Source: Copromyces sp. CBS 386.78 (lineage: Eukaryota; Ascomycota; Sordariomycetes; Sordariales; Sordariaceae). From it: 64,000 nucleotides of DNA. The notes beneath the pieces were generated by a model, which saw nothing but the letters and a program-made list of their open reading frames with translations, had not been told where the DNA came from and ran no database searches. The position numbers and the translations under genes were made by a program. Location of the stretch: assembly GCA_030685235.1 (NCBI GenBank), contig MU839257.1, positions 1 to 64,000 of the forward strand. Reading direction: 5' to 3'. Positions within the stretch are counted from its first letter, which is position 1. Each line of letters starts with the position of its first letter. Positions 1-64,000 of this stretch are shown piece after piece.

Positions 1-240
1 AATTCAACGGAGAAAACCGTTCGTTCATAGGATGGATGGTTGGCCCAGAAAGTCTATAAGAAGGGTGGTCCCCTTCGAGGAAAGAAAAGGTTTTCAATAG
101 CTCATCAGACACTTCTTGATATCTTTACCAATATAAAACCTATCTACCCATACCAAATATCGTTTTACTCGTTTTGAACAGTTCTACGTAACTGTATCAA
201 CCTTTTGAAGCTATTTACAACCCTCGTCGATCGATACCCT
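1..240. other. Non-mutated leading segment
   Basis: These first bases have balanced composition and ordinary CpA/TpG content, unlike the AT-rich DNA that follows. No convincing reading frame is seen. It could be unique host DNA or a less mutated element end such as an LTR. The window edge prevents a decision. Confidence 0.3.
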
Positions 241-339
241 CTAACAATTACCTAATTATTTCTCTTTATAATTATCGAATACCTCTCCTCCAACTTTATT
301 ATACTACTATTCCAATTTAGTAATTATATTAAATTATAA

Positions 340-3300
340 TTAGGACTTTTAATATTTTAGGTACGGCTATATTTAATTCTAATTCTAATACCGAACCCCC
401 CCGCAAAATAATTGCCCGCGCTTTATTCTTTAAAAATATAATACCCTTTATTTATAAAATAATTAATCGCCTAATTAAAGACTTCTCTAATTTTGCTACT
501 ACTTTCGAAGCGGATTTAGAAGTATTCTCCTAATTCTAATTCTATTTTAACGCTATTAAAAGGTACTTCGGCTATATATATAGTTAATTCCGTATAATTA
601 AATAAGAGGCTAAAGCCGCTTAACGTATAATTATTTAAAATTTTAACGCCGCTTTATATATTTAGTAAAAATTCGCCCGAATTATTATTAAAGCGATGGC
701 CGCTTCTATTTAAGCTTAACGGGCGTAATAATATATTAAAGAAATTTAAATTTAAATTTAATAATAAATCGCTAACGTTATAGCCTAAATTTAATAGGCT
801 ACTCTAATTCCCCCGGCCCTTAGCCTAATTATTACTACCTATTTTTACGGCCTAGAATTACTTTCGTTTAATAATTCCGAAACGTCTTTATTTAAATATT
901 AAGAAGAATATATTAATTAATAGTCGTAAATAATCGCTAAATTCGTATTCGACTTCGCTGCTTACCTAACCCTAGCCGATTATATCCTTTATATTTCCTA
1001 GCGCCTTTTTAGCGATATATACGTTCGTATTCGATTTAAGGTTAATATAATAATATTCAACTTTAAGAATATTTTAATTTAGTTTACTAACCTTTTTAAT
1101 TTTTAAAATATCTTCGGCTATTTTAACCCTTACTATATTATATTTAATATTTATATTAAAGTAGTATAAAAAATAAACCGTTTTAAATAAGGTAATTCTC
1201 CTTTCGCTAATTTTATTGCTACCTTTATTAAATTTATTAATCAATATGAATTTAATAATTAACGTTATATTAATACCTTTAAATTTAAAATTAATAATAT
1301 ACTCTAAAATATTTTAATTAGCGTTATTAACCGGCCGGCTACTAACGATTTTAATAAATAAGTTAAATTCCTTTAAATTTTAATTAATAATATTATAAAT
1401 AAACATTACCGAAACGGCGCCTTATTTACTTTAACCTAGCTTAATAATTCGTTCGTAAACGCCGGCGACCTTATAATCCTTAATAAAATTAGTACTATTT
1501 AAAAGGGATTTATTTCCTAAATTAAAAAGGAACGCCGCCGGAAATTTAACCTATATATATATTATAATAGTTCGGGCTACTACGTAATAATTTATATAGC
1601 GAAGGGTAAATTTAAGTTTACTAACTTCGCTACTACTTTAATTCCCCCGGTAAAAGTAGGAAAAATTTAATTTCTAATATAAATTGCCGTTAAAAATGCC
1701 TTTTAAAGGAATTAAAAGATTTATATTTAAATTCTATAAATCTTAATATTAATTTCTCTTTCCCAAATTCGCTTAATTTCGGTACCGGTTCGTTTATTAT
1801 TTATTTTATAATAATAGACTCCGGCTACTCGTTAATAAATTTTATTAATTCTATTTTTATATACTATTATAATATCCCTATAATATTTTTTCCCCGCCCT
1901 TATATACTCCGGCTCGTAAACGGGAAAAAGGATAATAATATTTCTTATATTTATATTTTCTCTTATTTAATTAATTTATTTATAAACTAATTTACCCTCT
2001 TTATTTAGCCGTTTAGTAATTTAAATATAATCTTTAACCTTTTTTAATTACGGAAATATAACCCGGCCGTCAATTAATCGAATAAAATTATAAAATTCCT
2101 AAGCTTTACCGCTATTAAATTACCGGCAATTCTTAAATACCCGCCAACTATAACGGAAAATACCCTTAATAATATAAAAACCCCCCTACTTTTATTTTAA
2201 TTAAACTGCCCTTTTACAAAACCTACCCTACAAAATCCTTTAAAGCCTATAACCTATCTTTAAAAGACCTGCCCCTATTCTACTACCGCTCCTATACTAC
2301 TAACTATATATACTCGTCTTAATAGCCGCCCTTAACCCTAAAACGCTTTTATCTGCCTATTATCGGCCCTTAATTTTATCCTTATATATAAAAAGCCCGG
2401 CGTTAAATTATTTAAATATACGCCTAAATAACTTTACTAGCTTACTAAAAAGATAGTACTACCTTTCCCTTTAAATAATAACCCTAATAAATTTAGGTAA
2501 TCTATTTATAACTTTAATAATATTACCCTTTAAACTGTCTTTTAAAGCTAGCTTACTATATAATTTCTTCCCCGTTCTATTATTAATTTTAAAAATTAAA
2601 TAACCGAAAAACTTTAATTCCGTACTATTTCCGTAAAAAATATTTAGAAATATATCGATAGTAAATTACCGCCAATTTGTTAAAAGTTTTTATAACCCTC
2701 CCTAGCTACTTCTAATACCTTTAAAAAGCCTTCAACCCCAATATAATTAAAATAATACTATTTCACCGCCCCTTTAATTATAAAATTAACTTTATCTCTA
2801 ACTAAACCCTACTGTACTACTAGCTATACCCTATATCCTAAGAAAAATTTTATATAATTTATAAATATTTAAATAATTATTTAATAACGGGCTTTATCTG
2901 CCCTAATTCCTTACCGGCCGCCGCCCCTATCTTCCTTATTAAAAAATTAGGCGGTAATATTCGTATTTATATCGATTATTAAAGGCTCAATAACGTTATT
3001 ATTAAAAATAAATACCCTATCCCCTTTATCTGTAAAATTATTAATACCCTTTATAAAACGAAGTAATTTAATAAATTCGATATTACTACTACCTTTAATT
3101 AGCTACGTATTACCCCTAATAACGAATAGAAAACGGTTTTTATTATTAAATTCGGTCTATTTAAATATTTTATTACTAATTTCGAAATAATAAGCGCCCC
3201 AATTTCTTTCTAATATTATATTAATTATATTTTATTCAATATTTTAAATAAATATACTATAGCCTACTTAAATAATATATTTATTTATAATAAGATTAAA

Positions 3301-5700
3301 ACAATATATAAACGCCACTTCGAAAACGTTGTTTTATAATTCTAAAAAGTAAACTTCACTATCGACATCCGTAAATATAAAATTTATAAATACGAAATTA
3401 AATATTTAAATTTAATTATCTCCTAGGGCAACTTATATATAAACCCCGAAAAAATTAATATAATATTCGGTTAGGGTACCCCTAAAATATTTAAAAATTT
3501 CTAACGCTTTATCGAATTTATTAACTTCTACTACTAATTTATTAAAGGATTTTCTAAAATTATACAACCCTTAATAATATTTATATTTAAAAATAAATAA
3601 ATTTCCCCTATACTAACGGCTGTAATAGCAGCGTTTAAAAAATTTAAAGTTACTTTTACCTCTACTCTAGTTTTCGCCTATTATAACCCTAATTATGAAA
3701 TTATTATCGAAATAAACGCTTCGAATTAAACTTCGGGTAATATCCTCTCCTAAATTAATAAAAAAAAAAAAATATTACCTTATCGCCTTCTTTTCGTCCA
3801 AATATTCCCTAGCTAAATATAATTACGAAATCTATAATAAAAAGTTATTTACTATTATAAAAACGTTCGAAGAATAGCGCCTAAAATTCTAAAGCGTAAA
3901 GGAATTAATTAAAATCGTTATTAATTATAAAAATTTATAATATTTTACATTTATAAAATTCTTAAATTAATAGCAAATTCGGTAATTAGAATTCTTTAAT
4001 AACTTTAAATTCTAAATTGTCTATTACCCGGGGGTATATACCGCCATCCTTAATACGTTCTCTCGCCTCCCTAATAACGCCCCGGCAGATAAACGTAACC
4101 TAAGTAACGACCGGATTATTAATTAAATATATACCTTTTTACTTAAAGAGAATTAAATTAAAGAATTCGATACTAACGACGAAATGCCGGCGAAATTCCT
4201 TATCTTTAATGCCGAATTATTTATTAATAATTATATTAATATTATTTACTTCGCTTCGCTAAAATTAATTATAGTTATAGCCACCTTCTAAAACCCCGAC
4301 TATAAAATATTCTTAAAACGTTTAAAAAAAATTATTAGTATTACTATAATTAATTATAAGGTAATTAATAGCCGGATCTTTATTAATAATAGAATTTTTA
4401 TTCCCCCCTATTTTAAATTTAAATTACAAATCCTATAACGCATTTACGGCTCCGCCCTAAATAGCTACTTAAAACAATTTAAAATTTACAACCTAGTAAA
4501 ATAATTTTACTATTAATTTAACCTCTCCTAAGATGTTACAACCTTTGTTTAAGGCTACTACTTCTATATTCGGATAAAAAATTCCCAATTAACGCCCCCC
4601 AACTTACTTAAACCCTTATTAATACTATTCTATAACTAATCTGATATTTCTATAAACTTTATCAGCCTCCTCCCCAAAATTAAATTAAACGGCCGTATTT
4701 ATATTCATATTATAATTATTATTGATAAATTAACGAAAATATACTATTATATCGGTATTTACAACCTAACTATATAAAAAACGGCCGTAATTTTCCTTCG
4801 AGAAATCTACCGTCTTTATAATATATTAAATTCTATTATCTCCGACCGAAATTCTTAATTTATTACTACTTTCTAATAGGAATTTTATTATTTCTTTAAA
4901 ATTAAATAAAAACTTTCTTCCTCCGCCTATTTTAAAACCGACGGCCAAACCGAAATTATTAATACTTATATTAAATAATACTTCCGGGCCTTCTACTCCT
5001 TCTATTAAGACAATTAATTATACTAGCTTCCCTTTATTAAATTCGCTATTAATAACTACGTTTCCGAAACTACCGGCCTATCCCTATTTTTTATTAATTA
5101 TAAATAATACCCTAAAATAAATATTAAACCTCTTCCCCAATAGAATAGTCCTATATTACTAATATAATACTAAAAATTATTCGATATATAAAATATTAAA
5201 GAATCAATCGACTAAATTATTACGAAAGTTCGCCTCTTTATAGAAGAGGTTTAAGAACGTTACTAGCAATATATTAATATTTATAAATCGGATACGTTTC
5301 GCTATACCGTTAATAATAAAATTTAAATTAATATTAAATATTAGAATTAAAGTAAATTAATCCCCAAATTTTTAAATAAATAAGTTAGCCCCTTTATTAT
5401 TAAAGAAATTTACCGCCGTACTGTAATTATTATAATAAATACTTTGTATAAAGTTTTCCCTATTTTTTATATATCCTTTATCCGCCCGTACTAAGAAGGA
5501 TTCTTAAATTAAAATACTATTAACAACAATTTCGATTAGCGGGCCCCTAGCGTAATCGCTTTATTTATAAACCTAGGTAAAGAAGAATAATATTTTAAAT
5601 ATATTTTAAATTCGAAGTAGGACGTAAATAATTAATTTTAATATAAAATTAAATAGTTAAAACCCTACCGTCCTAATTAGCGCCCTGCTAAGGATTTTTA
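340..5700 (+). mobile_element. Degenerate Ty3/Gypsy LTR retrotransposon (gag-pol)
   Basis: Reading through stops on the plus strand gives Gypsy domains in canonical order. A mutated CCHC-like zinc knuckle lies near 1,550-1,600. A protease-like DSG box is near 1,810-1,850. Reverse transcriptase begins near 2,935 with a KKxGGxxRxxIDY-like stretch whose Arg codon is now a stop, and its YLDD box near 3,261-3,287 reads AYLNNIFIY (Asp to Asn by G to A). RNase H follows near 3,680-3,760. Integrase shows SDRxxxF near 4,830-4,890 and the TDGQTE box near 4,930. A chromodomain-like tail is near 5,600. The element is dead. The ends were not found, so coordinates mark the recognisable coding span only. 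Confidence 0.85.
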
Positions 5701-7379
5701 AGAGAATACTAATAATATTAAAAATTTCTACGCCAAAAACTTAAAAAAATTAAGCTCCTAACTTCGTAAGGACTAAACTTCGCTAATATAAAAATATTAT
5801 AGAAACGTAATACCCGGGACCTAGTTAAGATAACCCCGAATGGTATAATATATAATATAATAATCTACCCGCTAGAACGTATAATCAATTACTAATATTA
5901 ATTTAGCTTAGTAATACTTAATAAATATAATTAACGAAATATATATAGTAAAAGATAATACTATTTTAAACGTTTACGGCAATTAAATTTAATTTTTAAA
6001 ATTTAATAATTATTTTACGGTTTTTCTTTACGGTTTTTATTTATAACCTTTATAATTTTTATAATTAGGGGATTTCTTATTAGTATACTTAATAATAAAT
6101 CGCCGTAGCTTTACCGCCTTTTTAATTCTACTACCCTAATACTATAATTATATTTCCCCAACTATATTTACTAATACTCCTACAATTATTTCTAACCCGC
6201 TACTATTCCTAAACTAATATATATTAAATATTATAAGTAGGATGAAATAATTAAATTTCAATATAACGGGGGTAATTAAATATAATTTATATAATATTGT
6301 ATTCTACTTATTCGGGAATAATACCTTTAGTAGTACTAAAGAGACGAAATACTTCGGCCTTAATAATAGAATAGAAGTAGAATTTAACTAAATATTAATT
6401 CTTATACCCGTTATTTCCTAATATTAAACGGAATATAATATCTTCGGCTTAATAACGGCGCAAATCCGGCGTAGTATCGTACGTAGGACGCTACCCGTTA
6501 ATAATAGCCAATATAATACAACGAATATTAATTACTTTATTAATATTAATATATTAAATAAATATTAGTATTTTAACTTAGTACTAATATAATTATATAG
6601 TAAGAATACTATAATTTATAATAATCTTAATAATTTTTTTAGCCCCGATAAAGCTATAATCACTTTAGATATCCTCTTCCGCAATAGCGAAATTTTCAAG
6701 GAATTTCTTCGTCTCGGTAGCGATAAAGGCCCGAATCTCCTTCGCCTATAAATACTTGTCCTCCTCCTTTTCATAAAAGGTCGAAGCTTAAATAACTAAA
6801 ATTTTAATATTAATAACGTCGCTAATTATTAATATAATAACCTAATTATATTAATAAAATACTAAATAAATTTAGAAAATTCTTTATTAATAACTTATAT
6901 CCTCGCAATTATCCTTCAACTTATAATATCTTATATATTTCTTCTTTTTACCTAAAGATATAAAATAATAAATCTAAACCGTAACGCTACCATCCAAAAT
7001 AATATACTTTATATTGTAATAAATATAAAATATATACCCAAAACCTTTCGTAAAAATTATTTAAGCCTCCTTATCAATATTAATATAAATACGAAGTATT
7101 TTGGCGGCGTTTCGTACGAAGGAATTATTTAAATTATTAAAATTAGAATAATAATAAAAGAATATTCCCGATATATAAGAGAAACGGGAAAGAATTATTA
7201 ATATTATACTAATTAAGAATTAAATAATAAATAAGATTATTATTATTAGAAGAAAGAGGGAAAGAACAAAAGAAGGAAGGCGCGAAGGAGGAAATAAAAG
7301 GAACGCGTAGGGTACAATCCCTATATTACTATTTCCGAATCGGAATTAACGTAGTACCGTTTTACCAATTATTATATTA
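5701..7379. repeat. Unassigned RIP-mutated remnant
   Basis: AT-rich DNA beyond the chromodomain of the Gypsy element. A patch at about 6,640-6,790 is less mutated and on the minus strand reads as a short Glu/Lys-rich stretch, possibly gag-like, interrupted by a stop. A purine-rich run lies near 7,240-7,300. No element could be named. Confidence 0.4.
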
Positions 7380-10140
7380 CCGCGGCCACTACCGCAGTAA
7401 GCAACGTACGGGCCGCACCAAAACTTGGCACTAGGGCTTGGCACCGCGACCACGGCACTACACGACCACGGCTCAAGAATTTAAAATATATAATATATTT
7501 ATCTTATTTACAATTAAAGTCAATTACATTTTAAAGCCGGGGGTACTATTACAATACTATATAGTATGGTTTCGTACCTCTGGCGTTCCGGTATTGCAGC
7601 CCGGCAGTTCTCTAGCCGTATCTCTACTCGGTCTATATATATAGTCTGGGAGCAGAGTCTTCGCTACTCTCTTCTAATCTTCTCCTCTTCGTACAATATT
7701 ACGTCTTCTCCAAGTCCTCTCTAGTCGGCATCGTGACAGTTATAAAACTATTCGCAAATACTTTTAAAAATCTATTATTTTTATAGATTATAAATTACAA
7801 TATCCCCTTTACTATTATTTCTAACCCGACTTTTCGCTAATTTTTTACCCTCCTTAACCCCGAATTAGTAATTAAATTATTATTATAGGACGGAATAACA
7901 ATTAAAGGCTAAATCGATCGCAAATATCTATTACAATTTATATTTATTAAAAATAGACTATTCGCAATTCCCTTTAAAAAATATATTACTTTCGATTTTT
8001 AAACTTCTAATAATAACTATACCCTCTTAAATATTTATATTTATTATATCGATAAAAGCCGGGTCTTACATAGCTATTTATTTAATTTATATAAAATTAA
8101 AGGGGGGTATAGCGGTATAAATATTAGGGTAGAGATATTCTATATATTTAATTAATAAGGGCTAGCTAAAATTAATTATAATTAGATTTAAATTTAATTG
8201 TATATCAATTATATTAACTATAATAATATCGATTTTAATAATATATATATAAACTTTCTAATTGAAAAACTCTATTCTAATAATAACTTTCCGACCGACA
8301 ATTATATTTTTAACAAATTTAAAAATTAATTATAGTTATATTACTTTAATTATATCTTTAACTTCGCTACTAAGGTATTTTTCGAAGGCGAAATTTATAT
8401 TATAGTTCGAGAGGGAAATTACTAAATTTAATAACAGGAGGAGACTACATTAAAGGAGTAGAAGAAGTAAGGTATTATTAATAAGCTTTAAAATATAATT
8501 ATATTTATTCGCCGCTCTCCCTAATATAAAAAGAAGTTCGTTAAATTCGTAAGGAATAAATTAATTAAATTAAAAAGGAAGGAATATAATAATATCTTTC
8601 TCGGATTAAACGTTAAATCGGCTATTCTTATTAATAATAACGATATTCGATAAAATTTAGTCTACTTTATAATTTAATACGTATTCAATTTGAAATTAGT
8701 CGTCGATATATATTATTATTAGAGTTTCCGCTAGCTAAATATTAATAAGTATATTCTAATAGAGGATATACTAACGAAAAAAAACTAGAATATATTCATT
8801 TATATCGTTTATATCCTTAAATTATTTAAAAAAATAACTAAAGTCTTTAAGTAGCATAAGTTTTACTTCCTTATAGTCTTCGCTACTCTCTATTAATTAT
8901 TAAAGGATTTTAAATATTAGTAAGACTTCTATAATAATAAGATTACGGCCGACGACGATAACGAAGATAAAGAGATATTAAATAGGATTTTTAACAACAA
9001 TAAAGAGGAGGAAAAGGATACCTTGGACCTACCCCGCTACAAGATTTCTATTAATAATAATTAATCCTAATTACAATTCCGCCGCGCTAGAAATCTACTA
9101 CGTTATTTAATTAGATTTAATATAAATTTACTTAATTTACTACAATATAATTACTTATTAGCAATCTCTTCCCCTTTTACTAATAATTAAATACCTTATA
9201 ATAATCTATTTTGCATTCTACGTACGGCTAGCAATTTATTTCGTACTCTACGTACAGCTAATAATTAATTTAGCATTTAATTTAGCATTTAGTATACTAT
9301 TAATAATTAAATTCATATTAGTAATAGCCAAATTCGTATTAATAACTATTAAACTAAACCTCTCCCCTTCCTTCGCCTATCTAACGCCAAATACGTATTT
9401 ATCCGGCAAAATATCGATTAAATAATTATTAAATTCGAAAAATATAGGGAATTTATAAATAAATTAACATCATATTAAATTATTATAATTTTTTACTCCG
9501 ATTATAGGCGGAAGTAAATCGAGAGGAATATTTCTAAATAAAAGGCTAGTAAAATTATTAATAATATTAGAACTATTTATTATAAAGAATATTAGTATTA
9601 TAATATTACTTATAATATTATCTTAATTAATACCCCCTCTTTATTATTAGTATAAATATAAAGGGATAATAATTTATACGGTTTAATAACATTAAATTAC
9701 TATTCGACTCCAGTATTATAGCCCAGCTTTAACAAAGAATTATAATAGTATTTAAAGGAAGACCCCTAATTAGTAATTAACCCGCTAGTTTAGTAGGTAT
9801 TACACGAAGAGAATCTTCACAAATAATACTACAAATAATAATAATAATAAAAGATAAAGAGTACGACTAGTCACTAGACAGAGTGACAGTACGTAACAAT
9901 AGGCGACAATATTATCAAAGGAAGCGTAAAGCAACACTAACGAAAGCCTCAACCTAGGACCTTGCACACGACTTCACAAAGTATAAGCAAAATAGACGTT
10001 AGGTTAATATAATATAAATTAATTATCTAATCAACCTTAACGGAAATTAACTAGGGAGCACTCTTATATAATATAGACCGCTCAAATAAACGTATACTAA
10101 GACAGAGCAGGTCATCCGGGCATCTACCTAGAATTCCCCT
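7380..10140. repeat. Unidentified RIP-mutated element with less mutated ends
   Basis: Moderately GC-rich patches at about 7,380-7,740 and 9,840-10,140 bracket about 2.1 kb of strongly AT-rich DNA. The left patch has a TATA-like stretch near 7,640 followed by CT-rich sequence, which would suit an LTR promoter and leader, but I could not align it to a second copy. The interior shows no named transposon motif. An LTR element internally deleted or beyond recognition is the likeliest reading, and this is uncertain. Confidence 0.35.
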
Positions 10141-10299
10141 AATAATAGATTTAGAACGAAGGCAAATATTTTTATTTAATAATAATAATATTTAATTATT
10201 TATTAATCCCTTTTATATTTAACGAATATAAGAAGGTATTTAATTTAACTAATTTAATATTATTATTATAATATTATAAAAAATTCTTTAATATATTAA

Positions 10300-13200
10300 A
10301 CGACGCCGAAACCGGAAACGCCGATTTCTGGTCAGGAAGTGCTCCAAAATGAAAACCGATAACGGCAATCGACTTAGGAGGGTTATTTACCCCTTCTGCG
10401 ATATCTTACGACGACTATAGCGATAATATTAAGTTGTCGCTGCCGATAACGATTGATAGAGGTGCGAATAGGTTCGAAAATAACGTTTATAACCCCTTCG
10501 GAAGTATTTTAGGATATAACGACCCCGACGCTATATTTATTATAAAGATTTCGGAGAAGATAGAGGAAGATAATAAAATTATAAAGAGATTTATTGTTAT
10601 AACGAATAAGATTACGGATTACGCCGTTGTATCGACCGACGACCGTCGTTAAGTTTGAAAATTCTTTTTCGAATTTGCGAAAATTTTTATAAAGAAAAGT
10701 AAGTTTAAAATATTTAAAGTAAATCAGGCTGTTGAAGCCTAATTTGTTATTAAGAAGGATATTAACGATTTAAAGAAATTTATTTCGAAGGAAATAAAGA
10801 AAAACGTTTAAAAAGCGCCGAAGAAATAGGTTAATATTATTTGGAAGTTGTTAAATAAGGTTAATATTATTTTTTATTATTTATTTATTATTATTATTAA
10901 GAAGTTTATCCTTTTTAATTATAAATATTAATTTATTATTAAAACGGTTTAAATTGCCGTTGAATTTATTATATATTCGAATAATAATATAAAATAAGCC
11001 GTCGAAGGCGTTTTAAAGGAGAGTTTATATAAGGTAATTTACGTAGTTATTAGGATAGTAATAAGTAGAGATTATATAATTATTTTCGACGAATTAATTA
11101 AGGATTAGTATTAGAAATATTAAATTTAGGTTAAAATAATTTTTGGAAAAGAGGTTATTATATTTTTAAATATTATAGCTATTTTAATTAAGGGAGTTTT
11201 ATAGGTTAATATCGATGCAAAATAATTTAAGTCGGTTATATAAGAAATAAGGGCGAGGAATAAGGAGGTAGAGATTATTCGGGTTAAATTTTAGAAGAAA
11301 TATAAAGGGGAAGAGAGAGGAATATTTTTAGTAGAAATTACAATTGTAAGGGCCGCAATCTTTTTTTAAGAGAATTTTTTCTTTTAGGATGGCGGCGTAT
11401 ATATATATAAATTATTTTAAACTATAGTTTCCGCTTAATAATATTTTAAATATTAGTATTTCGGATATATAGCGAGATTCTATTATTAAGAAGACGTTTA
11501 TAGCCGTTATAGTAAAGTTAAATATAAAGGGCTATATATAGGAAATGAGAATTACCTTTCGAATAAAGATAATTCCCTAATTTTTTATAAGCCGTATAGG
11601 AAGTCGGGGTATTTCGCCTTTAATAAGAAGAGGTACCCGTTTGTAAAAGCGGCCTACGTAAAAGTATTTATCGATTATATTAAAAAGCTTCGTAGTTTTA
11701 CTATTTGTAAAGGATTGGCTAAATTAGTATTAGAATTAATAATAAAATTGGAGGAGGATATTATAATTTCCGACGACCCCTCTAATTCTTATTTAATTAC
11801 GACTTTAGAAAAATTATTTATAAGAGGAAGAAAAAAAGGCTACTTTAAAAAGATTAGAGGCGGCTCTTAATTGAAATTTATAGGTATAGGCCTAATAAAT
11901 ATTTATATTTATTTTTAAAACGTAGGTAATTATATTTATATTAATTTTATTATTATTATACCTTCGGTTACTATTATTATTTTTAAAGAAATAATACCTT
12001 TTTAATTTATTGTTAAATTAGAAGGAAGTTTTTTATAAGGTAATTAATAATTTAATTGAAAATATTCTATTAGAATGTAGGGAAATTGTATGAGAGAGGG
12101 AAAACGTTGTTCGAGTAGGAGGAGATTTATAATATTATAATAATTTAAGAGCTGGGTAAAAATTTAAATAGGGATATTTACCGGCCGAGGAATAGTAAAT
12201 ATTATAGTATTAATTATTTAGAAAAGGGTAGAGCGGTAATTTATATAAATAAGAAGTAGAATTTAAAGGATTTAAATTTTTAAATTAGGAAGAATTGGGC
12301 CGCGGCGATATTAAAGAATTTACGAGAATTAATAATTATTTATTCTATTTATTCTCTTATTTTCCTTTAAAGTACGTTAGAATATTAATAGGGGTTTCCC
12401 CTCTTCGAATTCTTTAAAGAGAGACCTTTAACCGGTTAATATATAATTGTAGGGGATTATAACCTTTATTACTTTAATTAGGATTTAGAAAATAGGATTA
12501 GTTTAAGTACTATAAGGTTATTTATATAGGTACGGCGATAGAAGTTTAACTTCGTTACCCCCTATAGGGAATTAACGAAGTTTAAAAATATAATTAGAAG
12601 AGAGAAAGATAGGATAATTAATTATATATAAATTTTATAGGGTATTAAAGTTAAGTATTAGGGAGTGTAGCGGTACGGGTAAACGGGTTCGGACTATTAC
12701 CCTTAGGAAGTTTAGGTCTAAATAGGAAAAAGAAATAGGAAAGCGGAAGTAGAAAAAGGGTTTAATTAGAATTTAATAGACGTAGAAAAGGTGTAGGAAG
12801 CGGCGGAAAAATAAATATCGATTTTAAAGGGGATTAAAACGGTAGAGGAATTTGAATTAGGATTTGATAGGTTCGATGGTAAATTTGTTAGTATTGCGGA
12901 GGAATTTGTCCTATATTGAAAGAAAGGTTGGGGAAAATAGGCGGACTAATAGAATTTAAAATATAAAATAGTAATAAAGGAGGTATAGCGGAAATAGTGG
13001 GTTTAGTTTAGGAATTGGACGCTTTTAAATTAGAAAGAATTTATAAAAATAGCGATAAAAAAAAAGAAATTTATTATAAAGATTTAGAGAGCGAAGTAGT
13101 GCGATTATATTATAAGTATATTAAAAGATTTAAATAAATTTTAGTTATTAGAGAAGTGGGCTAGGATATAAAATTATTATTTAATAAATTTATTAAAATT

Positions 13201-15130
13201 ATTACCCTTTAAATAAAATGAATGGGCAAATAAAATTAAAAATTATAGTAGTAAAGTAAATATTTTTATTGATTATTTCTTTTCGAAAGTAGAAGTCTTG
13301 ATAGGCTATTTACTAAATTAAATTTAATTATTAAACGGCGATACTCCGATATTTATTAATAATTTAATTATTAAAAAAGATATTTGGAAAATCCTTTCGA
13401 AAATAGTGTTTAATAAAGTATTAGGTATCGATTAATTTTTAAATAAATTTCTAAAAATATATAAAGAATTATTTAAATAAATAATAATAGTTTTCGCTTT
13501 AGTAAGTTTTTAATTCGGATATTTCCCTTAATAATTTAAGAATATAAAAGTAATTATTTTTAAAAAATTTGGAAAAAACGCCGAATAGTAAAAATTAGTT
13601 AGGGTATAGCGGCCTATATCACTTTTAAGTAACGTTAAAAAGATCTTCGAAGCCTTCGTAGTTAAAAGGTTAATATAGGTAGTGGAAGAATATAATTTCT
13701 TCTTAGAAAGTTAAATAGGTAATTAGGCAAGCCGTTTAATTGAATTCGCTATCCGAATAATTACCGACGCAGTTTATATAATATAGAAATTTAAGGTTAT
13801 AATATTTTTTATATTCTTTAATTTAAAGGGTATATTTAATAGAATTAATTATAGGTAGTTTTTATATATGCTATAAGAAATATAATTCCCGAAATAAATT
13901 TTCTATTAAGTTAATAATTTTATTATTGGAAAAAAAAATTCTCTTTTTTTTAATAATGAAACTTGTTAACTTTATAATATTATAATAGGCGTACCGTAAG
14001 GTTCCTCCTTTTTATTAATCCTTTTTATTTTTTTTATTATTTTATTATATTATAAATTAGCTATTATTTAAAATGTAATTACTATCAGTTTCGCCGACGA
14101 TACTAATATTATTATAGTAATTAAAATTACCGAAGAAAATTATTGGACGCTTTAAGTAGTATAGAATATTTATTCGGGTTAAGTAGTTAAAAGAAAGATA
14201 GAATTTAAAGTAAGTAAAATAAAATTTATATATTTTATACGGACGAAGGAATTAAAAACGGAAATTCTTTAAATCGGAAGAATTATATTTAAATTAATAG
14301 AATTAATTAAATTCTTTAGGGTTTAATTAAATTAGAAATTTAATTATTAAATATACGTAGAAGTAGTAAAAAAAAAAAAATTATATAAACGAATATATTA
14401 ATATAATTAATAATAAAAATTTAAAATTATTTTTTATACGAACGAAGGAAATTTATATTAAATATATTTAAAATATAATTATATACAGAATATTAGTTTT
14501 CTATTAGCCGATTAAAATTTATAATAAATTACGAAGGATAGTAATTAAGTTAATTAAATACTAAATTAAATATTTAAAAATTATCGCCGGGGCGTATAAA
14601 ATTATACTAGTAAAAAATTTAAAAATAGAAATTTTTTATCTACCGTTCAATTTTTATTTTAATAAACGGATTAGGGCTTTCGAAGAAAGGTTTACTTATA
14701 TAAATTAAATAAGGTTCGTCCGAGGGATTATAATTTAAGTAATTAATTATATTTAAGTAAAGAAAATAAGAAGTCGATTACTTATTAATAAATTAAAAAG
14801 TAGTATTATTAAAATTAAATAAATTAAAGAATAAGTATTAATAGAGAAACTTTTAACGATTATAATAAATCCGCCCTTAGTAATGGGGGCATTACCGTTT
14901 TTATTATAAATATTAAAATTAATTGCTATAGATTATAAAGGGTAATTAGAAGAGGTAACGATAAAAGAGTAGGTATTGTACTATAATTATTAATTAGCGG
15001 CGGCGGTAATTAAATTAGGCCGACGGTACGAATTTACTATTGCCGATTTTAACCTAAAGTTTAGCAGTAATATTATAAAATAATATATAATTAGTACGAA
15101 ACGAAAAAAAAAAAAAATTTAATAGCCGGA
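10300..15130 (+). mobile_element. Degenerate Tad1-like LINE (non-LTR retrotransposon)
   Basis: Two-ORF LINE layout on the plus strand. A 72-codon piece at 10,434-10,652 is the longest surviving frame of the presumed ORF1. The apurinic endonuclease shows a GDYN box near 12,450 (GDFN in the family). Reverse transcriptase shows a mutated KAPGPDG box near 13,425, YRPISLLSN near 13,600, GVPxGS at 13,988-14,005 where the Gln codon is now TAA, and an intact FADD at 14,087-14,107. Order, strand and motifs fit the fungal Tad clade. Stops throughout make it inactive. The 3' end falls near 15,130, where composition changes sharply. Confidence 0.82.
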
Positions 15131-15149
15131 GGACGATAATAAATAATAT

Positions 15150-15650
15150 TGAAATGGAGCAAAACCACACCAACAAAGGAACGGGGCCACACCACACAAA
15201 CTTGCATGGCGAGGAGCAGATCCAGAGCTGATGATCTTGTCCGTAGAACTGGATGGAGTTGTCAAATCACAGCCATAAAACCACCATAGGAAAGACAGAA
15301 GGTGAAGCAGAGCTTCACCTCTATACTTTTCTCAAGATAGTAAGGTGCGGATCTGAAGGTCGGTGTCAAAGAAGATAGAAGGTGATTCACGAATGCGATC
15401 AAAGATTTCAAAAAGGAGTATTGCAAAGATCTCAAGAATGTTGGTGCTCAATTTGTTGTTCTCTCTTGCTTGGTTGTCTACGGTTTGAAAGGGGATGCTA
15501 TCCTTCTTATGCTTTTCCATCTTCAACCCTATTCAGCCCTAGAGCAAATCCGCTCCTCAGTGTCCCAGCTCCACAAGTATCTCAACATCTATTCTGACAA
15601 AACGCCCCAACTCAATATTTATTATTTAAGGCGAAGAATTCCCTTCTTAT
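15150..15650. other. Non-RIPed island between mutated elements
   Basis: About 500 bp of ordinary composition between the LINE and the next AT-rich stretch. On the plus strand a frame across about 15,390-15,658 reads a Leu-rich peptide with GLKGDAILLMLFHLQP, which looks like a fragment of a host protein. No start or domain could be assigned. It escaped RIP probably because it was single-copy when the flanks were mutated. Confidence 0.45.
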
Positions 15651-15659
15651 TTAAGTAAG

Positions 15660-17800
15660 GACGGAAGTTATAAATTTTTAGTTTTTTTTCTTTTAGAAGA
15701 AGGTTCCGGATATTATAACGCTAATTTATTTTTACAGTATAAGTAAAGAAATTTTTATATATATTATCCTAGACTATTTATAAATAATTAATTATTAAAT
15801 AATAGTAACCGATTGGTTGTAAACGAAAGAAAAATTCTAAATTTATTTAAATAACGGAATTTAAATTAAGAGAATCCTTTTATAAATATTATAATTTAAT
15901 AGGTTGAATGAATATTATTTAGTAATCGAATTAGAAGGAGAGTAGTACAATAAATTTATACGGTATTTATAAATACATTCGATTATAATGTTAGAATAAG
16001 AGAATATAGGAGAGATAGGAGGGGGAAGAATTAGATTATACTAATTACAATAATTATTTAATTACGAAAATAGTATTAAAATAATTAATTAACGTTCTTT
16101 ACGGGTAAGGAATTTGCGGAATATATTAAATATTAATTTTTAATTTTTAATAACTTTATAGCGCTATTAAATTTAATTTTCAATAATTAAAGGGGGATTA
16201 GTAGGGCTATTAATTATTATTAGGGAATTAATATTAATATTTCTTCTATTAAAGCCGAAAATAAAAATAGTAAAATAGTTAATTAAAAATATTTTATAAT
16301 ATTCTTTATACTAATAATTTTCGACCTTTATATTTTAATAACAAAGAAGGATATTAGGGTCGTACGGGAGATTATCCGTAATTAGGTATTTATATACGTT
16401 TTTAAAGAAGTCGATATAAGCGTTATAGAAATAACGAATTAAAGGATTAATATTATTTTAAGAGCGGGATAAAATAATAATTATAATTTAAACGGCGTTA
16501 TATTTATTATAATAATTTAATAGAATATTTAATATATATTTTATATTAGTAATAGGATAAGTAGTATTCTACTTACTAGCGTTTCGAAGAATATTAGAAA
16601 AGAAAACGAAAAGAAAATTACGGGAGGAAATTTATTTTTAATATTAATATAATAAATATATTCCGCGAGGAATATACGGAATGTAATTATATTAAGGGAT
16701 AGAATATTATAAATATAATTAGTAAATTTTAAATTATAATAGAAGTAAAGAATATAATAAATAATACTAATTAATATAATTAATAAAGAGAAGGGGAGGT
16801 AAGTATAAGGATAAAAAGGATTTACCGGTTGGGAGGAAGGTTAAAGGCGGAGTTAGAAGTTAATATTTGAATAAGGGTTTAGAATTTAAGCGTTAAAGAA
16901 GAAGGGGGCGTAAGGGAACGGGCGAATTTAAGGAATAGAAAGTTTATTATACGGACGAAATCGATATTATATTTAATAATATTATATTTAATATAAATTA
17001 CGAAATTTAGGGGGTTAAATATATAGCCGAAAGGATAGTCGGGAATATAGTTAATAAAAGAGGACGTTATTTTAAAAATTGGTTAAATAGGGAAAAAGGG
17101 AAAGTTTAAAAAATAGTGGCGGGGAAGAATTTTTATATAGAAGGAAAGGAGGGGCCTTTACGTTTATATAAATTTTAGTAAAATCGTAAGAATTTAAAAG
17201 ATAATAACGAAGTGGGAGTAAAGGTAAACGATAGGAAAGAGACGATTATTATAGGCGGCTTAGGAAGAAGGAGCGGTGTACGAGAATAGTATTTCGATTA
17301 TTTTAGTATTGGATCGAAGGCGGTAGAAGGGAAGTAGTTTATTTATTAAAACGGTAGGTAAGTACTATTATAAATAGAATTGAGATAGAGTAGGCGCGAT
17401 TTATTCGCGATTGAAAGGAGCTGGCGGTTTTTATCCGACGGCGCTTATTGCCGTACGGTTTCTTCTAGAGAACTAGGAGAAGTACCCTATGCTAATAAGG
17501 CGCTATAGATAAGTAGTATAGGGAATAAGACTATTATTATTATTATTATAATATTATAAATTGAATAATAAGATAATTAATAGATTATTAAATTTAAAAT
17601 TATAGGGTCGTTTAGAAGGGGTAGACTTATAATTCTTCTATTATTTTACTCGTTATTATATTCGTTATTGCCTTTTTTTATTGTATAAATCTTTCCGGTC
17701 GTTTTTGTTGTGTAATGGTGTTGATACGGTTAATAGAAGTATATAATTTCGGGTATTTCGGAGCCCGGAAAAATGTATATTCCGGTGTAAAACATATAAA
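15660..17800. repeat. RIP-mutated remnant at right edge of block
   Basis: AT-rich, stop-riddled DNA without a readable transposase or RT motif. A less mutated, GC-richer patch at about 17,380-17,500 may be an element end or leader. The block stops abruptly just before the truncated ORF at 17,912. Confidence 0.45.
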
Positions 17801-17911
17801 ACAAACCAAATCAACATGAGAAATAAAATAAAAGGTCGGTTTTTACCTAAAACAAAATAAAACGGTCAAAAAAGATTTTTGTTTTGGTTTGAATCGATCG
17901 CTGCCGGTGTC

Positions 17912-18370
17912 ATGTACGGAGGGGAGCCGGGAATGCACATGGATCGGTGGACGCATTGGTACGCCACGTTCCGTGCCATCATCGAAAACTGCAGCAAGCT
18001 GGAGGAAGCAAAGGTGGTTCATTATGCGCAGGTATCGATGACTGCCATGGACCAAGTTATGGGGGTGCCGGTGTCTGATACCGTTGAAACTAACCAGTCA
18101 GATGAAATGAAGGGCGAAACCACTGGCTATCTGACTTTCGAGGACCTCATGGCGGAGGGTACTGCTGGTCTTCGCCCTGGTGATTCCGGTACTTCCGGAT
18201 ATGACGCTGTTGGCGACGTGGCTGAGGGTTTTGATGGCCTCACCCTTGAGGCTACTGTGTACAAAGAAGAGGTTGTTTTAAGCGAAACGACTTATAGCAA
18301 GAAAGTGGACGCGAAGACCGGAGAGGTTGCCAAGGGCAAACAGGTCACCAAGAGCGAATCTTTCGTTTGA
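17912..18370 (+). CDS. Hypothetical protein, probably 5'-truncated
   Basis: A 152-codon frame begins at the first in-frame ATG immediately right of the RIP block; the open frame extends upstream only to a TTG. The sequence has a Trp-rich start (RWTHWYATF), then an acidic Gly/Thr-rich middle and a Lys/Val-rich tail. No signal peptide or membrane helix is seen and I recognise no family. Composition and codon use look like a normal host gene. Its position against the mutated block suggests that the original 5' part was lost to transposon insertion or mutation. It could still be expressed as a short protein or be a gene relic. Confidence 0.45.
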   Translation: MYGGEPGMHMDRWTHWYATFRAIIENCSKLEEAKVVHYAQVSMTAMDQVMGVPVSDTVETNQSDEMKGETTGYLTFEDLMAEGTAGLRPGDSGTSGYDAVGDVAEGFDGLTLEATVYKEEVVLSETTYSKKVDAKTGEVAKGKQVTKSESFV

Positions 18371-18763
18371 CGGATACACGGTGCTACCTTGCCCGTTGTG
18401 AGACCTTCAGAAAGGAGTATGATTCTCCTGAAGTTTCTCGGTTATTGTTTGTATCTTTCCTTTTCCCCCCGGGCTCTGATTCTTCTCATGTGCGGTTCTC
18501 TTCCACAATCTCCTTCTCGGGGTTTGCTTTTCCTTTGTTATGGTCTCAGGTCTTTGAAGCCAAAATCTCCTCTAGGATAGGGCAGTTATCCAAGCAGATA
18601 GCAGTCTCTTTTCCTAGGTTGGTACACGGTACGTCCAGTCATCAACAAAATGGATTTCTTTGCTTTATCCAATAACCAGATTTCAGTCATTCATCCGTGA
18701 TCGTAAGCAGAACAATTCACTCGTCACCAAAAAAACCACCCCATATATCCTCAACCACGACTC
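18371..18763. other. Intergenic, no gene seen
   Basis: The 3' flanks of the truncated ORF and the convergent phospholipase D-like gene. CT-rich, with only short frames. Nothing else recognised. Confidence 0.5.
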
Positions 18764-21066
18764 TTAAAACCCTCCAGTCCCCTGAACCCTCTTCACTGCG
18801 CCTACCGCCCCCTTAGCCCACCTCTTAATCCTCCCACCTGGATCGACACCAATGATCCCATCCGCCTCTTTCCCCTCCGCATCCAGCCACATCCCTTTCT
18901 CCTTATCCAACGCCCCATAGATCGCCGTGTTCTGATTCCTTCTGATACCCTCCATCCACGTCCCGCAAACCTCCTCGCTATCAATCATCACATTGATTTC
19001 CTGGCTATGAAACCAGCTCTGCGTGTCCTGGTTTCCATTCCCCATGATTCCCACATGCCCATCCACAACCATCAACTTGATATGACAACTCCTCAAGCCC
19101 TTGGACTGCACCAGCGGCCTGGTCTGGTCCTTGCCCACGTACCAGTAATAATGCAGATTCTGCCTAGCTTCAGGAGACAGGGATGAGTATAGTTGATGAG
19201 CAATCATCTCGTTGTGGCCATTCTGGCGAGGCAGCAGTTCGCCTCCGTCGTTGTACCCCAGACATACGTAGCAGGTGACCTGGACGCCGCGGTTGCAAGC
19301 ATCGAGAATGGCGGGGAGCAAGGGAGCAGCGTTTAGCGTTGGCGTCTGGATGAAGACGGAGTGGGTGGCGTTGCGGAGAGCAGAGAGCCAGGCGGCGTTT
19401 TGTGGGTTGGAGACGGAGGAGTGGTTGGGCGAGCCATAGGGAGCACGGTTAACTAAGGCCATGGGCACGGTTTCGGGGGTTTGGTCGGTTTGGTGATGGG
19501 GGAGGAACAGATAAGGTATCGTTTTGTTGTCTGGGTCGTTGACTGGATCAGGGGCAAGCGGATCGGCGGTGAAATTGGGGTTTCGTGTGTGGTTGAGGAG
19601 ACGAGTGACAGCTTGTAGGTGTGTTTCGATAACATTATTGTCAGGATCGAGTTTAGCTGCCAGGGAGGCTTGGATGCGGGCGACTTCGGCCGCTATCGAA
19701 GTATCGTAGTGAGGCTCTTCAATAGTATGCTTCGGAACGTTGGGAATAACCGTCGGATGAGTAGTCGTCCCGGTGGTTGGTGGTTCCTCGGTTACAGCCA
19801 GGCTGTTTCTACTGACTCTCGCTTGTCTCGAAAGATCGACCACCCGCGTCGTTTCCGTCCTATCCTCCCTCCCCGTAGCCCACGCCTCACCAGCCGGCGA
19901 ATTCACACAAGGCATCATTGGCTCCAAATGCTTATGCCAACTAATCATCGCCATATCCCAAAGCGAATCTACCACGGGCCCCTCCAAGTGCGTTGCCATC
20001 TCCAAGTTATCGTTGTCCTGGACATTATTGCTCTGTAACACCGCCATGCGTCGGTCCACAACCATGTACTTGGCGTGAAAAGTGCCCATGATGGGCGTAT
20101 GGAAATTCATCACCTGCATGTCGATGAAGGGGATCTCGTCCGGGTGGGGAAGACCGATTGTGGAAGCGTTGGTGTAGGTTTCTGGTGAGACGATCTGGTG
20201 TCGAGAGAGGAGCTGTTTGGGGGTTCCGCGGTCGTAGAGGATTTTGAGGACTACTTTCTTCCTTTGTGGTGGAGAGCTCGAGGAGAAGGATGCTTCGAAC
20301 TCGGAGGCAAGACGTTTGTTGAGGTCCCTGATGGCGTTGGTCAAGTAGGTTGAGGCAACGCTTGATTGCCAGTAGTTGGTTGCTAGGAAGATTTCGTGCT
20401 CGGCGCGGTAGATCAGGTTGGCCATGTGCCGGGCTATGTCGGGGATGCTGTGTGGTTGATGTTTTGGTTAACACAAACGACCTGGGAAGGGGAGGTGCTA
20501 CATCATCTGGGTTGGTTGTGTTGATGGTTTACTTACACGGAAATTATCGTCAACGGAACAGTACCGCAGGTTCCCAAAAGCGGCGGGCTGACCATACCCC
20601 TGAGGGGCTCATCGTCGAGTGTGCAGAGAGCATCGTGATATATCTGTCACGAAGATCGTCAGCGTCGATCTCCCATTTATCAACCCCACCAAAAGCACAG
20701 GAATCACAGTACCTGCAAAAACAAATAACTTGGTCTCTTCCCTCCCCATTTCCCACACTTCGCTGCCGGGTCGAGATGTTCCTGGGCTGAAGTAGGCGAG
20801 TATGGTGGTGTAGGTGGTGACTTGTAGTAAGTCGAGCCTTGGCCGTTGTCCTCTTCCTCACTGCTGATACTCTGCTCTTCCTCCTCTTCCTCCTCGGTCC
20901 CTGGATGTCTCTTCTTCAAAGCATGCTGGCCGAAAAGTTTGTTCCAGGCATCGCTGGGGGAAAGACTGGGATCCTTGGCGAGGAGAGAAGAGACTGTCTC
21001 AGCGGAGTTGCAGAGGTCGAAGACACGGTCCGAGATGTGATTTGGGAACTTGGACTTGGTCATCAC
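18764..21066 (-). CDS. Phospholipase D-like protein, two HKD motifs
   Basis: Three exons: complement of 20713-21066, 20537-20643 and 18764-20447, 714 residues. Both introns have GT-AG ends and frame is kept across both joins. Exon 2 reads an IYHDALCTLDDEP stretch, typical of these fungal proteins. The first HKD box (HAKYMVVD) is near residue 278 and the second (HIKLMVVD) near 609, with downstream Asn/Gln-rich turns. This matches fungal phosphatidylserine synthase/PLD-superfamily enzymes that cleave or transfer phosphodiester bonds. The N-terminal 110 residues include an acidic Glu-run (about 58-75) and are probably disordered. No signal peptide. The exact substrate cannot be told: phospholipid hydrolysis or transphosphatidylation is likely. 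Confidence 0.85.
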
Positions 21067-22290
21067 GGTGGGTTAGGTAGGTGCAAGTCACCCTTTATCG
21101 TAGTGATATATCGGCCTTTTTGATAAGTTGAGAGGTATGTTGAAGTGATGTATAGCAGTTAGGTATATAGTGATGGTTCAACGTGAACGCGAGGATGAGG
21201 AAGACAGACGCCGAGACAAATATCCTCTACTGGATATGCTAACGTGTCTTCCGGGTGTAGTAGGGAATAGGTTCAAGGAAAAGTGTTGTCACTCAGGGCT
21301 ATGGGCAGGTGTCATGATGACCTCAAAAAGTTACGCTCGGTGCCTTTTCTGGCATGGCATGGGCGCTGCAAGCACCTCCCAACTGCGTGTCTGATACAAG
21401 TTATCTGCAGTGGTAGATGCCTAGATCGAGATGTAGCAGTGACGGTAGCCGAGAGCTGAGAACCTTGTTGGCTCGAGCGCCAAGCATCCTGGTTAAGGAC
21501 GTCCATCGAACTGACCTCGACAACTCGTCCAGCACACATAAATCAAATGAAATAATAACAAAGGGCTCAGGAAGGGTGTGGATACTCATTTCTACGACCT
21601 CTCATTGTTAATAAGCTGCTGTTGTATGGACTGGCTATTCATCTGGAAATTCATGTCATCACTAACACTTTGTGATGACGTCAGCGACTGGGTGGCGAAG
21701 GTGTCGTAGAAATAAACCGAACATGGATTAGTCCAACTTCGCTTTGCTTTGGCTACGAAAGGCCGTTGCAAAACAGCTATAGGGATCACAAAACATGAGA
21801 AATGAATTGGACAGAGCCCAACAAGCATTCTTCCATACGAAAAAAAAGCCTAAATATTGGATTTAAATGCATGAAAAAGACGCTTGGATGTGTAATGTAT
21901 TAACCGTAACATGTTCGGTTTATTTTTACGGGGTGGATGGTGTCGCTCGGGAGTCGGCACTGGTTACGGGGAAGCGAGGAACGACTTTTGTGCACATGAA
22001 ACAATGCAACTCGGAACGGCCGTATTTAGGCATTTGACGTGTTGAAGCCGAGCACAGGGTTCCTTGGTATAGTAGAATTGAAGTGTGCGGAAAACCAGGC
22101 GTTAGAGCAAAACTGCGGACACTGCGCAATGGCTCGACGCCTGGGCCAAGTTAAAATCATGTTCATCCTATCTGCCATTATTCATAACCATCCATAGATC
22201 CCAAAACCATAAATATCCCAAAAACACGCTGTTATCCCCAATGGATCTACGCTATACTATGTTGACCTGATGCCAACTTGAATCGTCCAT
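21067..22290. other. Intergenic, no gene seen
   Basis: The upstream region of the phospholipase D-like gene and the 3' flank of the aminopeptidase. Short frames on both strands have no start context, domain or splice partners. An A-run lies near 21,840. No RNA gene recognised. Confidence 0.5.
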
Positions 22291-23638
22291 TTAAAGATCA
22301 CCGTGCTTAGAGCCCTTCTCCAACTTGGCAAAGTCGGCAAAGGCCAGCTCGTAGGCAAAAGCCAGGGTCATGCGCGCATGCTGGAGCATGTGGTCGAACG
22401 AGAGATACTTGATGAGGTCGTCGGTAGTATGAATGTGGTTGTCCGAGTACTCAAAAGCAGCCTCGATGACGAAGGCAGAGGGATAACCAGCCTTGGACGC
22501 AGAAGCGTGGTCAGAGCAGGCATAGCCGCACTTGGTCTCAACAAAGGGAATATCGCAGTATTCGACGATAACCTTCTTGATGAAATCAGTCAGGTTGGGG
22601 TCGACATAGTCAACGATAACACCGACACTCTCGACCTCGCCGGCCTGAAGAGTGCGGGTTACGAAGCCAGTCATGTCCTGCTGGAGCATGGCCTTGACAT
22701 CGCGATGGGATTTTTCATACGTGGTGAAGATGGCCTGGCTGCCTAGAAGACCGCCCTCCTCGGCGCTGTACCAGTGGAACTCGATGGTGTTCTCGTGGTT
22801 GCCCTTGATGATGTCCTCAGATTGAAGGAAAACACGGAAAGCCTCCAGGATAGTGACGGTACCACTGCCATCGTCATCAGCGCCGGGGGCGGCGAGAATG
22901 GAAGGGAGCCAGAGGTTGATCGAGTCCTGGTGTGCGCCGATAACAACGGTGGCATTGGTCTTGCCGGGAATAGTGGCAATGATGCTGTTCTGACCCCAAG
23001 CGTGCTCGAAGTGGCGGGCAGTAACGGTGTCGTCGGCGCCAGCCTCCTTGATGGTGTCGCGGACCTGCTTAAGAAGCCATTCGCTTGATTGACGTCCGCT
23101 CTCGGACTATTGAGGTTAGCTTATCATGTCGCGAGCAGTGAACTGCCGTGAAACGATGCGACGCGCACATACCTTGTAATACCGGGTGTGGAAAGAGGTG
23201 AAAGTTGTCAAGTGGTCCTCCATCTTGGTCTTGGACAAGTTCTTGAGCAGTGGTTCAAGGTCCTTCTTGTGAGTCGGCTTCTCTGGGAAGACGCTCTTCT
23301 TGTGGGGGCGCTTGTTGAAAGTACCGAGCTCGGCATGGTCGGTGATGTCGAAGAAGCGCTGGCCATTCTATGGACAGAACAGAGTGGTTAGCATCTCGTC
23401 CGATAATTCCCAACCCCAATTAAGGTTGACATACCCGTCTAAGTTCCCACTTCTCGTCCTCTGTAACCCATTTTGTGTTTCCGGGCGAGAGCTCAATGTG
23501 ATACTTCTCGGTCGACTTGGGCTCCTCAGGAATGCCATCGGGGAAGAGCATGACGTGATTCTGCTCCGCCTTCTCGACGAAGCGGGCGCTTGCCGCGGGG
23601 AGCAGCAGCGCAAGAAGCGATGCGTTTGAAATCTTCAT
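22291..23638 (-). CDS. lap1: Secreted leucine aminopeptidase, peptidase family M28
   Basis: Three exons: complement of 23435-23638, 23173-23367 and 22291-23106, 404 residues, with GT-AG introns of 67 and 66 bases. The start gives a clear signal peptide (MKIS then a Leu-rich core, cleavage near residue 19) followed by a propeptide. Co-catalytic zinc ligands of the M28E group are visible: His in GAHQDS (about 192), Asp in [10 protein letters not shown] (about 211), the Glu pair in [10 protein letters not shown] (about 249-250), Asp in the VDYVD region, and His in DNHIHTTDD near the C-terminus. It should remove N-terminal residues, preferably Leu, from peptides outside the cell. Length is usual for fungal LAP1 (about 390-400). 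The gene appears intact. Confidence 0.93.
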
Positions 23639-25187
23639 GGTGACTGTTTGTGGATGTCGCGATGGTGTTTGAGATGGTGTTGGCTTGGTTGATGGATGAA
23701 AGAAGGAGGATATGGCAATGAAAGAGGATAAGTCGCGACGGAATGGGAAAGAGACCTCACCGATGGGACCTGGGGACCAACAAGGTGCCTGTTCCAAGGC
23801 CCTGGAGACTACCTACCTACTGTTCTAGAGTCTAGACTAATGTGTCACTCGTGCCTGCCGCTCGTTGGCTGATAAGGCCCCGATAAGCACTCCGCGCGGG
23901 GAGGGCCACTGAAACCCCTGCTGCCTGGGGCGGTCAGGGCGGATCTGCCCCTGCCGAGACGCTAGTGACGAACCCCGGGCGTGGTTGTGCACTGGTCACT
24001 GCACGCGTGGCTCTCCACAGGCCTGCATCAACTGTGACAAATCGACAAGACTGGCGTGAAGAGCAGTCGAGCCTTCGAAGCCCGTCCAGGAGCTCTTCAG
24101 ATCGACAATTGTCTTCATTCATATGAAGTGTAAGGGTATACCTATAAAATTCTGGATCTTTCACCTTTTACTCTGTGCAGATGATGCACAGGTGAACCAC
24201 AGGTCAAGCTCAACTACAGCACTGCTCATACGCGGGCGGAGTTTGGGGTTGAAAGTGAACCATGGCGAGCATGAGGTGATCACCCTCTTCTCATGGGGCT
24301 GAGGACTATGGTCTCCACCATCGTTGTTTACTTCCTTTGTTTACTTTGGATAGGGGCTATTGTGGCTTCATGACTCGTGAGCATCATGCTGCGGCCCTCA
24401 CCTGGGTCTCTTGAGGTATCTTCAGCCAAATACCCGCCAAATTTGTCACTTGCCATATCAAGAGCTCTTTGGTTGTCATACCATAAAATCCAATGGGATA
24501 AGAGGTAATATTGAGACCATTCCTTACTGATAGATTGGTTGTCTCGGAACCAACTTCGACTGTCGACCGGAACACAAGACCGAGCCGTCAGGATAAGGTT
24601 TCCAGTCTCCGCTTGCCCGCTGTGGCCCCGTAGCATCAACAGCGGCATGACACTACCAATGACTTCATTCATCGCTATAACTGAGCACCTTACGACGCTA
24701 GCTCTCCGTGATAGAGTGGGGTGAAGCGGAGAAGCTGGCGTGGATTTCGGACGACCTAACATGTCCGAGCTCCGAGATGCTCATGAGAGAAAGCTCTTGA
24801 GAAGCTCCCCAAACAAAGAGTGCGGATGACAAAATGATTGCATCCTCGTCGCTCTTTCTCGTTCCATTATTGGGCAGCTCAGCTGGTTCTTTCCTTCTCG
24901 TACAGTAATTGTGGAGCCTCATACAAGTTAGTAGTGTGATTGGGAAGTGCAACCATTACGTGAACCCAAGAAACTGTAGCGACTTGCATGATTGTTAAGC
25001 TGCAACACAAACGGTGACAACTCTCCGGGATCTGTATCTCCCCTCTTTAATTCGGACATTCCAGGTCTTCTCCCGTCTCTTCGTCCAAGTCAAGCCCGAC
25101 CCAAGAGTACACCGAACAACCTACACCACCGATTTACATCACCAACACCAACACCAACAAGTACTCACTCATAGCAAAACCACCACC
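23639..25187. other. Intergenic, divergent promoter region, no gene seen
   Basis: Lies between the divergently transcribed aminopeptidase and DUF1295 genes, so it should hold both promoters. Frames up to 144 codons occur, but none has a conserved motif, plausible introns or consistent codon use. A CAxxxACA-rich leader precedes the downstream ATG (25,100-25,187). Confidence 0.5.
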
Positions 25188-26273
25188 ATGACCTCAGTCG
25201 AGGCTTTCCCACCCTCCATGGGATTGGGATCCGAACACGCCAACGGCAGCAACAAGGCCGCCTCCGCCGATGGCAAGCTTCCCTCCATTGACAAGATTGA
25301 TAGCAAGCCGAATGGCAAACATCCCGCCGAGCCCAATGGCAAGTCCAATATCAGCAGCAGTGAGCCCAATGGCAGCAGCAAGACCAGCAAGAGCTCTAGC
25401 GGCAAGACCGCACCCTTCTCCGCCCTGGGCTCGCGGAACCCCAAAGACCTGATCCAGCGAGGCATCTACAAGTCCAACCCCCTGGGAACCGCCACCTTCA
25501 TCGGCCTGCGCGCTCTCGACCCTTTGCTCCAATACAAGTTCCTGGCCGGCGACTGGGGCACGCGCCTGCTGTCCAAGCTGAGCATCTCGTCCATCCCGCT
25601 GTACGACTACCTAGCCGAGACGACCACCGCGGCGGGGACCAAGTCGTCCATCATCCGCTACCTGCCTCTCCCGCGCTTGTTGCTGCTGCTCATGTCCGCC
25701 GGATCCAGTCTGAAGCAGATCTACTGGCTCCTTGGTATCTCTCGTGAGGAGCTTACCCCCGCCGCGGCGGTGGAGGTGTCGGTGTTTAACACTGTCGTCA
25801 ACACCCTCTGTTCTCTATTGTTGCTGGGAACATCTACTTCGGCTGCGCTCTCCACACCCCGCATCACTTTACCCTTCAGCTTCAACTCTGCCACGGGAAC
25901 ATCCATGTCGCTTCCCTTGCCCATCGCCATCGGCACAATCATGTACGTGACGGGCATGGCGATCGAGACGCTTAGCGAGCGCACGCGCAAGAAGTTCAAG
26001 GACGACGAGGCCAACAAGGGCAAGATCTGCCGCGAGGGACTGTGGAACAAGGCGCGCCATATCAACTATGGCGGGTATACCCTGTGGAGGGCTGGGTATG
26101 CGTTGGCTGCCGGCGGATGGATCCCGGCGCTGGGCGTGGGGGCGTTCCAGATCTGGCACTTTGTTAGCAGGAGCACGGTGTACATGGGTGAGTACATGCA
26201 GAGCCGGTACGGAGAGCAGTGGGAGAAGTATAAGAAGGAGGTGCCGTATCTTTTGATTCCTGGTATCTACTAA
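25188..26273 (+). CDS. DUF1295-family membrane protein (steroid reductase/ICMT-like fold)
   Basis: A single-exon gene of 361 residues. The open frame extends upstream, but the ATG at 25188 is chosen for its CACCATGAC context and because upstream sequence looks like a leader. Residues 1-85 are low complexity (Ser, Lys, Asn, Gly). The rest holds several hydrophobic segments. The C-terminal third has the family signature: a basic loop after METLSER, HINYGGYTLWRAGYAL, then a membrane-edge tail with YGEQWEKYKKEVPYLLIPGIY-like residues. Members resemble steroid 5-alpha reductases and isoprenylcysteine methyltransferases, with NADPH or SAM as cofactor. The specific reaction is unknown. Probable ER membrane location. 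Confidence 0.8.
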   Translation: MTSVEAFPPSMGLGSEHANGSNKAASADGKLPSIDKIDSKPNGKHPAEPNGKSNISSSEPNGSSKTSKSSSGKTAPFSALGSRNPKDLIQRGIYKSNPLGTATFIGLRALDPLLQYKFLAGDWGTRLLSKLSISSIPLYDYLAETTTAAGTKSSIIRYLPLPRLLLLLMSAGSSLKQIYWLLGISREELTPAAAVEVSVFNTVVNTLCSLLLLGTSTSAALSTPRITLPFSFNSATGTSMSLPLPIAIGTIMYVTGMAIETLSERTRKKFKDDEANKGKICREGLWNKARHINYGGYTLWRAGYALAAGGWIPALGVGAFQIWHFVSRSTVYMGEYMQSRYGEQWEKYKKEVPYLLIPGIY

Positions 26274-26843
26274 GAAGAGGTTCGAGGGTTCCGCTGAGGG
26301 GACGAGGAAAAGCCAACGGCTGTGGTTTGAAGGATCGGTCCAGGAAACTTGGGTGGCTATCATGGTGATGCATGGTGGTACGAGTAGTGAGTGAGGTAAG
26401 TAGGTTAATGCTTAAGAGTGGTGGTCCAATCTTGTGTGTTCCTTTGTACCAATGCTGTATTACTATTGGGACTGGCTGTCAGTGTATAATAATACAAGAA
26501 TTTTGACAAAGATATCCAAGTCACGTCTCATTCCCTTGACGTCTGCGTGGGCAGCATGCTATAAGACATAAGGAAGTCAAGTATCTGAAACCGACCAGAG
26601 AAACGGCACCCATGATCCGCTGCCGGTAAGAGAAACCCCGAAAAGAATCCAAGAAATATGTAAATGAAGATAACCACAAATGCATGCCTGTCAAGGAACT
26701 TTTCCCCTTGCTCACGCCTCTGCTTGCCGAGCCGTGTAGGTAGGTAGTAGAAGTGACTTATCGCTCTGTCTTCCGGGGTATCGATTCTGTTAACCAAACA
26801 ACCGCATCTCTTCTTCTTCCTCCTCATGTTTACCGCTGTGGTC
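26274..26843. other. Intergenic between convergent genes
   Basis: The shared 3' flank of the DUF1295 and AFG1-like genes. An AT-richer stretch near 26,440-26,520 could hold polyadenylation signals. No gene seen. Confidence 0.5.
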
Positions 26844-28678
26844 CTACATGCTGTCTTCCATCTGCCTGCTCCTCGTCTTCGCCCAGCTATCATGCTCAGG
26901 CTTCCCACCCTTGTTCTCCAACCCCATACCACGCTCAACCCACATCTTGCTGCCCATCTCAGTCAAACGCGACAGGGCACGTGCGAACGCGAAAGCTTCC
27001 TCGTCACCAGTAAAGAGGTTGGACTTGGAGAGCTTCTCGGCATTGTGCTCAAGACCGTCCATCATGTGGCTCATCACATCCTCGACAGACCCTGTCGGGT
27101 CCAAAGCCTTGCCCTGCTTCTTGAGCGACTCCTCCATTTCCTGCCGGGAAACGAACAACTCTGTCAGGGGCACGGCGGTCGTCAGGACGAGCTTGGCGTG
27201 CGACTCGTATACGGCGTCAATGAAGGTAATGAAACGGCGGGCCAGATCGCGCTGACGGTAAGTCATGCCGGGAATATCGGTGACGATGAAGGCGTCGTAA
27301 GAGCGCATCAGCTCAATGTAATCAGCCGCACCCGTCGGCTGGCCGATTAGCTCGTCGAACGTGAACCAGGCGCAACGGCCGCTGACACGAGGTACGTGAA
27401 TCTCGCGGCCCCAGACAGTTTGCACCTCGGAGTGCGGCTCGGAGTCTTCGGGATCGCCCAAAAAGCGGAACCACTTCTCGGCGTGGGAGGCAGCGTGGGC
27501 GTCGAGCGCGGTATGGTAGACGCCGGAAGGAGGGCGGGGGATCTTGCGGTAATCGGTGTTCGAGTTCAGGTTGATGACGTGTAGCCGGTTCTTGAGAAGT
27601 TCGATGGCGGGGATGAAGGACTCGCGTTGGATACCGTTCATATAGAGCTCGTCGGGGTGTCGGTTGGAGGTCGTAACAAGCACAACACCGTGGGACATGA
27701 GAGCCTCGAGCAGGCGGCGAAGGATCATGGCGTCGGCGACGTCGGTGCACTGGAACTCGTCGAAGCAGAGAACGCTTCCCTGCTGGGCAATGTCGGCCGC
27801 GACAAAGGGCACGGCGTCAACATCGTTGCCGTGTTGCATCTTCATCTTGTGGAGGCGTTTGTGGACATCCTGCATGAAGTTGTGGAAGTGTATCCTCGTC
27901 TTGGACTTGATGTTATGGGGTAATGTGTCGTAAAAGAGATCCATAAGCATGGTCTTGCCGCAGCCGACATCGCCGTAGAGGTAGAGTCCGCGGGGGAGGT
28001 TGGCGGGGATTTCGGCGATGGCGCTCTTTGGCTTGCCGCCGAAGAAGGAGAAAAGCGACTTGTTGGGTTTTAGGGATTCGAGGGTCGGGTGGACGACGGG
28101 CGGCGCCGCATAGTGCCGGAGTTCTTCGTGAAGATGCTGTAGGTTCTGAATGATTCCTGTTTGCGCCAACGAGTGCGCATTCTTTAGCGGATTGCTCTTG
28201 TTCGGGGTAGAGGTTAGGCCTCCATGTTGTCGCGTGCTCACCTCTTTGGTGGTCGTCATTTCGTAACTCCCCAGCGGCGACTCGGCGGTCGTATTCTTGG
28301 ATAGGGCCGAGATTTCCCGGGTTTACTATGGGCAAGAAGGAGTCAACTCAAGGTCTCTCGTTATGGGAGGCATGGCGCCAGTAGGTAACTGTGGAGATCG
28401 GAGTTTGGCTAACCATTGTCAACAGCGGCCGCGGCGGTAGCAGTCGTCGCCCTCCTCCTTTGGCCAGCGGTAAATGTCGCAGGAAGGATGATGCGGGCGG
28501 CAGGACGGGCAGCATGTGCCAAGGCGCGCGACTGGTTGACGTTTGTATGTGCGCATGCTGATGCTGTACATTGAGTCCGCCGGGGTGTGGTGATGATTCT
28601 CGCCGAATGGGCAGTCGAGGACCGAAAGAGGGGTTTCGCCGTAGTCGGGAGCCCGAGCGGTACACTGGTCACGCGCAT
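26844..28678 (-). CDS. afg1: AFG1-like mitochondrial AAA ATPase
   Basis: Three exons: complement of 28414-28678, 28242-28325 and 26844-28156, 553 residues. Frame is kept across both introns, and the second join restores the family stretch DDHQRGIIQNL. The N-terminus is Arg/Ala/Ser/Thr-rich with almost no acidic residues, as expected for a mitochondrial presequence. EYDRRVAAG precedes the ATPase core. Walker A is GDVGCGKT (about 178-185) and Walker B is LCFDEFQ (about 246-252), followed by TTSNRHPDELY. This matches yeast Afg1 / human LACE1, an inner-membrane-linked ATPase involved in turnover of respiratory-chain subunits. The first donor, GTTAGC, is weak. An in-frame ATG at 28783 is a less likely alternative start. 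Confidence 0.92.
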
Positions 28679-30899
28679 CTTGACCAACCAGTTTGCTCCT
28701 GTTGAGTCAGTAGACAGACAGGAATGGTAGAAAGAAGGAGGAAACGGTGGCAGTCGGAGAATCTTGACAATAGGAATTAACAATGACTACCCAAAAAAAG
28801 AAGAAGAAAAAGTCTAGAGAAGTGGCAGCTAGGGATGCATAATCCAGCGGGAGTATATCGGTGAGGAAGATGGATCGTGAAAGCATGAACAGCCAGGAAA
28901 AAAGACCGCACCGGAATGACGGTTCAAAACGGCAGAACGGGTTCAGAACTCCAGCAGCTATCGAATCGGATGACAGGCGTACCCGGGGTTCGGCCATGGG
29001 GACGGCATCTTTGAGGCTTGTGATTCTAGAAGGACAGTAAAGGGGGCAATTAAGTCGAGTTTTCATTGGTCATGTTGAAGTCAGATCCGGATCATGGGCA
29101 GTCACAATCATGAATGCAGCACCCAACTCAGGTATCTTTGGGTCACAACGGCACACAAGACAAAGCTGGTGTTTCTAGTGTAAAGACGACAAAAAGAGTC
29201 TTCGTGATACTACACTACAAAAAGGTACAGTGGTCGAACTTGGGCAGCATGGCCGGAGAGAACGGATCTTCGTCGGGATCTTGTTGTCGGCCCGGTGGTC
29301 CCATTTCGCGACTGCTAGCCCCACTGACAGCAGGCGCTACTCGCTGCTGACTTTCAAAGCCTTCTCCGCTGCTTTCGGGACCGCGGCAGTGTTGACCGCG
29401 GCTCGTCGCGGTAAATGCTGGACCCTTCCCGTCGGGTTGTGGAGAGCCGACGGAATGATGCAATTGGCTTGGCAATCCTTTATCTTTTATCTGATCACCG
29501 AATTCTGTTACCGCCGTCTCGAACCTCAAGTCTTCAACCCACCATCACACACTTTTTGTTCAACACCATATTGTTTGTCTCGCGATACGATCAGTTCAAT
29601 TGCAACAAGACATCTATTTACCAGAAATGCTAGCGTTGCTTTGACTTCGTCCGGGACTTCACACGGCGCGACCAGCACCCTCATGCTCACAGTCTTCTAT
29701 TCAACCACCATCAGCGACATGATCACGCAGGCAGATCAGAAGCGTGATGCGGTCTTCTCTGGTGCGTCTTGTCACCAACGGTTCATACACGATACTACCT
29801 CCCCCTCAATTGGTCGTCAAAGAGACAAGTGTCAGAGTACAGCTATAGCCCTCACACTCAACCCTCCCCTCTGCAATCACATCCATCACTTCCACTGCCA
29901 CAGCATCATCATCATCACTGGAGCATCCACAACTTTTTGTCAATAGGACGATAACCCCCCAACCGGATCGTTCGGACCTTTCCACGGTGTGCTGGATACG
30001 TTGTTCACGGGAAAGAGGATTGAGGATCTTGTTAGTGTTCCTGAAGCGACACGTCGTGCGTCGAGCACAGTACAAATGTTTCTCACAGTTAAATGGTCTT
30101 CCCCGTCAAGAGCCTTGCCCCTCAGAATTTTCACTCCAGTTGTGAGTTGAGTGGCAGTATATCTCTGCATATAATCCTACACTCTCTCAGCTGATGCGAA
30201 AGTTTGCAAAAGTTGAAGTTGAGTGACTGTGGGAATGCGTGATGCCAGATATTGATCAAGGGTCTCGACTCTAAACTAAAGAGGATCCTCAACAATACCT
30301 AGCCTCCCCGGCCTGCACTGGTTCGGGCCGCTCCTTGTGCATAGCGTTGCCGTTGACAGATATCCCCATGCAACCTGGCAACCTACAGCACTGGTGCCGA
30401 GCCTCATCGCAACGCTTTCCACCCAGTGGATACTACTCTGGTCATGGAGTACTACTCTCTAGTAACTCCGAAACGCCCATGGATCAGTAACAAGGACTCG
30501 ACAGCGGGGTTTGTGAGAGTGCTGGCCTTTGTTTTCTTGATCTAACTGACAAGACATCAACTCCTACTGCTACACTTGGTTGCATTCTTGCCTCTGGCTG
30601 CAGATTTCATCTCTCCTCCCGGCCTCAACTCTCGAGAAACTCACTATTGCCGTCTTGTTTGCGTTGAGGATGAAGAAGGAAAAAGCCAGAATCAAAGATC
30701 TACTTGGCGTCGTCTACGGCACCAGAAAGAATATATAAGTAACACAAGGCTCCTCGAGAATATGGCGATATTTTCCTCAGCATCATCATCAGCTTTCTCC
30801 TTCATCCAGCTGCTTAACCCCACAACCAGACCTTCAAGACATCTTCAACAGCCTTTGCCGCCCCATCACACCTAAAATCACCAAAAACCTCACCTCAAA
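28679..30899. other. Long intergenic region, no gene seen
   Basis: 2.2 kb upstream of both the AFG1-like gene (minus) and the Hce2-like gene (plus). The longest frame (29,230-29,946, plus) has irregular composition, no ATG in good context and no domain, so I do not call it. The length before a secreted-effector gene is typical of a regulated promoter. Confidence 0.5.
30730..30740 (+). promoter_or_regulatory. Candidate TATA box of the Hce2-like gene
   Basis: AATATATAAG lies about 165 bases upstream of the start codon. It is followed by a CT- and CA-rich leader. Position and sequence fit a core promoter, but no transcription start is known. Confidence 0.4.
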
Positions 30900-31541
30900 A
30901 TGCTCTTCTCCACCGCCCTCCTCTCTCTCTACGCCCTTGCCGCCGCTGCTCCACTCACCCCTTCTGCCGTGAAGACAGCAGTGAGCCCCGACGGCTACAC
31001 TTACATCGCCGAAACTGAGCCCTACGTCGAGGACACCTTCACGCGCAGTGACGGCTTCAACGTCACCGTCCTCGTCCACCCTGCTCTCAAGCGCTCCATC
31101 GACATGGAGGCCGCCAGCCAGTCTCTCAACCCCGGCGCCCTCACCAAGCGTCTCGCGTGGCAGGACGGCGCTCAGTACGCCGACTCCTGCGGCGCCTCGA
31201 CCTACGTCAGGAAGACCACGAACGCTTCCCCCCTCATCTCCGATTGCGCTGCTATCAGGGACTACTACGCCCAGCATAATGGTCGTTACGAGGCCTACTA
31301 TGCGGACCGGGCGTTCAACGGCGGTAGCTATTGCCGTCTCGTCATTACGAACACCTGCGTTTTTGGTATCAAGAGCGACAGTTTTTATCTTGTCAATGTG
31401 GGCAGCAGGGATATTTCTGATCTCACGAGGGACTCGATCAACAAGTTCCGAGGAACCCAGCGCGTGGGTGCTGAGGGACATATGACCTGCCATGATAATT
31501 CTCATCCTACCAGTGTCGACTGGGCCCTCTTCACCAACTAA
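30900..31541 (+). CDS. Secreted Hce2/Ecp2-like putative effector
   Basis: A single exon of 213 residues. The start has a clean signal peptide (MLFSTALLSLYALAAAA, cleavage near 17). Dibasic LKR (about 62) and TKR (about 81-83) sites, the latter just before the domain, suggest Kex2 processing. The C-terminal 130 residues contain five cysteines and the order expected for the Hce2 domain (homologues of the Cladosporium fulvum effector Ecp2): a DSCG start, an SPLISDC box, a central CRLV/TCVFG pair, a DISDLTRDSI helix, and VGAEGHMTC near the end. Members are secreted, and some trigger plant necrosis or act in fungal antagonism. Function here is inferred. The gene is intact. Confidence 0.78.
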   Translation: MLFSTALLSLYALAAAAPLTPSAVKTAVSPDGYTYIAETEPYVEDTFTRSDGFNVTVLVHPALKRSIDMEAASQSLNPGALTKRLAWQDGAQYADSCGASTYVRKTTNASPLISDCAAIRDYYAQHNGRYEAYYADRAFNGGSYCRLVITNTCVFGIKSDSFYLVNVGSRDISDLTRDSINKFRGTQRVGAEGHMTCHDNSHPTSVDWALFTN

Positions 31542-32090
31542 GTATGGGTGGTTTGATGATGATGACGGGATGCAGGCAGACAGGCTTCTGTTGGGAGGAT
31601 GGATGAATGAGGACAAGGACTCGAAGCCGGTTGGGCTTGGTACCTTTATGTTGCGCGGGGGTAGGGGGAAAGAGGATGGGATGTGTCACTGGACCTGCGC
31701 CGTTCAACATACGCGCAGACAGGATTGGAAACATCAGATATGACACGAGTCACGAGATCATGATGGAGTGTTGGACCTGGGCCGGCCAAGCCAGGTCTAC
31801 ACGGAGCTTTTCTTTATGTACCTATATGTGATGGGATGAGCCAGCCGTGTCATCCCACACTTGATGATTTCACGAGCTTTACGAGAACAGGGATCGGTGG
31901 ATTTGGAAACACGCTTTTGGATATTATACCCTTCAGCTTAGTTTGAGAACCGCCAATAGGGCGAAGATGCATGCAAACCAAACGTTTTACCAATTTGGCG
32001 ATTGACCGAGTGGGCATTTGATCCCAACTCTCACCGCCCGACCTATGGGTCAAGGGTAGGTTTATAAGATCCCTTTGCTACGCACCTTTC
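31542..32090. other. Intergenic, no protein gene seen
   Basis: The 3' flank of the Hce2-like gene and the upstream region of the tRNA-like gene. A TATAAG box at 32,063-32,068 lies 31 bases before the tRNA-like start. Confidence 0.45.
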
Positions 32091-32093
32091 CGT

Positions 32094-32200
32094 GGTTCGT
32101 TGGTGTAATGGTCAAACACCTCTTAACTTGTCCGCTTGTCGCGTTGAGATGCGGCCGGCTCGCAGTATAGAAGCTGCCGGTTCAAATCCGGTACGGGCCA
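32094..32200 (+). tRNA. tRNA-like gene, isotype unresolved
   Basis: The acceptor strands GGTTCGT (32094-32100) and ACGGGCC (32193-32199) pair fully, counting G-T pairs. An A box TGGTGTAATGG is at 32,101 and a B box GGTTCAAATCC at 32,179-32,189. The D arm pairs GTGT with ACAC, and a T-run terminator begins at 32,203. The anticodon arm can be drawn as TCTTA with TGAGA around a 19-base loop, which implies a short intron, but the usual U33 is then missing and about 26 bases remain before the T arm. The anticodon therefore cannot be named. It could be an intron-bearing tRNA, a type II tRNA or a pseudogene. Confidence 0.7.
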
Positions 32201-32439
32201 CACTTTTTCTTTCGCTCATTTGGTCTTTCTGTGCTCTTGTTTTGGTTCGCCTCTCAGTTTGTGTAACGTTAAAATGTCGCTCTAGTTCTATTGTCTAGTC
32301 TCTTGATCTCTATAGTCTATATCAGCATTCTAACAAGGTGAACACCGAGCTTCTAAAATCCTCATAACAAACCCAACATTGAAACATCCGCATGCAACTC
32401 TTGGCCCTAAAATCCATACAAACCCCCCAATGCTCAGTC

Positions 32440-33513
32440 CTAACCACACAACACCTCCTTAGCATACTCAACTTCCTCCGCCGTTCCGCAGACAATGCCA
32501 CCACGCTCATCACATCCCTCCACCCCCTTGTCCCCCAAGATATCCTCCCCGGTCACCGGGTCTACCGCCTGACCACCACAGCACTCCACCACCAGCGCCA
32601 ACGGGAACAGCTCATACAACCTCCTCAACTTGGCCTTACTCGTCTCCGTCACCGGGCTCAGATACACTCCGTGCCCCTTGACCAGCGCATGCACCACATC
32701 CGGCACCAGTCCGCCGCAGTACCTCAGCGTGTAGTTCTCCGCCATGTAATGCGGGATCAGCTTCGCATACGCCGCATGCGTGTTGGCCGAGCGCAAGTTC
32801 GCAGGCGCAAAGTAGCGCGTCTTGAAAGGCGGCGGCGCGTAAGAGACCGAAGAGCGGATGAGATCCCATTCCTGTCCTTGAGGAGAATCTGAGAGGCCCA
32901 CCTCAAAACAAACCCCCTTCTCCTCCTGCCCCGGCAACCTCAACGCCACAACAGCCGTAGTCCTCGGTCCATAAACGCCCAACACCGCACCAATCTGCTT
33001 CTCCCTCGGGCTAGCATGTAGCGCCGTCGTCCCGTCCCACAAGCTGAGAATTGTTCCCACCGTCCAATTCGGCGCAATAATGCTCGACCCATCAAGCGGG
33101 TCAAACGCGACCGTGTACACCTCGCCGTGGGTGCGATCCTGCTCGGCCTCGACTACTTGAAAGGGCAAGCCGGTGTGCTGCACCGGTCTCTCGACCGGGT
33201 CCTCTTCGCTGCTCGCAGTAACGACCGAGGGACATTGCGCCAGGCAAAGCCGGATGGCTTCCTCGGCAATGACGTCGACGTTGAGCTGGTCGTCGCCGAA
33301 GGAGTTGGAGGAGCCGGCGAGGGAGACGTCTTGGGCGTTGCGGAGGGCCGTGGAGGTGGCGGCGATGGCGGTGAGCAGGGAGGGGAGGACCGAGGTGCGG
33401 AGGCTGTCTCTTGAGATAGAAGAGGGGAGGAGGGAGGCGAGGTGGGTGTTGAGGGCCGCGGTGAGGGGGATTGCAGGTGGTGCTGCCGCTTTGAGGGAGT
33501 GGGAGGCTGTCAT
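32440..33513 (-). CDS. Fructose-/sedoheptulose-bisphosphatase family phosphatase
   Basis: A single exon of 357 residues. The metal-binding signature FDPLDGSS lies at about 137-144 and is followed by a WTVGTILSLWDG stretch that is closer to sedoheptulose-1,7-bisphosphatase than to the gluconeogenic FBPase. GDDQLNVDV (about 73-81) matches the upstream conserved loop, and RYCGGLVPDVVHALVKG with a GGQAVDP-like C-terminal box complete the sugar-phosphate fold. The predicted reaction is Mg-dependent removal of a phosphate from a sugar bisphosphate. Many filamentous fungi have such an SBPase-like paralogue alongside normal FBPase. Its substrate in fungi is unclear, so I call the family only. No targeting peptide is evident. 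Confidence 0.83.
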   Translation of the reverse strand: MTASHSLKAAAPPAIPLTAALNTHLASLLPSSISRDSLRTSVLPSLLTAIAATSTALRNAQDVSLAGSSNSFGDDQLNVDVIAEEAIRLCLAQCPSVVTASSEEDPVERPVQHTGLPFQVVEAEQDRTHGEVYTVAFDPLDGSSIIAPNWTVGTILSLWDGTTALHASPREKQIGAVLGVYGPRTTAVVALRLPGQEEKGVCFEVGLSDSPQGQEWDLIRSSVSYAPPPFKTRYFAPANLRSANTHAAYAKLIPHYMAENYTLRYCGGLVPDVVHALVKGHGVYLSPVTETSKAKLRRLYELFPLALVVECCGGQAVDPVTGEDILGDKGVEGCDERGGIVCGTAEEVEYAKEVLCG

Positions 33514-34933
33514 GGTGGGGTAATTGGCGAGGATGGACTTGGAGATCGGAAGACGGAAAATGAGGATTGTACAAAGGTTGGATATCGAAAAAATGAAATA
33601 AAAAAATGTTGAGAGCGAGATATGCGACTTCTAATCCTTCAAACAAATCTCAGGCAAATAACTATGATGATCTGAATTCTGAAACCCTCCGTTCTTCAAG
33701 GTTTCTGTCCGGCATTCTTGGAAATCTAGTAGATCCTATTGGCTTACCGTCATCCATCACCAGGGTTAGGGTCTGCTATGTGACAACCTCTTCCCTCGCC
33801 CTTTCCACACCTGATCACTTGTTCCTTCCTTGCAAGATGATCTTGTCTTTCAACTCAAAAACTTGTTCTCCATTCCACTCTTTCCATGAAAGGAGGCCTA
33901 TACACTGAAATGGGCCCTTGGGTGTCATACACAGTAGGTAGTTGGGCGTCTGTCACATGCGCGAAGCCCTTCGCGCCCCGGTCTTCCATCACATTTCCAT
34001 TTCTTCCATTGCATTCTGACGGGAACCTGATGCCACCGACAGTATTTTTGGCCTCTGAAGATCTCTCTCTATTCTTCATCTGCCATGAAGAGTGTTCATA
34101 GCTGGGGTCTATGGTCGCGGCTTGCGGGCAATCTCCGGTCTTCCTTTGCATCCAAATCCGCTCCCTCTCCTCCACGCCAACTCATGCTGCAGTGGTGGTG
34201 AGAGTGCCTATGTAAACAAAGTTATTCCCTTACTTTAATGCTCACGTGCCAGCATGATAATGGCTCCAGGTTGAGCTCACGATGGATATTCGGTAAGTTA
34301 CCGCTGAGTGTCTTCAGCCAGATCTCGCACGTTTGCTTACAGCTTCACCAGACCGAGTCGGAGATTCCGAATAGAAAAATCGTTTCCTCTGATTGACCCC
34401 ATCTACTTATCTACATACATGGTTTATTTGCCATGAAAGAAGTGTTAGTGAATGGACATCTACATGGAGCGGATGTTAACCCGTCCGAATAGTGACGCCA
34501 GATGAATAACTTGCTGTTTGCATTCAAGCAAACCCCTCCCAAACCTGAGTCATCTCGTCTCTTTCCTGTATGGATGCAGCACGTAAAGGGTTAAATGCAA
34601 AATATCCCTATCTTCATCTCTTATTCCTGTTCTGCACAAATAATCCCGCCCGGTCGGGCATTATAAAATGCGGCCAAATATCAGTGAGATGATTTCTTCA
34701 AGATGCAAGCTCTTTCGCCTTCAACCAGTTCGCAATCCATCTCACAGAAAAGTGAAATTATCCGCCAACATCGCACTGCTTCTCCTATTCTTAGTCGAAC
34801 ATCGCTTTGAAGCCCAGCTATTGCAGACATCTTTGCCTCGACAGCTCACGAACTCCACCTCTTATTTTTTTTTCCACATATCGCGACGCATAACGTCCCC
34901 CGATAGCATCGAGAAGGGAGAGTCAATCAGACC
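33514..34933. other. Intergenic, divergent promoters, no gene seen
   Basis: Between the divergent phosphatase and HAD-like genes. Includes a T-run near 34,865-34,875 shortly before the downstream start. Short frames only. Confidence 0.5.
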
Positions 34934-36787
34934 ATGCTCAGAATGGAATCACCTCCCACGAAGGAGGCTACCTCCATCGACACCGTTGCGAACAACCAAA
35001 CACTATCGACCAAACCAACAAGCCCACACTCAACCACATCCAAGCCGAGCCCCAAACGCACCTTGTCCGACATGGAACCGGTCACCTGCCCATCATTTTT
35101 ATCATCATCCCCCTTAGTCACCCAAACCACTGGCACAGACAGCGACAGCACCGCACTCACCACACCGGCCATCACTTCCGGCCCTACCGCTCACTCTTCC
35201 CCCAAGACCGAGCCAAACCAGCAAAAGTCCCCCAACCCTCCCAACGCAGTTTTCACGAACACTCAGGGCACCATCCCCAAGCCCAAGATCATCCTCCTCC
35301 ACCACGACACCATCATCGACGGCCGTCACATCATCACCCGCACAATTCAGAACTGTTTCGCCGCCATCCTCGGTCCAGCCGTCTTACCGCCGAGTGAGGC
35401 CACGATCCTGAACGCTTTTGCTCATAATGCTACGCTTACTGAAGCCCTCGTTCAACTTGGTGCATTCAAGACTTCTGGCACATCTTCTTCCTCGAGCCCT
35501 AGCCCAACTTCACAGGCTTCTTCCTCTTCTTCTGCTGCTGCTGCTGCTGCTGTCGCTAACTCCGACACCACCAAATCCATCCCCAAAGGAAAAGGAAAAG
35601 GCAAAGCTAAAGCCAGAGACCCAAGCACACCCACACAAGAAGAAAAGCAGTACGACTACCAACACGCCATCGCCCATTGGACCCAAGCCTACCTCCACTA
35701 CACCCACGAGTTCCTCTCCGAGTTTGACATCTACTCTGATCTTGAACCCTTCGTCAAGCAAATGAAGCAACAGGGCGTCATCGTGGTCATTCTCATTGCC
35801 CAGGATGGCTTTGAAAAATATTCCTTACCCGAGCAGGCACAGACCTCAAACGACAGAGTAGGCGACAAGGATGACAAGAAAAAGAAGAAGAAGCCACAGC
35901 CTGCGCATCCAGCGAACGGGGTGAAGATCATCCGTGAACTCATGAGGCGCATGGGTGTTACTGCTGCCGGCAAGGGAGCGAGGGGATATCAGGGTGTGGG
36001 CCGACAGGCAAGCGGCGGGTCCGTAGTGGTGGTGAACGGGATCTACGCTTCTGGTATTGACGGGGATAGGTTTGCGAAGGTTTGGAAGGTTGAGGTTTTA
36101 CCTGGATGGATGGAAGGTAAGAATGTTGGCGAGGAAACGAACGCCAAAAAGGATACAACGACGACCGATTCCACAGCAATGCAAAAAGACGAAGTCATCT
36201 TCGCCTGCTGCTCGAAGCAGTACCTCAGCCTGGCAAGGGCCATCGGAGCAACGGCCTGTTGGGTAGCCAGGTGTGAGGACAAGGGCAAGATGACCGAGCG
36301 GCAGGCGGATCTTGTTGTTGGAGACCTTGAGAAGCTGGGCCAACTTATTGGTGGCGACATGGAATCGAACGGCAAAGGTGAGGAGGTGCTGGGTGCCGGA
36401 CACAGCAGCAAGAAAGGAGGAATCGGCACCAGCGAGATGAAGGGACAAACGCCAAAGAACGGAAAAGCGACGCCTGAAGCGGAGGACATCGAGATGCCGG
36501 ACGCCGACCACAACGTTGAGGCCGCGGTGGATCGAGTCGTCAAAGGAGGACAAGATGGTGAAAGTGAGAAAAAGAGCGAACGCAAACTGGCTTCTCCCAA
36601 GGCCATGAAAGCCATCAAGACCGAGGTCAGCGAGGACGACACTGTGGCTACCGTGGTCCAGAAAAAGAGTCCTACCGGCAAGAAGAGAGCAAGGGAAGAT
36701 GATTTGGACGAGTGGCTGCCGGTGGAAATGGCGGTGGAAAAGGGAGCGGAAGATGTTCCCTTTGTGGATCTGACGGAGGAATCTTGA
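34934..36787 (+). CDS. HAD-like protein with degenerate catalytic motif
   Basis: A single exon of up to 617 residues; a second in-frame ATG nine bases on is an equal start. Residues 1-110 are Ser/Thr/Pro-rich and disordered. From about 116 the order resembles a HAD-superfamily phosphatase: a beta strand IILLHHDTIID where DxD is expected, a helical cap (ATILNAFAHNATLTEAL), a strand GVIVVILIAQ in place of the Ser/Thr motif, and a late SLARAIGATACWVAR stretch like the glycine-rich helix following motif IV. The first nucleophile Asp appears to be His, so catalysis is doubtful. A poly-Ala/Ser run (about 190-215) and a Lys-rich acidic tail with KKRAR-like basic clusters suggest a nuclear protein. 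Function unknown. Confidence 0.65.
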   Translation: MLRMESPPTKEATSIDTVANNQTLSTKPTSPHSTTSKPSPKRTLSDMEPVTCPSFLSSSPLVTQTTGTDSDSTALTTPAITSGPTAHSSPKTEPNQQKSPNPPNAVFTNTQGTIPKPKIILLHHDTIIDGRHIITRTIQNCFAAILGPAVLPPSEATILNAFAHNATLTEALVQLGAFKTSGTSSSSSPSPTSQASSSSSAAAAAAVANSDTTKSIPKGKGKGKAKARDPSTPTQEEKQYDYQHAIAHWTQAYLHYTHEFLSEFDIYSDLEPFVKQMKQQGVIVVILIAQDGFEKYSLPEQAQTSNDRVGDKDDKKKKKKPQPAHPANGVKIIRELMRRMGVTAAGKGARGYQGVGRQASGGSVVVVNGIYASGIDGDRFAKVWKVEVLPGWMEGKNVGEETNAKKDTTTTDSTAMQKDEVIFACCSKQYLSLARAIGATACWVARCEDKGKMTERQADLVVGDLEKLGQLIGGDMESNGKGEEVLGAGHSSKKGGIGTSEMKGQTPKNGKATPEAEDIEMPDADHNVEAAVDRVVKGGQDGESEKKSERKLASPKAMKAIKTEVSEDDTVATVVQKKSPTGKKRAREDDLDEWLPVEMAVEKGAEDVPFVDLTEES

Positions 36788-37254
36788 AGGGGTGTATGAC
36801 TGGATGTTGCAGTCGAAACCCCCAAGTAAAAAGAAAAGGGACGCCCACGGGAATTTCGGCGCGCAGGCTCTGCAGGAAAGACTTATGGCTGCTTGATGGC
36901 CTTGAAGGGGGCCCTGCCAGATACGTGTGAGCTCAATTCGGCCGAAGACAGAGCAGAAAAGTCACGAGGCAAGCTACTGGACAGGATGAACTGCAACTTA
37001 CATGGCCAGAATGAAGTGGTAGACCGACCAACACCTATGGTCGATATTGTGAAATGGAAAAGAGTCGCGAAGTAGCCGTACCTTTGTTGCGTCTCCATCC
37101 GGGAAAAGGAAACAACCACCATCAATGAGAGGTTATACCCTAGCCGAATATCACCAAGCCGGGACAATTTGCAAGACTGGGCGGTGAGGTACAACAGATA
37201 GATGAAAAAACAGAAACCAAAAACTTGCCATTACTATGCTACCCATGATGCAAT
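36788..37254. other. Intergenic between convergent genes
   Basis: The shared 3' flank of the HAD-like and ESF1 genes. Nothing beyond short frames. Confidence 0.5.
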
Positions 37255-39438
37255 TTAGTTCTTCGCCTTCGCCTTCCTCTTGACAGAGTTGATCAGACCA
37301 TCGATATCCGCATCGTCAGTCTTGACCTTCTTGTTGCTCTTCTCGCTCTTCACGTTCTTCTCCGTGACACTAGGACCGTCCTTGCGCTTCTTTCTGCCCT
37401 CCTCAAGCAGCTTCTTCATACCCTGAGTACCCTTGAACTTGGGGTTCGAAGGATCGATAGCGAACTCGTGGCTCTCGAAGACGGCCTTGAAACGGGGATC
37501 CTCGACGTCCATGGCGAACTCCTCCTGGAGACCATCTGCGCCCTCGGCACCCTTCTTGCCCTTCTTGCCCTTCTTCTTGCCCTTGACCTTCTCGACCTTG
37601 GCGATCTGCTTCATGTCGAAGTGATCGAGACGGCCGCCGTCACCGTTCTCATCAGCCATGAGCAACTCCAGCTGCGCCTTCTCGGCAGCGTTTGCGGCCT
37701 CCTCGGCTTCCCTCTCAGCCTTCTTCTTGAGCCTTTCCTCCTTGCGGATCGCCGTCTTGGAAGGCGCGACGGGCTCAGCAGTGAAGAAGGGATCGTCGAA
37801 CCCGAGATCTTCGCCTTCGCCTGTGCCTTCGAAAAAGTCGCCTTGCTCTTCCATCTTCTGAGGAGGGGCGTTGGGATCGCGGCCCTCCCTCCTGGCAAGC
37901 ATCTCCTGTCTCTTCCTCTCCTTCCTCTCGCGCTCCTTGCGCTTGTACTTCTCGATCGTCGTCTCTTCCCTCTCCTCCTCTCCCTTCTTGGCGTTGCCGG
38001 ATAGCGCGGGCGTGAAGGTGATCTGCATCTCGCCCACCGGAGCGTCCTTCTTGGACTTTACTACGGGCTCGTCAGCAAGGCCGAGGGCAGCGCGCATTTT
38101 GCGCCTGGCAAGCTCCTTCTTGGATAAAGTCTTCTCCTCTTCTGCTGCTTCTTCGGCAGCGGCGGCCTCCTCGGCCTCGGACTCCTCCTCATCGTCTGAG
38201 CTGTCACTTGCAAGATAGGCGCGCAAGTCGTTCTCGGCAATGTCGTTGCGGCTACCGGTGAACGCCTTCTGGAGGGCTTCTTTCCTTGAGTAATCTTCGG
38301 GGTTCGTATCCCAGGTGAGCTTGACCTTGGAGTGCTGGAGAGCGTCGGTCACGAACTCCACCGGCTTGTACCCCGCAGGGACGCTGTCGCACTCGTCTCT
38401 GGGCTCGTCGTCGAAGGTGACGTCGTCGGGGATGAATCGGAGGTCGAGGAAGTTGGAAGAGGAGAGGTATTCGCTGCCGTCTGTGGCCTCGTAGATCTTG
38501 TGTGCTGTGTTCTTGTCGGAGCAAACCATCACGGCGTAGTAGTAACGTAACCTGTCGAGCTGGTAGGTGCGGAGGGCGTCGCTGTCGAAGTCCTGGTCGT
38601 CTCCCTCCTCGAGGAGCTCCCTCTTGATTGCCTCGTCCGAGTCGGAGTCCTCGGAGTCGCTGTCGGAATCGGAGTCTGAGTCGCTCTTCTTCTTGAAGAT
38701 CTCCTGGGGAGGACCTTCCAGCTCTTCTCTTTGCATCCTCTGCTTGCCGAACTCGCTGGGATAGACAGAAACCTTCTCGATGCGACCACCTGGGGGCACG
38801 AAGCTGTTGAAGAGGGCGAATAGATCGATCGACTTGATATGGTCCCAATCAATGTTGACGACGGCAACTCTGTTTGTGATTTCGCCTTCCTCCACAGCCT
38901 CCTTATCCTTGCGCAAGCGGATACCGGGTCGTGTTTCCGCATCGGCCTCGTCCTCGGCCTCTAGCTGTTCGTCTTCGGAGTCAGGTTCGTCGGAGTCGGA
39001 ATCGTCATCGGAGGAAGAGAAACCGCCACCACGGGCAGGATCGTATGAGTTGGCAGCCTCGAGTTCGCGCTGAACAATATCGTCGTCCTCGACCTCAAAG
39101 TCGCCCTCGTCTTCGGCTTCGGCCTTTTTGTCCTTCGTTTCCTTCTTGGGCTTGTCCTCATTGTTGTCTGTGTCGTCCTCGCTCTCGTCCTCGTACAGGC
39201 GTTCCAGAGCCTTTTTCTTGGTGTCCGTCTTCAGCTTGCGGCCGTACCTGTCGACCTTTGCGACGGCGGTGAAGTCTGCATCTTTGAGGACCTTGGAGAA
39301 ACGCTTGTCGAGCTTGGTCTTCAGGTTCTTTTTCGAGGGCAGCTGGAATCGCGGGTCGGTCTCGAAGCTGGCGAAACGAGCGTCGGTAATCGCAGGGGCG
39401 CTCTGGCGCTTTCCCCTGGGCTTGTTGTCTTTGGGCAT
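37255..39438 (-). CDS. esf1: ESF1 pre-rRNA processing factor
   Basis: A single exon of 727 residues. The N-terminus reads ITDARFASFETDPRFQLP, a hallmark of Esf1. Then follow acidic Glu/Asp/Ser blocks, a central region with VNIDWDHIKSIDLFALFNSF and LRYYYAVMVCSD typical of the Esf1 RNA-binding part, a long Lys/Glu coiled-coil segment, and a C-terminal NUC153-type motif DPRFKAVFESHEFAIDPSNP. The tail is basic. Esf1 acts in the nucleolus in early 18S rRNA maturation and is essential in yeast. Length fits fungal orthologues. The start codon is only about 200 bases from the left end of a Copia insertion, yet the reading frame is intact. Confidence 0.94.
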   Translation of the reverse strand: MPKDNKPRGKRQSAPAITDARFASFETDPRFQLPSKKNLKTKLDKRFSKVLKDADFTAVAKVDRYGRKLKTDTKKKALERLYEDESEDDTDNNEDKPKKETKDKKAEAEDEGDFEVEDDDIVQRELEAANSYDPARGGGFSSSDDDSDSDEPDSEDEQLEAEDEADAETRPGIRLRKDKEAVEEGEITNRVAVVNIDWDHIKSIDLFALFNSFVPPGGRIEKVSVYPSEFGKQRMQREELEGPPQEIFKKKSDSDSDSDSDSEDSDSDEAIKRELLEEGDDQDFDSDALRTYQLDRLRYYYAVMVCSDKNTAHKIYEATDGSEYLSSSNFLDLRFIPDDVTFDDEPRDECDSVPAGYKPVEFVTDALQHSKVKLTWDTNPEDYSRKEALQKAFTGSRNDIAENDLRAYLASDSSDDEEESEAEEAAAAEEAAEEEKTLSKKELARRKMRAALGLADEPVVKSKKDAPVGEMQITFTPALSGNAKKGEEEREETTIEKYKRKERERKERKRQEMLARREGRDPNAPPQKMEEQGDFFEGTGEGEDLGFDDPFFTAEPVAPSKTAIRKEERLKKKAEREAEEAANAAEKAQLELLMADENGDGGRLDHFDMKQIAKVEKVKGKKKGKKGKKGAEGADGLQEEFAMDVEDPRFKAVFESHEFAIDPSNPKFKGTQGMKKLLEEGRKKRKDGPSVTEKNVKSEKSNKKVKTDDADIDGLINSVKRKAKAKN

Positions 39439-39637
39439 GGCGAATGTGGAGTTTGATGTTTGATGCGATCCAAAATCAGAGGATCCGGCGGTAGCATGTG
39501 CACAGCATGCAGAAGGTCCGAGAAAATTTTAGTGGAGCATTTTTTCCCATTCTGCCAAAGGCGGTCTGCAGGCAAATGTCAACATCCAGTCAGTGCCCCA
39601 CCGGAAACGCCAAGCCTCCCGTCGAGCTAAAGCAGAT

Positions 39638-39642
39638 CAATC
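39638..39642. repeat. Target-site duplication of the Copia element (left)
   Basis: CAATC directly before the 5' LTR, matched by CAATC at 45,267-45,271 directly after the 3' LTR. A 5-bp duplication is usual for Copia integration. Confidence 0.85.
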
Positions 39643-39933
39643 TGTCAGACGGCAGGGGATATGCACGTGCCCAGTCACGGGATTGAGCAGATCAGTGCGG
39701 GATTTATACTAGTCTCAGTCAGACTCAGCTGGGCCTCCGAAACCCCACTCGCGAGGAGGGGAGACCCACATTTTATGTGGGGCGGGTCCGCTGAAGGGAG
39801 TCGACGGGGGTCAATGTGATAGAGACTAGATTTATACCAGATGCCAGATATCGAACCAAGTGCAGATTAGCACAATAGAATACATATAATATAGCTACGT
39901 TGAACCCCCTACTTTCAGACCCATATTATTACA
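39643..39933 (+). repeat. 5' LTR of Copia element, interrupted by a MITE
   Basis: Begins TGTCAGACGG and ends with TTACA. Without the 121-bp insertion and its 7-bp target repeat it is about 163 bp, matching the 168-bp 3' LTR. The left half is nearly unmutated and the right half carries C-to-T/G-to-A changes. Confidence 0.88.
39709..39829. mobile_element. 121-bp MITE-like insertion in the 5' LTR
   Basis: The 3' LTR reads straight through GATTTATACCAG, whereas the 5' LTR has 121 extra bases at this point flanked by ATTTATA on both sides (39,702-39,708 and 39,830-39,836). The insert ends in perfect 8-bp inverted repeats, CTAGTCTC and GAGACTAG, with weaker pairing inside. It is GC-rich and contains a 7-bp hairpin, CCCACAT with ATGTGGG. 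No coding capacity. It arrived after the Copia element, since the other LTR lacks it. Confidence 0.85.
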
Positions 39934-42900
39934 ATTAAGAGTCTTATTAATTCAATCGTTTAAAGCTATCACCAGCGATTTAATAACCCGAAAACCGAAA
40001 TAATAATATCTTTTATAACTAAATTTAATAATAGCATTATATTTAACGCACCTAAGAATTAGCCCGCGTAAGAAAATACCTTTATTTCCTAGGCCTAAAA
40101 TTTCGGCCTCTAGAAGTATATTAATCTAATAAACCGAATATCCTAGCTTATTAACCTAGAAGAACTTAATATTGTTAATTATTAAAGTATACCCCCCGAA
40201 GGGGAGACCCCCGCCGAATATAGAACCCGGGAACGAAAACTTTCTAACGCAATACGGATCTACAGCTTCTTTTATAAATATAATTATTATAATTATATAA
40301 CCGAAAAATAGGATTGGCGTATTAAAATTAAGGCCCTTTCGGACTTAGGCATTAAAAAAACTACGTTAAATCGATAAATAATTAAAACCGTTAGAAATTA
40401 ATACCGCGAAATTAACCTTATTTAATATATTAAATTATATAAATAGTATAACAACTTCTTTAAATCCGCTTCCTTTAATAACCGTAAAACTAAGAAATTC
40501 GCTAAGGCTACCTTTCTTAACCTTTTTAAACCCCTTACAAAAGGAAATTATAACTAATTTAATTAAACCTTTTAATAAAAATCGATTATAGCCTTCTATA
40601 TTATTCGACAAATCCCTAGCGTTAACGAACCCGACTTCTAATTTCCAAAGTTCTATAATATAATTAAATCTTTTCCCTACAATAATTAGGTAGAAATTTA
40701 CTAATTTTAGTATAATAAAAAGATCGAAGAAGATCCTAATTTCTAAATCTCCTTCCGAACCGTAGTTAAGGACTTTTGTAAAGTAATAATAATGAACGCT
40801 ACCTAAGGAAAAGGTCGCGCCCTTCCGTTTAAAAATATAATATTCGCAATTATATTAAATAATAAACCCGCTAAGGAGAACGTTCTTAATAATAATAAAT
40901 AATTTAGCTTAAGGGTAGAAGGATAAAGAAAAGCTATAAAGATAACCGGTAAGAAATCCGCTCTTAAAAAGAATATTAATAAAAATAAGCGCACTTCTTC
41001 TTTGTCCTTACCTTCGTTAAAGAAACCCCAACTACCGTATAAATTTTATAAGTTTTACGGCTATAAATTAGAATAATATTATTATATAAAGCTATAGACA
41101 ACTTTTAATAGTTAGGTCGAATCCCCTACTATTTGGAAACGGGTAGAAGTAAATTTAAAGAAGGATAAATACTTTAAGGAGGCCGTTAATTACTTTAAAT
41201 AAACGAACGAAAATAATAAGAATTAATTCGGTCGCCGAATTAGTAAAAGCAATTTTTTAATACCTATTACAGATTACCGTAGTACCGTATACCTACTAAG
41301 AAATTTAGCAATCCTCAATTTAGGTATAATAATCTATATCTTTAATAAAATTAATTAATTCGACGACTTAAATCCTATAAACTCTAGTAATTATATATAG
41401 GCTAAGGATAAACGTATACTTATTGAAGGATACGGCAATATTATACTAATAATCTAAAACGATAAAAAAGGTCGCAATTTATATTTTACTAATATTACGT
41501 TAATATTAAATATAATTTATAACTTCGTTTCCTTAAAAAAATTCGAAGAAGAGTAAATCTTCTAAAACTATAAAAATAATTGCTTACGTTCTAGCCTTAT
41601 AAATTCCTTAATTTATAATATCTATTTTTATTATAATTAATTTATATTAAAATATATTCCCCTATAAAATAATAGCTTTAACGAATCCTCTTTTACCGTA
41701 TAATATTCTAATTATTTTAAACGGAAGCCCCGAGAAGGAAATCTTCTCCGTTAATATTTTCAATTTAACTACCCTAGCCCTAATACCTTCGCCAAATTTA
41801 CCGAACAAATATATAATATTCAATTAAAAAGATTAAATTTAATCTATTACAATTTATACGTAAAAGTTAAATTAAAGCGCTAAATACGTAAGGAAGTTCG
41901 GGATTACTTCGAAGAACCTAAATTATATTTTACTATCCACTTCTTTTTATATAAGAAAGTAAAATTCGGTAGTATAAAATATTCGAATTTAATAGTAATT
42001 ATAAATTAATAATCTAAATTTATTTAAATATATTACTTAAGCAACCGAAAAGCGGATTCTATTATCGCCTATTTAGAATCCCTATTTATAAATTTATAAA
42101 TAAAATACCAAATAATACTTCGTATTATCGAATATAATAACAAAATAACGAACAATAAGAAAATCACCGCTTGGTTTTCTAATAAAGGAATTAATATCGA
42201 ACCTTTAACGTTTTATACGCAAATTTAAAACGGTGGTATAAAGTATTTAAAGGGTATAATTAAAATTAAAGCGGTAATAATACGTTCGAGTACGAATTTG
42301 CCTTATAAATTATAATTAGAAATTATTAAAGCAATTATATATTTATACAACCTAATTCCTAAAGTTAAATATTATTAAAAATCTCCTAAAGAGAAATTTA
42401 AAACGTTTTATTAATTCAAAAATAATATTATTCTACTAGTAAATCTATCCCTAATTATTGTACACTTTAAAATCTATAATTGTAAAGCCTTCGCCCTCTT
42501 TACAAAAATAATAAAAGAGTAGAATAAAATTATAAAATTTAAAGACCGTATATAAATTAAGTATTTAGTAGGGTACTAATTAATTAATATCTACCGGATC
42601 TAGAACCTATATACGAATATTATTATTATTATATAAAACGTTATATTTAACGAAGACGAGGTATTTTCTAATAACGTTAAAGAAATTTATAATACCCTTA
42701 ATATTTCCCTTAAAGAATTAACTATATAATTAAGAAATTTCTACTAAGTAAATACTATATAAATAGATCTCTTCTAATTTAATATTATTAAAGAAAGAAT
42801 TCCTAGCCCTATTACCTAAAGTTTTCTAGACAAATCGAATATACTAGGGGAAAAAGAGGAATTTAGGATACGAAATCTATAAATAGGTTTAGAAAATCCG

Positions 42901-45098
42901 TAAGGGTTTCTAGAAGAACCCCCGTTAATACTACTAATATAAAGGTCGTTAAATTTCTAAAATATAATCTTAAATTTAAAGAATAAGGAAGAAGGGTATT
43001 TACTAACTCTTTTTAAAAGCCTAACTATATTTTTAGTAACCGACCTCTTTTAATTTAATAAAAATTTATAATTAATTATAAATTAATACTTTATATAGGC
43101 CGTATTTTTTATATCCGTATAGGAGAGTAGACTAATAGGTATTTAAGGAGATAAAGTCGTAGACTAAACCTTCTTAGAAGAAATAAGAGAGAAGGGGATC
43201 GAAATCGACCCCGGCTATAACTTTAAATTGAAAATAATAAAGGAATTTATATATTGTTATAAAATAAAAAATATATTAAAAACCCTTTATCGGTCTAATT
43301 TTCTACTTCTTCCTAATAACTATAGATAATTCAACTCTTATCCCTTTAAAAAACTCTTTAAGGAAGTAGAAAAGGAATACCTAAATAAATATAGGGATTT
43401 TAAATCTTAAAAATAGGTTAGCGCCGAAGAATTTAAAAATAATAAAATATTCGGTTCGATATAGGTATATATTTACAAATTTAATTAAAATGGCCGTTTC
43501 CTCAAGTATAAAGTATATTTAAAGATAGCGTACGAAAAACGTACGTAACGACTCTAATAATTAAATCGTTCTATATCTTAATAGTAATAGCAGTTTACTT
43601 TAACTTCGATTTAACTTAATACAATATAAAGAATATATTTATAAACGTACTATTTAATAAACTAATATATATAAGACTTCCCCTTAATTATATAAGGAAA
43701 GGCTAGGTATTCCGGCTACTACGGGCGCTATATAATCTATAGAAATCTCCTCTCTTCTAATAATAAAAATTTTTTAGAATTCTAATTACTATAAATATAA
43801 ATCCTCTCCTTATAGAATTTAATATTTTCGTTAAAAATAATATTTTCTTATTCTTTTACGTTAATAATATTATTATTACTTATAAATATAGGGATTAAAA
43901 GATTACTACTATTAAAGGGGTAATAATTACTATAGAGAAGAAATATTAATTAACCGGCGGAAATCCGCTAAAATAATTTTTAAGTATCGAAATTATTCGA
44001 AATTGCGAAAAAAAGCTAATTTAGTTCTCTTAATGTAAATATATTTAAAAAATCGCCGATAAAGTAAAATAAACTAAGAAGCTATATATAACCCTAATAA
44101 CTAAGGAGGAATTATTCCCCTATTAAAATAACGCTATACTATACAAGATTGTTACGTATTAAGTAAAAATCGGCTCTATCCTCTATATCGCCGTTACGTT
44201 ACAATTAAACATCGCTTTTTTAATCTTTAAATTCGCTCAATTCAATTCTAATTCTAATTTTACTCATTACATAGTAATAGATTGAATAATCTTCTATTTT
44301 CTTATAACCTAAAATTTCGCCCTTTAATTAAATAATAAAGACCGCTAAAACTTTTATATTATAATTAACTCCTTATTTGTAAATAACTCCTTTAATTATA
44401 AGAATTTATAAGCATTTATAATATAATTATTAGGCGGTACTATCGATTAGCGTACTAATAAATAAAATACTATTACGACTTTATTAATAGAAGTTGAACT
44501 ATTATTTTTAAATTAAAGTATTAAGGAGGCAATTTACGCCCGCCGCCTATTTAACGAATTTACGCTAAGTTTCCTAAATTAAAAAAGGACCCCTATAGAA
44601 TATAATAATAAATAAACAATCTACTTTATTATAAAAGAAGGAATATAATTCGTTATAAAATTTAAATACGTAAATATTTATAAATATTAATGAAAATAAA
44701 TATAAGAGAAGAAATTAATTAATATAATATATATATTAATTAAAGAGTAAATTATTAATAGGCTTACGAAGAGCCTCCCTCCCGTAATTTATTTAATTTT
44801 ACTAGAATAATTAGGATTCGTAGAGTTATAGCGGCCACCGATTTAATTACAGGAGTTTAGTAACGGAAATATCATTATAGGGCGCCCTAAGGGTATAGAA
44901 GACTCTGGTAAAGAGGATACGGGCAACGAAACGGCGAGTATATTTATTGATAGCTCTTATAAGTAACAGTTTGAAAGTTACTATAACAAAAGGAAATAAT
45001 TGGGGATCACATTTAGGAATAGTATTATTTCTATTTGGAAGGATTTTAAGGTATTGTTAAATAGATTTAGTATAGTTTATGCGCCAGATTTAAAGGGG

Positions 45099-45266
45099 TG
45101 TATTAGACGGTAAGGGATATGTACGTGCCCAGTCACGGGATTGAGGAGCAAATTAGTGCGGGATTTATACCAGATGCCAGATATCGAGCCAGGTGCAGAT
45201 TAGCACAACAGAACACATACAATACAGCCACGTTGAACCCCCTACTTTCAGACCCATATTATCACA
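45099..45266 (+). repeat. 3' LTR of Copia element
   Basis: 168 bp, TGTATTAG at the start and TATCACA at the end. The left half shows RIP-type changes relative to the 5' LTR (CAG to TAG, GCACG to GTACG); the right half keeps the unmutated bases. Confidence 0.88.
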
Positions 45267-45271
45267 CAATC

Positions 45272-45666
45272 CACTTCCCCGCATTGGTGGCATGCAGCTA
45301 AAGACCCGCCAAAACTCCGCTAAAGTCCACTGACGTCCACTGCGACGACACTGCATGTTCAACCTCGAAAACTCCAAAACGCCGTCATCTAGAAATCGAC
45401 AATGTCCTCATCCACCAAAGTCCTCAAACCCGGGTATCAATTTGTCACCCAACGTAACCAAGTCGTCCTTCAACAATCCTTTCCTCCCATGGCTGATTCG
45501 ATATCACATCCGACTGGCCATTCAGCTCCGTCCGTTGTCGCCGGTCTTCGAGTCTGTCACATTTCCTTCATCAGCACAATGAACACCTTTTTGAGGCTCC
45601 GGCTCTCGGGAAAGTGGGTTCCCGTACCTGAACACCGACGGAAGATACTTGATACTCTTCTGTTCT
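45272..45666. other. Unique flank of the Copia element, no gene called
   Basis: Contains an ATG at 45,402 opening a 100-codon plus-strand frame of ordinary composition, but no domain, intron partner or conserved motif supports it. Confidence 0.4.
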
Positions 45667-45816
45667 TCAGCTATTCCAGTGCCACGTCATTGCGCCCAGC
45701 GTGAGGACCCCAACGAGCATCAAGAGCGCCACGAGCATCGCGCCAGCCTTGTTCTCTGCCTTGACATCTTCGTCTTGGTCCGAGGGGATGAGTCGTGAGT
45801 AGCTGTCCAGATTCAT
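45667..45816 (-). CDS. Possible small single-pass membrane protein
   Basis: A 49-codon frame from an ATG at 45,816. It starts with about 25 polar, mostly acidic residues (SDQDEDVKAENKAG) followed by an uninterrupted hydrophobic helix of about 20 residues rich in Leu, Val, Met and Ala, ending shortly after in WHWNS. The order, cytosolic acidic head and tail-anchor-like helix, is plausible for a small membrane protein. The open frame extends further upstream, but that part looks non-coding. No family recognised. It could be chance. Confidence 0.35.
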   Translation of the reverse strand: MNLDSYSRLIPSDQDEDVKAENKAGAMLVALLMLVGVLTLGAMTWHWNS

Positions 45817-47112
45817 AGTTGATATATATGGTGGATCAGGCCAATAGTGCCACGTTATAAGATGAATTGTTAACGATGTGTATTCGACGTGCGATTCTAT
45901 GAGATGAAACCAACTGGTTAAAAGACTGAAGATTGCATGGCGAGTATTAAAAGTTGAAGAGCGTCTCACCAGACTTATAATTGTTCTCGGGTCCCTACCC
46001 GAGGAAGAATGCGCCGCTATTCGTTATTTCACCCCCATTCCACGACTTCCGGACTGAGTCAGCTGCTCTTTGTTTGCGCTGAACCAGGAAAGAGATCCTT
46101 GATGGTGGTCAGGCGGGGTTACCCAAGCGAGAGTCAACAAGGCGTAAGGCGTCAAATTGGCGTGGAAGGACTCCCGACAGCCTGGGAAATTCCATCCGTG
46201 GAACTGAGCTCCGGTCTACCGTTTTCGGTGTCGCCTACTCCGAGTATATGCCTTGTCAACTCAACCCGGAATGCGCTCGATTATATGTCGATGATTATCT
46301 TGGCATTTCACAAGCGAAGCCCACATACATACATCCCTCCATCACACGAGACACCCGCACGCCTCACTCCGTCAACCGAGTGGACCACGGAGTCCGGAGT
46401 TGGGTGTTTGTACCTCCCTGGCCGGCTGTTTGTGACGCGGCATTGACTCCAAACATCGACGATATCCGAGACCTGTGCCAATTACATTACCGGCCCTGCC
46501 AATGTTGCCCCCCTCCCGGCCGACTTCCCGTGCGCGGCTATACCCGAGAGTCATCACGTACATTACATACATAGGCTCGGATACAGGAGCCGGCAGACGA
46601 CGGTTGAAGTTCTTCCGTTTACGCTGAAAGTACTATCTCACCCCTTCGTACATCAAAAGCCCTGCCATTACGCGGCCGACAGATCAACGACTTATACCCA
46701 GGTCTGAACATGCCCTTTACACCGTTTGCCTACAAACAACGAAAGCGGCCATCTCTCCCTACGTTCTGCAGGCTTCTCAGGTTTCCGTTCATGATGTTAT
46801 CGATTTTGCTCACGGAAAGCAAGGGGGATCTTTGACGTTCTAGTAAACAATGTCGTCTTGTGAAGGCCATCAGTCGAATGCTTTACCAGAAAGGGATCTT
46901 GCTGAAAGCTTCTAGCTGCATCGTGCACCTGTACAGGAAGATACCTAGTGGTGTCACGAAAATTGGCTTTCTATAAATCCACGCAGGGCTTAAGTGTCCA
47001 GGCGTCAGGTCAAGACGAACACCAACACTCATCTCAAAGTCACGGGTTCATCCTGCATTTTTGAAGCACGAAGAGCTTACCACACTAAACACTGCACAAA
47101 ACTCTTTTCAAT
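45817..47112. other. Intergenic, no gene seen
   Basis: 1.3 kb before the paralogue cluster. Several frames of about 100-145 codons overlap each other without domains or good starts. Nothing resembling the cluster domain was found here. Confidence 0.45.
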
Positions 47113-47552
47113 ATGGTACACTGCGAAGACCTTCCCCCCCTTTCCTGCCTGTGCCAGAGCTGACCATGCCCTCAAGATTCCCTTGATTCCTGTCGTTGCG
47201 GGTCTAACTGCTGTCGTTGCACCCGCGATAGTTACCGCACCCATTCTTGCCGCACTGGGCTTTGGTGCCGCTGGTCCCGTTGCTGGTTAGTGCCACCTAC
47301 ACATGAAGTGCATTAATGCTGTTCTGATTGGAGATCAAGTGCTGATATAAACCAGGGACTGCCGCAGCCGTAGCTCAGGGCGTACTTGGCAATGTTGTCG
47401 CTGGCAGTCCGTTTGCGATCGCGCAGAGTGCTGCAATGGGCGGATATGGTGCCGCGATTATCAACGGAGTTGTCCAAGGAGCCGGATTGCTTGTTGCTGG
47501 GGCTTCCAGTGCCAAGTGCCTGATCTCGGGTTGCGGAGAAGACAAGAAGTGA
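47113..47552 (+). CDS. Ifi-6-16 (IFI6/ISG12-like) small membrane protein, copy 1
   Basis: The domain is clear; the start is not. Tentative exons 47113-47115, 47177-47285 and 47356-47552 give 102 residues. Under this model the first exon is only the ATG, followed by a 61-base intron with a weak donor (GTACAC) and an AAG acceptor. The next exon encodes a Val/Ala/Pro helix ending in LGFGAAGPVAG. After a phase-1 intron in the Gly codon comes GNVVAGSPFAIAQSAAMGGYG, then a second hydrophobic helix and a CLISGCGEDKK tail. This Gly-rich two-helix layout is that of vertebrate IFI6 and IFI27/ISG12. Probably an organelle-membrane protein; function inferred only. Confidence 0.62.
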
Positions 47553-48157
47553 GGAGGAGAAACACACCATCAGATGAGTGTTGAGCTGCTTAACATGCTG
47601 GCCCAGAAGTAATTCACATGCAATCATCGCTGTCCTTCTCTGTTACACCCCTTGTCCGCCTTTCCCCGTTACCAATTGTCTGATACGTATTTCTCGCGGG
47701 AAGTATGGTTCTGGAGCGGGTGTGGTGTTGAATACAGAAAGCATCCATGATTCCAATTTCATCATCTGCTTCGTCATCTTCATCAGCTACTTCCCGTAGA
47801 AATGCTTTTCTTTCATCCGGGGAGCTGCATCCGGTTCCGTACTGGATCATGACGTTTGGTCGTTGCATCGACGGCTTTCGTCGTTTGCGTAATACACCAT
47901 GATGACGAAATCAGGCCTACAGAAGCCTCTTGGTAATTATATCAGCTCAAGGTGATGGCGATTTCTCATTTCTCCATCAAATCTGCAACAATCTCTTCTC
48001 TCCACCTCCACCTCCAAAACATACTCCTCACTCAATTTTCTCACAGGTGACCAAAACCTCGAAGGTTCGTACGACTTGACATGAAGTTCAGATGACTGTG
48101 ACAGATCAAGGCCGATGCTGACATTTTCCGTTCAGCAATCCTCGAAGCCTCTCCAAG
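47553..48157. other. Intergenic leader region
   Basis: Includes a CT-rich stretch at 47,970-48,050 ending in TTCTCACAG, resembling a 5' leader or intron end upstream of copy 2. No additional frame could be joined confidently. Confidence 0.4.
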
Positions 48158-48413
48158 ATGATGAGCATTATTCTATCCATCCTCGGATGGGCTGCCGCTG
48201 GGGTCAGGGCCGGTGAGTGCTAGGACCCCTTCGTGAGGTCGTGAGAATCAAGTGTTTGCTGACGTTCTCACGCCGCTAACTACAGGATCTATCGCGGCCT
48301 TCCTTCACTCTTTGATCGGCAATGTTGTCTCTGGTAGCTGGTTTGCCATCCTTCAAAGTCTGGGAGCAACAGGTGCTGGGTTGCCCGCACTTTTGGCAAG
48401 GATGCTGGCATGA
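48158..48413 (+). CDS. Ifi-6-16-like short protein, copy 2 (truncated first helix)
   Basis: Exons 48158-48212 and 48286-48413, 60 residues, with a GT-AG intron in phase 1 at a Gly codon exactly as in its neighbours. Exon 1 encodes only a short hydrophobic start (MMSIILSILGWAAAGVRAG) in place of the usual full first helix. Exon 2 encodes SLIGNVVSGSWFAILQSLGATGAG and stops soon after, so the second helix is also short. The signature GNVxxGSWFA is kept. It may be a minimal functional member or a decaying one; a non-coding upstream exon is possible. The second ATG, three bases on, is an equal start. Confidence 0.6.
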
Positions 48414-48944
48414 GGATCTGACATGCTCATGGGGTTCGAATTATTTTCATCGCGGCTGAGACGCCAGAGGGGGGAACTTCAGGCCCAGAGAATACTGCGA
48501 CAGTCCCAGCCCTATTCTCATCTTTGTATCGGCTCATCACCAAATCTCGGACAAGGGTTTAACTTGCTATTCATGACTAGAGCCTTCCAACATTTGTCAC
48601 AGGGAAATCAAGGATCAGAAGAAATTTCAACCACTGACATTCTAAATTACGACTTATTAACGGAAATCGATACACTCTCAACAAGTTGCCGTTTATGTCT
48701 TGTTGCATCCGGTTCTGGATGGCTCGATTGCTGATTCGTCGATAAGTCCTGTAGGCCTCATGCAGCTCTACCCCTGGCACCCCCTCTCCACGGGCTGGAT
48801 CAAAACATAGAAATGCAAACGGAGAACACCAACCGCAAACTGTACTACTCCATCAATCGCCTCAGCCCAAGGTCACTCCCTTGGGAATATCCCGACCCGC
48901 AAAACACAGAATCTTTTCGCCATCAGCAGACAAACACCAGAGAG
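48414..48944. other. Intergenic, no gene seen
   Basis: The spacer between copies 2 and 3. Only short frames. Confidence 0.5.
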
Positions 48945-50221
48945 ATGGCGTTCTGGGGCCAAGTCGCAGAATGGGGCGCGAACACCGTTGCCCCGGCCGT
49001 TGTTGGTCTAGCGATGAACGCCAAAGACCTTGGTGAGCAGGTAAGGCTTATGACCCCAATTTTGGGCATGAAGGTGGAATGTTCATCAGTATCGCTAACT
49101 AAAACTGTCAGGTCGGAGGCCAGGCTGCTGAATGGGCAGCTAAGGAAGTTGCTCCACGTGCTGTCGGCCTTGCGATGGAGGCACAGAAACATGCTGAGCA
49201 GGTAAGTGGTAGATCGTTAGGCTTAAAGGCCTCACACATCTCTTTTTTACGGTTCCTGTCAAGTTTGCTGATATATTTCGAATATCTGATTAGGTGGCGG
49301 AATGGGGTGCCAAGGAGGTTGCTCCTCGTGCTGTCGGCCTTGCGATGGAGGCACAGAAGCATGCTGAGCATGTGGCCCCCGCTGTCGTCGCCGTTGCGAT
49401 GAACGCCAAGCAACATGCTGAAGAGGTACGGTATATGCTTTGCATTCTTGTGGTAAAGCTGACCGTGACTCAACAACTTAGATATCGGGTCATATTGCTG
49501 AATGGGGCGCTAAGGAGGTTGCTCCTCGTGCTGTCGGTCTTGCAATGGAGGCACAGAAGCATGTTGAGCAGGTGACTCCCGCTGTTGTTGGCCTTGCCAT
49601 GAACACCAAGGGACATGCCGAACAGGTGAGATTTCCTTTCTTTGCAAGGAACCAACATCGAGACACCATGTCTCGTCCTATTCAGCATCATTCACTGACA
49701 GCTCTCAGATCTCCGGACACGTCGCCCACTGGGGTGCTCACCACTTTGTTCCTGCTGCCGCCGGATTAGCTCACAACGCGGAGCGACACTATGAGCAGGT
49801 ATGAGTGATCCCCAACTTCTCGTCGATACTTCGTCCCCGACAGAGAGACTGACACTCTGTGGTTTAGGCATCACCAACCGAACGAAAGGTGATACGTGGG
49901 CTAGTGTCTGTCAGCTTGACTTTGCTGGCCGAAGGCTTTGGCATATCACTTCCCAAGTTGCTCATCGGTCCCGTCCTCGGTGTTGTTGGCGTTGGCACCG
50001 GGACAGCTGCGAATGGTCGGGGTGCAGAATCCGGCACTGCTCAGGCATCCCGGCTCCCGCAAAGTTCGAGATCGGGACGTGCAGCTGTGAATCCTATGGA
50101 ATCTGGCTCCAGGGCAACCAGGAAAGAAACAGGAAACGGCGCGGTCGGCGTTTTAACCACAGTTGCAACGAGTGCAGTTGTTATTGAGAGCATCGTTGTG
50201 TTGATATCGTGGCTGTTGTGA
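48945..50221 (+). CDS. Repeat-exon amphipathic protein with hydrophobic C-terminus, copy 3
   Basis: Six exons: 48945-49040, 49112-49201, 49294-49425, 49482-49625, 49709-49798 and 49868-50221; 301 residues. Every intron is in phase 0. Exons 1-5 encode near-identical amphipathic modules of the pattern AEWGAKEVAPRAVGLAMEAQ then KHAEQ; exons 3 and 4 hold a second partial unit (VAPAVVAVAMNAKQHAEE). Exon 6 has a hydrophobic stretch (LPKLLIGPVLGVVGVG) like the first Ifi-6-16 helix, a polar Ser/Arg/Gly linker, and a final hydrophobic helix (ATSAVVIESIVVLISWLL). The repeats resemble apolipoprotein/perilipin-type membrane-surface helices. I recognise no named family for the repeat. Its exon module recurs in copies 4, 5, 7 and 8. 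Confidence 0.75.
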
Positions 50222-50794
50222 GTACTGGAAGAGGAGCTGTGCGGAGGATGGCAGACACGATTGCCGTCTTGTTCCTGCCTAGAGGTATCTTGGGTAATCA
50301 CATCAAGACGGCAGGTATAGTTCCTTCCCTGGTAATTTCCACTTCTCTCCTCCTCGATTTTCCCTCCTTTTCCGTTTTGTCGTTCTTAGTTCCCAATCAG
50401 CCATACAATTTCTACTTTGTTCTCAAAACCCCGTCCGAAGGATTCTCGCCAATCCCTTGTTGGCCCAAAACGGCGGCCACCCCACGCCTCCAGAATCCAG
50501 GGCCTCTCGCGTAATTTATCTACACTGGTGATTCAGAGCTTCCTGCGTACGACACTGCAAGACAGCTGTCGTTGACGTACCCTGTAGGCGCCAGAAACGT
50601 CATTAGGCTACCGTCGTATTTCATGTCTGTCTGCCCAACCACGCTCCCTAACAACATCGAACGCAACACAAAAAGCTTCAACGTCTACCTAGTTCACTCG
50701 GTGAACCCGCGTTTTCTCCCAAAGTCTCAACAACGCACCCATAAAGGTGGAAAGATACTCGCTTGCACAAGAACCAACCCGATTGAGCAACAAC
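50222..50794. other. Intergenic, no gene seen
   Basis: The promoter and leader of copy 4. T/C-rich near 50,340-50,400. Confidence 0.5.
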
Positions 50795-51738
50795 ATGACA
50801 GTCACGGGGAAATGGAGATCTTGCACACTCCCTTTCTCTCCCGAAAGACTTTTGGGGATTATAGAAGAGGCCAAGAGGAAGGCAAGCAAGGTGCGTCGAA
50901 GCGATACAAATGCCCGGGTACTTGTTACACAAATAGACCTTGGCTTACTGACACGTCGTGACTCCAGGTCTCGTTCTCTTCAATCCTCAACGGTATGCCA
51001 AAGTCCTCGGACTACCAGTCAAGCGTGATTAAAGAAGGGCCAGACGGGAAGCCGGTACGGTAATCCAAACAAAACATACATGAATTTCATGCCACCACAG
51101 GAGTAGGTGTCACGGCTAATGACTTCCTCGAGCAGGCACCAATTACCCCCCAGGATTGGTCTACCCTGGTCCTTCCCGGGCTTGAATCCTTGGGAGTACT
51201 CACAGAGGACATCAAGAAGCAGTACGAGGAGGTATGTAGCACATCTTGTTCCATGAACAAAGTTTCGTTCGTGTGTTGCTAACGTATTATGTTCCCCCCA
51301 AAAAGGCTCGAGCATGGGCTGTCGAACACCCTCTTGCTGCTGCACTTGTCGTAGTTGTTGTAGCAGGTGTCTTGATTGTCCTATTCTTCTACCCTCATCT
51401 TTTATACAAGCCCGTTCTGAATGCTATAGGGTTCGCCTCTAAAGGTGTATCGCCAAGTAAGTCCACAACCGTCTACAAGAAGCTGTTGTCCGTGAGTGCT
51501 GACACAAGACACATCGCTGCCAGATTCGATTGCAAGCGCAGTGCAATCCTGGATCGGAAGTGTACAGGTTGGAAGTAGTTTTGCCTGCAGTCAGAGTGCA
51601 GCAATGGTTGGGTATGGTGCTTCCACTCTTGCTACTACTACTCGTACCGTGACCGGGACCATGATTGCCGGTGGTGTGGCTCTGCGTAGCAGGTGGCAGC
51701 GCCAAAGAGAGCGTCCTCGTTCACGTGCAAAACTGTGA
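50795..51738 (+). CDS. Ifi-6-16 domain protein with N-terminal modules, copy 4
   Basis: Five exons: 50795-50890, 50968-51054, 51136-51231, 51306-51444 and 51524-51738; 210 residues. Introns 1-3 are phase 0 and intron 4 is phase 1 in the conserved Gly/Asp codon. For exon 3 the acceptor CGAGCAG at 51,135 is chosen because copies 5 and 7 begin the same exon with [AI]PIT; earlier AGs meet a stop. Exons 2 and 3 are two polar modules. Exon 4 starts with the shared ARAWAVEHP motif and a strong Val-rich helix ending IGFASKG. Exon 5 has QSAAMVGYGAS and a second helix, then a basic tail (RWQRQRERPRSRAKL). The basic tail contrasts with the acidic tails of copies 9 and 11. Confidence 0.76.
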
Positions 51739-51985
51739 GGTAAACGGCTGGTACGAGGCTGAGCCCCGGCCTCCCACATAATTTACCTTGGCTTAAATTC
51801 TCTGTAGCTGGTGATCTATGTCTTATTTTCTTTATACCTTCACTACATCCCGCCACGGCCACATTCTTTTCTCAAGTTCTTCCCTCCGAGTGTCTCCCAA
51901 CCACTTCTTTTTTTATTGAGTAGTCACGATCCCATGCAGCTATAATAGGAACTACTCAAGCACGTGCCTTTTTCCAGAGAGTGAT
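51739..51985. other. Short spacer between copies 4 and 5
   Basis: T/C-rich. Nothing recognised. Confidence 0.4.
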
Positions 51986-53301
51986 ATGGAAAATTGGAGT
52001 CCTATGGGAGGCATCCCAACCGAACATGCTGGAATGGTGAGTTACTTACCTAGATATCTCTAGCGACATGCATTCGGCCTTCCTCAATGAATACCGGAGC
52101 CTCGCTGACCCTTGTGTTAGTGTCCAATCGGTGGCCAAAAATGGGCGGGACAGACTTGTCCTCGATGGGGTGCAGCAGTAGCCAAATTTCCGGACAATCC
52201 AGAGGAGAATGCCGAGGACGTCAGTTTAAACACTCACTGAGATCGAGACACTGAGCCTTCGAAATAGGGCCGTCGCTGACATCCGCAATGTCGTTTCTAA
52301 GGACGCGCTTTCGGTCCATGATGGAGGCTGGGTATCCCATACCCTACCAATGTCCCCCGAGACACTCTCAAGCCTTATTGCTAAAGCGCCGAAACGTACC
52401 AACAAGGTAAGCCAACTTGTTTTTTCGGCTTCAAGATTGGATGGGGAGATAACTGTTCACTAACCGAACCCGATGGCAGATCTCCTTTCCATTCGTCTTC
52501 AACAGTGTCCCAACCTTGCCGCAGGTCCCTCAGGCCGTGGGCAAAGAGGGTCCAGATGGCAAATTGGTATGCCCCAGAAAGCCTACATCCAAGTCTGGCT
52601 GCTCCTTGAAGAGAACTAACAAGTTAAACCTCTCTAGGCACCAATCACTTCACGGGACATGTTTACACTGGTTTTGCCCTGGCTGGTCGAGTCAGGACCA
52701 GAGCCCACAGAAAAGATCAAGCAACAGTTTGAACAGGTGCATAAGACGTTGTTACAATGACTGATATAGCCCTGTATATCCATAGCTAACATCCGATCTT
52801 GTTCACCAAACCTTCTAGGCTCGCAAGTGGGCATGCGAACACTCTGACAATTCGATCCTCCTAGTCCTTCTTATAGGAGGCATGTTGATCTTAGTAGTCG
52901 CAACCGCCTACATATACCCAAATCTTTTCTGGAAGCCATTAGTTGTTTTGTTGGATTTACAAGCGAAGGAGTAGCAAAAGGTACGTGGCCTACTTTCAAG
53001 TGGTGATGAATATCACAGACCTCATACTCCATCAGCGACCTCATACTCCATCAGCGAAGATCTAACTCAGGATCATGTATCATTAGGATCTTTCGCAAAC
53101 ATGATTCAATCTTGGCTTGGGAATGTTACAAAAGAGAGTATCTTTGCCTATCTCCAGAGCGCTGGGGCAGGTGGGTACGGTGCTTCCTTCCTCGACAGTA
53201 TCTTTCAATTCATTGCTGCAAGCTTGATGGGTTGGGGTGTAAAGGATCTGTTCGAAAGGCTCAGGAGGGATGAAGACCCTTGTGGTTTGATCACAACATA
53301 A
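51986..53301 (+). pseudogene. Ifi-6-16 paralogue with a frameshift, copy 5
   Basis: The exon series parallels copies 4 and 7: 51986-52036, 52121-52219, about 52268-52406, 52480-52566, 52638-52736, 52819-52980 and 53087-53301. Modules with PRWGAAVAKFPDN, GKEGPDGKL and APITSRDMF are readable, and exon 6 begins with ARKWACEHS and a normal helix. Near 52,945-52,955 the frame shifts by one base (a T-run TTGTTTTGTTGG). The expected VGFTSEGVAKG ending is present in another frame, while the original frame meets a stop. The exon 2/3 join is also off by one base with the only visible acceptor. The last exon (NVTKESIFAYLQSAGAGGYGAS and helix) is open. Either a recent pseudogene or sequence errors. Confidence 0.68.
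53018..53056 (+). repeat. Short tandem repeat inside the last intron of copy 5
   Basis: GACCTCATACTCCATCAGC occurs twice in a row. Likely a local slippage duplication within the intron. Confidence 0.75.
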
Positions 53302-53933
53302 GGTAGTCTGGTGTAATTGAAGGCCTCCAACTACTTGATGTAACTCAAGCGTCTAAGGAATCCACCCTGCCTTCCACGACAATCCAAGCTGCCTGTTTTA
53401 TATCATATGGTATCTGTGGATGGGTCGCTCACTTCGCCAAGCTTCTACAACGTGACTCGACAATAAACACATCAACGAACAACTGCTCCAATCCGCTCGA
53501 CCGGTCCCCGCCATATTCTCTAGCTCAGCCAGGTAAAGCGGCCCGTTTATTCGACCACAGCGTGGGAGAAAGAGGGGTGTTGGCCTCCTGCATAGGCCTA
53601 GTTGGACCTCAAGTCAACCCCTGTTTTACCAGCCATTTTCAAGACCAAAAACGACGATCATTGGCGTCGTTTCCATGACGAAAGGCGAGGCAGATTCCCA
53701 ACATCCGATGATCCGGCTCCCTCTTCCAGGTACTTAGTCCGTAGATACGGGCGTTTGTAAGTACATATAAGTCATTCAAGCTTTCATCTACGTCTTCCCA
53801 CGGTCATCGCCAATTGCCGACTTTGTGTTCACATTCAAGCTCAGCATCACTTCCAGTCTTCCACAACTTTATCTCATCCAAATTGCTTCAAGATCTCGCG
53901 CTGTCATCATTCTGTGTTAACTAGCAGCCCAAA
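53302..53933. other. Intergenic, no gene seen
   Basis: The 3' flank of copy 5 and promoter region of copy 6. Short frames only. Confidence 0.5.
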
Positions 53934-54471
53934 ATGGTATGTACCACTTGTGGTGTTGGTGTTGTCGAAACTTTCCTCTCGTTGCTAACGTATGGTGTCT
54001 TAACCAGCCAACTCTATCTCTACCGGACCTTTCAGGAGGTTATGGAACGGAAGGTATCGTCATGATACTCATCGGTATCCTGATTGCTACCGTTCCTGGA
54101 TTGGTGTTCGGTCCCATCTTCATCATACTTGGTTTTGGCAAACAAGGCATTGTTGCAGGCACGTTGCACTCACTCCCTTCCGGTTACGATAACAGCGCTA
54201 CATATGTTCCATGAGTTCCTCAACAGGACCATTACTGAGTCCAAACCGGCTGACAAACTACCTACCTGTTTATTGTGTATTAGGATCCGTGGCAGGGAAA
54301 ATCCAATCTATCATGCGGATTGTGGCTGCAACAAGCGTTTTCGCTATTTTCCAGAGTGCGGCAATGGGAGGATATGGAGTGGCTATTGTTGCCAGCGCAA
54401 TGCAGGCAGCTGGAGTGTTGACTGCGGTCCTTGGTACTGCTCTTGCAGCTTTGTCCGCGTGGAGGCCTTGA
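53934..54471 (+). CDS. Ifi-6-16 small membrane protein, copy 6
   Basis: Exons 53934-53936, 54008-54158 and 54284-54471, 113 residues. The first exon is only ATG, followed by a good donor (GTATGT) and acceptor (AACCAG); this gives MPTLSLPDLSGGYG as the start. Helix 1 (IVMILIGILIATVPGLVFGP) ends in LGFGKQGIVAG. The second intron keeps frame only if it begins GCACGT, a GC-AG intron; paralogues have GTACGT here. Exon 3 encodes SVFAIFQSAAMGGYGVAI and a second helix, ending SAWRP. This is the copy closest in size to human IFI27. No N-terminal modules. Likely an integral membrane protein of mitochondria or ER by analogy. Confidence 0.75.
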
Positions 54472-54962
54472 TCACCATGGGCTTCACCGGCTTCCTCATG
54501 TTTGGTCCTTATTGGATTATCACAACCAATTTTTTTTTTCAAATTGTCAGTGTGTTGGTGAACCATTTATATCGTGCTTGTAGGGCCATCATTGCGCTTC
54601 CTCACAGGTGTTCAGGTGTGGCTACGCATAATCTCGCCAACAGTAGAGGTAGTAGTAGTAAACAGAAAGTTCAAACCGAAGGCGTTGAAGGCGCTTAGAC
54701 GTCCAATGGTCGATGCCGTCAAACTGCGGACTGCTGCCACCTCATCCTTCCTAACCACCCCCACTCCCACCGGGTCGGGCCAGTCAACGGCCGCTCACAG
54801 GACCTTCAGTTGTACCAAGGACATGTGCTGGCGCGTATCGGACAGTTGCAACACCACTACAACAACATCCCGCAACCCTCCGAGACTTCATCTTCGTGTC
54901 AAAATTTACCAACAAAATCATACAGAATTTCGGGAGTCGCGCAGACAAGACAAGACAGCGAG
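54472..54962. other. Intergenic, no gene seen
   Basis: Spacer with a T-run near 54,530. Frames continuing past the copy 6 stop do not look coding. Confidence 0.45.
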
Positions 54963-56234
54963 ATGGCGCCCTGGGATATTCTAGGAGGTATACTCGCTCA
55001 AAGCGCAGAAAAGGCAGGCAACATCCACTGCACTTATCCCACTACGCAACAACTTTTGACTGATGATTGATTGCTGTTCATAGATTTCGACCGATGCATC
55101 GCAGTGGGCAAATGATTTCCTTCCGCAGGCCGGAGCGGTCTTGAGCAACATAGCAGCAGATTCGAGAAAACACGCGGAACAGGTAGGGCCAGCGGTCTCA
55201 AAATCGAACATATCTTGATTACTGCAGTGTCCCCAGCTAACTTGAGCTTACTTTTGCCAGTTCTCGGAGAGTGCTGGAGATTGGGTTAACCAGAATCTTC
55301 CTATCGCTACTGAAACGCTAGCAGATATTCTCGACAACGCAAAGAAGCATGCTGAGCATGTAAGAGATGGCCACTAATCAGTTGACCAAGCTTTCCAACC
55401 GTTTGCTGACGCATTCCATGGTTTAGGTCTCGATTCAGTTGACCTCGAACGTCGTCCACAAGAAGTCCCAGGTCGTTTTGGGCCAAGATGGCGAAACTGT
55501 TGAAGTGGTAGGGCTACCCAAGTTTACATCCTGAATCAACGCCTTCACGAATTGGATTTTCTTGTCTGACAAATAGCTTGCATCGTCTAGATCCCGATTA
55601 CCGTCTTCGACTGGGCAACGAATATCCTCCCCTTGCTTGTCAAGACAGGCAAAGACCTTGCCGAGGGCGCTAGGGTCGAGTTTGAGAAGGTAAGAGACCA
55701 AGCCCCTGAACTATGGGCTTCTTCTTATTGGGTTTTAAGCTGATAATTCTATCTTTGCAAACTGTAGGCTCAGAAGTGGGCGTCGGAACACCCTACCGCC
55801 ACAGTCTTCATCATTCTTGGAGTCGCAGGCCTTATCATCTTGGTTGCACATCCGGGATTGATCTACGCACCCTTGTTGGATGCTTTGGGATTCAGTTCTG
55901 AAGGAGTTGTTGGAGGTAAGTTCCCTTGGGTTCGAAATTGGCTCCTTGTTCCGCCCCAAAACAGTTCACAACAGACGCTGACACTCTTATCCCCGTGTTA
56001 TTAGACTCGATTGCAGCAGCAATGCATTCTACCATCGGCAACGTCAGTCCAGGAAGCGTCTTTGCATTTCTTCAAAGTGCTGGTGCGGAAGGCTATGGAG
56101 CCGTTGCTCTCGATGCTGCCCTACGGGCGGCTGGAGCTACTATCATGGCTGCCGGCACTGTAGATCTCTTACGTCAGTGGATGGATCAGAAGTTCAACGG
56201 CGATGTACGTGTGGTCGAGATAGGAGGACTGTGA
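54963..56234 (+). CDS. Ifi-6-16 domain protein with four N-terminal modules, copy 7
   Basis: Seven exons: 54963-55013, 55084-55182, 55261-55359, 55427-55507, 55591-55689, 55768-55915 and 56005-56234; 268 residues. Exons 2, 3 and 5 are each exactly 99 bases and phase 0, with a Trp-x-x-(Asn/Ile)-x-Leu-Pro core and HAEQ/HAEH or FEK ends. Exon 4 matches the GxDGxx module of copies 4 and 5. Exon 6 starts AQKWASEHP and encodes a helix ending LGFSSEGVVG. The phase-1 intron then joins to DSIAAAMHS and GNVSPGSVFAFLQSAGAEGYGA. Intron 1 must start GCAGGC to keep frame, a second GC-AG intron in the cluster. Intact gene. Confidence 0.77.
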
Positions 56235-56248
56235 GATATGTACCTATG

Positions 56249-56365
56249 TAAGCTTCGAGCAGTCACGATCGGTCACAAGGAGGGGCATAGCTTCCTGATG
56301 AGCTTTGAGTTCCGTCTCGTTCGGCTCTGCCAAAGACGGCATCTTGCCATCAGTCATGGCGTTAG
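56249..56365 (+). repeat. Diverged direct repeat, left copy
   Basis: The sequence from TAAGCTTCGAGCAGTCAC to GCGTTAG just after copy 7 recurs, with about 10 bases deleted and scattered changes, at 58,077-58,165. The two copies flank the minus-strand gene at 56,470-58,015. Confidence 0.7.
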
Positions 56366-56469
56366 CAGAAAGCAGGTGCGGTTAACAACATCTGGCGACA
56401 CGACAACAGATAGGTACTAACATCAAAACAATTGCAGCAGCGTGAATATTTCGCGAAACGTTACATCCA

Positions 56470-58015
56470 TCACCACTCTGCTCCATCATCCAAATGGGCC
56501 TCCCCTTCACTGTTTTCCTGGTTTTCATCATCATCATAATCGTCGGCGGCGCCGTCGTCTTTATCGTCATCTTCCTCACCCTCACCCAGCCGCCCAACCG
56601 GTTGCCCCTGAGTAATCTTGGATTTGGTACTATCGCCTCGGTTGTACGAGAATGAGAACTGCGGCTGAAACTTCCCCTGGGCTTGGAGCTGCACATTCGG
56701 CGCCAATTGGTATCGTTCTGCCTGCGTATAGACAGCTTGAAGGTTTGTTTTAGGAGCGAGACTGGCTGACGCTGTGAGTTTGGTGTTGACTGATTTGTTT
56801 GGTTGGACGGCCTTGTCTTCTGGAATGGCAGGAGAAGGCGATGCTGCTGGTCTTGGCTCTTTGGGCTTGCCTTTGAGCTTACTGGTTTTGGTTTTGGCTT
56901 TGGCTTTAGTTTGGGTTTTGGTTTATCCTCGCTGTTGGTCGTCGGTTTGAATGGATTCGGTCCTGGGTGTAGACTACCTTTAACCTATGTCTGCTTGCCT
57001 CTCACTGAAGTGGAAGGTGTTGGACCCAGATGCGCTTGTGTTCTGGCAGGTCCGGGATTTTGCTTTGGGCCACAAGAAGGACGTTGCGTCTGGTTTGACC
57101 GCATGGGTGAACATGACCTCCCAAACTGGAACCGCATTGGACGCGGTTTCTCCCACCGCCCGGTCGTAAAGACGACGGGTGTCCTTCTGAGGTGGGAGTG
57201 GGTTCTGGGTGATGTACGAGAAGTGAGCCCTCCTGGTTTCCGATCGTCGGTGAGAGGTTGTTGTTCTTCAATAATCGACAGAAAGGACTAGATAAGCTCT
57301 TTTCCGGCTTTGGATTAATGTCCGGAGAAGCCTTACTGATTTGCTTTTGCAGGAAATTCCGGGTTGCGGGCGCCTGGGGTGCATATGCCGTGAAGGAGGG
57401 AGGTTGTATTGCAACAATGGCAGATACGCTTGGGATTGAGGCAGAGCTTGCGATTGAGCGATTCACGTTGGTTGATTCGAGCATCGGGTTGTTGGGGAGA
57501 GACGGCAACTGCGATGGCGTGTTGCCCTCTTGGTGGCTGGCGGGAACTGGTTTTCTGAGCGTAGAGGTGTTTATGGCTGGTGAGAGGAGATTGATTTTGC
57601 TTGCACTGCTTCCTTGGACCGTCATCGATGGCATGGGCGAGACTTTCTTTCCACATGCTGGACTTTGTACCATTTCTCCCTGCTTTGCTGACGCCGAGGT
57701 CGGCGCAGCGTCATCTTTCCCAAGATGCATCTGCGGCTGCTGTTTACCGCTAGGCTTGACAGAACGCAAATCCGCATCATAAAGTGCGCTCAGAGTATCT
57801 GGTTGGCGACTACCCAGCAGGGAGTTGATGGCCGAAGATGCTGCGGATGATAGCTTCTTCTCATTGTTTGATGGTGCTGGTACGCGCTGAGGCTGACTCT
57901 GACCGGTCGGAACAATGCTCCAGGTCCAGTTCTTTCTGGATTTGCGTTTCTGGTTGCTTTCTTTACTGCGATGATGGGTGTGTGGTTTGTCAGGAGGTCG
58001 CCGATGGCCGTTCAT
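56470..58015 (-). CDS. Disordered low-complexity protein, exon structure unresolved
   Basis: The only gene-like feature opposite to the cluster. It starts at an ATG at 58,015 and stays open for 337 codons to 57,002. It is rich in Ser, Pro, Gln, Asn and Lys, with no hydrophobic segment. Further 3' on the minus strand two other frames look coding: one near 57,000-57,180 (VWEVMFTHAVKPDATSFLW), and one ending at 56,470 with GQPVGRLGEGEEDDDKDDGA and an acidic Asp/Glu tail. The real product probably joins these by introns that I could not fix. The family is unknown. It may be a nuclear or DNA/RNA-binding disordered protein, or a decaying insertion. Confidence 0.45.
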
Positions 58016-58076
58016 ATTGCTAAGTTCCTTTCTGTCATGGACAATAACGAAGTGTCCACTGGGTTGTAAGCTTCAA

Positions 58077-58165
58077 GCAGTCACAAGGAGGGGCCTAGCT
58101 TCCTGGCGGACTTTAAATTCCGTCTTACTTGCCAGCCAAAGACGACCTGCAATCTATGACGTTAG
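58077..58165 (+). repeat. Diverged direct repeat, right copy
   Basis: Matches 56,249-56,365 (AAGCTTC-AGCAGTCAC, ACAAGGAGGGGC-TAGCTTCCTG, TTCCGTCT, ACGTTAG). See the left copy. Confidence 0.7.
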
Positions 58166-58450
58166 TAGTAAGTGTAGTGCACAAATCCTTTCAGATGTTT
58201 TCGCTTGACACAACACGGTTCCGCTCGCTCTCTGCCAGAGGCCCGAGTTTCTGCACCGAGGCCTACTACGCCTTGTCCACTTCGAGCATGGAACTGAGTG
58301 ATGCTTATTTGTCCAGCTGTCTAGGTATGACGCAACCATCCGATCATCTATGAGGTTCCATTTAAGTATTTTTCCCAGTGCGACCTTCAATCTTTGTGAT
58401 CCGGAAACCTTTAACCTCGAACTTCAACATCCCCCGTTGACTGGGAGAAG
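58166..58450. other. Spacer and leader of copy 8
   Basis: No gene seen. Confidence 0.45.
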
Positions 58451-59523
58451 ATGGATTCCGGCAAGATGATGGACGACGCCGGCAAAGGTTTTGATGAGTT
58501 TGCCAAGAACGCAGGGAAGAGCTTCGAAGAAGCTGGCAAGGGAATGAACGACTTCGGAGAGAATATGAAGGCAAAGGGGAAAGAAGCTGGCAAAGGATTG
58601 GACGAGTTCGGAGAGAATGCAAAGAAGCAAGCGGAAGAAGTCGGCAAAGGGGCCGACGAGTTCGGGAAGAATATGTCTCAAACGTTCTCTGAACTTGTCG
58701 GAAAAGCTTTGAAGCAGGCCGAACAGGTAAACACAAGCTTATCGGTGCTCCGTTTGGCTCGCCTGAAGGCTGACTTACTTTTTGTTCACAGCGCATTGTC
58801 AACGTGGCCAAGGAGGTCTCGGAAGATGTGAAAGAGGCTCTTGGCCTGACACAGGATGCCAAGCATGAGCTTCCGGTTGTATGTCGTCTTCCTTCCCTTC
58901 TCTTTTTCACTATACGAGAACCGCCTGCTGACAAGTAGCCGCTCAGGTGGCCATGAAAGTGTCAGACTGGGCATCCAACATCCTGCCCAAACTGGTTGAG
59001 ACAGCCGGAGATCTTGGTGAGAGCATCAAAGAGCAGGTCAAAAAGGTCATCTCTCCGTCCCATTTCTGACCAAGTGCGTAACTGACCTTGTCACCTCAAT
59101 GATAGGCTCAAGACTGGGCTGCAGAAAACCCAGATGCTGTGATGTACATCTGGGTCGGCGTGGCAGGCGTCATCATTCTTGCGACATCCGGCTTGCTCAT
59201 GACACATATTTTGGGTGCCATTGGTTTCGGTGCTTCAGGTATCGCAGCAGGTAAGAGGTCCTCGAGAAAAAACACCGATGCCTTTCTCCCGAAGAGGTAC
59301 GTACTGACACTCGCCATCTGCTTGCTCAGGATCTGTGGCAGCAGCAATCCAATCCGGCATCGGAAATGTCGCGGCCGGAAGTGTCTTTGCTGGCCTCACG
59401 AGCGCAGCCATGGGTGGTGGTCTTGCGGGTACGGCCATTGCGGGTGTTGGTCAGGCTATAGGAGCCGCTATGGTGGCGGGTGGTGCTGCCGGTGCTGCTT
59501 CGAAGTTGATGAACAATGCCTAG
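58451..59523 (+). CDS. Ifi-6-16 domain protein with long amphipathic repeat head, copy 8
   Basis: Five exons: 58451-58726, 58792-58878, 58947-59036, 59106-59250 and 59330-59523; 263 residues. A donor nine bases later in exon 3 is equally possible. Exon 1 (92 codons) is an alanine/lysine/glutamate-rich array of imperfect units such as AGKGLDEFGENAKK, recalling LEA or apolipoprotein 11-mer helices. Exon 3 is the shared module (SDWASNILPKLVE). Exon 4 starts AQDWAAENP and encodes a helix ending IGFGASGIAAG. The phase-1 intron joins to SVAAAIQSGIGNVAAGSVFAG and an Ala/Gly-rich second helix. It is probably a membrane protein with a surface-active head. Function unknown. Confidence 0.77.
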
Positions 59524-60143
59524 AGTTTTAGAAGCTTGTCGACGTATGACAACATTTGTTTTTCGAGGGTCCAGAAAACGGAAATGGATTTAGGTGGATA
59601 GGTGATATCTGACAATCTATCAGATGCCCAAGAGTTGGCAGGGATGCTGATGACCGAGAGATGTTGTACTTGGAAGTAGGAGGGAAGATGTATCGTAGAT
59701 GACAAACGCCTAACGTAGGTAGCTGTGGTGCCATTCGATTCCGTGGGTTATTCAAGCCAAACGGGAAAGTTTCAGTTCCTTTAAATTGAATTGAACGGTG
59801 TTGGGAGAGACGTGGAGAAAGAAAAACACGCTTTACTGTGTTGAGTATCATGGATGTTCTGCACATGCCAGTTGGACACCGAAATCGCCACCGGCAGTCA
59901 CTCCTTATGAGCTGCACAGAGGCCTACCGCGGCAGCGTCGTCACGCACACCTCATGCGACAATGGGACGAATGCCACTGCAAGATCAGTGCGCATAACCG
60001 ACATTGAAAGATTTGTTCCTTCCCTCCTTCTCAACCCCACAACTTCATCCTGTCAATGTTCAACTCGGGACCACAGCACTCACCATTCACTTCCAATCAC
60101 ACCATCATTACACCCCGACTGCATTACACTGTATAATACCAAA
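59524..60143. other. Intergenic, no gene seen
   Basis: The 3' flank of copy 8 and promoter of copy 9, with a CA/TC-rich leader at 60,040-60,140. Confidence 0.5.
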
Positions 60144-60912
60144 ATGCCAGCATTTCCCTGGGATGAAGAAGGATGGGACGATCTTTCCCCAGAGGAGAAG
60201 CGTGAGAAAGTCAGTTGCCCATTCATTTCCAGAGCGGAAGATGCTGACTGAAATCGTGGCACTCCAGATCAAAGAATGGATTAAAAGAAACCGCGCCACA
60301 GCTGCAAGCATCGGGCTCGGTCTCGCGGGAGCGTCGATAGTCGTTGTCCCTGCGCTGGTCACGGCACCTGTTGTGGGTATTTTGGGTTTGTTTGGGTTTG
60401 GTTCTGGTGGCATTGTGGGAGGTAGGTCAAGAGTGTTCACCTCTCAGCTCATCTAGGTACTGACTAACAACCGTACAGGTTCTGTGGCAGCAGGATTGCA
60501 AGCAATGATTGGGAACGTTGCTGCTGGCAGCTGGTTCGCCACTCTCACGAGCACTGCAATGGGCGGATACGGACTAGCTGGTCTCACAACCGCCGTTCAG
60601 TCGGTCGGGGCGTACGCAACGGTGACTAGGCTTGCTAATGGCCTATGGAGCAGGAATGAAGGTAAAGAGGACGACGGAGAAGATAGTGCGGATACAGCTG
60701 GAGCCGGGCCCCCAAGCCCAAAAGCGCCCGAGGATGACGGAGATGGATCGGGTGCGGAAAAGACTCCTCGTGCGAGCCAGGAAAAACCGCGAGATAAGGA
60801 CTTTGACGAAGAGACAACATTGTCCGATGGCTCCGGGACCTCTGGTGAAGAGTCCTTCATACAAGTCCCGGATCCCTCTCCAGTCGGTCGGCGGATTATC
60901 ATCGATCTTTGA
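60144..60912 (+). CDS. Ifi-6-16 domain protein with acidic tail, copy 9
   Basis: Three exons: 60144-60209, 60268-60421 and 60479-60912; 217 residues. The start lies in AAAATGCC context. Exon 1 is an acidic head (WDEEGWDDLSPEEKREK). Exon 2 opens with IKEWIKRN, the shared juxtamembrane Trp motif, then a helix with VVVPALVTAPVVGILGLFGFG. The conserved phase-1 intron leads to SVAAGLQAMIGNVAAGSWFA and TAMGGYG, the clearest Ifi-6-16 signature in the window. After the second helix comes an acidic disordered tail of about 100 residues containing DKDFDEETTLSDGSG, a motif shared with copy 11. Intact; probably organelle membrane with a soluble acidic tail. Confidence 0.85.
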
Positions 60913-61317
60913 GAAACTTTGCAACTTGGTTCCTAGGGGTACCGAAAGCCCCACAAAAGCATATTGTCCATTTAGAAGTATGTTGGCCATTGCATCTGCG
61001 AAGGTACTTGGATACAGGCGATCCAAAAGCGATTGCGAATGGAAGAGAACGGCAACTGTCCTGCAAGGAGCCGTTACCAAACGCGATGCTCCAACGGAAG
61101 CAGTAAACGCACCTTTAGATATTTCGGTTATAAGAGTCGCTTCTCCCATGTCCAATGTCGAAGTCGTGTGCTCTCCATAAAGCAGTGTCTCGTCCTCTTC
61201 CGGGTTTCATCCCAGTGCTTGCAATCCTACGTTCCTCCCCTTTCTTCCGTCTCTGGGTTAACTGGTGCTGTTCAAGATTTTTGTTTCCACTTCATCCTTG
61301 TTGCCTGGGTCGCCAAG
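60913..61317. other. Intergenic, no gene seen
   Basis: The spacer between copies 9 and 10. The open frame of copy 10 extends back here but lacks a supported start. Confidence 0.4.
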
Positions 61318-62114
61318 ATGACTCAAAGACAATACTATACCCGCTGTTTGTGCCTGGCAGGAAAGCTTTCAACACCTGGGGGGGCAGAATTTCTCGTGGC
61401 TCACATACATTTACCACCTCGGGACCAGGCCAACGACTTCCCACCTCCTCCTCATGCTGATATGACGCGACAGGATCCCGGTGTTCCGTGTCAATGCTTG
61501 AGCGAACGCACTCGTCTCCCTGGAAGGTCCGATATAATCGGTGTCCATTTCCATCGCGAAGGGGATGATATATGGTGGGCTGGAGAGAGGACGCCCGATT
61601 CGCAAGTCAGTTTCGTATCTCTTTTTCTGTCTAGGTGATGCTTAGCTCAAGGATAAGCCCAGCCATCAAGCTCCAACGGCCTTCTGATTTCCGCTAAAAA
61701 AAGGTCTCTTCTCTTCTAGGGTTCGAGCATTAATAAAGGGGTCCTAGCCGGTTTGGCCGTGACTGCTATCCTTGTCGGTGTCGGAGCTGGGGTATTTTTT
61801 TTCACCCCCATTGCAGCACTTCCTGCAAGTGCATGGGCCCCTGCCCCTGGTGCCGTAGCCGCAAGCTTGCAGGCGGTAAAAGCCTTGTTTGGAGGTAATG
61901 GCGTCAAGGTACACTTCTATCTTCTAATTGAAAAATCGTCAATGATAGGGCTAACGATCGTTATTAGGCTCTGCAATCCTTGTACCACTTGCTCTTGCTG
62001 GATAGGCTGGACTCGGAGCCATATAGCATGGCCACCGAAAAAACGGTAGACGGAAAGTTCATCAAGAAGAAAGAGTCAACAATCGAGAACCATCTTCCTG
62101 TTTACCTCCACTAG
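61318..62114 (+). CDS. Divergent short cluster member, copy 10
   Basis: Exons 61318-61605, 61720-61908 and 61968-62114 give 207 residues; a start at 61,462 (159 residues) is equally good. All joins are phase 0. Exon 2 has one hydrophobic helix (GVLAGLAVTAILVGVGAGVF) followed by a Pro/Ala stretch and AVAASLQAVKALFGG, which resembles the join between the two halves of the Ifi-6-16 domain. The GNVxxGSWFA signature and second helix are missing and the Trp juxtamembrane motif is absent. The tail is Lys-rich and ends HLPVYLH. It looks like a decayed or specialised relative; assignment to the family rests partly on position. Confidence 0.5.
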
Positions 62115-62714
62115 AGGAGTACTTTGAGCGATTCGGGTCTCGAAACAAACGGTATATCCAGAAGGGTTGGGCAAGGTGACGAAGCTATCTAGTTGCTGTA
62201 GGTATCAAACAGATCTTATTCGTTCCCAGCTGCATGTAGGCGCTTGCTGCAGGCCGCCTTGCACATGCCAACTCATAGGTACAAGCTCATGTACATCCGG
62301 GCGGGCATCGCTGCGGGGTACACGGTAGCTGTGATATCTCGGACAGGCATCACTTTTCCATCTTCCACTTCTTCCTCTTGGTGAAATGTTCTCGGCCATA
62401 ATATCATTTGTTCCGCGCGGGTCCCACAACCATCCATTTCGCTGTTCTGGAGAACAATAACATCTCGAGGCCTGAAGACCTCCAGCATTCTTCTGTACCA
62501 CCCGACGCCACTGTCACACCTATCACCGCCGGGCCAATGTTTGAATGTGGCACGGAATCTTCATGACCACAAGAACAAAGGCATGTCCGCTTTCCAGTTC
62601 CTAGCCCCGCAGCAAAACTCTTTCCCACTTCCGACGTCCTGGTAACGATAAACCTAACCAATTCACATTGCGACATCATCAGTTGCAAGCCCTATCAGAC
62701 CAACGGAGATCAAA
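62115..62714. other. Intergenic, no gene seen
   Basis: The spacer between copies 10 and 11. Minus-strand frames here have no domain. Confidence 0.5.
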
Positions 62715-63651
62715 ATGACCGAACGCAAGACTCCACCAGGGGAACCCGATGATAAGGTCCCCCGGGAGCCATCCAAAAATGAGCCAGCGAAAGACTTAGA
62801 CACCTCATTCAAAGAAGACCCGGCAGAAACTAACACGCCATCAACCAACGATCCCCAAAACGGTCAACCCCAGCCGGACGATGACTTGCTCGAGAAGATA
62901 AGAAGGGTGAGTGTCCACTTCGCGTGTGGTTCCTCTTTCGGCTAGGCCCAAGTAAGACCAAGGACAGCTGATTGCGTTGCCCTACACAGGCAAAAGAATG
63001 GATCAAGCAAAACCCCAAAGCCGCAGCAGCTCTCGGTCTCACAGCCGGCGGACTAACAGTCGTCGCGGCCCCCGCGCTGTTGACCGGGCCAGTGTTGAGT
63101 ATGATGGGGTTTGGTTCCAGTGGAGTCGTAGGAGGTACGTGTATATCCCGTCTCTTGGCTGTGGATGCCATATCCTAACTCTCCCGCTCAGCGTTTGCGT
63201 CACTGCCCTATGCATTCCTGAAGATGAAGTTTGACCGTTTCGCTTTGTAGGGTCTGTCGCAGCCGGAATCCAAGGCATGATAGGTAACGTCGTGGCTGGT
63301 AGCTGGTTTGCTACAGCCACGAGTGCGGCGATGGGAGGGTATGGAGTCCCTGTTGTCGCGGCTGTTGGGCAAGGGGTCGGGGCGGCCGCGGCGTTTGTGG
63401 GTGGTGCGTATGCTGCTAAGGAGTTGAGGAACGAGAAAGAAGGTGAGGAGGCGGACGGGGGTAAGGTTGAAGGCGGCGAGGCTCCTCCAAATGACCCAAA
63501 GAACGAGGATCCTGACCATGATGACGGGGCAGGCACAGAGAAAGAGAAGGCCTCTCGTTGGAGGCAGAGTGGGCTGGGGCGCAGGGATTTCGACGACGAC
63601 GAGTCTACTTTGTTGGATGACTCTGACTCCGAGAACTCTGACGAGGACTAG
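62715..63651 (+). CDS. Ifi-6-16 domain protein with acidic tail, copy 11
   Basis: Three exons: 62715-62906, 62990-63134 and 63251-63651; 245 residues. Exon 1 is a polar Pro/Glu/Lys/Asp-rich head of 64 residues. Exon 2 opens AKEWIKQNP and encodes helix 1 with VVAAPALLTGPVLSMMGFG. The phase-1 intron in the Gly codon leads to SVAAGIQGMIGNVVAGSWFA and SAAMGGYGVPVV, then an Ala-rich helix 2. The tail of about 80 residues is strongly acidic and includes RRDFDDDESTLLDDSDS, clearly related to the copy 9 tail. Copies 9 and 11 share layout, so they are probably sister duplicates with copy 10 between them. Intact gene. Confidence 0.85.
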
Positions 63652-63916
63652 CTTCCTTACCTAGGAAGCCGCCATACGCGTCGCGTGATTCTTTCGAGTT
63701 GTTGTTGAACTAGATCGATCTTGGACAGAACCTGAACGTGGTCGTAGACCAGGGGCAACTATCTCTTGCCCGCCGCTCCTGCCCGCAGTTCTCGCCCGTG
63801 CCTGCCTCGAACCTGACACTCCCGCGTCTACCCCGCGTCATCCCAAGTCATAACCCCGTCTACAACTTGGGCAGGAGGTATATAAGGTCCTTTAGCTGAC
63901 CGTTGCCCCGTGGTGT
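63652..63916. other. Spacer before the tRNA-like gene
   Basis: C-rich. A TATATAAG box at 63,889-63,896 sits about 20-28 bases before the tRNA-like start. Confidence 0.45.
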
Positions 63917-64000
63917 GACCCGTTGGTGTAAATGGGAACATTCCTGGCGAGGTAAATCTTCGTCTGCATGCGTGCCGCAGGAAGACAACGGTTCGAATCC
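63917..64000 (+). tRNA. tRNA-like gene, cut by window end
   Basis: Begins GACCCGT, with an A box-like TGGTGTAAATGGG at 63,924 and a B box GGTTCGAATCC at 63,990-64,000. Anticodon-stem halves TCCTG and CAGGA enclose about 31 bases, so an intron is likely. The 3' acceptor strand lies outside the window. The anticodon could not be assigned. The 5' part resembles the tRNA-like gene at 32,094. Confidence 0.6.

Follow-up and report, generated by a model that had tools for sequence, protein, structure and literature searches.

Analysis of the window, that is, the whole 64,000-nucleotide stretch of DNA from Copromyces sp. CBS 386.78, revealed a same-strand array in which eight intact spliced genes and the remnant of a ninth (copy 5) are supported, by their sequences, as members of the Ifi-6-16 family (PF06140; IFI6/ISG12-like). 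We judge it an evenly balanced call that the locus is an old syntenic set of diverged Ifi-6-16 paralogues made up of eight intact genes, one broken gene, and one core-less sister. Most likely, the products are integral proteins of organelle membranes, which they would shape or protect; we infer the location, organelle, activity, and trigger.

Gene models and family membership

Rebuilding of the plus-strand paralogues at 47113..63651 gave ten in-frame spliced models (Table 1), and copy 5 failed to give one, just as the earlier note had reported. In this copy, a stop lies in the TM-exon frame ahead of the conserved donor, and, as modelled, the exons further upstream did not join in frame; its core exon matched the core of copy 7 (E 9.7e-9). 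The intact genes encode a small Gly/Ala-rich domain. In most intact copies, the core consists of a hydrophobic helix and a GFGxxG turn followed by GNVxxGSxFAxxQSAAMGGYG helices; the GNVxxGSxFA and SAAMGGYG motifs are present in the spliced same-strand paralogues as claimed. In each of the eight Ifi-6-16 copies, the core exon is preceded by a phase-1 intron, which in copy 2 comes after a short first exon; the remaining introns of the models are all in phase 0. This phase pattern gives the gene models independent support. Besides, the model of copy 11 was identical to the public protein P0001 in 245 of 245 residues. Homologue searches, in each of which ca. 8,000 candidates were scored, yielded 161 homologues. 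No clear counterpart of copies 4, 8, and 10 was found among them, and none best-matched copy 10; the models of these three copies thus depend entirely on sequence signals.

Table 1. Positions, structures, and PF06140 profile matches of the genes and the interposed open frame.
Feature	Position	Strand	Product and structure	Exons	PF06140 match (E; bits; cut-off 29.1)
Copy 1	47113..47552	+	Minimal Ifi-6-16 protein, 102 aa	47113-47115, 47177-47285, 47356-47552	1.3e-6; 28.6
Copy 2	48158..48413	+	60 aa; core and shortened N-terminus	48158-48212, 48286-48413	1.5e-11; 44.4
Copy 3	48945..50221	+	301 aa; repeated 30-33 aa helical module (phase-0 exons), then two hydrophobic stretches; Ifi-6-16 core absent		
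Copy 4	50795..51738	+	214 aa; N-terminal exons and Ifi-6-16 domain	50795-50890, 50968-51054, 51136-51231, 51306-51456, 51524-51738	6.1e-9; 36.1
Copy 5	51986..53301 (start a guess)	+	Broken copy	Recognisable core exon, 53089-53301	
Copy 6	53934..54471	+	Minimal Ifi-6-16 protein, 113 aa; GC donor in second intron	Exon 1 is the start codon alone	1.9e-6; 28.1
Copy 7	54963..56234	+	268 aa; helical modules of 33 aa on three exons, 27-aa exon, then Ifi-6-16 domain; GC donor in first intron		3.4e-12; 46.5
356-codon open frame	57005..58072	-	In the gap between copies 7 and 8; outside the family; no Pfam match		
Copy 8	58451..59523	+	265 aa; amphipathic helical N-terminus of 92 aa followed by a single 33-aa module and the Ifi-6-16 domain; two of the GT donors unusual		6.3e-7; 29.7
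Copy 9	60144..60912	+	217 aa; Ifi-6-16 domain between a short acidic N-terminus and an acidic tail		2.7e-7; 30.9
'Copy 10'	61462..62114	+	Spliced frame, 159 aa; one hydrophobic stretch; family relationship undetectable		
Copy 11	62715..63651	+	245 aa; Ifi-6-16 domain between a charged N-terminus and an acidic tail		1.2e-6; 28.7

A profile search of the kind that the earlier note had proposed assigned the helices to PF06140 in eight of the ten in-frame models (copies 1, 2, 4, 6, 7, 8, 9, and 11), with E values from 1.9e-6 to 3.4e-12. Five of these exceeded the family cut-off, and the other three (copies 1, 6, and 11) fell within ca. 1 bit below it (28.1-28.7). Profile matches to 2LOQ, the solved structure of IFI27L1, were also obtained (E 9e-5 and 5e-5). 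Values of this size are not explained by chance. Copy 3 had no PF06140 match, and what a profile of its counterparts had in common with the family was a weakly aligned part of the TM exon, 26 columns long (hhalign E 9e-4, probability 22%).

The earlier note had counted eleven consecutive Ifi-6-16 genes. The same-strand array stood, with eight matching models and the core exon of copy 5, but the count did not, since copy 3 carries modules without the core and copy 10 has no detectable tie to the family; the word consecutive is doubtful as well because the minus-strand open frame lies within the 2,216 bases between copies 7 and 8. Copy 10 was not accepted as a member because it had no Pfam match and its hhalign alignment with the family covered 17 columns with a probability of 2%, which is not credible.

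A six-frame search of the whole genome was conducted exon by exon, and all 36 matches fell inside the array; the Pfam version of this search recovered two array exons only. Given the exon-by-exon design and the weakness of the Pfam form, further distant copies could have been missed. The search for a promoter motif common to the copies found none beyond chance.

Age, conservation, and genomic setting

The tree was built from 41 chosen rows, namely all eight domain copies plus 21 counterparts and 12 other fungi drawn from 161 proteins. Copies 1, 2, 6, 7, 9, and 11 each clustered with counterparts from other species and not with one another. Because these six copies group separately with counterparts across species, the set is old, and a recent expansion is not supported. 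The counterparts share contigs and keep their order by locus tag; the synteny is based on these tags and on the listed lengths of the contigs. Other fungi fell among the array copies, mostly with weak support (five changes for that label), and a single Sordariaceae ancestor of the array, therefore, cannot be claimed.

Rapid evolution, as suggested earlier, applies to some copies at most. The counterparts of copy 1 (P0044, P0046-P0048, and P0051) were 97-61% identical to it, the lowest value being that of N. tetraspora; the N-terminus of this copy is uncertain, as Neurospora counterparts start differently. Identity was 58-80% for copy 3 (P0032, P0033, and P0035-P0037), 65% and 62% for copy 9 (P0015 and P0018, respectively), and, for copy 6, 89% with P0045, which has the same length of 113 aa, and 54% with P0049 of N. 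hispaniola. Copy 2 and its Sordaria counterpart P0050 shared 97% across 59 aa, and copy 7 has the counterparts P0027-P0031, of which P0027 is of equal length (268 aa). The core of copy 11, in contrast, was kept at 86-98% across relatives. Comparison of copy 11 with five relatives showed higher conservation in its TM and core exons than at either end of the protein, N-terminus or tail, except in S. macrospora, in which the core (86%) and tail (87%) were level. Copies 6, 7, and 9 showed less constraint than copy 11. Since the TM exon of copy 7 was less conserved than its N-terminus in comparison with N. crassa (65% and 75%, respectively) and the counterparts of copies 1, 6, and 9 reached down to 54-65%, strong constraint is not general.

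The array adjoins AT-rich RIP-type DNA and itself has no such bias. RIP normally destroys close duplicates, and it is thus unusual for a diversified tandem family to lie next to RIP-type DNA. As the core proteins of the array paralogues are only 33-62% identical, the paralogues are probably beyond the reach of RIP.

Amphipathic modules and possible functions

Hydrophobic stretches were predicted in all ten models by Kyte-Doolittle hydropathy. Helical modules of ca. 33 residues, encoded on phase-0 exons, occur in four genes: copies 4, 7, and 8 carry them as the N-terminal additions described earlier, and copy 3 carries them without the core. The modules of copy 3 are related to exon 2 of copy 7 and exon 3 of copy 8. 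Hydrophobic moments in copies 3, 7, and 8 peaked at 97-103 degrees, and in four of the five stretches none of 500 shuffles reached as high a peak (79 of 500 did in the fifth). The peak of copy 8 was at 100 degrees and was equalled by 0 of 500 shuffles, and those of copies 3 and 7, at 97 and 98 degrees, are near 11 residues per three turns. In the model of P0027, the copy 7 counterpart, residues 171-230 were predicted to be helical (block pLDDT 81-93), and the 27-aa exon of copy 7 may form two short strands according to a low-confidence prediction. Whole-model fold searches returned mostly long low-confidence helices, and 2LOQ was absent among the matches listed.

In the organelle-membrane reading that we favour, the core would be inserted in an internal membrane of the ER or the mitochondrion, and the amphipathic modules would lie along the membrane surface. 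The copies would tune membrane shape or integrity during stress, as human IFI6 is reported to do at the ER, and the differing N-termini would direct one common core to different sites. According to the review PMC8228428, IFI6 at the ER hinders viral replication organelles.

The products might instead form a cell-death or defence system that permeabilises mitochondrial or other membranes upon infection or hyphal conflict, a reading that we consider unlikely. Animal relatives are linked to apoptosis and the antiviral response in PMC8228428 and PMC9144789, the latter of which describes a virus-induced shrimp relative. Paralogues with one common core and varied N-termini resemble an effector set, and some copies (1, 6, and 9) have diverged quickly between species. 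Allorecognition loci are typically highly polymorphic; the array differs from them in that six copies form separate lineages across species and the copy 11 core is so well kept. In addition, neither HET nor NACHT, HeLo, or similar domains were found in a scan of ten long open frames of the contig, which do not take in all the spliced genes between them, save for a sub-threshold NPHP3_N match (17.8 bits against a cut-off of 24.8) overlapping within an AFG1 ATPase frame.

It is also conceivable, but rather more doubtful, that these are lipid-surface proteins, such as lipid droplet or vesicle coats, in which apolipoprotein-like modules act and the Ifi-6-16 core merely anchors. The periodicity of copies 3 and 7 fits this idea, as does copy 3 itself, which has modules without a core and yet has counterparts in other species. 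Repeated amphipathic modules of ca. 33 residues, near 11/3 in copies 3 and 7, are indeed a likeness to apolipoprotein- and perilipin-like repeat proteins. However, the minimal copies 1, 2, and 6 lack modules and also have counterparts elsewhere, and matches to the Apolipoprotein profile (PF01442) were insignificant, with copies 3 and 8 (10 and 14.5 bits) far under the cut-off of 90 bits, leaving homology unsupported. Neutral or decaying tandem duplicates with no selected function are highly improbable: the frame-broken copy 5, shortened copy 2, core-less copy 3, and a copy 7 TM exon kept no better than its N-terminus in N. crassa would suit them, but six copies have separate cross-species counterpart groups, and copy 11 keeps its TM and core exons better than its N-terminus and, against four of the five relatives, better than its tail.

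A bolder form of the organelle-membrane reading, which we regard as a long shot, is that the diversified IFI6/IFI27-type set of Sordariaceae is an organelle-membrane guard, in which exchangeable exon-encoded amphipathic helices would target one common membrane core to different membranes, and which would block mycovirus replication sites or trigger organelle-based cell death.

Relation to known Ifi-6-16 proteins

The array resembles human IFI6, IFI27, IFI27L1, and IFI27L2 (PF06140) in the core domain, the 2LOQ match, the small hydrophobic proteins, and the clustering of the genes; human Ifi-6-16 genes cluster at 14q32. Unlike the human proteins, some fungal copies have acidic tails and extra helical modules encoded by N-terminal exons. 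Fungi are not known to have an interferon system. Fungal Ifi-6-16 proteins are widespread, with 399 matches at E <= 0.01 (the best 120 of 399 listed), and the same core is found in Aspergillus saccharolyticus P0017, Pyricularia P0059, and Kwoniella P0072. Some fungal members are already annotated by NCBI or UniProt, as in the case of the Aspergillus 'interferon alpha-inducible IFI6/IFI27 family protein'. A module-bearing query gave at least 17 matches among candidates limited in number and length, and those named were all from Sordariaceae.

A Thielaviopsis secretome protein is tabulated under Ifi-6-16 in PMC10051545, besides which no study of fungal Ifi-6-16 proteins appeared among the matches listed from the open-licence literature. 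Among these matches, the Ifi-6-16 literature is almost wholly on animal interferon-induced genes. A cluster common to the Neurospora group, in which the genes can be deleted singly or all together, would allow a direct test of what the domain does without interferon. If the guard reading were true, the antiviral use of the Ifi-6-16 domain would predate interferon.

Family membership and gene structure

The gene models of the array were spliced by hand from the window sequence, and their reading frames were then checked by a script. Ten models ran in frame from start to stop and copy 5 did not, in agreement with the earlier note. A Pfam search of the ten detected the Ifi-6-16 domain (PF06140) in eight (28.1 to 46.5 bits); five exceeded the cut-off of 29.1 bits and copies 1, 6 and 11 fell below it by at most 1 bit, whereas no Ifi-6-16 match was found in copies 3 and 10. 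A profile built from the eight domain copies matched one solved structure, 2LOQ (IFI27L1), as did a wider profile of 68 proteins, 64 of which have their own PF06140 match. Copy 5 retains the core exon (E 9.7e-9 against that of copy 7), but its TM exon, which encodes the hydrophobic helix preceding the core, has an in-frame stop ahead of the conserved donor, and the exons upstream of it, in the form modelled, give no continuous frame. Based on these results, the array, proposed to hold eleven Ifi-6-16 paralogues, was assigned to the right family for eight genes, but should read as eight intact genes, one broken gene, one module-bearing sister (copy 3) and one gene for which no link to the family could be made (copy 10).

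All eight domain-bearing copies have a phase-1 intron ahead of the core exon (in copy 2, this intron comes after a short first exon), and the remaining introns of all models are in phase 0. Because a GC donor was used once in each of copies 6 and 7 and two unusual GT donors in copy 8, certain splice joints of these copies are less sure. The model of copy 11 was identical over 245 residues to P0001, a public protein of Copromyces sp. CBS 386.78, which is related to Neurospora and Sordaria. For copy 1, two Neurospora counterparts start with MVHC or MVNC and continue into its modelled intron; thus, the annotation or a small indel differs.

Coordinates of the array and surrounding features on contig MU839257.1
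Feature	Position	Strand	Observation
AT-rich block	1-17,500		
AT-rich block	40,001-45,000		ends ca. 2 kb ahead of the array
Windows spanning the array	45,001-65,000		
Small open frame	45667-46023	-	transmembrane-like stretch
Array, copies 1 to 11	47113-63651	+	
Start of copy 1	47113-47176	+	differs from two Neurospora counterparts
Matches in the genome search	47195-63429		
Copy 3	48945-50221	+	number of helical modules varies between species in copy-3-type proteins (database homologues P0032, P0041)
Open frame between copies 7 and 8	57005-58072	-	356 codons, no Pfam match
Third AT-rich block	72501-75425		RIP-type dinucleotide bias (TA/AT >1.1)

Helical modules

N-terminal modules are present as proposed, in the form of phase-0 exons of 90 to 144 bases in copies 3, 4, 7 and 8 (99 in copies 7 and 8), which encode at least one helix of the form xxxWAxxxLPxxxxxLxxxAxxHAEQ (our own wording of the motif). 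Duplication of such phase-symmetrical exons can leave the frame unbroken. When 36 between-gene module pairs, including those of copy 5, were each compared with 1000 shuffles, 12 were reached by at most one shuffle and the other 24 were less clear. The clear pairs linked all three modules of copy 7 with copy 8, copies 4, 5 and 8 mutually, exon 5 of copy 7 with copies 4 and 5, three copy 3 modules with exon 2 of copy 7, and one copy 3 module with copy 8; no such clear link joined copy 3 modules to copies 4 or 5 in these shuffles. In a simple count, copy 3 comprised five module units in Copromyces and in two species of Neurospora, and four in a further two species. In Neurospora tetraspora there is another copy-3-type protein, which is partial and is listed with the same contig size as the first.

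The hydrophobic-moment test covered the N-terminal regions of copies 3, 7 and 8 and showed them to be amphipathic, with peaks at 97-103 degrees that were reached by none of 500 shuffles in four of five stretches and by 79 of 500 in the fifth. Kyte-Doolittle hydropathy placed at least one hydrophobic stretch in each of the ten models. The AlphaFold model of the Pseudoneurospora counterpart of copy 7 had a mean pLDDT of 68.2, with block values of 81-93 in residues 171 to 230, preceded by long helices of lower confidence; its spatial arrangement is not to be trusted because pTM was 0.38.

Counterparts in other fungi and age of the cluster

The 49.8 Mb assembly was searched with the Pfam family, with the modules of copy 3 and with three pieces of the core, and all 36 matching rows (2, 5, 14, 8 and 7 per query) lay on this contig; these counts are lower bounds, and distant copies may have escaped detection, as the Pfam-family query recovered no more than two exons. 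Elsewhere, 399 homologous proteins were found at E ≤ 0.01, and the named matches among the best 120 were mostly from Ascomycota, with some from Basidiomycota (e.g. Kwoniella and Desarmillaria). Several of the matches listed were already annotated as Interferon-induced 6-16 or IFI6/IFI27, and the domain is already known to databases in fungi. No account of this particular clustered and modular set was found in a literature search of open-licence papers.

All 161 homologues collected matched some array copy. Clear counterparts, for which the best copy had at least 1.3-fold the bits of the second-best, numbered 47: 12 for copy 11, 11 for copy 1, nine for copy 3, eight for copy 7, three for copy 6, two each for copies 2 and 9, and none for copies 4, 8 and 10. 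Identity to copy 7 was 96% in Pseudoneurospora, 81% in N. hispaniola and 73% in N. crassa; to copy 1, 97, 87, 85, 75 and 61% across five species; to copy 2, 97% in Sordaria; to copy 6, 89% in Pseudoneurospora and only 54% in N. hispaniola; to copy 9, 65 and 62%; and to copy 3, 80 to 58%. The Copromyces paralogues share 33-62% identity over the core. Between copy 11 and five relatives, the TM and core exons were 86-98% identical, as against 55-77% for the N-terminus and 61-87% for the tail; copy 7 shows little of this contrast, or even the opposite: against N. crassa its TM exon was 65% and its N-terminus 75% identical, and against Pseudoneurospora every part was 94-97% identical.

A tree was built from 41 selected rows, in which copies 4 and 8 were each represented by a single row and thus had no grouping test. 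In this tree, copies 1, 2, 6, 7, 9 and 11 each formed one cross-species group (support 99/97, 100/99, 100/98, 81/93, 100/100 and 99/93, respectively), with eight label changes, the minimum possible. Counterparts of copies 1, 7 and 11 in Neurospora sp. IMI 360204 (N0V85_004505, 004509 and 004512) are listed on a contig of 28,443 bases, those of copies 7 and 11 in N. crassa are GE21DRAFT_6018 and 6015, and the locus tags of both reflect the gene order. Pseudoneurospora counterparts of copies 1, 3, 6, 7 and 11 are all listed with a contig of 323,933 bases. The cross-species groups, locus-tag order and listed contigs show that at least part of the cluster predates the split of these genera. The idea of a recent expansion, with the rapid evolution that the earlier note suggested, is not supported as a whole, given the six copies that group across species, although single copies diverge fast. 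Other fungi also fall among the array copies in the tree, mostly with weak support.

Surroundings and possible role

The two AT-rich blocks in the window had TA/AT of 1.15-1.34 and (CA+TG)/(AC+GT) of 0.20-0.56, a bias typical of repeat-induced point mutation (RIP; customary limits, 0.89 and 1.03). The windows spanning the array gave 0.50-0.87 and 1.02-1.43, with one at 1.02. Ten long frames of the contig were scanned, of which seven had a Pfam match (phospholipase D, M28 peptidase, steroid-reductase-like protein, AFG1, fructose-1,6-bisphosphatase, ESF1 and Kre9/KNH protein) and three had none; no HET or similar gene was found among the ten, and the sole hint of one was an NPHP3_N overlap inside AFG1 that lay below threshold. 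By eye, the small frame ahead of the array is nearly the same as the C-terminus of P0030, the Sordaria brevicollis counterpart of copy 7; therefore, both may be neighbours in that species.

Membership in PF06140 does not bring interferon biology along. IFI6 acts at the ER, according to a review (PMC8228428), and a shrimp relative is described as antiviral in another paper (PMC9144789). By analogy with these two, the Ifi-6-16 proteins of the array would be inserted in an internal membrane and would act on the shape or integrity of membranes; the analogy covers what the array proteins may work like.
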